A DNA stretch of 34,385 nt, taken from positions 1 through 34,385 of the forward strand of contig NZ_AWWI01000127.1 of NCBI RefSeq assembly GCF_002760615.1, written 5' to 3'. Positions within the stretch are counted from its first letter, which is position 1. Every line of letters starts with the position of its first letter. Both the position numbers and the translations under genes were made by a program. Under the pieces are notes generated by a model. It was not told the origin of the DNA, ran no database searches, and saw only the letters and a program-made list of their open reading frames with translations. The DNA is from Puniceibacterium antarcticum. Its GTDB lineage: Bacteria > Pseudomonadota > Alphaproteobacteria > Rhodobacterales > Rhodobacteraceae. Of this stretch, positions 1-34,385 are shown one piece after another.

Positions 1-63
1 CGGCCTCAAAACCGGCCAAATTGGTTGTCGCCCGCGGACAAGGTGGTTGACGCTCTACAGTAA
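1..63. other. Junction sequence beyond a truncated oxygenase
   Basis: This stretch does not continue the oxygenase gene on its right: oxygenase similarity stops at the in-frame TAG at 55-57. The plus strand is open from base 1 to a TAA at 61-63, and one minus-strand frame is also open to the window edge, so either could be the tail of a neighbouring gene or of a mobile element. I recognise neither. The abrupt loss of similarity suggests a deletion or insertion junction near base 55-65. Confidence 0.3.
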
Positions 64-702
64 GCCCTCGTTGCGCGTGTGCAGAAGGGTCAGACACTCA
101 TAATCCGTATGCGCGCCCATGTTTACGGACCTGTGGTCTCGCAGATCGCTGTTGCGGACATAGTGGAGCAGGCGAAGTTGTGAGATTGGCTTGCTCATCT
201 GGCTGGTGATCGATCCGGTCCTCAGACCAAGATATGCCTCCAGGCACTCACACAGCAACCGCCCAAGAGCCGAAATTTGCCTGTAATATTCGGAAACGGT
301 GCCCCTGAACTCCGACATATCGGGCCAGACATTCGGACCGAGCAGCCGGTTGCCGACGAGGTAGTGCCGATCCGTAATAGGAAGGTCGAGGCCGAGATCA
401 AACGCCTCGTAATTCCGACTTACTTCGTCGGGATAGTCTCCTTTTTCCGTGAATGGAACATAGCCCCTGTGGTTGGAACTGTTGCCGATATAGTAGCTCC
501 GTTTGAACGCATCGGGCATTCTGAAAAAGCGCTCGGCGCACGCGTAGGTCGCTTCGATGAGCTTCAGATCAATGCCGTGGTCACAAATGCGCAGAAAACC
601 GAACTCTCTGGCGGCGACGCCAATCTCGTTGCAGAGCCGCTGGTATTGATCCAGATCCTCGCTGTGCAATACCGACAAGCTGATTAATGGCGGTTGGTCC
701 AT
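55..702 (-). pseudogene. 3'-truncated 2-oxoglutarate/Fe(II) oxygenase (isopenicillin-N-synthase fold)
   Basis: The 215 codons match the N-terminal DIOX_N domain and the start of the 2OG-Fe(II) domain of isopenicillin-N-synthase-like dioxygenases. These enzymes normally run to about 320-350 residues. The N-terminal half carries the usual GFLRICDHGI segment, and near residue 196 the AHTDYECLTLL stretch contains the first His and Asp iron ligands (HxD). The reading frame then ends at a TAG immediately after NEGLL, so the distal iron His and the Arg that binds 2-oxoglutarate are missing and the product should be inactive. The start is good: a GGAGAG Shine-Dalgarno lies about 4 nt upstream of the ATG. 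It lies 54 bp downstream of the histidine kinase on the same strand and may once have been co-transcribed with it. A frameshift sequencing error is a less likely alternative, because the following bases encode nothing oxygenase-like in the other frames. Confidence 0.75.
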
Positions 703-756
703 GATTCTCTCCAGTCTTTCGTAAACCCGACAGACCCATGGAAAGCATGAAGAAGA

Positions 757-2127
757 CTAACGAGAGGTTACTTCAGTTCGGACATCAGCTGGAAAGTAAA
801 GGTGGAACGTGGTGCCCTCGCCCAGAGCCGATGTGGCGGTCACTGCGCCTCCCGACTGTTGCATGAAACCGTAAACGGTCGAAAGACCGAGGCCGGAACC
901 GGTTGGCTTGCTGGTGTAGAACGGATCGAAGATCTGCTGAATTTTATGTTCCGCGATCCCGATCCCGGTGTCATGAACGCTCAGCCGAACATAGTCGCCC
1001 GGGCTGAGCTGAGTGGAAAATCTGCCAGACTGCTGGAAGGCGTAAGTGAAATTGTCGATCTCGAAGGCGAGATGACCGCCATCCGGCATCGCATCCCGTG
1101 CGTTCAGTATAAGGTTCAGCAGGGCACCCTCGGCGGCGTTTCTGTCTACTTGGGTCCGCGAAAGAGTGTCTGCGGCTTGTACAGTGACATTCACGGTGTC
1201 GGGCAAGATCTGCTTGCTCCATTGCAACGTGGATTGAACCAGATCTTGCAGGTCAACGGGCCCGGGCTCCAGGCGGGACCGTTGGGAGAACGCCAACATG
1301 CTACGTATCAGCCCGGCCCCCTTGGTTGCTGCCGTTCGCGCATCCAAAAGGCATGTTTCTGCAGTTGTATCACTGGCGGTGCCAATCTCGTCCAATAGAT
1401 CGAGATTACCCGATATGACAGTCAGAATATTGTTGAAGTCGTGGGCAAATCCGCCGGAGAGCCTGCCGATGGATTCCAGCCGCCTCGCTTCGAAAAGTTC
1501 GGCCTCCAGTGCCTGGCGGTTAGAAGTCTCCCGAGATAGCCGCGCATGCGCTTCGACGAGGTTTCGGTAGCGCCTCTCTGAGAGCTCGGCCTCTTCCAGA
1601 AGTGCGAGCTTTGCACTGGTCATCGCCGCGACCGTGGTCAGGATTTCGAGCTCGGCCGACCCGAATGCGCCCACGTCGGGATGTTCGCTGTCGATCACAC
1701 CGAGTACACGGTTACCCAGTATCATCGGGACACAGATTTCCGAGCGCGCCGGCTTGGTATCCAAGATGTAGCTTTGATGTTCAAGCAGGTCTTCGACAAT
1801 GATCGCTTCTCGGTTTTGTGCGACGCAACCTGTGATGCCCTGACCAAATGGGATTCGCAGAGGGTTGACGATGCTGCGACCGAAAGGGTTTTTTTCGCCC
1901 ATCGCTGCGGACTGTGTCAGGACCTTTTCATCAAGATCGCACGTGTAGATCACGCAGTCGACGAAGTTGAGCTTTCCGACGACGTTTTGAGCGACATACC
2001 AGAACAGGTCGTTCGCATTCGGTATGGTCATAACATCAACGGCGAAGGCATTGAGCGTGCGTAGGGCAACTGACCGGAAGCTCTGGTCGTGAAAGCGCTC
2101 TTCTGACCGCAATAAAGGTTGGTTCAC
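757..2127 (-). CDS. Cytoplasmic GAF-domain sensor histidine kinase
   Basis: The product is about 456 residues with no membrane segment. A GAF domain occupies roughly residues 25-180, followed by a helical linker, a HisKA dimerisation domain whose H-box GGFAHDFNNIL places the phospho-acceptor at about His229, and an HATPase_c domain. The N box (NLILNARDAMPDGG), G1 (HDTGIGI), F box (DPFYTSK) and G2 (GSGLGLSTV) are all intact. The HDFNN form is typical of hybrid or orphan kinases of the NtrB-like HPK4 type, but no receiver domain is attached and none is encoded in the window. I chose the GTG at 2127 because AGGAG lies 8 nt upstream of it. An upstream in-frame TTG at 2160 has no such site. The GAF ligand is unknown. 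Confidence 0.85.
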   Translation of the reverse strand: MNQPLLRSEERFHDQSFRSVALRTLNAFAVDVMTIPNANDLFWYVAQNVVGKLNFVDCVIYTCDLDEKVLTQSAAMGEKNPFGRSIVNPLRIPFGQGITGCVAQNREAIIVEDLLEHQSYILDTKPARSEICVPMILGNRVLGVIDSEHPDVGAFGSAELEILTTVAAMTSAKLALLEEAELSERRYRNLVEAHARLSRETSNRQALEAELFEARRLESIGRLSGGFAHDFNNILTVISGNLDLLDEIGTASDTTAETCLLDARTAATKGAGLIRSMLAFSQRSRLEPGPVDLQDLVQSTLQWSKQILPDTVNVTVQAADTLSRTQVDRNAAEGALLNLILNARDAMPDGGHLAFEIDNFTYAFQQSGRFSTQLSPGDYVRLSVHDTGIGIAEHKIQQIFDPFYTSKPTGSGLGLSTVYGFMQQSGGAVTATSALGEGTTFHLYFPADVRTEVTSR

Positions 2128-2339
2128 ACGCCTCGCTCCTGCAATGACTGATATCCGCAAAATTACATCGTGCTGGTGCGGTCATGGCAACCGCTCGGCT
2201 TAAAACTTACTTCACGATGATGAACTGAATCTTAACCGTGACAACTCCCCATTTTTGGCGAGGTCACGGCTGATCAACATGGCCCATCCGCTGAGAGTGT
2301 ACTCCGCGGGGATCATCTACCGGCCCGAACTGCTCAGGA

Positions 2340-2721
2340 GGCGTTGTCACGTTAACCGGCGTTCGGTTGCTCGCGTCGGTGTTTGGACATAGCTATCGTC
2401 ATGCATACACCTCTGTCGCGTCCGGTCTCGATCATTGGTCTCACAAGGGACTGAATAATCGCGCTGAGAACTGCCATTTGCCTTTCCGAAAACACGAGCG
2501 ATCGATGCAGGGGGTCCGGACGCCCGGCGGGTTGCAACGCTTCGTTTCCATCCTCTCAGCCACCCGCAATCGCTTTGCCCTACCATCCCGCCGTCGCGCG
2601 GCCCTGACCATCGGTACCATCGGATGGAAGCATTCGATGCTTGGAAAGCGGCAGCAAGCATCGCGTGATCTTTATCGTAATCGCGTCCGACCAGACCATG
2701 TTCAGTTTATGTGACAACTCC
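2340..2721 (+). mobile_element. IS6-family deletion derivative with terminal inverted repeats
   Basis: The left end GGCGTTGTCAC (2340-2350) and the inverse of the right end (GTGACAACTCC, 2711-2721) match except at one position, and similarity continues inward (G/A-T-T/A-AA). They enclose the C-terminal fragment of an IS6/IS26-type DDE transposase. At about 380 bp the element is half the size of an IS6 member, so most of the transposase has been deleted. A third copy of GTGACAACTCC at 2238-2248, outside the element in direct orientation, may be the trace of another end. No target-site duplication was identified with confidence. Confidence 0.55.
2421..2668 (+). pseudogene. IS6-family transposase, C-terminal fragment with frameshift
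   Basis: From about 2430 the frame reads LDHWSHKGLNNRAENCH and continues through LPFRK and LQRFVS to ALTI. These are hallmark C-terminal segments of IS6-family transposases, including the conserved H-KGLNNR-EN-H motif after the last catalytic Asp. At about 2612 one base is missing. The protein then continues in the next frame as YHRMEAFDAWKAAASIA and ends at TGA 2666-2668, the usual end of this family. The N-terminal HTH and the DD part of the catalytic core are absent. The gene is therefore truncated and frameshifted and cannot encode an active transposase. Confidence 0.8.
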
Positions 2722-3045
2722 GCTTAAGGCCTCCTGCCGCATCCGCGCCGAGAGAAGCGTGGCGGCCCAGGTGGACACCGCGACGCCCTGCCCCCTGGCC
2801 TCCGTCTCGAGTTTGGCGCGCACATCTTCGGCCAGACGGACCGTCACCTTGCCTTCCCGTCGCGCCTTTGAGGCAAGCCGCGGGGGCGCTGACGGGGTGT
2901 CTGCATCCTCTGTCACAGTCTCGAGCAGCAACCGCAGAAGCCCCGAGGTGGTCAGCCCCGCTCCCTCTGCCACGGCTTCGAGACTGGCGCGAAGATCGGG
3001 GGGGGGCGCGGGTTTTGACGGTCTCTGTCTTTTGCGGCATGTCAT
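2707..3045 (-). CDS. Tandem ribbon-helix-helix-like DNA-binding protein (possible relaxosome accessory), 3' end in IS
   Basis: The ORF encodes about 112 residues. It contains two similar helical segments, one at about 15-45 (PPPDLRASLEAVAEGAGL then a leucine-rich helix) and one at about 68-103 (VTVRLAEDVRAKLETEARG followed by VAVSTWAATLL). The second has the strand-helix-helix pattern of Arc/MetJ or MobC/CopG-like RHH proteins. Such proteins often serve as plasmid relaxosome or partition accessories. No relaxase is encoded next to it, so the role is inference. The last four codons (GVVT) and the TAA lie inside the IS6 terminal repeat, so the natural C-terminus has probably been replaced. The ATG at 3045 has no clear Shine-Dalgarno. 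Codon composition differs from neighbours by being very G/C-rich. Confidence 0.45.
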   Translation of the reverse strand: MTCRKRQRPSKPAPPPDLRASLEAVAEGAGLTTSGLLRLLLETVTEDADTPSAPPRLASKARREGKVTVRLAEDVRAKLETEARGQGVAVSTWAATLLSARMRQEALSGVVT

Positions 3046-3480
3046 CAATTTGTGTCACAATGCTGGCGCTTAGCCTATCCTGCATTCGTCTCCTCCCCAA
3101 ACCAAAATGTGGTCCCGGATCACATTCGCCGCCTCGCGGCCTGCGCGCGAGCAGCGCACGTCCAGAGGCGGGGGTGCCCTCGGGCATCTCCGCCTCTGGA
3201 CTCCAAAACCAGCCTGGGCCCGAGTTTCCACGTGAGATGCGAGACGCGCACAGGCGGCGGTCGGTCAGAGCATCCCGTAGAGGGCCGTGAAGGGGGCATC
3301 AGGCCCGCAGGCACAGGGCCGAGGACACGGCCCCTGTCGGAGACGACGCGCAGCGGCGCTTGTCTTTTGACTTTCCGGGGCAGGTCTGTTGGGCGGACCA
3401 ACTCATGAAACATGCCAGGGTGGGGGTGAGCGCGGGCCAGAGCCCGCGTCGATCCCCTACCCTGACTTTGGAGGAATGCG

Positions 3481-3500
3481 AGCCGCGCGCCCGCGCGGCT
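3481..3500. repeat. Perfect 9-bp inverted repeat with 2-nt centre
   Basis: AGCCGCGCG is followed after CC by its exact complement CGCGCGGCT. It lies in non-coding DNA and has no trailing T-run, so it is not a standard terminator. It may be a protein binding site or cruciform in the putative plasmid-backbone remnant. Confidence 0.5.
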
Positions 3501-3837
3501 CTCTCCAGATTCCTCTCAGTGCTCAAAATGCAGGCATGGCCGGGAGGGCCAGCCAGCCCTGGCGCTTCAGCGCACTGTCCACCGTTCGATCCACAGAAAC
3601 TGTGGATAACCCGAGCGTCTGGATTTTACCTTGGAATACAGGACAGCGCCTGCAAAAGGCCGAGCCCCGCGAGGGAAGACCGTCACCCGAATGGGCCGAG
3701 ACTTTGGGTCTGCCCGACTTGCGGCCGCGGCGAAGGCTGGCTTGTAAAGACAGTCATCGCCGCCTCAGGGCCGCAGGGAGGTCAGGCGCAAAGGCTCGCG
3801 TCTTCGGCCGGTATGCCGGGCGAAGACTAGGGCCCGG

Positions 3838-3889
3838 TCCTTTCGGGTCACGGATCTGGGCGGCAGCCCACGGCCGCGACCCGAAGGGA
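3838..3889. repeat. Nested hairpin: 12-bp outer arms enclosing an inner stem-loop
   Basis: The outer arms TCCTTTCGGGTC (3838-3849) and GACCCGAAGGGA (3878-3889) pair at 11 of 12 positions. Inside them TGGGC-GGCA-GCCCA (3857-3870) forms a second stem. The nested arrangement is unlikely by chance and could be a structured RNA element, an origin-like structure, or a relic of a recombination site. Confidence 0.45.
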
Positions 3890-4173
3890 TTTGCACGAAG
3901 ACTTGCTCAATGGGTGTATCTCACCTCGACAGCACCTAACCTGTTGGTGCCTTTACTTGGAAGGGTCACACCCGTGGTCTGTCAGGGTCTCCGCTCTCGA
4001 TCCATTGGGCCGCACCGAACACGGCATTCGGCGTAACTCCCGAGCCGACCAGCTGCAATTCTAGACAACACAGAGCTGTGGCGCACCAGACGGCCCGTGA
4101 CGCTTGCCCAGGCCCATATCCATATCCATAGGCAATGTGCTGCGACAGGTTTCGAGGCCAAGGGAGATACAGC

Positions 4174-4566
4174 ATGCAAAGGTTCACCGGTGGTTGCCTC
4201 TGCGGCAAGGTCCGCATTGAAGCCTTTGGCAGCCCCTTGCGTGTTGGCATGTGTCATTGTTTCGACTGTCGCAAACATCATGGCGCCGTGTTTCACGCCT
4301 CTGCAGTTTTTCCGGAAAATGCCGTGAAGATGGAGGGCGAAATCCGCGATTACGTTGGCCGGGCCTTCTGCCCAACCTGCGGGTCGTCGGTCTTCTCACG
4401 ATCTCTGGACGAAATCGAAGTGCATCTTGGTGCGTTGGATATACCGGATCAACTTGTGCCAACCTACGAACTGTGGACCATCCGGCGCGAATCCTGGCTG
4501 CCGCCGCTACCACTCGCAGAGCAATATGCGCGTGATCGCGAGACCCCCGGGCGAACCAAAGAATAG
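4174..4566 (+). CDS. GFA-family zinc-binding protein
   Basis: The 130-residue product has the whole pattern of the GFA (glutathione-dependent formaldehyde-activating enzyme / centromere-protein V) fold. It has GGCLCGKV near the N-terminus, MCHCFDCRK near residue 30, and FCPTCGSSVF near residue 75, giving the two zinc sites. The start at 4174 is set by AGGGAG 7 nt upstream. An upstream in-frame ATG at 4135 lacks one. Some family members make S-hydroxymethylglutathione adducts, but most are uncharacterised and substrate cannot be predicted. It stands alone, with non-coding DNA on both sides. Confidence 0.85.
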   Translation: MQRFTGGCLCGKVRIEAFGSPLRVGMCHCFDCRKHHGAVFHASAVFPENAVKMEGEIRDYVGRAFCPTCGSSVFSRSLDEIEVHLGALDIPDQLVPTYELWTIRRESWLPPLPLAEQYARDRETPGRTKE

Positions 4567-5036
4567 CCTGCCCCCGTCGACTTCTCGTGGACAAAGGTCC
4601 GCGGTGTTTGGGTTCACGAGAGTGACGCCGCGGCGCTGTTCGGGCGGTTCCGGGGTGGCTGCCCGAAGGATAGGCGTCGCCATAGCATCTTCGGCATCCT
4701 GCGCACATGCGGCCGTCTGTCATCGGCGCGTCCGCAAGCCCTGACGCGGATTGGCGTCTTTTTGCTTAGCGCGCCTCATCTTGGTTCAGCCTTGGGGCAA
4801 AATATCCTATCAGATCAGTGTCTAACAACAGATCGGTGTGCCATGTTGATCTCCACCCGACGCTCAGCTGCGTGGAAAAGGCAACTTGCAGCTTAGGCTC
4901 GAGACCGACAGATCACCGCTCTGTTTCACGTCAACCGCCTGTCCAGAGCGGCCAGCCAGCCAGAGACCGAAGGAGAATGGAGCGCCGCCGATATCTTGGC
5001 GGACCCAGCACCTGAATGATCAGGAAGGAGCAGATC
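4567..5036. other. 470-bp intergenic region
   Basis: I see no credible gene here. A plus-strand frame from 4818 to 5015 has no ribosome binding site and no recognisable composition. The stretch ends with AAGGAG serving the gene at 5037. Confidence 0.5.
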
Positions 5037-5336
5037 ATGACTCACTCTAGTGACACCCTCGCCTCTCATAAACGTGCCCTCTTGCTTGGCAACAGGGTGC
5101 GCCGCTTCATCAAAGACGGCGGGCGCCTGCGCTATGAAGCCCAACAAAATCCAATAACCGGAAAGCGGGTCTGGGTGGTCCTTGGCGTTCACCCGGACGA
5201 GTTCGAACAACCCGTGTTCACCTCGACCTCTGGCGTGCCGAAACATTTCCGCTCAGCTGACGCGTTGATCCGCTATCATCGCCAGATGTGCCCGGATGAA
5301 GACGAGCTCACGGTTCCGATTGCACACCCGCATTAG
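5037..5336 (+). CDS. Small conserved-looking protein of unknown function
   Basis: The 99-residue, soluble, charged product has no signal or membrane segment and no domain I recognise. The start is well supported: AAGGAG sits 6 nt before the ATG. Composition looks protein-like, with a basic segment (NRVRRFIKDGGRLRYEAQQN) near residues 25-45, a WVVLGVHPDEFEQPVF strand region near 50-65 and KHFRSADALIRYHRQ near 75-90. It resembles the small orphan proteins often found on Rhodobacterales replicons (an impression, not a database match). The antisense frame at 4926-5246 is a shadow. Confidence 0.6.
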   Translation: MTHSSDTLASHKRALLLGNRVRRFIKDGGRLRYEAQQNPITGKRVWVVLGVHPDEFEQPVFTSTSGVPKHFRSADALIRYHRQMCPDEDELTVPIAHPH

Positions 5337-5456
5337 CGAAAAAAAGGAACGGGCTCCTGCGGGTTCGTTCCACCACATCAGACGCTCGCGGTCGTTCATC
5401 TCGCTGGCCTACATCGCCCTCCCTGCTCCACATCGGACAACTTACACAACACGAAC

Positions 5457-5618
5457 CCACTGGCACGTCACAACAAGGCAATGAAGTGGCATGCTGATGC
5501 CGTCGGGATATTTCCGAACGAGGAGGACATTATGCGTCTCGTTGATGCCGTCTTGTTCGAGCAGAATGACGACTGGCAGGCTCTGCGCCGGAGGAGCTGT
5601 GCCCTGATCACTGACTGA
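5457..5618 (+). pseudogene. IS256-family transposase, C-terminal tail remnant
   Basis: The frame running through 5484-5618 reads HADAVGIFPNE, then IMRLVDAVLFEQNDDWQ. This is the characteristic C-terminal end of IS256/mutator-type transposases (usually VGIFPN...RL.GA.L.EQNDEW). The usual following segment (SRYM-type) is replaced by unrelated codons before TGA 5616-5618. Upstream of about 5457 the similarity is lost. It is a dead fragment directly upstream of the urt promoter region and marks an old insertion and deletion event. Confidence 0.75.
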
Positions 5619-5739
5619 AATCCCCGTGTTATTGAAATGGCAATTATATCCATTCATGGCAATCCGTGGATCTAGACCTTGATTTGGCTGCGGATGGTGC
5701 TGAAAATCAGCTCGTGAGCGCGCCAGAGTGTTTCTGATA

Positions 5740-5907
5740 GTGCAGTTGTGCTTAGTTTTAAAACATTTATCTATGAACTATGCTCAAAAAGCACTCATCA
5801 AACGTACAATGCATTAATTTAACGAAATAGATATTTGTATTTTCAAGCAGATGAGGAAGCGTCAGGCAGAACGACAAAAATCGACCATACATCAACAGGG
5901 AACAGAC
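5740..5907 (+). promoter_or_regulatory. AT-rich leader and promoter region of the urt operon
   Basis: The sequence becomes markedly A/T-rich from about 5740 to 5850, in contrast to the GC-rich genes around it. TTGTGC at about 5744 followed 17 nt later by ATCTAT is one possible sigma-70 pair, but this is weak. GAAATAGATATT (5824-5835) followed by CAAGCA (5844-5849) resembles a similar arrangement at 18555-18582 in front of the AmiC-like gene. AGGGA lies about 8 nt before the ATG at 5908. No convincing sigma-54 -24/-12 element was found. Confidence 0.4.
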
Positions 5908-7143
5908 ATGACCAAGTTCAGCAGACGCTCATTCCTGCGATCCACCGGCATGGCGGGCGCGGCAGCGCTGGCTGCGCCTCTCGTCGCGCGCGCAGCCGGT
6001 GACACGATCAAGATTGGCGGTCTTCACGACCTGTCCGGTGCTCTCGACTCGGTCGGTGTTCCGATGAACCAGGTGTTCAAACTTGCCATTGACGAAATCA
6101 ATGAGGCCGGTGGCCTGCTTGGCAAGATGGTTGAGCCAGTGATCTACGATCCGCAGTCGAATATGTCGCTCTATTCTCAGTACGCCACGCAGATGGCGCT
6201 GAAGGACCGTGTTGACGTGGTCATGGGCGGCATTACATCAGCATCGCGCGAAACCATTCGCCCTATTTTTCACCGCTATAAGACTTTCTATTTCTACAAC
6301 ACGCAATACGAAGGCGGTGTGTGTGATCGCAACGAAATCACGCTTGGCACCACCCCAGCGCAGACCGTCGCCCGCCTGATCCCTTATGGCATGAAGCTTT
6401 ATGGCAAGAAGGTCTATACCATCGCGGCGGATTACAACTATGGCCACATCACCGCGGCCTGGGTTAAGCGTTACGTCGAAGAGAACGGCGGAGAGGTCGT
6501 TGAAACCGAATTCTTTCCGCTGGACGTTGCACAGTTCGGGGCGACCATTTCCAAGATCCAGGGCGCCAAGCCGGATTTCGTGCTGTCAGCACTGGTTGGC
6601 ACCTCGCACCTAGGGTTCTACCGTCAGTGGGCGGCGTCAGGCATGAAGTCGGAAATCCCGGTGATGTCGACCGTTCTTGGCGCAGGCGGGTCCGACCAGC
6701 TGATCCTGACCGCAGAAGAAGGCAACGGTATCACCGCGTCTTTTGGCTATTTCGAGGAAATCGACAACCCGACCAACAAAGCCTTCCTGGCAAAGGTTGC
6801 GGCGGCCTATCCCGACAAGGATTGGGTGATGTCCGAGATTTCGGAAGTGACCTACGAGGGGGTCAAGATGTGGGCCGATGCAGTCGCAGATGCGGGCACA
6901 ACTGATCGCGACGCGCTGCTCGAGGTGCTGACTTCGGGCAAGACTTATGACATGCCTGCGGGCAAGGTGAAAATCGACCCCAAGACCCAGCATGCCATCC
7001 GCGACGTCTACATCGCGGAATTGCAGGATCAAATTTTCAACATCCTCGAAAGCTATCCCAACAGCCCGCCTGCGGACACGCAGATGGTCTGTGATCTGGT
7101 CGCCAACCCCGACTCGAACCAGCACTTCGAAATCAGCCTCTGA
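5908..7143 (+). CDS. urtA: UrtA-type ABC transporter substrate-binding protein (urea/short-chain amide)
   Basis: This 411-residue periplasmic binding protein belongs to the Peripl_BP_5/6 group that includes UrtA, FmdD and AmiC. It begins with a twin-arginine-style signal (SRRSFLRST followed by an Ala-rich hydrophobic stretch, likely cleavage after VARA near residue 29). The mature part starts DTIKIGGLHDLSG, the usual first strand and ligand loop. The QYEGGVC segment near residue 137 corresponds to the ligand-loop YEG motif of amide/urea binders. I prefer the ATG at 5908 because AGGGA precedes it and it places the RR motif correctly. It is the first gene of a transporter operon followed by an amidase and urease, which points to urea or small amides as ligand. 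The exact ligand is inference. Confidence 0.8.
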   Translation: MTKFSRRSFLRSTGMAGAAALAAPLVARAAGDTIKIGGLHDLSGALDSVGVPMNQVFKLAIDEINEAGGLLGKMVEPVIYDPQSNMSLYSQYATQMALKDRVDVVMGGITSASRETIRPIFHRYKTFYFYNTQYEGGVCDRNEITLGTTPAQTVARLIPYGMKLYGKKVYTIAADYNYGHITAAWVKRYVEENGGEVVETEFFPLDVAQFGATISKIQGAKPDFVLSALVGTSHLGFYRQWAASGMKSEIPVMSTVLGAGGSDQLILTAEEGNGITASFGYFEEIDNPTNKAFLAKVAAAYPDKDWVMSEISEVTYEGVKMWADAVADAGTTDRDALLEVLTSGKTYDMPAGKVKIDPKTQHAIRDVYIAELQDQIFNILESYPNSPPADTQMVCDLVANPDSNQHFEISL

Positions 7144-7167
7144 TAACGCAGGGCGCAGGAGACGAGA

Positions 7168-8034
7168 ATGGATTATACACTTGTAATCGCCCTTGAAATG
7201 GTGCGCGCCATTGCCTGGCTGGTGTTGCTGTCCTCGGGGCTGGCGATCATCTTTGGCATGATGCGCATCATCAACTTTGCCCATGGGGAATTCCTCATGC
7301 TTGGCGGGTATACGGTGGTGATTTCCACCGGCCATGGCGTGAACGAATGGGTGGCCATGCTTGTTCTTGCGCCCATCGTTGTGGGCATATTCGGCGTCAT
7401 CGTCGAGCGGCTGGTGATCCAGCGGCTTTACGGGCGCATCCTTGACAGCCTGCTGGCGACATGGGGGCTTTCGATGCTGATGATCGGCGGTGTGACGATG
7501 ATCTTCGGCAATTCGGTCACAGGTGTTGCGACGCCGCTGGGCGGGATGAGCATCGGCGCCTACCAGGTGCCGCGCTATAACTTCGTGCTGATCTTTGCGG
7601 CCATCGCGCTGCTGCTGATAATCTGGGCTGTGCTGAAATTTACCAAGGCGGGGCTGATCGCCCGCGCCACCATGCAGAACCCGGACATGTCAGAGGCGTT
7701 GGGTATTCCGACGCGCTGGGTTTACATGGCGACCTTCGGGATCGGATCAGCGGTCACTGGCTTTGCCGGTGCGCTTTTGGCGCCCATGACCGGCGTGGTG
7801 CCGACCATGGGGGTCAATTTCATCGCCCAGAGCTTCATCACCGTGATCACCGGAGGTGCTTCGATCATCACAGGCACCTTGGCGGCTGCGGGGCTGCTGG
7901 GGTCGATCAGCCAGGGCATGACCTTCCTCACTGGGCCGGTCTATGGCGATGCCGCTCTGCTGTTGGCCGCTCTCGTTCTGCTGCGACTTCTGCCGCAGGG
8001 CATCACCGGCCGCATCTTCAAGAAATCATTGTAA
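7168..8034 (+). CDS. urtB: UrtB-type ABC transporter permease
   Basis: The 288-residue inner-membrane permease is of the LivH/UrtB family, with about eight hydrophobic segments. Near residues 30-45 it has the family hallmark GMMRIINFAHGEFLMLGGY, and near 160-180 the cytoplasmic coupling region (ARATMQNPDMSEALGI) that contacts the ATPases. AGGAG lies shortly before the ATG and 24 bp separate it from urtA. UrtB proteins sometimes carry a long periplasmic N-terminal extension. This one is the short form. Together with UrtC it should form the channel for the urea/amide importer. Confidence 0.85.
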   Translation: MDYTLVIALEMVRAIAWLVLLSSGLAIIFGMMRIINFAHGEFLMLGGYTVVISTGHGVNEWVAMLVLAPIVVGIFGVIVERLVIQRLYGRILDSLLATWGLSMLMIGGVTMIFGNSVTGVATPLGGMSIGAYQVPRYNFVLIFAAIALLLIIWAVLKFTKAGLIARATMQNPDMSEALGIPTRWVYMATFGIGSAVTGFAGALLAPMTGVVPTMGVNFIAQSFITVITGGASIITGTLAAAGLLGSISQGMTFLTGPVYGDAALLLAALVLLRLLPQGITGRIFKKSL

Positions 8035-8047
8035 GGAACTGGGACTT

Positions 8048-9094
8048 ATGGAAAAATCTGTTATCCGCGATCCCGGATTCTACGTCATGGTTGGGATCGG
8101 CCTCGCCGTAATGTTCATTGCTCCGGTGATGCTGGATCTCTTCACGATCATGCAGTTTACCCAATACGTCGTCCTGTCGGTCTTCGCGCTGTCGCTCGGC
8201 TATATCTGGGGCTTCGGTGGTATTCTGAGTTTTGGTCAGGCGGCGTTCTTCGGCCTTGGCGCCTATACCTTTGCCGTCGCCTCGATCAACATGGGCAGCA
8301 CTACGATCCCGATGGTGCTGGCCTTCATCATCCCGACGATCTTTGGCGCTGCCCTTGGGTATTTCATGTTCTATGGCCGTCTGTCGGATGTATACCTTGG
8401 CGTCGTCACGCTGGTGGTGGCGCTGATTTTCTGGAAGCTAATCAACCACACTGCGGGACCAGAGTATTCGATCGGCAAGGCGCGCCTTGGGGGCTTTAAC
8501 GGCATCCCGTCGATCCCGACGTTGCACATTCCGGGCGATACCGGCGCATGGCTCGACCCGGCCCAGATGTTTCAGGTCTTTATGGCTATACTCATCATCA
8601 TCTACATCGCACTGCGGTTTCTGATCGCGTCCGACTTTGGACGCGTGTCGATCGGTATCCGCGAAAACGAAACCCGTGCCTCCTTGCTGGGCTATGACGT
8701 GCGTCTCCAAAAGGTGATCGTGTTTGCCATCGGCGGCGGCATTGCGGGGCTCGCCGGGGCGATGTGGGCCACGTATCAATCGTTCATCGACCCAAACTCG
8801 GTGTCGATGGAAATGTCGGCCAAGGCGCTGGTCTGGGTCATGGCTGGCGGTGTGGGCACACTGGCAGGGCCGATCATCGGCTGCATCCTGCTGCAATGGC
8901 TGACGCTCAAACTGGGTACTGTGGATGTGGTGAATTCCATCGCCGTGCTTGGCGCGATCATGATGGTGCTGGTGCTGGCACTGCCCAAAGGCATCGTTCC
9001 GACGGCAAAGATGCTGGCAATGAACGGCTGGACACTGTGGAATCGTCGCCCGAATCGGGACGCGGTGACACGAAAGGCGGTGAAACATGAGTGA
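8048..9094 (+). CDS. urtC: UrtC-type ABC transporter permease
   Basis: The 348-residue LivM/UrtC-family membrane protein has the family segment GYIWGFGGILSFGQAAFFGL near residues 58-77 and a cytoplasmic coupling loop IGIRENETRASLLGYDV near 205-221, followed by the usual GGGIAGLAGAMWA helix. The ATG at 8048 gives a standard N-terminus (MEKSVIRDPGF). A longer upstream frame overlaps urtB and is unlikely. AAGGA lies somewhat far upstream, and translational coupling to urtB (13-bp gap) is plausible. The 3' end overlaps the urtD start by 8 bp. Confidence 0.85.
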   Translation: MEKSVIRDPGFYVMVGIGLAVMFIAPVMLDLFTIMQFTQYVVLSVFALSLGYIWGFGGILSFGQAAFFGLGAYTFAVASINMGSTTIPMVLAFIIPTIFGAALGYFMFYGRLSDVYLGVVTLVVALIFWKLINHTAGPEYSIGKARLGGFNGIPSIPTLHIPGDTGAWLDPAQMFQVFMAILIIIYIALRFLIASDFGRVSIGIRENETRASLLGYDVRLQKVIVFAIGGGIAGLAGAMWATYQSFIDPNSVSMEMSAKALVWVMAGGVGTLAGPIIGCILLQWLTLKLGTVDVVNSIAVLGAIMMVLVLALPKGIVPTAKMLAMNGWTLWNRRPNRDAVTRKAVKHE

Positions 9095-9818
9095 CGATTA
9101 TAACATTCTGACAACGCGCGGGCTGACCATGCAGTTTGGCGGGGTGACAGCGGTGGACAACGTCGATTTCAACCTGCGCGAAGGTGAGTTACGCTGTCTT
9201 CTGGGGCCGAATGGAGCCGGGAAATCGACATTCTTCAAATGCCTTACCGGTCAGTTAACTCCAACCAAAGGGACCGTGACTTTTGCTGGGCAAGAGATCA
9301 CGGGGGCGTTGACGCACAAGATCGTAAATCTTGGGGTCGGCATCAAGACCCAGGTGCCCAATGTCTTCGACGGCGTCTCCGCCTATGAAAATGTCCGTCT
9401 GTCGGCCCGGCGCAAGCACCTTGCGCCCCTTGCCCGAGAACTGACTCATGCCACGCTCGAACGCTGCGGAATCACCCATCTTGCCAAGCGTGAGGTAGGC
9501 CTGCTGTCGCACGGCCAACGCCAGCTGGTCGAACTGGCCATGGTGCTTGCGGGGGAGCCGAAACTGATCCTGCTGGACGAACCCGCGGCCGGGATGACCG
9601 GCGATGAACGCGATCGGCTGGCGCAGTTGGTGCTGGAATCGGCGCGATCTGCCGCGGTGGTGGTGGTCGAACACGACATGGCCTTTATTCGCCAGATCGC
9701 CAAGTTCGTCACAGTGTTCAATCGCGGCGCCATCTTCCGCGAGGCGATGATCGAGGACATCATGCAGGACCGCGAGGTCCAGGAGATCTATCTGGGGAAA
9801 CAGGCAAATGCTGCTTGA
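9087..9818 (+). CDS. urtD: UrtD-type ABC transporter ATPase
   Basis: This is a 243-residue LivG/UrtD-class ATPase. Walker A is GPNGAGKST near residue 41, the ABC signature region reads LLSHGQRQLVELAMVLAG near 140, Walker B with its catalytic Glu is LILLDEPAAGM near 162, and the switch His is in VEHDM near 197. All catalytic residues are intact. The family normally has LSHGEKQWLE at the signature, and here the GQRQ variant is used. It overlaps urtC upstream and urtE downstream, indicating tight translational coupling. Confidence 0.88.
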   Translation: MSDDYNILTTRGLTMQFGGVTAVDNVDFNLREGELRCLLGPNGAGKSTFFKCLTGQLTPTKGTVTFAGQEITGALTHKIVNLGVGIKTQVPNVFDGVSAYENVRLSARRKHLAPLARELTHATLERCGITHLAKREVGLLSHGQRQLVELAMVLAGEPKLILLDEPAAGMTGDERDRLAQLVLESARSAAVVVVEHDMAFIRQIAKFVTVFNRGAIFREAMIEDIMQDREVQEIYLGKQANAA

Positions 9819-10515
9819 GGTAAAGGGCCTGTCGGCGGCCTATGGGCTGGTGCCTGCATTGCACCGCGTCGATTGCCACGCCAAAGCGGGCGAGGTGGTC
9901 GGTATCCTTGGCCACAACGGCATGGGCAAGACCACGCTGATGCGCTCCATCATGGGCTATGTAAAGGTCACTGGGGGCGAAATCAAATTCGACGGCGCCT
10001 CTATTCTTGGCACAGCCGTGAACGCACGTGCCAAGATGGGTATTGGCCTTGTTCCGCAAGGGCGGCAGATTTTTCCCAACCTCACGGTCGAGGAAAACCT
10101 GCATGTCGCCATTCCTGGTACCAAGGCCGAGGTCGTGCGTACGTCCGACGAAATGCTCGAATTGTTTCCGCGTCTCAAGCGTCTGCTGGACCGGCGCGGT
10201 GGGGCGCTTTCGGGGGGCGAACAGCAGCTTCTCGCGCTGGCCCGCTGTCTTGCCCGGCACCCACGCCTGATGTTGCTGGACGAGCCGACCGAAGGGATAC
10301 AGCCGTCGATCATCGACGAGATTTCGGAAACGCTCGCGGCACTGACCCAGAAGATCGACATCACCATCGTGCTGGTGGAACAGAATCTCGATTTCATCAC
10401 CGGCCTGTCGGATCGGGTCTACGCCATTTCGAACGGTGTTCTGGAACGTGAGATCCCCAAAAGCGAACTGACCGATTCCAGTGCCGTGAGCGCGTTTATG
10501 GGCTTCACCGCCTGA
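9808..10515 (+). CDS. urtE: UrtE-type ABC transporter ATPase
   Basis: This is the second ATPase of the importer, 235 residues and of the LivF/UrtE class. Walker A is GHNGMGKTT near residue 36, the signature is LSGGEQQLLALARCLA near 134, and Walker B is LMLLDEPTEGIQPSI near 153. The EGIQPSI ending is typical of UrtE and LivF. The switch region reads VLVEQN, with Gln in place of His as is common for LivF-type partners. It starts inside the end of urtD (11-bp overlap) and is followed after 57 bp by the amidase gene. Confidence 0.88.
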   Translation: MLLEVKGLSAAYGLVPALHRVDCHAKAGEVVGILGHNGMGKTTLMRSIMGYVKVTGGEIKFDGASILGTAVNARAKMGIGLVPQGRQIFPNLTVEENLHVAIPGTKAEVVRTSDEMLELFPRLKRLLDRRGGALSGGEQQLLALARCLARHPRLMLLDEPTEGIQPSIIDEISETLAALTQKIDITIVLVEQNLDFITGLSDRVYAISNGVLEREIPKSELTDSSAVSAFMGFTA

Positions 10516-10572
10516 CCATGTCAGCGCCCCGGCAGGGACGCGACCATTTCCATCAATACAAGGACTGACCGG

Positions 10573-12087
10573 ATGTCTGTGAAACTTCCGAACGAAGAAC
10601 AATTGGCCCATGTGGCAAACCGCCTTGGCTTTCACCTGTCGCCCGAGGATGTGAAATCCTTCCAGGGGCTGATGCAGGGCTATGTCGATGCGTATAACGT
10701 GGTTGATCTGATGATCGACCCTCTGCCCGAGGTCACTTATCCCCGCACCCCCGGCGTGCGCCCGCCGGTCGAAGACAACGAACTGAATGCTTGGTACGTC
10801 AAATCCACCGTAACCGGCGCAGCCGAAGGCAAGCTTAAGGGCAAGACCGTCGTTCTCAAGGACAACGTCATGCTCGCGGGCGTGCCGATGATGAACGGCT
10901 CTTCCACGCTCGAAGGCTACGTTCCAAACGTCGATGCCACCATCGTGACGCGGCTGCTGGATGCTGGCGCCACCATCGTCGGCAAGGCGCATTGCGAATG
11001 CTTCTGCATGTCCTGCGGGTCGCACACTTCGGCACTGGGACCTGTCTGCAACCCGCATGACCCTACGAAATCGGCAGGCGGATCGTCTTCGGGCTCGGCC
11101 GCGCTGGTCGCGAAGGGCGAGGTAGACATGGCCATCGGCGGCGATCAGGGTGGCTCGATCCGGATGCCATCAGCGTTCTGCGGCACCGTTGGCATGAAAC
11201 CGACGCATGGCCTTGTGCCCTATACCGGCATCGTGCCGATCGAGATCACCATCGACCATACCGGCCCGATCACGGCGACCGTTGCCGACAGCGCGCTGAT
11301 GCTCGAAGTGCTTGCTGGCTCGGATGGCTATGACAGCCGCCAGATCGACATTTCCGTATCTCAGTATACGGATGCGCTGGACAAACCTGTCAAGGGTATG
11401 AAGGTCGCCATCCTCAAGGAAGGCTTTGACCATCCCAATTCGCAATCCGCCTCCGACGACAAGGTGCGCGAAGCGGCAAAGAAGCTTGAGGCGCTCGGCG
11501 TAACGGTGGAAGAGGTATCGATCCCCCTGCACCTGATGGGTCCGGCAATCTGGACGCCCATCGGCCTTCAAGGTCTGACACAGACGATGATGCTGGGTGA
11601 CGGCTACGGAACCTCGCGTCCCGATCTATATGTGACCAGCTTCATGGATTTTCATCGCGGCTGGCGCGAACGTGCTGATGAGCTGTCCGAGACGCTTAAA
11701 TGCGGCATGCTCTTCGCGCAATACGCCGACGATCAGCACGGCAAGCGGTACTACGGCAAGGCTCATAACATCGTGAGAACACTTCGCGCCGCCTATGATG
11801 CGGTGCTGGCGGATTACGACGCGATCCTGATGCCGACTGTGCCGATGGTTGCGACGCCGATCCCTGCCCCCGATGCCAGCCGCGAAGAAATCATCCAGCG
11901 TGGTTTTGAAATTCTCGCGAATACAGCACCTTTCGACATCACCCACCACCCGGCAATATCGGTGCCCTGCGGCAAGGTCGATGGCCTGCCGGTCGGTATG
12001 ATGCTTGTGGGAAAGATGTGGGACGAAAGCACGCTTTATACACTTGCCGACGCGTTCGAGAAATCGGGCGACTGGACGAACTGGTAA
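10573..12087 (+). CDS. Amidase-signature family amidase
   Basis: The 504-residue enzyme belongs to the amidase signature (AS) family. The Ser-cisSer-Lys triad is visible: Lys96 in VVLKDNV, cis-Ser171 in GGSSSGSAALVA, and nucleophile Ser195 in GGDQGGSIRMPS, with spacing as in known members. The N-terminal 60-residue helical extension and the Cys-rich CHECFCMSCG-like loop near 141-149 are reminiscent of the Rhodococcus-type enantioselective amidase/aliphatic amidase branch. It should hydrolyse a carboxamide to acid and ammonia in the cytoplasm. AAGGA lies about 8 nt upstream. Its place directly after urtABCDE suggests that the transporter imports its substrate, and a terminator follows it. The substrate is unknown, and allophanate hydrolase is unlikely because no urea carboxylase is present. 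Confidence 0.85.
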   Translation: MSVKLPNEEQLAHVANRLGFHLSPEDVKSFQGLMQGYVDAYNVVDLMIDPLPEVTYPRTPGVRPPVEDNELNAWYVKSTVTGAAEGKLKGKTVVLKDNVMLAGVPMMNGSSTLEGYVPNVDATIVTRLLDAGATIVGKAHCECFCMSCGSHTSALGPVCNPHDPTKSAGGSSSGSAALVAKGEVDMAIGGDQGGSIRMPSAFCGTVGMKPTHGLVPYTGIVPIEITIDHTGPITATVADSALMLEVLAGSDGYDSRQIDISVSQYTDALDKPVKGMKVAILKEGFDHPNSQSASDDKVREAAKKLEALGVTVEEVSIPLHLMGPAIWTPIGLQGLTQTMMLGDGYGTSRPDLYVTSFMDFHRGWRERADELSETLKCGMLFAQYADDQHGKRYYGKAHNIVRTLRAAYDAVLADYDAILMPTVPMVATPIPAPDASREEIIQRGFEILANTAPFDITHHPAISVPCGKVDGLPVGMMLVGKMWDESTLYTLADAFEKSGDWTNW

Positions 12088-12114
12088 GCGAACAGAGTAC
12101 CCCCCGGTGAGACT

Positions 12115-12147
12115 GCCCGCCCCTGCAGGATGGGGGCGGGCCCTTTT
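12115..12147 (+). terminator. Intrinsic terminator between amidase and urease genes
   Basis: GCCCGCCCC (12115-12123) and GGGGCGGGC (12133-12141) form a perfect 9-bp GC stem with a 9-nt loop, followed by CCTTTT. It sits 28 bp after the amidase stop and 18 bp before ureE. It either separates two transcription units or attenuates read-through from urt-amidase into urease. Confidence 0.75.
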
Positions 12148-12164
12148 CCCGAAGGATTGTAAAA

Positions 12165-12638
12165 ATGAACGATCATTCGCCCTCGGCTCCGCTGATGCTG
12201 CAAACGGTTCTGGGGCTGGCATCAGAGCCCGAATGGCACGACTTGCTGCACGTGCTGGATCATAAGGGCGCACTGGAATATATTTCTATCCCTGAGGCGG
12301 GCGCAGCCCGAAAGCGTCTGCGCCTTGCCACCGACCGGGGCCGGGATTGCGCCATCGCGCTACCGCGTGAACAGGCTCTGCGCGACGGCGCGGTCCTCTT
12401 CCATGACGGGCAGCTGGCGATTGTGGTGCGGATCGACGGCGCGGCGCGGATGCGCCTGCGACCGGCAACAGTGAGCGACGCCATGCGGCTGGGACACTGG
12501 TGCGGCAACCTGCACTGGAAGGTCGTGTTCGGCGATGGCGTCATGGACATCATCTTGGACGGCCCATCCGAGCGCTACCTTGACCGGCTGCGCGACCTGC
12601 ATGGCCTTGCGGATTTTGAAATCATGGGCCCAGAATGA
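12165..12638 (+). CDS. ureE: Urease accessory protein UreE (nickel metallochaperone)
   Basis: The 157-residue protein has the UreE two-domain layout: an N-terminal peptide-binding-like domain to about residue 75 (KRLRLATDRGRDCAIALP, then LRDGAVLFHDG) and a C-terminal metal-binding domain. The family His at the dimer metal site is present in CGNLHWKVVF near residue 115. The C-terminal His-rich tail of enterobacterial UreE is missing, as in many alphaproteobacteria, so it would carry nickel only at the dimer interface. AAGGA lies 8 nt before the ATG. The start of ureF overlaps its stop codon. Confidence 0.85.
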   Translation: MNDHSPSAPLMLQTVLGLASEPEWHDLLHVLDHKGALEYISIPEAGAARKRLRLATDRGRDCAIALPREQALRDGAVLFHDGQLAIVVRIDGAARMRLRPATVSDAMRLGHWCGNLHWKVVFGDGVMDIILDGPSERYLDRLRDLHGLADFEIMGPE

Positions 12639-13297
12639 ACCAGAGCACGCCCTCTGTCATCCGCGCCATGCAGCTTGCAGACAGCGGCTTTCCCAGCGGC
12701 GTCTTCGCCTTTTCTTGGGGGCTGGAAGGCGCGCTGGCAGACAATCAGGTGAGCCGACAATCGCTTGGCGATTGGATCGCCACAGAGCTGCGCAGCCGCT
12801 GGTATCGCTTTGACAGGGTCGCGCTTGCGGGCGGCTACCAGCGAAGGGACACTGCCCTGGGCTACTGGTTCGAAACCATCGACACGCTGATGCCGCTGGA
12901 ACAGCTCAGACGCCATTCCCTGCAGGCGGGCGACGCCTTGTTTGCGTCGGCCCGCGCGCTGCGCATCGGACTGGACGACGGTGCCTTGCTAGCCCACCAG
13001 AACGGCATCGGTCATTTCGCGCCCGCGCATGGGGCGTTTATGCGCGGATGCGGACTGGATCTGAGCGGGGCGCTTGCCGCATCGGCTTATGGCATGGCAC
13101 GCGGGGCTTTTTCCACTGCCGTCAGGCTGGGCGTGTCGGGTGCGATCACCACACAGCGCGACCTTCTGGCACTTGCCCCGCTGATTGCGGAACTGGCCTC
13201 GGACCTGCCCAAAGACGGTGATCTGCCGTCGGGATTCATGCCGCTGTCTGACGTGGCGCTGATGCGCCCGGTGTCGGGGCGGCTCTTTATCAACTGA
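12635..13297 (+). CDS. ureF: Urease accessory protein UreF
   Basis: The 220-residue all-helical protein opens with the UreF signature [21 protein letters not shown] and shows the conserved C-terminal region of the family ([18 protein letters not shown]). UreF joins UreD and UreG in the complex that carbamylates the active-site Lys and inserts nickel. The ATG overlaps the ureE stop (ATGA). A gap of 11 bp separates it from ureAB. Confidence 0.88.
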
Positions 13298-13308
13298 CAG
13301 AGGCAGAC

Positions 13309-13983
13309 ATGCACCTGACCCCCACAGAACTTGAACGTCTGACCATCTATACGGCTGCCGACCTCGCCCGGCGCTATCTGTCGAAAGGCATCCGCCTTGC
13401 CCATCCCGAAGCGGTGGCATTGCTGGCGGACGAGTTGCTAACCTTTGCCCGGCTTGGCCACACCCACAGCGCGATCATCAGCCATGCCTCGACAATCCTG
13501 ACCGCCGCGCAGGTTGAACCTGGCGTTGCGCATATGCTGAAAACCTTCTCGGTCGAGGTGTCGATGGCCGAGGGCACCAAGCTGATCACCGTCTTTGACC
13601 CCATCGCCCCCGCCCCCGACGATCCGATCCCCGGCGAGGTCATCCCGGCAAGTGGCGAGATCGAGATCAACGCAGGCCGCGCTGCGCGCAGCCTGATGGT
13701 GCTGAACACCGGTGACCGTACGATCCAGGTCCGCTCTCATGCGCATTTCTTTGAGGTTAACCCGGCGCTGTCATTTGACCGAGAAGCGGCCTTTGGCATG
13801 CGTCTCGACCGCCCCTCGGGTGGGGGCGAACGCTTTGATCCCGGGATCGAGAAAGAGGTCGTGCTTGTCCCCTACGGCGGCAAAAGAATTGTGCACGGCT
13901 TTGCCGGGCTGACCGAAGGGCCAATCGAAGGCGGGCTTGCCGCCGCCCTCAAGACGGCCAAAGCGCGGGGGTACATGGAATGA
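13309..13983 (+). CDS. ureAB: Fused urease gamma-beta subunit (UreAB)
   Basis: One 224-residue chain carries both small urease subunits. Residues 1-98 are gamma-type UreA ([28 protein letters not shown]-like helix, then ITVFDPI). After a short Pro-rich linker (PAPDD), residues 109-224 are beta-type UreB, starting [17 protein letters not shown] and including [14 protein letters not shown] and [11 protein letters not shown]. The fusion is known from Helicobacter UreA and a minority of other bacteria. Most alphaproteobacterial ureases keep separate ureA and ureB. There is no internal stop or start. It overlaps ureC by 4 bp. Confidence 0.9.
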
Positions 13984-15683
13984 AATTGACACGCGAAGCC
14001 TATGCAAGGCTCTACGGCCCCACCGCGGGTGACATGGTGCGCCTTGGCGACACCTCTCTTCTGGCCGAAGTCGAATACGACCATACCCACCCCGGCGACG
14101 AACTGACCGCAGGGGCGGGCAAGGTCATGCGTGATGGCGAAGGGTTCTGCACCACTGGCACGGCGGCGAATGGCGCTCTGGACATGGTGATCATGAATGC
14201 CGTCATAATCGACGCCTGCCTTGGCATCGTGAAGGGCGACATCGGCATCCGCGACGGGCGCATCGTCGGGGTCGGCAAGGCCGGGAATCCCGACATCATG
14301 AACGGTGTGACCGACGGTATGATCACCGGCCCAAACACCACCGTGGTGCATGGCGACAACCATTTCGTCACCGCCGGCGCGATCGAGGCGCATGCCCATT
14401 TCCTGTCGCCGCAACAATGCCATCACGCGCTGGCCGGGGGCTGCACGACAATGATCGGCATGTCCCCGGGCCCGAATTTCGATGTCAGCTGCTCGGGGCC
14501 CAACGTGCTGGGCAAGCTGATTGAGGCGGCGGATGAATACCCGCTGAACTTTGGCTTTCTCGGGCGCGGCAATTCCAATCCCGAAGCGGTTGCCGAAAGC
14601 GTCAGCGGCGGCGCACTTGGTGTCAAGATTCACGAGGATTTTGGCGCCTCTCCGGCGGTGCTGGACGGCACGCTGACCGCTGCGGACAGGGCCGATTTTT
14701 CGGTGCATCTGCACACTGACACGATCAACGAATTCGGGTTTTACGAAACCACGATGGAGGCCATCGCGGGCAGGTCCATCCATATGTACCACACCGAAGG
14801 CGCGGGGGGTGGCCATGCCCCTGATATACTCGTCGTGAATGGCTATCCAAATGTGCTGCCCTCATCGACCAACCCAACCAACCCTTACACGCTGCCTGCC
14901 CTCGAAGAGGGTGTTCCGATGACCATGCTCGCCCACATGATGAGCTTTGATCTGCTTGAGGACGTGGCCTTTGCCGAAGCCCGAATTCGTCCGCAAAGCA
15001 TGGCCGCCGAGGATATGCTGCACGACATGGGCGCGATTTCGATCTTTGCGACCGACACGCAAGGCATGGGCAGACTTGCCGAGAACCTTGCGAAATGCTG
15101 GCAGCTTGCCTCGGTGATGAAGGACCGTGTGGGGCGCCTGCCCGAAGAGACCACCGCACGTGCGGACAACCAGCGCATTCTGCGCTACATCGCGAAATAC
15201 ACGATCAACCCGGCCATCGCGGCAGGGATCGACCACGAAGTCGGCAGCATTGCACCGGGCAAGATGGCCGATATCGTGCTTTGGCCGTTCGCCTTCTTTG
15301 GGGCCAAGCCCACAACCGTGATCAAGTCTGGCACTATCGTCTGGGCGACGATGGGAGACGGCAACGGCAGCTTTTCCGGAGCTGAACCGATGATCCACCG
15401 CCCGATGTGGGGATCTCTGGGCAGCGCCAAACACAGGCTTGGGGTGACGTTTGTCTCAAAACTCGCCATCGAGGCCGGCACACAAGCAAAGCTGGGTGTG
15501 CAAAAGGATTTCCTCCAGATCAAGAACACTCGTGGCTTGGGAAAGCAGGACATGATTCGCAATGCCGCGCTGCCGAAAATTACGGTTGATCCGCAAACAT
15601 TTGAGGTTGAAGCCGACGGCGTGCCCATGATCGTGGAGCCGGCACGCGAGGTGCCGCTCGCCCGCCGGTATTTCCTGCGATGA
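13980..15683 (+). CDS. ureC: Urease alpha subunit UreC, divergent active-site flap
   Basis: The 567-residue catalytic subunit hydrolyses urea to ammonia and carbamate at a dinuclear nickel centre. The ligands are all present: His138 and His140 (EAHAHFLSP), carbamylated Lys216 (GVKIHEDFG), His245 (HLHTDT), His271 ([12 protein letters not shown]) and Asp359 ([10 protein letters not shown]). The catalytic flap His is kept at 319, and the EARIR arginine is also kept. Differences from the classical enzyme are clear. The flap cysteine is Ala318 (MLAHMMSFD instead of the usual VCHHLD), the metal-site lead-in is AIEAHAHF rather than GIDTHIHF, and several core segments differ. It is read with ureAB and ureG by 4-bp overlaps. 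Urea is the likeliest substrate, but another ureido compound cannot be excluded. Confidence 0.9.
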
Positions 15684-16297
15684 CCGCCGCGCGCGTGGGC
15701 ATCGGCGGGCCGGGCGGGTCTGCGGTCGGATCTGGCAAAACCGCCCTGATCGAAGCGATGCTGCAAGAGCTGGCAGACGCGGGCATCGACACCGCCGTGA
15801 TCACCAACGATCTGGTGACGGACGAGGATGCCGAACGTTTGCGCCGGGGTGGCAAACTGCCCCCCGACCGGGTGCGCGCAGTGCAGGCCGGGGCTTGTCC
15901 CCATACGGTGATCCGTGAAGACCCGACGCTGAACATGGCCGCCGCTGACCGGCTTGAAGCCGATTTTCCGGGGCTGGACCTGATCCTGATCGAATCCGGC
16001 GGCGACAACCTCGCCTCGACCTTTTCGCCCGACCTTGTGGATTTCTGGATGTTCGTGATCGATGTGGCGGGGGGCGATGACATTCCCCGCAAGAAGGGGC
16101 CGGGGATCTTGCAGGCCAACCTTTTGATCATCAACAAGGTCGATCTTGCGCCCCATGTGGGCGTCGATTTTCCAAAGATGCTGGCCGAGGCACGGATGGT
16201 GCGCAGCGGTGCGCCGGTGCTGCCTACAATCTGCCGCAAGGGGGACGGCGTGGCGGATGTGGTCGCCCACTTGCGCCGCGAGGTTCTGTTCAAGTGA
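15680..16297 (+). CDS. ureG: Urease accessory GTPase UreG with P-loop insertion
   Basis: The 205-residue SIMIBI-class GTPase drives nickel delivery. The conserved nickel-binding CPH ([12 protein letters not shown]), the [13 protein letters not shown] switch region, and the [10 protein letters not shown] guanine-specificity motif are present. The Walker A is odd. Family members have GIGGPVGSGKT, but here four residues (GGSA, bases 15713-15724) lie between Pro11 and Val16, so the reading is [13 protein letters not shown]. The first Gly of the loop is thereby displaced. The catalytic GSGKT itself is kept. The frame is uninterrupted, so this is either a tolerated in-frame microduplication or a defect. 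It overlaps ureC (ATGA) and ureD (GTGA). Confidence 0.88.
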
Positions 16298-17085
16298 AGG
16301 ATCTTGCCGAGGCTCTTCCACAGATGTCGCTGACCTGCGGTCTTGCATCCGATGGCGGCACGGCGATCTTGGCGCGGCATATCGAATGGCCCTGGTCGCT
16401 TCAGCGCGGCTATAGGCGGGATGGCCTGAAAGGGCCGCTTACGGTGTTGCCGCAATGCGCAGGTGCGGCGTTGCTGCCCGGCGATCACTGGCGGCATCAA
16501 GTGACGGTGCAGGAAGGAGCAAAGCTGGATCTGGTAAGCGCAGGCGCGCTGATGGTCCACGCTGACGCACGGCGCGGGCGTGTGGCCCGTTCCGACTGGG
16601 CGTTGATTGCAGAACCGGATGCGATCTTGCGCCATCTACCGGACCCAAATGTGATGATGCCCGGAGCGAGATTGCGCCAGCGGGTCGAGCTGACGCTGGC
16701 CGCCGGCGCGCGTGCCGTGGTGTTTGATGGTCTCTGCCGCCATTCGCCAATGGCCGAGGATAGGTGTGGATTTTGGCAGTCCGACATGATCGTGTCAGAC
16801 TCGGAGGGCCAGATCCTGTTACGCGATCACCAGTACGCGACCGAAGCCGATCTTCTGGCGCTTGCACAGCTGGACGGTGGCGCCACAGCATTCGGCACGG
16901 TCATGCTTCTGGGCGACCCGGGCGCTTATGCTGCGGTGTTTCCGGCAGGACCGCTCGCGCTTGAGGACTGTTATGCCGCCAGCGGCGCAGCGCGTGGTGG
17001 CGCGGGCGTGATCCTGCGTATTTCGGCCCGGACCGGAGGCGCGCTTGACCGCGCCTTCCGGCAGATTCGCGGTCGCCTTACATGA
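16294..17085 (+). CDS. ureD: Urease accessory protein UreD (UreH)
   Basis: The 263-residue beta-rich scaffold protein links the urease apoprotein to UreF and UreG. Recognisable family parts are [20 protein letters not shown] near residue 48, the strand-rich core, and the [19 protein letters not shown] segment near 150, with the usual C-terminal stretch. The start is a GTG that overlaps the ureG stop (GTGA). An internal ATG at 16324 is an alternative. The gene order E-F-AB-C-G-D puts ureD last, unlike the common ureD-first order. Its 3' end overlaps the end of the convergent amidase gene by 8 bp. Confidence 0.8.
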
Positions 17086-18523
17086 ACTGTGACAGATCGG
17101 GTCGGCGCGTATGCCAGTCGGTCACCCGCTGGAACGCCGCGCCCGCCTTGAAAAGGCTGGATTCCGTCAGCGCCGGGCCCATCAGCTGAAAGCCGATCGG
17201 CGCACCGCGGCTGTCAAACCCGCCAGGCAGGGTCAGCGACGGAAATCCGGTGAAATCCGCAGGGGCAGTGAATTTCAGCATGTCGCCAAGGTTTTCGTTC
17301 TTGCCCGCCGACGGCGCACCGTAAGGGTTGTCCAGCTCAGGCATCGGCGCGCTAGTGATCGGGAACAGCACCATGTCCAGCCCATGCATCGCCTGCGCAA
17401 CCGAGCCGTTGTAGACCAGCCGCCACTGCATTGCCTCGCCAACCTCTTTCGCGCTCAGACCAAGTCCGTAGTCCAGAAGTTCGCTCAGATGTGGCGCGTA
17501 GCCGTCCCGCTGTTCGGGGAAACGGCCCTGATGGGCCAGCGCGACCTCGATTGCGCAGAGCACCGTCCACTGATCCACCGCATCGGATGGCCAGGGGAAG
17601 GACACAGGAACGATCTGTGCCCCAAGGGATTCATAGACCGCGATGGCTTCGGTGATGACCGCCGCCGTTTCTGGGGAGGCCTCGTTGATCACCGCCGCGC
17701 GGTCCACGCCAATACGCATTCCATGGATCGCCCCCTTGCAGGCGGCAAGGTAGTCTGGCACCGGCGCCATCAGTGCGGTGGGGTCGTTGACGTCGGGTCC
17801 TGCGATGAGCGAAAGGATCGCGGCGCAATCCTCGGCGCTGCGCGCCATCGGTCCTACGTGATCCAGACTGTCGGCCAGCGCGAACACTCCATGGCGGCTG
17901 ACACGCCCCCAGGTGCCCTTCATCCCGGTGATCCCATTGCAGCCCGAAGGAAAGCGGATCGACCCGCCCGTGTCCGATCCGGTCGCGCCGAACGCCATGC
18001 CCGCCGCGACCGACACACCTGATCCCGAAGAGGACGATCCGGCCCAGCAGGCAGGGTTCCATGGGTTTTTCGGGACCACCATCTTGTCGTTGTGACCTGA
18101 ATAGGCGCCCTCGGTCATGCCTAGCTTGCCCATTATGACGCAGCCCGCCTGTTCCAGCCGGGTCGTCACGGTGGCGTTGCGCCCGGTCTGATTGTCCTTC
18201 AGCAACGCAAGCCCGGCGGATGTCGGGGCAAAATCAGTCTCGCACAGGTCCTTGAGCGCGAAGGGAATGCCATGCAGAGGTCCCCGGTTAAGCCCGGTGG
18301 CGCGCTCGCGGGTGGCGATTTCGGCCTGTTCCAGCGCCCGGTCACGCGTCAGCGTGATAAAGGCGGTGAGCTTGGATTCAACCGCATCGACACGAGCCAG
18401 CACCGCCTGCGTGACCTCAAGCGGGGTCGCCTGGCCGCCCGCGATCAGCGCGCTGGTCTCGGTCAGCGTCAGGTCCGGGATGTTGCGGGTGGATAGGTCT
18501 ATTACTTTTATGGGCACGTTCAT
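17078..18523 (-). CDS. Amidase-signature family amidase (second)
   Basis: This 481-residue AS-family enzyme is distinct from the one at 10573. The triad is Lys91 (PFALKDL), cis-Ser164 within GSSSSGSGVSVA, and nucleophile Ser188 in GSDTGGSIRFPS. The architecture resembles GatA-like and aspartyl/glutamyl or aryl-amidase members, but without GatB/GatC neighbours a catabolic role is likelier. I chose the ATG at 18523, preceded by AGAAGG. A longer upstream frame runs through the AT-rich promoter region. It is transcribed towards ureD and divergently from the AmiC-like gene, so it may be under control of the 204-bp region between them. Confidence 0.85.
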   Translation of the reverse strand: MNVPIKVIDLSTRNIPDLTLTETSALIAGGQATPLEVTQAVLARVDAVESKLTAFITLTRDRALEQAEIATRERATGLNRGPLHGIPFALKDLCETDFAPTSAGLALLKDNQTGRNATVTTRLEQAGCVIMGKLGMTEGAYSGHNDKMVVPKNPWNPACWAGSSSSGSGVSVAAGMAFGATGSDTGGSIRFPSGCNGITGMKGTWGRVSRHGVFALADSLDHVGPMARSAEDCAAILSLIAGPDVNDPTALMAPVPDYLAACKGAIHGMRIGVDRAAVINEASPETAAVITEAIAVYESLGAQIVPVSFPWPSDAVDQWTVLCAIEVALAHQGRFPEQRDGYAPHLSELLDYGLGLSAKEVGEAMQWRLVYNGSVAQAMHGLDMVLFPITSAPMPELDNPYGAPSAGKNENLGDMLKFTAPADFTGFPSLTLPGGFDSRGAPIGFQLMGPALTESSLFKAGAAFQRVTDWHTRRPDLSQFM

Positions 18524-18727
18524 GGGGGGATACCTTCTATATTTTGCAATATTTGAAATGGATAATAAATAAAATGCAAGCATGCATCGAGCGGAAGTGC
18601 GTATCGACATCGCGTGAACAAAAAGGCAGAGCTAAGCGCACAGGAAACAGGCAAGTGAGCTTGAAAAGCGGTTGCGACCCTCTGCAAAAATTGTGGGGAA
18701 ATTCAACCTGCGCTACTGATAGAACCC
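18524..18727. promoter_or_regulatory. Divergent promoter region, amidase / AmiC-like gene
   Basis: The 204-bp region is A/T-rich at its left end. It contains the inverted repeat ATATT-TTGC-AATAT (18539-18552) close to the amidase start. GAAATGGATAAT (18555-18566) followed by CAAGCA (18577-18582) resembles a pair upstream of urtA at 5824-5849. These are candidate operators, possibly for the MarR protein encoded nearby. No -10/-35 pair is convincing. Confidence 0.4.
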
Positions 18728-19762
18728 ATGAAAATCGGTTTGATCCTCTCACACGAAGGGCTGGCTGGACTCTGGACCCTTGGCTGCCAGGGGGCATCGC
18801 TGCTTGCCGCTGCAGAGCTGAACGTCGGTGGAGGCGTGCTTGGCCAAGAGATCGAACTTGTCCAGATCGACTCGGGAGAGTCTCCAGCCAGCGCCTTCAG
18901 GGCAGCACAGCGGCTGGCGCTGGATGAGAATGTGGACGCCGTCATAGGCCTGCAATCCAGCAATCTTCGGTCTGCCGTAAGGCGTGGGTTGAACGGGCTT
19001 GCCCCTTATATCTATACGCCGCATTACGAGGGCGGATTTTGCGGGCCAGGCACGGCCCAGCTTGGCATCACCGACAGTGAGGTGCTCAATCCCAGTCTGG
19101 ACTGGATGACCACTCACCGCCGCGCGAAACGTTTTTTCTTTGTCGGCAACGATTACATCTGGCCCCGCGTTGCCCATGGTACCACCAGTGAGGCGGTGCA
19201 GAGGGCAGGCGGCACTTTTGTTGGTGCAGCGCTTTTGCCTCTGGGCCAGAGAGATTATGATCAGGTTCTTGAAAAAATCCGGCAGACCCGGCCCGACGTT
19301 GTTGTAATCGCGATGTTGGGTGAGGATTCTGTCTGCTTCAACCGGGCCTTTGCGGATGACGGTCTGAGCGGCAATATCATCCGGCTGAACCTTGCCTTTG
19401 ACGAAACGCAGCTGCTCGCGCTGGCCGACAGCGGCACCGAAAACCTGTTTGCTGCGCAATCTTATTTTGACACAAGCCGCGGTCTGGACCGTGATTCGCT
19501 GGTCGAAAAATACGATGCCTGCTTTTCGGGGCAGCGCCCGATGATGACCGCCAATGCGGTCCAATGCTACGACGCGATCTATCTGGTTGCAGCGATGGCG
19601 CGGCAGGTGGGACGCGTTGATGGATCGAGCATGGCGCATTTCCTGCGCCCGCGTCTTCAGCGCGATCATGCGTACAGGATGATTGGGCATGCCGATGCGG
19701 GGGTGCGGTTGGCCGAAGCCGACGGGGTCGATTTCATTGTCAGGCGGTCTTTCTTCACCTGA
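18728..19762 (+). CDS. AmiC-like leaderless periplasmic-binding-fold protein (predicted amide sensor)
   Basis: The 344-residue protein has the Peripl_BP_6 fold of AmiC, UrtA and related amide/urea binders. The first strand MKIGLILSHEGLAGLW starts at residue 1, so there is no signal peptide and the protein should be cytoplasmic. Like UrtA of this window it has the ligand-loop motif YEGG-C (HYEGGFCGPG near residue 100). AmiC of Pseudomonas is a cytoplasmic negative regulator of amidase expression through AmiR. No AmiR/ANTAR gene is present here, but a MarR regulator follows 139 bp downstream. It may therefore be a sensor with a different partner. The Shine-Dalgarno is weak. An alternative is a binding protein whose signal sequence was lost by mutation. 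Confidence 0.7.
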   Translation: MKIGLILSHEGLAGLWTLGCQGASLLAAAELNVGGGVLGQEIELVQIDSGESPASAFRAAQRLALDENVDAVIGLQSSNLRSAVRRGLNGLAPYIYTPHYEGGFCGPGTAQLGITDSEVLNPSLDWMTTHRRAKRFFFVGNDYIWPRVAHGTTSEAVQRAGGTFVGAALLPLGQRDYDQVLEKIRQTRPDVVVIAMLGEDSVCFNRAFADDGLSGNIIRLNLAFDETQLLALADSGTENLFAAQSYFDTSRGLDRDSLVEKYDACFSGQRPMMTANAVQCYDAIYLVAAMARQVGRVDGSSMAHFLRPRLQRDHAYRMIGHADAGVRLAEADGVDFIVRRSFFT

Positions 19763-19844
19763 ACTTTGCCGTTCTCAGGTGTGACATTTGCGCCGCCAAG
19801 ATTCTGAGTGGCAATAGTCGCCGTTTTAAATGTTATGGATTACT

Positions 19845-19858
19845 GCACCCGTGGGTGC
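19845..19858. promoter_or_regulatory. Palindrome upstream of the MarR gene (candidate operator)
   Basis: GCACCC-GT-GGGTGC is a perfect 6-bp inverted repeat with a 2-bp centre, 43 bp before the MarR-type start codon. MarR-family regulators are usually autoregulated through short palindromes of this size. No T-run follows, so it is not a terminator. Confidence 0.45.
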
Positions 19859-19901
19859 TAAAGATCTAATTATTAGTATTCAGGTTATTTGCGGAGGCAC
19901 A

Positions 19902-20321
19902 ATGGCAGACCCGAAGTTCACCGAGCAGCTGGGCTATTTGATCTCGCGAGCCAATCGCCTGATCGAAGAAGATCTGTCAAAGCGCCTCGGCGCGAATGGC
20001 ATCACCCTAGAACAATACCGCGTGCTCAAATCTCTTGAAGAAGAAAGCCCGCTGCCGATGGGCCGTCTGGCCGAGCGCGTGCTGGTGGAACCGGCGACAC
20101 TGACCAAGATCATCGACCGAATGGTGCGCGAAACGCTGGTCTTCCGCGTTCCCGATGATAAGGACCGTCGCAAGGTGCGCGTGGCGCTCTCATCGAACGG
20201 CGTTGCGATGTGCCGACAGCTTGAAGGCGTCGGTGATGACCATGAAAAGCATGTCGCCGAAGCGTTCAGCGCGGACGAGCTTGGCGATGTGTGCCGTATC
20301 CTGTCCGATATTGGGATCTGA
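19902..20321 (+). CDS. MarR-family winged-helix regulator
   Basis: The 139-residue protein has the MarR layout: an N-terminal dimerisation helix (FTEQLGYLISRANRLIEEDL), the recognition region (LAERVLVEPATLTKIIDRMV), and the wing with the family signature DDKDRRKVRVALS near residues 84-96. The start at 19902 is fixed by GGAGG 5 nt upstream. A longer frame from 19830 lacks a site. It follows the AmiC-like gene in the same direction and probably controls the amidase, urt or urease genes. The ligand is unknown. Confidence 0.88.
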   Translation: MADPKFTEQLGYLISRANRLIEEDLSKRLGANGITLEQYRVLKSLEEESPLPMGRLAERVLVEPATLTKIIDRMVRETLVFRVPDDKDRRKVRVALSSNGVAMCRQLEGVGDDHEKHVAEAFSADELGDVCRILSDIGI

Positions 20322-20371
20322 TCCAAACGGACCGTTCGCGTGTTGTTACGCTAGGTTGCACCGGTTGGGAA

Positions 20372-20560
20372 GGTTCTGTCGCAAATTTTTTGATTTTGGG
20401 CTTGGTTACCAAGCTTTGATACAAGCCGCCCTTTGAATTGGCGGGTAGGTATCAGATGGAGACAATTGATTTCAAAGGCAGCCACTACCTCAAATCCGTC
20501 GTCGTGTAAGCGGTATTTTTCTATATCCGTTACGAGGGGCATCCACGCCATCAACAAAGC
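20372..20560 (+). mobile_element. Left end of a decayed IS6-family element
   Basis: GGTTCTGTCGCAAATTTTTT at 20372 matches the typical IS6 terminal inverted repeat (GG-CTGT-GCAAA). About 70 bp later a transposase start follows. The remainder of the element, including the right end, is missing: the eutC 3' end begins about 20-50 bp beyond the last recognisable transposase codons. The boundary at about 20540-20560 is approximate. Confidence 0.7.
20456..20540 (+). pseudogene. IS6-family transposase, N-terminal fragment with nonsense codon
   Basis: From the ATG at 20456 the frame reads METIDFKGSHYLKSVVV, a TAA, then AVFFYIRYE. Intact relatives read straight through (KSVIL-AVFFYVRYAVSYRDLEE). The internal stop and the loss of everything after IRYE show that the gene is dead. 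It belongs to a different IS6 subgroup from the copy at 33440, judging by the N-termini. Confidence 0.75.
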
Positions 20561-20581
20561 CATCCTGAGCGGCAATGTAAT

Positions 20582-21322
20582 TTATAGCGCTGTTCGCCCT
20601 GCTATGACGCTGAGCTCAGGGCTATTGTCTTTGAGGCCTATCCCTGTTGTCTCGATATCCCTTGCACGCGATATAAGCCACGCAAGCCGCGCCGCAGCAA
20701 CAGCATAAGATAAGCCGCCGTTTGCGTGGATATTCGACACGCAGTTTCGTGAACTGTCACGGGTGCCAATGTTTGGTTTCCAGGAAAGATAGGCTCCAAG
20801 GCTGTCTGACACCGTCAACCCCGGACGCTCGCCAATCAGAACCAGCACCAATTCAGCCCCCGTCATGGCTCCTATCTCATCGCCGATTGCGACGCGAGCT
20901 TGCTCTGCAAGAAAGATCGGCGCGCTTTTCGCGATTTGGCAGACCGCCCTCAGGCCGTGAACCAATGGAGCGGCATGAGCCGAAAGCGCAGGCGGTGACA
21001 ATCCATCCGCAATGACAATCGCGAGGGCCGGATGCGTGCGTTCAAGGTGGGTGCCCTGCGCGAGCCGACGGCCAAGATCGGGCCTTTTGAGATAGACCGC
21101 CCTATTCTGGGCGCGGCTTTTGACACGCTGCGTGACCATCGAGGGGTCCGTTTCTAGGCTTTGCCAATCGGGCGCTCTAAAAATGGCATCGCGTGCAGCG
21201 GCGTGATCTTCCTGAAAGGCCATAAGCCGGGACAGCGGATAGGGGCCCCCCTCTGCCTCCAGACGAACACGCGAAGGCGTCATAGTCTTGAGCGAGGTCA
21301 AGCGTTTCTCAAGAGATCCCAT
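20582..21322 (-). CDS. eutC: Ethanolamine ammonia-lyase small subunit
   Basis: The 246-residue EutC subunit completes the B12-dependent lyase that converts ethanolamine to acetaldehyde and ammonia. Family landmarks are IVIADGLSPPAL near residue 100, the GERPGLTVSDSLGAYL segment near 160, and SNIHANGGLSYAVAAARLAWL near 190-210. The start codon overlaps the eutB stop by one base (TAATG) with no Shine-Dalgarno of its own, so translation is coupled. It is the last gene of the long minus-strand operon and abuts an IS6 remnant. The length is slightly short but in the normal range. Confidence 0.92.
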   Translation of the reverse strand: MGSLEKRLTSLKTMTPSRVRLEAEGGPYPLSRLMAFQEDHAAARDAIFRAPDWQSLETDPSMVTQRVKSRAQNRAVYLKRPDLGRRLAQGTHLERTHPALAIVIADGLSPPALSAHAAPLVHGLRAVCQIAKSAPIFLAEQARVAIGDEIGAMTGAELVLVLIGERPGLTVSDSLGAYLSWKPNIGTRDSSRNCVSNIHANGGLSYAVAAARLAWLISRARDIETTGIGLKDNSPELSVIAGRTAL

Positions 21323-22701
21323 TATGCCATCAGCCCCATTTTCGTGATAAAATCTGCAGGATTGGGCAGAGCACCGGAATGTCCGCCCAAACCGACCCTG
21401 CGCAGCCAGACATCGAACTCCGGCGCGGCTTTCAGTCCTGAAATTTCGCGCAGATAGTCAATGTCTTCAAAGGCAAGGCTCTGGTACCCCAGCATCGCGT
21501 CATCGGCTCCTGGCACGGTGATTAGGAAATTCACGCCCGCACAGGCCAACAGAGTCGCCAGCGTATCCATGTCGTCCTGATCTGCCTGAACATGGTTCGT
21601 GTAGCAGACGTCGACTCCCATCGGTAGGCCAAGAAGCTTACCGCAGAAGTGATCCTCCAGCCCCGCCCGAATGATCTGTTTTCCGTCATAAAGGTATTCG
21701 GGCCCAATGAACCCGACCACCGTGTTGACCAACATCGGATTAAAGGCGCGTGCAACGCCGTATGCCCGGGCTTCGAGGGTCTGCTGGTCCACGCCATGGT
21801 GGGCGTCGGCTGACAGGGCCGCCCCCTGCCCCGTTTCGAAATACATGACATTCTGACCAACTGTCCCACGAGCAGCGGCCAGACCCGCCTCATGAGCTTC
21901 ACCCAGCAAAGACAGCGATATGCCAAAACCTTCATTTGCGCCCTCACTGCCCGCCACGGACTGGAAGATCAAATCGACGGGCGCGCCTGCCTCAAGCAGT
22001 TCAATCGCATTCGTCACATGCGTCAGGACGCAGGTCTGGGTGGGAATGTCGAAACGTGCGCGGATATCATCCAGAGACGACAGCAGGCTATGGCAATTCG
22101 CGATGTTGTCTGACGCCGGGTTGATGCCGATCACCGCATCGCCCGCCCCGAAAAAGAGACCGTCCAGCACGGCCACCGCAATTCCCATCGGATCGTCTGC
22201 GGGGTGGTTGGGCTGAAGACGCGTAGCAAGCGTGCCCTTGCGCCCGATCGTGTTGCGAAAGGCGGTGATGACCTCGGCTTTTCGTGCGACACGGATGAGG
22301 TCCTGATTGCGCATGAGCTTGGACACTGCGGCGATCATTTCCGGCGTAAAGCCGGGCGCTGCTGCGGTCAACGTCTGTGCCGTGGCCACCGGTGACAGCA
22401 GCCAGTCGCGCAGCTCCCCGACAGTCATTGACGAAAAGGGGGCAAAGGCCGCGGCGTCATGCGTGTCCAAAATAAGCCGCGTCACCTCGTCGGTTTCGTA
22501 GGGAATGACGACTTCATTGAGAAAAGTCTTAAGCGGCAGATCAAGCAGGACACGGCGTGCCGCGACACGTTCGAGCGCGCTGTTTGCGGCGATCCCTGCC
22601 AATTGGTCACCTGATTTTTCCGGTGTCGCGGCTGCAAGGACATGAGCCAGAGAGCTGAAGGTAAACCGCTCCGCGCGCGCGGTCGCGCAATAGGTGGGCA
22701 T
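21322..22701 (-). CDS. eutB: Ethanolamine ammonia-lyase large subunit
   Basis: The 459-residue TIM-barrel subunit carries the active site. Conserved EutB stretches are visible: TRLQPNHPADDP near residue 160, GDAVIGINPASDN near 188, QSVAGSEGANEGFGI near 245 and LPMGVDVCYTNHVQADQDDM near 365. Substrate-contact residues such as the Glu of SEGAN and the Asp of MGVDVCYTNH are in place. The ATG at 22701 has GGAGG 5 nt upstream. An upstream extension overlaps the kinase gene and is unlikely. No EutA reactivating factor, no EutE aldehyde dehydrogenase and no microcompartment genes are near, so this is a minimal eut set as in Pseudomonas-type clusters. Confidence 0.93.
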   Translation of the reverse strand: MPTYCATARAERFTFSSLAHVLAAATPEKSGDQLAGIAANSALERVAARRVLLDLPLKTFLNEVVIPYETDEVTRLILDTHDAAAFAPFSSMTVGELRDWLLSPVATAQTLTAAAPGFTPEMIAAVSKLMRNQDLIRVARKAEVITAFRNTIGRKGTLATRLQPNHPADDPMGIAVAVLDGLFFGAGDAVIGINPASDNIANCHSLLSSLDDIRARFDIPTQTCVLTHVTNAIELLEAGAPVDLIFQSVAGSEGANEGFGISLSLLGEAHEAGLAAARGTVGQNVMYFETGQGAALSADAHHGVDQQTLEARAYGVARAFNPMLVNTVVGFIGPEYLYDGKQIIRAGLEDHFCGKLLGLPMGVDVCYTNHVQADQDDMDTLATLLACAGVNFLITVPGADDAMLGYQSLAFEDIDYLREISGLKAAPEFDVWLRRVGLGGHSGALPNPADFITKMGLMA

Positions 22702-23645
22702 CACAGCCTCCGCAGGCAGGTTGCCCAGTCGGGATGTTCCATGATGGAGCGCGCCCGCATCTTTTTCCACATTCCGTATTTGTGGAAATCAAAACCTAGG
22801 CGCGACACTTTTAGTTGAACCATAGACCACAAGCACCATTTCACATCAGCAAGCGCCTTGTGCACCGTTACCCGAGCGACAATGTCCGGGCGGACCTCAC
22901 CGAAATACTCCTCGATCAGCTCAAGTTCTCTTTCCGGGGAAAAGAACATCTCGCCAAACCAGATGCCGAGGTCGTAGCAGCGGTCGTTCATCGAGGCGTA
23001 TTCATAGTCGATCAGCATGATGGACCTGTCGCCACCGATCATGAAGTTGCCAGGCATCGGGTCGTTGAACGACGTCACCAGATCCAGACCAGAGGCGTGT
23101 ATGGCGTCCCTTGCAAGCTCCGTGTTGAGCAAGACCCAGTCGCCATCCCTATACATAGGCGCCCCCAGATCGCGCACCTGCCCGAGATGTTCGTCGATCA
23201 TGTCGAATACCGTCTTGGTCAGGCCAAGCGCCGGAAGCCCGTGCAGCGTACGATAGGCACCGATCGCCGCCTTGCACATATCAATATCGGCAAAATCGCT
23301 ATGGTTCGACGGGCGGCGGTCGGCAAGAAAATCGTTGATCTCGACGCCCCTATCGGCGAGGTCGTCATAAACACGAGGGCCTAGCCCTGCGGCGGCGGCT
23401 TTCTGAGAGGCTTCAAGCGCGGTCGCACGGTCGATGAACATTTCAGTGCCGTTTCCGGGCACCTTCACGAACCAGTCGCCTGCACCCTTCGGATCCTGCA
23501 CCCGCCAGTTTTCGTTTGAAATACCGCCGGACACAGGCCCGTAGACCAGGCCGACACCGCCGCCAAAGAGCGCCGCGTCACGGATCATCGTTTCGATGGT
23601 GTCTTCCATCGGATCACTCGCACTGCCCAGAGGTTTCATCATCAT
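22701..23645 (-). CDS. Choline/ethanolamine-kinase-like phosphotransferase (1)
   Basis: The 314-residue protein has the APH/choline-kinase fold. The nucleotide loop is GPVSGGISNENWRV near residues 37-50, the catalytic loop is SFNDPMPGNFMIG near 200 (the family's H/N-D-x4-N pattern), and the metal-binding Asp is in LIDYEYASMNDRCYDLG near 217. The last motif closely follows choline/ethanolamine kinase. It is therefore likelier to phosphorylate a small amino alcohol than an antibiotic. Three ATGs in tandem begin at 23645. The first overlaps the preceding stop (ATGA). The position directly before eutB, joined by a 1-bp overlap, suggests that its substrate or product belongs to the same pathway. 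Confidence 0.75.
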   Translation of the reverse strand: MMMKPLGSASDPMEDTIETMIRDAALFGGGVGLVYGPVSGGISNENWRVQDPKGAGDWFVKVPGNGTEMFIDRATALEASQKAAAAGLGPRVYDDLADRGVEINDFLADRRPSNHSDFADIDMCKAAIGAYRTLHGLPALGLTKTVFDMIDEHLGQVRDLGAPMYRDGDWVLLNTELARDAIHASGLDLVTSFNDPMPGNFMIGGDRSIMLIDYEYASMNDRCYDLGIWFGEMFFSPERELELIEEYFGEVRPDIVARVTVHKALADVKWCLWSMVQLKVSRLGFDFHKYGMWKKMRARSIMEHPDWATCLRRL

Positions 23646-24571
23646 GCTGCCTCTCCCGTAATGCGGATTTTCTCTTCGAATTGCGGATGGCCCAAAGACA
23701 AGCGCAGGCGCAACAGGCGCCATTCACCGTATTTGATCCATTCGACGGCCTTGCGTTCCGAGCGACGCGCCATGAGCCGCGCCCAAAGTGCCTGCAGCAT
23801 ATCGTCCGCATGAGACCACAGCCGTGCACGCGCAAAGAGAACTTCATCAAACACGCCAGCATAGGCGACGAACCCCGCCCTCATGTCGCGCTCGTGGTCT
23901 GTCATCTCGGCCAGAAGACAACCAACATCATACATGGGATCGTTCATTCCCGCAGTGTCGTAATCCACCAACCGGACCTGCCCCTCCGGCCCGACCATGA
24001 GATTGGAGGACGCACCATCATTGCGGCAGGGCACAAGGGGGGAACCGCCAAGCAAGCCTTGGGCCATGCCGATCACGCGGCGCAGCCAAAGAATGTCATG
24101 CGGCAGCTCAACGCCTTCGGCCCGGTGCGCTTCCATCAACGCGTCGATCCGTGCAAAGGCGTCAAAACGGCCCGGCAGACCCGCAGTCCCGTGCAGTGCC
24201 TTTATCGCGCTCATGGCCGCAGCAATGACTTCGGAATTCTGGAGATCATGCTGGCGGGCTGTGATCCAGCCTGCATCAAGAGGGTCCATCGCGACGGCGC
24301 CCATATCGGCATTGCTCCAGAGAACCTTCGGTCCAGCACCAACCTCACCAGCCTGAGTGGCCATCTGAACCGAGCGCTCAAAATCTATCCCTGCCCGCAT
24401 CTCCGGATGCAATCGCTTGATAAAAGCCGCCCCGGTCAGAACCGAACGGCTGTCGAGCGCCTGGCAACTGGGAGAGGCCAGCGCGGCAGGTCCAGCCTTT
24501 GCCCCCTCCATCGAAAAACCGGCCGAGACGACGGCCTCTTTCATCATCTCATCGCTAACCAGTCCGGTCAT
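23642..24571 (-). CDS. APH/choline-kinase-fold phosphotransferase (2)
   Basis: The 309-residue protein is a more divergent relative of its downstream neighbour. The catalytic loop reads PCRNDGASSNLMVG near residue 182 and the metal site reads LVDYDTAGMNDPMYDVG near 203, so the key Asp and Asn are both kept. The N-terminal nucleotide loop is atypical (SCQALDSRSVLTGAAFIKRL near 35-54, with a Lys that could contact ATP). Two tandem kinases of the same fold in one operon probably act on different intermediates or as a heteromer. Start and stop overlap both neighbours by 4 bp (ATGA), indicating strict translational coupling. Substrate unknown. Confidence 0.65.
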   Translation of the reverse strand: MTGLVSDEMMKEAVVSAGFSMEGAKAGPAALASPSCQALDSRSVLTGAAFIKRLHPEMRAGIDFERSVQMATQAGEVGAGPKVLWSNADMGAVAMDPLDAGWITARQHDLQNSEVIAAAMSAIKALHGTAGLPGRFDAFARIDALMEAHRAEGVELPHDILWLRRVIGMAQGLLGGSPLVPCRNDGASSNLMVGPEGQVRLVDYDTAGMNDPMYDVGCLLAEMTDHERDMRAGFVAYAGVFDEVLFARARLWSHADDMLQALWARLMARRSERKAVEWIKYGEWRLLRLRLSLGHPQFEEKIRITGEAA

Positions 24572-25851
24572 ATCGCACCTGCTGCTTTGTCCAAAGATCC
24601 ACCTGCCAGATCAATCCGGCGGATCATGTTCACGAGCACGTCGCCACCAGCAGCGAGATCCTCAGGGGAAGTGTATTCATCGTTGCGGTGAATGACGCCG
24701 TTCACAGAGGGCACCGCGATGACAATCGCGGGCAGTGTCGCATTCACGGCAACGGCATCGTGGCCGGCAATCGTATCAAGCTGCATCTTAGGATAGCTAA
24801 AATCATCAGCCGCCGCTTCGGCAAGGCTGACAAGGCGGCTGTCGAACCGACCCGCCGGGCGTCGGTCCACCGCGACCACTTCAGCAGAGACAGCTGCCTT
24901 CTGTGCCAGAACAGGCAACGCCGCACGCAATTCCGCCTCGGACCAGTCCAGCATATCGGGTTCAGGCGCGCGCAGTTCGGCGAAAAGCACAGCCTTGCCC
25001 GGCACGATATTGGGCGAGTTCGGTGAGATATCGACGCGGGCCACAGAGGTGTAGAGCGTATCTGCAGCGGTATCGGCCAGCTCCCTTACCTTGGCGATGA
25101 TGTAGGCTGCGCCCAGTACGGCATCCTGACGTTCGTTCATGGGGGTCGGGCCGGTGTGATTCTGCTTGCCGGTCACTTCGATACGGACCTTCAGCGCTCC
25201 CCAATGTCGGATAAAGGGGGCAATCCGCGCTCCGGCCTTTTCCATTTCGCTGTCACCCTCGATATGGACTTCTAGGTAGCAATCGGGTCTCGGTGCCGGG
25301 TCACTGCCCATGTAACCGGTGCGCCGCAGCTCTTGCTCGACTGTTTTGCCATCGCGATCCATTCGCGAGAGCGCAAAATCCCGGGTCAGCGATCCGGCAT
25401 AGACAGAGGAGCCTAGAAGTGAGGGCTGAAACCGCGCGCCTTCCTCGTTCATCCAGTCTACAATCACGTAATTGCAGCTGGGCGTGATACCGCGCTCCGT
25501 GACTTCCTTGCGCCAGGTCTCGACAGCGCTCAGTGCCGCGACGACACCATAGGCACCGTCAAAGCGTCCGCCTTTTGGCTGGCTGTCGAGGTGCGAACCG
25601 ATCATCACAACTGGCGCGTCGGGACCAGCCAGATCCAGCCGCCCGAAGACATTGCCGATATCGTCGACGAGCACCTTGTAACCACGGCTGCTTAGTTCGC
25701 CGCAGAACCAGTCACGGGCCGCCTTGTGATCATCGGTCAGCACGGGGCGGTCCACGCCCCCATCAGCAGTGTCCCCGAACTCCGACACTTTTTCCATCAG
25801 CGCGTGCAGCAGCGTGGTGTCGATACGAGGTATGTCACATCTCTCAGTCAT
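24568..25851 (-). CDS. M20-family amidohydrolase (N-carbamoyl-amino acid hydrolase / allantoate amidohydrolase type)
   Basis: The 427-residue binuclear metalloenzyme belongs to the HyuC/AllC branch of M20. Metal ligands are the His and Asp of GSHLDSQPKGGRFDGAYGV near residues 80-98, the Glu pair in MNEEGARF near 127, the His in EVHIEGD near 190 and the final His in VIHRNDEYTSPED near 382. The dimerisation domain has NHTGPTPMNERQDA. The segment after the fourth ligand is HIEGDSEMEKAG where the family usually has HIEQGP, so the substrate pocket differs. Members cleave N-carbamoyl or ureido groups or amides, releasing ammonia and CO2 or an acid. The ATG at 25851 overlaps the ABC ATPase stop by 8 bp. 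A longer frame has no support. In this operon it could free the amine that EutBC degrades. Confidence 0.8.
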   Translation of the reverse strand: MTERCDIPRIDTTLLHALMEKVSEFGDTADGGVDRPVLTDDHKAARDWFCGELSSRGYKVLVDDIGNVFGRLDLAGPDAPVVMIGSHLDSQPKGGRFDGAYGVVAALSAVETWRKEVTERGITPSCNYVIVDWMNEEGARFQPSLLGSSVYAGSLTRDFALSRMDRDGKTVEQELRRTGYMGSDPAPRPDCYLEVHIEGDSEMEKAGARIAPFIRHWGALKVRIEVTGKQNHTGPTPMNERQDAVLGAAYIIAKVRELADTAADTLYTSVARVDISPNSPNIVPGKAVLFAELRAPEPDMLDWSEAELRAALPVLAQKAAVSAEVVAVDRRPAGRFDSRLVSLAEAAADDFSYPKMQLDTIAGHDAVAVNATLPAIVIAVPSVNGVIHRNDEYTSPEDLAAGGDVLVNMIRRIDLAGGSLDKAAGAI

Positions 25852-27685
25852 GGATGCTATCCTTGGCTCCGGTATTGCTATCGAGAAAGCAAGCCGCGAG
25901 GGCGTGATTGCCACGGCTCGTAAGTGCAGGGTTTTCCTTGTGGCAGCGTTCAAACACATGCGGGCAACGGCTGGCAAAGGCACAACCGGGCGGCAGGTCA
26001 ATCGGCGAGGGCGGCTCGCCTTCCAAAAGGCAATCTTCGGGACGATAACGGCGTTCTTCCAGAGTCGGAGCTGCCGAGAGAAGCGCCCGGCTATAGGGGT
26101 GGCCCGGATCAAAGAACAGCCGTTCGTTGGGCGCCACCTCGACGGTTTCCCCCAGATACATCACCGCGATGCGCGAACAGACCCTGCGGACCATGGTCAG
26201 GTCGTGCGAAATGAAGATATAAGTAAATCCATGCTGCGCCTGCAGCCGCTCGAACAGATCGAGAAGCTTGCCCTGTTCGGTCTGATCCAGCGCCGACAGA
26301 GTTTCATCCATGATCAGCAAACGCGGCTCAAGGATCATCGCCCTTGCCACGTTCAGGCGCTGGCGCTGGCCTGCGGACAGCCCGGTGGGCAGGCTGTCGT
26401 AGAGCGCCTCGTTCAGGCCGACTTCGCTCATCGCAGCGCGGGCACGTTCGCGGCGTTCCTTGCGGTCACCAATGCCATGGATTTTCAGCGGTTCTTCGAG
26501 AATTGAGCCGATTGCAGATTGCGGCGGCAGCGAACCATAGGGATCTTGCAGGACAAGCTGGAAGTGACGTCGCAAGGCACGCAGGCGTTTAGAGCTCGCC
26601 TCGCCAACATTTTCACCCTCGAAAAAGATAGATCCCGCATCAGGACGTTCCAGCCCTGTCAAAAGACGCAACAACGAGGATTTACCGCAACCAGACTCTC
26701 CGACAATGCCAAAGTTGTCGCCCGGAAAGACGTCGAACTCGACATTACGTACGGCCTGCACGAGCGCCTTTCCGGTCTTGCCTCTGGTCGCGTAATACTT
26801 GGCAACACCTCGCACGGACATGATCGCCTGTTGATCGCGGTTCGGGGGCGTGTCCCGCCCTTTCCGGTCGTCGGCCCAAAGGGTTGGCAGCTCTTCGATC
26901 AGCTGGCGCGTGTAGGTGTGTTCGGGCTTGGCGACAAGGTTTGCCGAACTCTGGCGTTCCACCACGCGGCCTGCATGCAGCACCATCACCTCGTCGCCCG
27001 CATCGCAGGCCACCGGCAGCGAGGAGCAGATAAAAAGGATGGCGGTCGAAAAATCTGCGTTCAGCTCGCGCATCAGCTTGAGGATTTGCGCCGCCACCGT
27101 CACATCAAGCGGCTGTGTGATGTTGTCGGCGATCAGAAGAGCGGGATCGGAAATCAGCGCATCCACAATCATGACCCGTTGCATCATCCCGCCAGAATAC
27201 TGGAACGGATATTCGTGATAGCGTCTCTCGGCAGACGGAATTTTGACCGCGCCAAGCAGTCGAATAGCCTTTTCCTTGGCATCCGCCGCCGAAATATCGG
27301 GGCGTACGGCGCGCAGTTTTTCGACGAGTTGCGCGCCCACCGTCATCGTCGGATCAAGCGCGCCCGCAGGGTTGCCGCCCACATAGGCGATTTCCCGGCC
27401 TGCTAGGCTTTTTGCATAGGCCTTGTCGGCGATCAGGTCGCTACCGCTGAACAGCACCTCTCCCGAGGTGACCCTGAGCGGGGCCGAAAGCCAGCTCACC
27501 AGTGCGCGTGCAAGCACTGTCTTGCCTGATCCGCTTTCCCCGATCACGGACAAAATTTCGCGTGGTTTTAGGTCGAAACTGATGTCCTCAAGAATGGCTC
27601 GGGTTTTCCCCTCGCTTTCCAGGGTCACTGTCAGCCCCCGCACGGACAGAAGGGCCTCGGTCGAATGTGCCGTATCAAGAGCCAT
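25844..27685 (-). CDS. Fused Opp/Dpp-type ABC ATPase with degenerate first NBD
   Basis: This 613-residue chain holds two ABC domains (about 10-265 and 285-600), equivalent to DppD-DppF. NBD2 is complete: Walker A GESGCGKS (329-336), Q-loop Gln380 in VLQDP, signature LSAGQRQR (436), Walker B LLIMDE with Glu461, switch His494 in FISHDL, and the Cys-rich oligo/dipeptide tail (Cys568, 574, 581, 599). NBD1 keeps Walker A (GESGSGKT, 49-56) and a signature (YSGGM, 163), but the Q-loop reads YVGGNP (Gln to Gly), Walker B reads LLIADN (Glu188 to Asn), and the switch reads ILFICSSL (His to Ser). One site is thus predicted non-hydrolytic. The ATG at 27685 has GGAGG 8 nt upstream and follows the oppC stop by 1 nt. 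Confidence 0.88.
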   Translation of the reverse strand: MALDTAHSTEALLSVRGLTVTLESEGKTRAILEDISFDLKPREILSVIGESGSGKTVLARALVSWLSAPLRVTSGEVLFSGSDLIADKAYAKSLAGREIAYVGGNPAGALDPTMTVGAQLVEKLRAVRPDISAADAKEKAIRLLGAVKIPSAERRYHEYPFQYSGGMMQRVMIVDALISDPALLIADNITQPLDVTVAAQILKLMRELNADFSTAILFICSSLPVACDAGDEVMVLHAGRVVERQSSANLVAKPEHTYTRQLIEELPTLWADDRKGRDTPPNRDQQAIMSVRGVAKYYATRGKTGKALVQAVRNVEFDVFPGDNFGIVGESGCGKSSLLRLLTGLERPDAGSIFFEGENVGEASSKRLRALRRHFQLVLQDPYGSLPPQSAIGSILEEPLKIHGIGDRKERRERARAAMSEVGLNEALYDSLPTGLSAGQRQRLNVARAMILEPRLLIMDETLSALDQTEQGKLLDLFERLQAQHGFTYIFISHDLTMVRRVCSRIAVMYLGETVEVAPNERLFFDPGHPYSRALLSAAPTLEERRYRPEDCLLEGEPPSPIDLPPGCAFASRCPHVFERCHKENPALTSRGNHALAACFLDSNTGAKDSIHD

Positions 27686-27686
27686 G

Positions 27687-28598
27687 TCATGCACCTCCGT
27701 AAATCTTGTTTCGCGCCCTTTCGAGTGCTGCTCCCATCAAGTTGATCGAGGTCAGTGTCAGCACAAGGAACACACCCGGCATCGTGGCGATCCACCATGC
27801 ATTCATCAGATATTTGCGCCCATCAGCGATAATATTGCCAAAGGTCGGCGTTGGCGGCTGCACCCCGAGCCCTAAAAATCCGAGCACGGATTCAAAGATC
27901 ATCATGCGCGCGATATCCAGAACCGCGACAAAGGCGATGGGCGGCAGGACCAGTGGCAGGATGAGCGAAAACATAATCCGCCAATCGGTCGCGCCCAACA
28001 CCATCGCGCCGCGCACGAACTCTTTCTTGCGCTCGGACATGACAGTTGATCGCATCACCCGCGCATAGACAGGCCAACCCGCAAGACCCAACACGAGGAT
28101 GATGGAAGGGATCGTAGGGCGCGAAACACCCAAGATGGTGATCGCAAGAATAATCATCGGGATAGAAAGCTGTGCATCGGTCAGCCGCATAAGAACGGTA
28201 TCGACACTGCCGCCGAAATATCCCGAGAACAGGCCCACCAATGCCCCGACAGCCAGCATGACAACCGTGGTCGAAACGCCGATCAACAACGAATACCGCA
28301 AACCGACCAGCGCGCGTGAAAGCATGTCGCGCCCCAGCTGATCGGTACCGAGGGGGTGAACCCAGCTCCAGCCGTCACCAAAGAACACTGGCGGCGAGAG
28401 CTTGGCAGAGATGTTCATCTTTGTCGGGTCGATCCCGGAAAACATCGGATAAAAGATAGCCGACAGTAACAGGATGACAAAGACGACGAGGCCAATCTTA
28501 AACTCGACCGAGGCAAAGGCTTCGGACCAGATGCGCGCGGCAATCTTGCGTTCCTTGCGCGGGGTTGAGAGGTCAGGGGTGATTTCAAGATAGCTCAT
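27687..28598 (-). CDS. Opp/Dpp-type ABC transporter permease (C-type)
   Basis: The 303-residue inner-membrane protein is of the DppC/OppC family. It has a cytoplasmic N-terminus, a first membrane helix near residues 33-55 (FKIGLVVFVILLLSAIF), the family segment HPLGTDQLGRDMLSRALVG near 82-100, and the coupling EAA-loop region (ARVMRSTVMSERKKEFVRGA near 180-199). Five further helices follow. Its ATG overlaps the preceding permease stop by one base. It pairs with the B-type permease to import small peptides or peptide-like compounds. Confidence 0.88.
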   Translation of the reverse strand: MSYLEITPDLSTPRKERKIAARIWSEAFASVEFKIGLVVFVILLLSAIFYPMFSGIDPTKMNISAKLSPPVFFGDGWSWVHPLGTDQLGRDMLSRALVGLRYSLLIGVSTTVVMLAVGALVGLFSGYFGGSVDTVLMRLTDAQLSIPMIILAITILGVSRPTIPSIILVLGLAGWPVYARVMRSTVMSERKKEFVRGAMVLGATDWRIMFSLILPLVLPPIAFVAVLDIARMMIFESVLGFLGLGVQPPTPTFGNIIADGRKYLMNAWWIATMPGVFLVLTLTSINLMGAALERARNKIYGGA

Positions 28599-29578
28599 CA
28601 GTATTCCAGCCTCGGGTCAATCGCTGTCGCACACAGGTCGACAACGATGTTGATCAGCACGAATGCGGCGGCGGTGACGATGGCGATACCTTGGATCAGG
28701 GGGAAGTCACGTTGCATGACTGCGTTAATCGTCAGAAGGCCAAGGCCCGGGTAGTCGAAAATAAACTCGATCACGAGAACACCCCCCAAAAGCATCGAAA
28801 ATTGCACGCCCAGCAAATTCAGAAGCGGCACAGCCGAGTTTTTCAGCGCATGATGAAAAATGATCTGGTTCCGGGTGAGACCCCGCACCGCAGCGATGTC
28901 GATGAAATTCTGCCCCATCACCCCGGCAACCGAGACGGTCAATGTGCGGATGATGAAGGGAGCAATTTCCACGGCCAGAACAAGAGCGGGCAGAATTGTG
29001 TAGGCAAACCCGTCATACCCAATCGCCGGAAGGAGCTTCAGCTTGACCGAGAGAACCAAGGCAAGGACGATCCCAAGCCAGAAATTCGGCAGACTGACGA
29101 ATACAGACGACAGATACAGGGCGAACCTGTCTGGGAACTCCCCAGGCCTGAGCCCGCCCCACACCCCGATCGGGACAGCGATGATGAGCGCGAAAACCAT
29201 GGCCAAAAGGGCCAGTTGCAATGTCATCGGTGCGGTATTGGCGATCAAGTCCCAGACCTCGGCACGCTCGCTGCGGGTATTGTCGTCAAAACTTGCTCCA
29301 CCGACAGAGGCCCCATTCGCCGGGCGTACAAAGCTTTGGCCCAGATCGCCCTGAAGCATGCCGCCGACATAACGTCCAAATTGCTGATAGATCGGATCCC
29401 GCAGGCCCATGTCCTCTGCGATCTGTTCTATCAGCGCCTCTGGCGCCATCCCTCCGGCCATGAGGCGGACAGGATCCCCGGGAACGACGCGCAGCAAAGT
29501 GAAGATGATGGCAGAAACAAGGAGAACAATCAGTGCGCCCTGAAATAGCCTTCGCGCGAGAAAACTGGCGATGAACAT
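28598..29578 (-). CDS. Opp/Dpp-type ABC transporter permease (B-type)
   Basis: The 326-residue membrane protein is of the DppB/OppB family. The N-terminus (FLARRLFQGALIVLLVSAI, then RVVPGDPVRLM) is diagnostic. About six membrane helices and the coupling loop (FIDIAAVRGLTRNQIIFHHA near 223-242) follow. A periplasmic insertion near residues 85-105 (FVRPANGASVGGASFDDN) is longer than in E. coli DppB. GGAGG stands 6 nt before the ATG. A hairpin terminator or attenuator separates it from the binding-protein gene upstream. Confidence 0.88.
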   Translation of the reverse strand: MFIASFLARRLFQGALIVLLVSAIIFTLLRVVPGDPVRLMAGGMAPEALIEQIAEDMGLRDPIYQQFGRYVGGMLQGDLGQSFVRPANGASVGGASFDDNTRSERAEVWDLIANTAPMTLQLALLAMVFALIIAVPIGVWGGLRPGEFPDRFALYLSSVFVSLPNFWLGIVLALVLSVKLKLLPAIGYDGFAYTILPALVLAVEIAPFIIRTLTVSVAGVMGQNFIDIAAVRGLTRNQIIFHHALKNSAVPLLNLLGVQFSMLLGGVLVIEFIFDYPGLGLLTINAVMQRDFPLIQGIAIVTAAAFVLINIVVDLCATAIDPRLEY

Positions 29579-29601
29579 CGGTCCCTCCGGTAGGTTTTTC
29601 G

Positions 29602-29637
29602 AAAAAAGGCCGGAGCCCGGAATAGTCGGGCTCCGGC
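29602..29637 (-). terminator. Intra-operon terminator/attenuator between binding-protein and permease genes
   Basis: On the minus strand GCCGGAGCCCG (29637-29627) pairs perfectly with CGGGCTCCGGC (29619-29609), giving an 11-bp stem with a 7-nt loop, followed by a run of T (29607-29602). It lies between the binding-protein stop and the permease start. Partial termination here would give more binding protein than membrane components, as in many ABC operons. Confidence 0.85.
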
Positions 29638-29646
29638 TTGGCGTGA

Positions 29647-31221
29647 TCAGGCCCTGGTTGCCTCAGAGGCGTCGATTGTCCCGTCCGGATAGATGAAGAG
29701 GTCCTTCACGTCGGCGCGCACCCCATGCATTAGCACGGAAGTGAACAGGCTGTAGGCAGGCACCTTTTCGGCGAGCAGAGGCATCAGATTGGTCTGAAGG
29801 CTCTCTTTGCGGGCTTCAAGCGAAGGCGCATCGCGCTCGGCATCAAGTGCTGCGTCGATTTCCGCATCGTCGATCCCGCAAATGCGCTTTGAGGTGGAGT
29901 GGAAGTGAGTGCGCAGAACAAGATCTGGCTCGGGGGAGGCGCTGGTCCAGCCGCAGTCAATCATGTGGCCGGGACCACCGCCCGGACGGTCATACAGGCG
30001 TTCGTTCCACGCCGCGACTTCCATCACGTTGAGCGTCACGGGAAAACCCTGCTCCTGAAGAAGCGCGGTGATGACCTCGCCATATTCCTTCGTCTTGGGA
30101 TAAAAGCCCGTGGAGGTGATGTATTCGATCTCTGGCAGACCCTGCCCGCCCGGATAGCCCGCTTCGGCCAGCAGGCGTTGGCATTCTTCCGGATCGTATT
30201 CCGGGTAGTTGTCCAGCGCGATGTAGCCAAACTTAATCGGGGAGACAAAGTTGGACGACGGCTCCCCTGCGGTCCCCATGACATCAAGGATGATGCTGCG
30301 GTCGATGGCGTGACAGACCGCCTTGCGCAGCAGCGGGTTGTCAAACGGTGGCTTGGAGCAGCGGAACCAAAGGTATTTGTTTTCCACAGAGACGGCCCGG
30401 TTGAGAACAATGCCGTCTTCGCCCTGCAGCGTTTCGACCTGTTCCGGTTCGAGGCGTTCGATCACGTCGGCCTGACCGTTCATCAGCGACAGCATGCGTG
30501 TGGTGGAATCCCCCACGAAAGAGAACCGCACGCCCGGCACCTTGGGTGTGCCACGGAAATAATCCGCGTAGGCTTCCATGACGGTGTCGTTGCCATCCTG
30601 CTCTACGAACTTGAAAGGGCCAGTGCCGTTCAGTCGCTGAGACAGCGCGCCGTTCGGACCGCCTTCGATGTCCTTGATGGACATGATCGGAAGATAAGAG
30701 GCAAGGAAGATGAACATCGCCGCGCCATATCCGCCTTTGGTCGTGTCCACGATCACGGTGTAATCGTCGGGCGTTGTGACCTCAAACGTGTCTGCAAAGC
30801 CCGGATAGACCTGACGCGCGCGTTCCGGCTGTGCACCATATTCAAAGGTCGCCTTGACATCCTTAGCCGAGAAAGGCTCGCCGTCGTGAAACGTCACACC
30901 CTCGCGCAGCTTGATCTCAAGATGGGTCGCGTCGATGAGGTTGAGCTCGGTGGCAAGTTCATAGACCACTTCATCGGGGTTATCTGGCATCATCGGCGAC
31001 CGGGTGAGGAACCCCATGATGAAGCCTTCGATGTTGAACTGCGACAGCGTCGTATGCGCCATCGGGTCCCAGTTACCTGTGATGTTCTCAGCCGACAGAA
31101 AGGTCAGCGGGCGCGCCTCCTGTGCAAAGGCCGAACTGAAGAAAAATTCGGGATTAAGGCGCATAGCGGCCGCCGAGGCACCCGCCATCATGCCGTAGCG
31201 AAGGAAATCTCGTCTTTCCAT
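29647..31221 (-). CDS. Opp/Dpp-type ABC transporter substrate-binding protein
   Basis: The 524-residue SBP_bac_5 (cluster C) protein has a twin-arginine-like leader (ERRDFLRYG followed by a hydrophobic stretch and an AFAQEA cleavage site near residue 35). It should be periplasmic. Domain landmarks are FHDGEPFSAKDVKATFEYG near 115-133, GTGPFKFVEQD near 205 and RKAVCHAIDRS near 300. The ligand class of this family includes peptides, opines, nickel, glutathione and sugars, so specificity cannot be read directly. The ATG at 31221 is preceded by AGGAG 9 nt upstream. It lies 59 bp downstream of the phosphatase gene. Confidence 0.87.
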   Translation of the reverse strand: MERRDFLRYGMMAGASAAAMRLNPEFFFSSAFAQEARPLTFLSAENITGNWDPMAHTTLSQFNIEGFIMGFLTRSPMMPDNPDEVVYELATELNLIDATHLEIKLREGVTFHDGEPFSAKDVKATFEYGAQPERARQVYPGFADTFEVTTPDDYTVIVDTTKGGYGAAMFIFLASYLPIMSIKDIEGGPNGALSQRLNGTGPFKFVEQDGNDTVMEAYADYFRGTPKVPGVRFSFVGDSTTRMLSLMNGQADVIERLEPEQVETLQGEDGIVLNRAVSVENKYLWFRCSKPPFDNPLLRKAVCHAIDRSIILDVMGTAGEPSSNFVSPIKFGYIALDNYPEYDPEECQRLLAEAGYPGGQGLPEIEYITSTGFYPKTKEYGEVITALLQEQGFPVTLNVMEVAAWNERLYDRPGGGPGHMIDCGWTSASPEPDLVLRTHFHSTSKRICGIDDAEIDAALDAERDAPSLEARKESLQTNLMPLLAEKVPAYSLFTSVLMHGVRADVKDLFIYPDGTIDASEATRA

Positions 31222-31280
31222 TGTGTCACTCTCCTGTTGTGGCCCGCTGGGGCCTTTGATGATTTGGAAAATTGCGGTCT

Positions 31281-32075
31281 TTACGCCGCTTGGGCCGCGC
31301 GCAGCAAAGCCAGCTCTCTCAGCATTTCTGCGTGCAATTCGGGTGTGGCAGAGGCCAGGACATCGCCAGAAGATCCAACGTTGAGTGGATCTCCGTTCCA
31401 ATCGGAAATCACTCCGCCTGCGCCGCGCACAATCTGCACGACGGGAAGATAGTCATAGGGCTCGAGTCCGGTTTCCAGCACGAGATCGCAAAAACCTGAG
31501 GCCAGCAGGGCGTAATTATAGCAGTCCCCGCCAAACCGAAGCAGACGCACACGGTCACGCAGCATGTCGTAAACCGGTGTCTTTTCGCCCGAGAACAAGA
31601 TCGGATCAGTGGTGTAGGCATAGGCAGATGCCAGATGTTTGCACTCGCTTGTCGTCACAGGTTTGCCGTTCAAAGTTGTGTCGGCACCTTTTATACCGCT
31701 CCAACGCTCGCCAATGGCGGGCATGTCGATTTGACCAAGCTGCGGTTCACCATGTTCCAACAGCGCCATGAGGCCGCCAAAAAGCGGGTGGCCAGTTACA
31801 AAGCTTTTTGTGCCATCGATCGGATCCACGACCCACACGAACTCCCGGTCAAGGTTTTGCACACCGTGCTCTTCACCGAAAATTCCGTGCTCTGGATATG
31901 CCCGCTCTATTTGTTCGCGAAGAAAGGTCTCGATTCCGCGATCCGCGACCGTAACCGGGCTGTCGTCACTCTTGTGTTCAACCTGCAACGCATGTCGAAA
32001 GTAAGAGCGCGCGATTTCGCCGGCCCCATCGGCTGCTTGGTTGGCAAATTCCAAGGCATCTCGCAAATCGAGCAT
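31281..32075 (-). CDS. Inositol-monophosphatase-family phosphatase (HisN-like)
   Basis: The 264-residue Mg-dependent phosphatase has the IMPase superfamily motifs: Glu68-Glu69 in FGEEHG, VVDPIDGTKSF (Asp84, Asp87) and EPYDYLPVVQIVRGAGG near 212-228, which gives the last metal Asp. The GGDCYNYALLASG segment is typical of the histidinol-phosphate/HisN branch. No other histidine-biosynthetic gene is near. Located first in an ethanolamine-linked operon, it may dephosphorylate an imported or kinase-made phosphoester instead. The ATG at 32075 has GAGAGG 5 nt before it. A GTG two codons earlier is an alternative. It is divergent from the DeoR gene. Confidence 0.82.
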   Translation of the reverse strand: MLDLRDALEFANQAADGAGEIARSYFRHALQVEHKSDDSPVTVADRGIETFLREQIERAYPEHGIFGEEHGVQNLDREFVWVVDPIDGTKSFVTGHPLFGGLMALLEHGEPQLGQIDMPAIGERWSGIKGADTTLNGKPVTTSECKHLASAYAYTTDPILFSGEKTPVYDMLRDRVRLLRFGGDCYNYALLASGFCDLVLETGLEPYDYLPVVQIVRGAGGVISDWNGDPLNVGSSGDVLASATPELHAEMLRELALLRAAQAA

Positions 32076-32149
32076 CTTCACCTCTCATCAGTTTGGCATT
32101 CCTCAGGCCCATGGGCCGATTGAATCCAAGCTGCAGCCAGGCTCAGCAA

Positions 32150-32158
32150 AAATCCACA
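32150..32158. promoter_or_regulatory. Half-site copy of the DeoR-type operator
   Basis: AAATCCACA repeats the left arm core of the inverted repeat at 32263-32294, about 75 bp upstream of the phosphatase start. Two separated sites would permit DNA looping across the divergent region, a common feature of DeoR-family control. Confidence 0.4.
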
Positions 32159-32262
32159 CAAAACAACACAAAAGCACGACTTCCCACATTGTGCTCTGTT
32201 TTTACGCTAAATATGGGAGATAATGAGGTAAATACTGTCATAATATGTCTTTTAATGCCATA

Positions 32263-32294
32263 AAATCCACAAATTCAAATAAATTTGTGGATTT
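32263..32294. promoter_or_regulatory. 13-bp perfect inverted repeat, candidate DeoR operator
   Basis: AAATCCACAAATT (32263-32275) and its exact complement AATTTGTGGATTT (32282-32294) are separated by 6 bp. The repeat lies 44 bp before the DeoR-family start codon, in an AT-rich divergent promoter region (32160-32300). It is the most likely binding site of that regulator. No T-run follows that would make it a terminator. Confidence 0.7.
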
Positions 32295-32338
32295 GCACAG
32301 CGAGACAGGCAAGACGTGTCGAAAACGGAGAACGAGTC

Positions 32339-33115
32339 ATGTGGACGCACGAGCGCCATTCCAGAATCATAGAAGAGCTGTCGAAAAGCGGGAAAGTGAA
32401 CACGAGAGTTTTAGCTGACTTGCTGTCCGTTTCCCGCGAAACCATCCGCCGCGACTTTCTCGACCTTGAGGAGTGCGGAACTCTCAAACGTGTCCACGGC
32501 GGCGCTGTGTTGTCGGGCCGACAGATCGCACCGGAACCCGCGTTCTCAGATCGTTTGACTGCAAATGCCGACGCAAAGCGTGATATCGGCAAAGAGGCCG
32601 CTGCGCACATTCAACCCGGATCGACACTGTTTATAGACGCCGGCACCACGACGCTCGCTTTCGTGCGCGAGATATTATTCCACCGTGACGTTCGGATCAT
32701 CACGAATTCGATCGAGATCGCAAAACTGGTTGCCCCAACGGGAAACCTGGAAGTGTTGCTGCTCGGTGGCAAACCGCATGCCGAGGTCCCGGCAACATAC
32801 GGCGAACTCACACTTTCCGAAGTGGACCGATTTCTTGCGGATTTTGCCGTGATCTCTCCAGTTGGCTTCCATCCGACGCGTGGCGCGACCGACTATGAAC
32901 TGCACGAGGCCGAAGTCGCCCGTCGGATGATAAGGTGCTCGAAAAGTTGCATCATGCTCTGTCACTCGGACAAGCTCACTATGGAGAGCCGCGTTGCGAT
33001 ATGCCGCCCGGAAGAAGTCGATCATCTGATCACTGACTCAAAAGCGGATCGGGGCTTTTCTCTCCCCCGTGGCGAAGTTCATTTCGCTCGGCCTCATGAG
33101 ACAGATGTGAGGTGA
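32339..33115 (+). CDS. DeoR-family transcriptional regulator
   Basis: The 258-residue regulator has an N-terminal DeoR helix-turn-helix (VLADLLSVSRETIRRDF near residues 22-38, then RVHGGAV) and a C-terminal sugar-isomerase-like sensor domain with the family's DAGTTTLAFV phosphate-binding region near 98-107, ITNSIEIA near 120, and LLGG near 139. Family members usually sense phosphorylated small metabolites. A CGGAG site precedes the ATG at 32339. It is divergent from the phosphatase-opp-eut operon and shares its control region, so it very likely represses or activates that operon. The ligand may be one of the phosphoesters produced by the operon's kinases. Confidence 0.88.
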   Translation: MWTHERHSRIIEELSKSGKVNTRVLADLLSVSRETIRRDFLDLEECGTLKRVHGGAVLSGRQIAPEPAFSDRLTANADAKRDIGKEAAAHIQPGSTLFIDAGTTTLAFVREILFHRDVRIITNSIEIAKLVAPTGNLEVLLLGGKPHAEVPATYGELTLSEVDRFLADFAVISPVGFHPTRGATDYELHEAEVARRMIRCSKSCIMLCHSDKLTMESRVAICRPEEVDHLITDSKADRGFSLPRGEVHFARPHETDVR

Positions 33116-33439
33116 TGGGGAAACCGACTGGCGCCTCGAACAACTGACCATCAGCGTTGAGGTCGAGCACATGGAGGAGAATTATAGTGGCGACGATCGT
33201 GGCCTGATCATCTCGCGCCTGGGCCTCCTGCCTTGGAGACGGTTAGCATGGTTTTGGTTCCTTCGCGCGCCCCGTAGGATCTCCCGACAGCGGCCTGATC
33301 TTGTCTGCCAGCGCAAGCCAGGTGCGATTCATACCTTGCCCCCCTGCCCTATCGATGACTGCGGCTATCAGCGCCGGTCAAGGGCTTGTCTGGCATTGCC
33401 AAATTGTCTGGCTTGCCTAATCGGGCTATGGCGTACTCC
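33116..33439. other. 324-bp stretch without a convincing gene
   Basis: A 90-codon frame at 33171-33443 has no domain, and its composition is not protein-like. The right part (from about 33380) is probably the left end of the IS6 element that follows, although I could not identify its terminal repeat with confidence. Confidence 0.4.
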
Positions 33440-33958
33440 ATGAAAATACCAACCAGTCTGCCGCGCCTGAAGGGCTTCCGTTTTCCACGTGAGATCATCG
33501 CTTATGCAGTGTGTGCTTATCATCGCTTCGCGCTGAGCACGGCTGACGTCGAGGACCTTCTGGCGGAGCGGGGCGTGATTGTCAGCCGGGAAGCCGTCCG
33601 GTTATGGGTCAATCGATTTGGTCGGCATTTTGCGAATTGCATCCGGCGCGATCGTCCTCGTCCCAACGACAAATGGCACCTGGATGAGGTTGTGATCCCG
33701 ATCCGCGGCAAGAAGCATTGGCTGTGGCGCACAATTGGCGCGAATGGCGAGGTTCTCGATATACTTGTGCAAACGCGGAGAAGCGGAAAGGCAGCAAAGC
33801 GGTTTTTCAAAGGGCTGATCACTCAGTTCGGCGCGCCGAGGGTCGTGATCACGGATAAATTACGCAGCTACATCAAGCCGATCAAAACGCTGGCACCGGA
33901 CGCTACCGGCACGCGCAGGGCCGCTTCAGTGTTGATCGACCCCGCAAAGACCGCGTGA
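33440..33958 (+). pseudogene. IS6-family transposase truncated by a fusion to foreign DNA
   Basis: The frame starts at MKIPTSLPRLKGFRFPREII and follows IS6/IS26-type transposases through the HTH (VSREAVRLWVNRFG), the first catalytic Asp (WHLDEV) and the second (VVITDKLRSY), up to KPIKTLAPDA near residue 154. The expected continuation (DHRAHKGLNN-type, with the catalytic Glu) is absent. The last about 18 codons are the antisense of a P-type ATPase gene. The transposase lacks its third catalytic residue and must be inactive. The junction lies at about 33901-33908. The subgroup differs from the remnant at 20456. Confidence 0.88.
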
Positions 33959-34385
33959 CCGGGCTCTTTCAGGCTTGGCACGCTTTCGCCCGTAACCGGG
34001 CTTTCGTCCACGCCCGACACCCCTTCGATCACCTCACGCGTCCGCCCGGACGTCTCCAAAAGCGCTATCTTGGGAACAAGCTGCGCCAGCGCCCTGATCC
34101 CGTCGCGTGCCTTGTCCGCTGCGACCCCTTCCAGCACTTCGCCCACCGCAAAAAGAAACACGACCAGCGCCGCTTCCTCGGCGGCGTTGATGACAAGTGC
34201 GCCAGTGGCGGCAATGGTCATCAGCATTTCGATGGTGAACGGCATACCCGCACGTGCCGCATTGAGCGCACGCCAGGCAATCGGCGCAACTCCGATCAGC
34301 GTGGCGAGTATAAAGGCCCAGTGGGCGACCCCGTCCGGCGCGACAATATTGATGCCCCAGGCAGCGATCAGCAGGGCGCCGGTGC
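33904..34385 (-). pseudogene. Heavy-metal P1B-type ATPase fragment, truncated by IS6
   Basis: The minus-strand frame is open from the window edge, so the N-terminus lies outside. It shows a membrane pair (LIAAWGINIVAPDGVAHWA and AALVVFLFAVGEVLEGVAAD) and the actuator domain with the dephosphorylation motif VDESPVTGESVPSL, then INTEAALRV. This is the Zn/Cd/Pb-type ZntA/CadA class. After ALRVPVA the similarity stops at the IS6 junction, so the CPx helix, phosphorylation site and ATP-binding domain are missing. The frame then continues a few codons into IS6 DNA (to 33868). No metal transport is expected from this copy. Confidence 0.8.

Follow-up and report, generated by a model that had tools for sequence, protein, structure and literature searches.

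A ten-gene operon occupies the minus strand of a contig from Puniceibacterium antarcticum (NZ_AWWI01000127.1, positions 1 to 34,385; this whole stretch of 34,385 nucleotides is referred to as the window). The genes run from 32075 to 20582 in the order HisN-like phosphatase, SBP, PermB, PermC, ABC, M20, Kin2, Kin1, EutB and EutC. An earlier note on this DNA had placed all of them correctly and had counted nine. The start codons of SBP, M20, Kin1, EutB and DeoR were chosen by us. The features are as follows.

32339..33115, plus strand: DeoR-family regulator gene, divergent from the operon (open reading frame; family assigned from the earlier note and an N-terminal HTH-like sequence)
32263..32294, no strand assigned: candidate DeoR operator upstream of the operon, perfect 13-bp inverted repeat AAATCCACAAATT-N6-AATTTGTGGATTT
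31281..32075, minus strand: HisN-like phosphatase, inositol monophosphatase family (PF00459, 2.9e-51; TIGR02067, 275.8 bits)
29647..31221, minus strand: Opp/Dpp-type substrate-binding protein, SBP (PF00496, 1.9e-68)
28598..29578, minus strand: PermB, B-type permease (PF00528 and PF19300)
27687..28598, minus strand: PermC, C-type permease (PF00528 and OppC_N)
25844..27694, minus strand: fused double ABC ATPase with oligo_HPY domain (two PF00005 stretches, PF08352)
24568..25851, minus strand: M20 amidohydrolase, carbamoylase-like with altered pocket (Peptidase_M20, 1e-16; NF006772, 629.6 bits)
23642..24571, minus strand: Kin2, kinase of the APH/choline-kinase fold (PF01636, 4.4e-12)
22701..23639, minus strand, with further ATGs at 23642 and 23645: Kin1, choline/ethanolamine-kinase-like (PF01633, 9.2e-20)
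21322..22701, minus strand: EutB, ethanolamine ammonia-lyase large subunit by family match (PF06751, 1.3e-208)
20582..21322, minus strand: EutC, ethanolamine ammonia-lyase small subunit by family match (PF05985, 7.2e-71; NF003971 above cut-off)

Most of the genes are tightly packed. One base is common to both genes at the PermB/PermC, Kin1/EutB and EutB/EutC junctions, the overlap is 8 bases at PermC/ABC and ABC/M20 and 4 bases at M20/Kin2, and Kin2 and Kin1 overlap by 4 bases if Kin1 starts at 23645 or are otherwise separated by 2 bases. Gaps of 59 and 68 bases lie between HisN and SBP and between SBP and PermB, respectively. Both EutBC subunits are present and score above curated cut-offs, and their family matches identify them as a probable ethanolamine ammonia-lyase. 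EutB matches the solved Listeria EutB (2qez) over its full length with 487.9 bits, and the operon copy is the sole EutB of the genome. As the earlier note had observed, eutA, an Eat permease and shell genes are missing here, with no family match to any of them in the ten operon genes. The best solved relatives of the SBP, AccA among them, score at most 129 bits.

A further half-site is located at 32149-32158, in addition to the inverted repeat listed above. Exact copies of the half-site occur 19 times in 12 of the 28 other deoR-hisN/SBP gaps, against 0.05 expected, making the palindrome with its TGTGGATTT half-sites a conserved candidate operator, presumably for DeoR. Relatives of the regulator (28-75% identity) are found in 64 of 83 loci identified via Kin1, and DeoR may sense a phosphorylated intermediate.

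The gene order of the operon repeats across many other genomes. The presence of each gene at the Kin1-found loci was scored by BLAST over all open reading frames, because gene callers missed genes (the first was poor, the second incomplete). With a threshold of >100 bits, such that a paralogue elsewhere in a locus may count, M20 was present in 77/83, Kin2 in 71/83 and SBP in 68/83 loci; HisN was absent by this measure from 30. EutB was detected in 19 loci and absent from 64, in 8 of which the contig leaves no room for it. The non-pathogenic Salipiger mucosus carries the version with EutBC. The operon core recurs mainly in alphaproteobacteria, where the order is repeated in many genera, and chance clustering is rejected on this ground. 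A few gammaproteobacteria (L051, L086, L091) also have this order, and actinobacteria (L107-L109) have part of it. Although conserved, the operon is patchily spread. Among open papers, no description of it was found.

The neighbourhood is thus conserved in other genomes; a lack of such conservation, which the earlier note had named as refuting its reading, was not observed. Importer, M20, kinases, phosphatase and DeoR form one conserved unit. EutBC did not prove to be a constant member. Because EutB occurs in 19/83 loci, we rejected EutBC as operon core and regard it as an optional end module of the upstream unit, rather than the locus as a eut cluster with odd partners. EutB regions elsewhere in the class (20 of 27 fetched, 19 with gene calls; L145 yielded none) contained no M20 or kinase of the operon kind in the 19 with gene calls.

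Phylogenetic analysis placed the operon-linked EutBs in two separate clades, the partial EutBs of L064, L072 and L074 having been dropped beforehand. A single clade was disfavoured with p-AU 0.028, in a test from which the long-branched L184 was dropped and in which L183 joined the tested group after the tree was seen. The two clades therefore suggest two recruitments into the operon. In two related genomes (L056 and L059), enzymes of the gamma-glutamyl ethanolamine (eto) type, which are unrelated to EutBC, lie directly after Kin1. The presence of two EutBC clades inside the operon and of eto-type enzymes in the same slot supports the link to ethanolamine drawn in the earlier note.

Of the operon genomes lacking EutB in the locus, 49 were searched (50 of the 61 scanned loci without EutB, less L069), and 24 of these carry EutB elsewhere. 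In total, EutB is encoded in 43/68 operon genomes (19 in the locus, 24/49 elsewhere) compared to 28/385 in the class, a comparison confounded by kinship and genome size. Kin1 and EutB are only weakly associated within the order sample: EutB occurs in 3/6 Kin1 genomes and 18/238 others (Fisher p 0.009), and p rises to 0.079 once a contig-end EutB fragment (G464) is left out, so that a strong association in the order was rejected.

The M20 protein scores well above the NF006772 cut-off of 424 bits, and its structure model has a pLDDT of 95. Across 75 aligned sequences, H81, D92, E130, E131, H190 and H382, which we take to be the metal ligands and catalytic Glu, show no substitution and 0-2 gaps. 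Also kept are H226, N275 and R288, presumably equivalent to the carboxylate (anion) clamp of carbamoylases. The pocket appears altered. Trp211 is found in 75/75 sequences where all five aligned PDB proteins have Gln, Gly193 occupies the place of a second carbamoylase Gln in 60/75, and in this comparison the carbamoylase pocket Gln was not kept. Lys215 and Arg325 are likewise present in 75/75, with Arg325 aligning with F329 of the S. meliloti carbamoylase. A diacid would be an equally plausible ligand for these added cationic residues.

Kin1 exceeds the PF01633 cut-off and its closest folds are choline and ethanolamine kinases. The choline site of LicA is largely retained, with Y216, E232, W270, W273 and Y290 each found in 79-86 of 87 sequences; T29 appears as S43 in 74, V178 is mostly Met and Q31 is variable. 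By family, fold and site residues, Kin1 therefore qualifies as a choline/ethanolamine-kinase-like enzyme. Its aromatic cage and E232 would suit a free cationic amine better than an amide, in which the nitrogen is uncharged. Kin2 retains its catalytic residues, Asp185 in 60/63 sequences (Glu in 3) and Asn190 in 63/63, and a pseudokinase role is accordingly unsupported. In some loci Kin2-Kin1 pairs adjoin other amide hydrolases, and in some genomes the kinases come with a different type of importer. The DMF-amidase-like, amidase, GGT and aminotransferase neighbours gave no pointer to the substrate.

The HisN-like phosphatase lies barely above the TIGR02067 cut-off of 275.15 bits. A second HisN copy is encoded on contig C121 of the genome. 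In a tree built from the window copy and 28 of the 50 operon copies recovered by gene calling (L088 carries a wrong position label), 14 of 15 non-operon copies grouped apart from most operon copies. The operon HisN may be a dedicated second copy, and we count it in favour of the explanation set out below.

Ethanolamine, known above all to come from phospholipid head groups, is a widely used source of nitrogen and carbon. The operon apparently derives it from a different compound that is taken up. We propose that this compound contains ethanolamine in amide linkage and that the ethanolamine set free enters the host's own ethanolamine route, a reading we hold as a serious possibility somewhat short of an even chance. 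What was observed in its favour is the conservation of the unit, the occurrence of two unrelated end modules for ethanolamine, an intact kinase pocket and an altered M20 pocket; the EutB found elsewhere in operon genomes and the other amide hydrolases beside Kin2-Kin1 pairs also speak for it. The steps might be ordered as follows. The Opp-type importer would take up the ethanolamine amide, and one or both kinases would phosphorylate its hydroxyl end. M20 would then hydrolyse the amide, its anion clamp gripping the phosphate where carbamoylases grip a carboxylate. The HisN-like phosphatase would strip the phosphate, a step proposed because histidinol phosphate, the family's known substrate, is a substituted phosphoethanolamine. 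EutBC enzymes carry out adenosylcobalamin-dependent deamination of ethanolamine and here would yield acetaldehyde and ammonia, eto-type gamma-glutamyl enzymes taking their place in some relatives. DeoR may repress the operon via the TGTGGATTT half-sites until the phosphorylated intermediate builds up. This route, in which the alcohol is phosphorylated so that a carbamoylase-type M20 reads the phosphate and cuts the amide before a HisN relative frees ethanolamine, is a speculative proposal with a minority chance of being right. The scheme gives no need for a second kinase, and the better fit of the Kin1 pocket to a free amine, the loci without HisN or EutB and the weak Kin1-EutB association in the order sample also count against it.

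Cleavage of the amide could instead come first. M20 would release ethanolamine from an incoming amide in which the negative charges sit on the acid half, EutBC or eto-type enzymes would consume it, and Kin1 and the HisN-like phosphatase would form a phosphoethanolamine side loop serving as DeoR inducer or trap. Kin1 has the pocket of a kinase for free amino alcohols and M20 precedes the kinases in most gene layouts, both in favour of this order. However, the clamp that presumably grips the carboxylate of the amine half would be left without an anion, a kinase and a phosphatase that both acted on the end product would spend ATP to no purpose, and Kin2 again lacks an explanation; we judge this order rather unlikely. 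Alternatively, the operon might break down a different substrate, such as another amino alcohol or a choline-like compound, with EutBC and the eto-type enzymes as opportunistic neighbours or acting on an ethanolamine analogue. The 64/83 loci without EutB, the Kin1 aromatic cage, which suits quaternary amines, and the variety of importers accompanying the kinases point this way. Nevertheless, two in-operon EutBC clades and eto-type enzymes in the same slot would be hard to reach by accident, and EutB is a full-length, close match to solved ethanolamine ammonia-lyases, leaving a different substrate doubtful.

A phospho-lyase route fed by the kinases appears very improbable. In it the amino alcohol would pass through its phosphate to give an aldehyde, ammonia and phosphate, and EutBC would run in parallel. 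Genes of a single cluster with the class III aminotransferase fold do occur in L069, L088 and L104 (the L088 member was the one in the Pfam scan), but these are 3 of 83 loci, the genes lie kilobases from the kinases, and their top scores are to general transaminase models, making them weak candidates for such a partner.

If true, the route through a phosphorylated amide would be a new way of forming ethanolamine and a sign of a common nutrient that has gone unrecognised; the operon may mark an unnamed nutrient for bacteria of soil, plants and the sea. The binding protein and the pair of kinases give a direct handle on the search for the substrate.

The agrocinopine (acc) operon of Agrobacterium contains a peptide-type importer, a phosphatase and a DeoR-type regulator, a layout shared with the operon in the window. 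The acc operon is without kinases, M20 and EutBC, and AccA is distant from the SBP (about 90 bits). As in known eut clusters, both EutBC subunits are full length and above cut-offs; here they belong to a longer import and kinase operon and are optional in relatives. M20 shares fold and metal ligands with N-carbamoyl-beta-alanine amidohydrolase and L-carbamoylases (8c46, 8apz/8aq0; NF006772), is 34-35% identical to the closest solved members, and has invariant Trp211, Lys215 and Arg325 in place of the Gln, Trp and Phe/Tyr of the carbamoylase pocket region. Kin1 has its fold and amine-site residues in common with the choline kinase LicA and the Mesorhizobium choline/ethanolamine kinase family protein 3dxq, whereas in the window two kinases lie in tandem within a catabolic operon and the Kin2 pocket differs. 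An operon with eto-type enzymes in the same order as in L056 and L059, and with TRAP-sized genes (judged by size), is present on contig C173 of the genome that contains the window; a family scan of the window's operon genes revealed neither a TRAP importer nor the four gamma-glutamyl route enzymes. In Phaeobacter sp. MED193, the eto-type operon is served by a TRAP system specific for ethanolamine (PMC10132767). The four enzymes downstream in L056 and L059 are of the same kinds as those given there: an FGase-like amidohydrolase, a glutamine-synthetase-like enzyme, an aldehyde dehydrogenase and an iron alcohol dehydrogenase (PMC10132767). In contrast to that TRAP-linked operon, the L056 and L059 enzymes are preceded by an Opp-type importer, M20 and kinases, and in the window the corresponding end module is EutBC.

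The operon genes and their divergent regulator, deoR, lie where the earlier note had placed them and match the families first described; the minus-strand genes number ten, not nine as had been counted. From the permease PermB to EutC, every junction overlaps or shares one base, save for an optional choice of start for Kin1, one of the two choline-kinase-fold kinases. Conservation was assessed from a Kin1 scan of a one-genome-per-species collection, with the best 80 of 83 passing stretches taken as loci (best segments 41-80% identical). Three further loci from two alphaproteobacterial genomes brought the set to 83, and gene presence was counted with BLAST over all ORFs. Kin1 is present in 83/83 loci by construction, the M20 amidohydrolase in 77, the second kinase (Kin2) and the ABC ATPase in 71 each, the binding protein (SBP), PermB and PermC in 68 each, DeoR in 64, the HisN-like phosphatase in 53, EutB in 19 and EutC in 16. 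Of the proposed co-occurrence of EutBC with the M20 enzyme and both kinases, the part joining M20 and the kinases was borne out, whereas EutB is an optional part of the operon. Two layouts dominate: that of the window, with deoR facing hisN-SBP-permeases-ATPase-M20-Kin2-Kin1, and SBP-permeases-ATPase-deoR-M20-Kin2-Kin1, with or without hisN.

The operon has a patchy distribution: 6 of 244 Rhodobacterales genomes contain a Kin1 match at E 1e-70, and 3 of 385 genomes of the alphaproteobacterial sample have one as strong. The operon adjoins repABC-type genes at locus L049, and loci L087 and L061 hold members of the same clusters, which hints at a plasmid location in some carriers. Searches of open-licence PubMed Central papers for this gene combination and for a kinase/phospho-lyase route turned up no description of the operon, which may still be published elsewhere.

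Beside the operon, window positions 5851-18610 form a dense region of amide and urea nitrogen genes. The surrounding features are:

5851-7143, branched-chain-type binding protein
10573-12087, amidase
12635-15683 and onwards, urease genes (UreF, fused gamma-beta, alpha)
17078-18610, second amidase
18728-20321, periplasmic-binding-protein-family gene, then MarR-family regulator, between the second amidase and EutC
33386-34383, IS240-type transposase ORF with a DDE domain, just past deoR

Lacking a signal peptide, the periplasmic-binding-protein-family gene product looks, from its sequence, like a putative cytoplasmic amide sensor. The transposase ORF overlaps the end of an ORF that, judged by eye, resembles a metal P-type ATPase.

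The operon's link to ethanolamine rests on three observations: the EutB clades, EutB elsewhere in the genome, and enzymes of the gamma-glutamyl ethanolamine (eto-type) route. Operon EutBs form two clades in the tree, each at 100/100 (Rhodobacterales, n=9; Rhizobiales, n=8), with one off-operon EutB (L183, from the genome of operon locus L048) inside the former. The tree requires three label changes, and forcing the operon EutBs into a single clade lowers the log-likelihood by 46 units (p-AU 0.028). EutB comes after Kin1 in the nine Rhodobacterales members and after HisN in the eight from Rhizobiales, as expected had it been inserted separately. Remnants of EutB occur as well. At locus L044 (genome G393), its first 28 residues begin directly behind Kin1 and run up to the contig end. 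A 58-residue EutB piece is located 183 bases past the HisN gene of the operon in Bradyrhizobium sp. BTAi1 (L071, G415:C1:2692972-2693145), a genome with full-length EutBs elsewhere; the piece is probably a lost operon copy. Among searched operon genomes without EutB in the locus, 24/49 carry one above the cut-off elsewhere, compared to 28/385 across the class, an excess to which kinship may contribute; the association is weak when the order alone is considered.

In Paracoccus yeei (L072, about 4.3-8.3 kb), deoR, a Kin1 whose match starts only at residue 102 and an EutB at the contig end are adjacent. The genes from hisN to Kin2 are missing there and deoR has an iron alcohol dehydrogenase as its neighbour; the arrangement is probably what a deletion left behind. 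Stutzerimonas kirkiae, the source of locus L086, carries two EutB-like genes side by side (G425:C38, L170), one of them sharing just 39% identity with that of the window.

At loci L056 and L059, the genes after Kin1, which share its strand, encode an FGase-like amidohydrolase, a glutamine-synthetase-like enzyme, an aldehyde dehydrogenase and an iron alcohol dehydrogenase. An ethanolamine operon with these four activities and a TRAP importer is described for Phaeobacter (PMC10132767). The glutamine-synthetase-like enzyme occurs in 45/61 genomes of the order, so mere presence is common and it is the location behind Kin1 that counts. Relatives of three eto-type enzymes lie near the operon at L021, on the opposite strand and without the FGase. 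The window's genome and three relatives hold eto-type clusters whose enzyme genes keep this order, and genes as long as those for TRAP subunits lie in between; one cluster, L213, has no iron alcohol dehydrogenase called. As the window's own genome includes such an operon (G000:C173, L212), it probably has two ethanolamine routes.

The kinase pair combined with amide hydrolysis is the common theme. Neighbouring hydrolases, identified by Pfam in L046, L103, L107, L047 and L099 and by clustering in the remaining loci, include amidases (L045, L046, L103, L104, L106, L107), a gamma-glutamyltranspeptidase (L047) and DMF-amidase-like genes (L070, L073, L099, L104). A sodium-symporter-like gene occurs in L107, identified by Pfam, and in L098, assigned by clustering; no Opp importer was found within the stretches examined there. 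In L046 (13163-16412) and L045 (about 14.4-16.4 kb), EutC is followed by an amidase and a second Kin2-Kin1 pair, whose Kin1 is 36-37% identical to the window's and keeps most of the amine site.

The operon's HisN-like gene is a second copy in the window's genome, and at least two TIGR02067 matches turned up in each of the 13 operon genomes searched. In the HisN tree, 14/15 non-operon copies group together, beside one gammaproteobacterial operon copy, and the fifteenth falls among operon copies. The deoR-hisN gap contains a perfect 13-bp palindrome. Of 28 other gaps between deoR and hisN or SBP, 12 contain its exact 9-mer half-site, with 19 copies in all against the 0.05 expected from the remainder of these loci. 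Allowing up to one mismatch gives 45 copies in 23/28 gaps (1.4 to 2.0 expected). Because the loci are related, these counts are not independent. The exact half-site is absent from the other intergenic gaps of these loci (39,976 bases).

Both kinases look active, and only Kin1 is predicted to resemble an amino-alcohol kinase. Profile and fold searches (model pLDDT 91.7) place Kin1 near the Mesorhizobium choline/ethanolamine kinase family protein 3dxq, LicA and eukaryotic choline and ethanolamine kinases. With the choline-site residues of LicA taken from PMC4364537, Kin1 Y216, E232, W270, W273 and Y290, and likewise D195, N200, D213 and E215, are each kept in 79 to 87 of 87 sequences. LicA T29 is replaced by S43 in 74/87 and V178 mostly by Met, and the place of Q31 is variable. 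Kin2 retains Lys (54/63) or Arg (8/63) at position 52, Asp185 (60/63), Asn190 (63/63) and Asp203 (63/63), but lacks the aromatic set of the LicA/Kin1 choline site.

The M20 model (pLDDT 95) and sequence match carbamoylases, the nearest 34-35% identical. H81, D92, E130, E131, H190 and H382 show zero substitutions among aligned operon sequences, and H226 (75/75), R288 (75/75) and N275 (74/75) are kept. We presume that the latter three form a clamp holding the carboxylate on the amine half that cleavage releases. Such a clamp would be empty with neutral ethanolamine and filled with phosphoethanolamine, and it is mainly for this reason that a kinase would act first and M20 afterwards, with the phosphate in the presumed clamp. 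Confidence in this order is low, because the cation-type pocket of Kin1 speaks against it. Trp211, Lys215 and Arg325 are found in 75/75 aligned operon sequences, whereas five aligned PDB proteins have Gln, Trp and Phe/Tyr at these places (in 8aq0, a mutated Phe). Arg325 and Ala213 align with F329 and L217 of the S. meliloti enzyme, the residue pair changed in 8aq0 according to its title.
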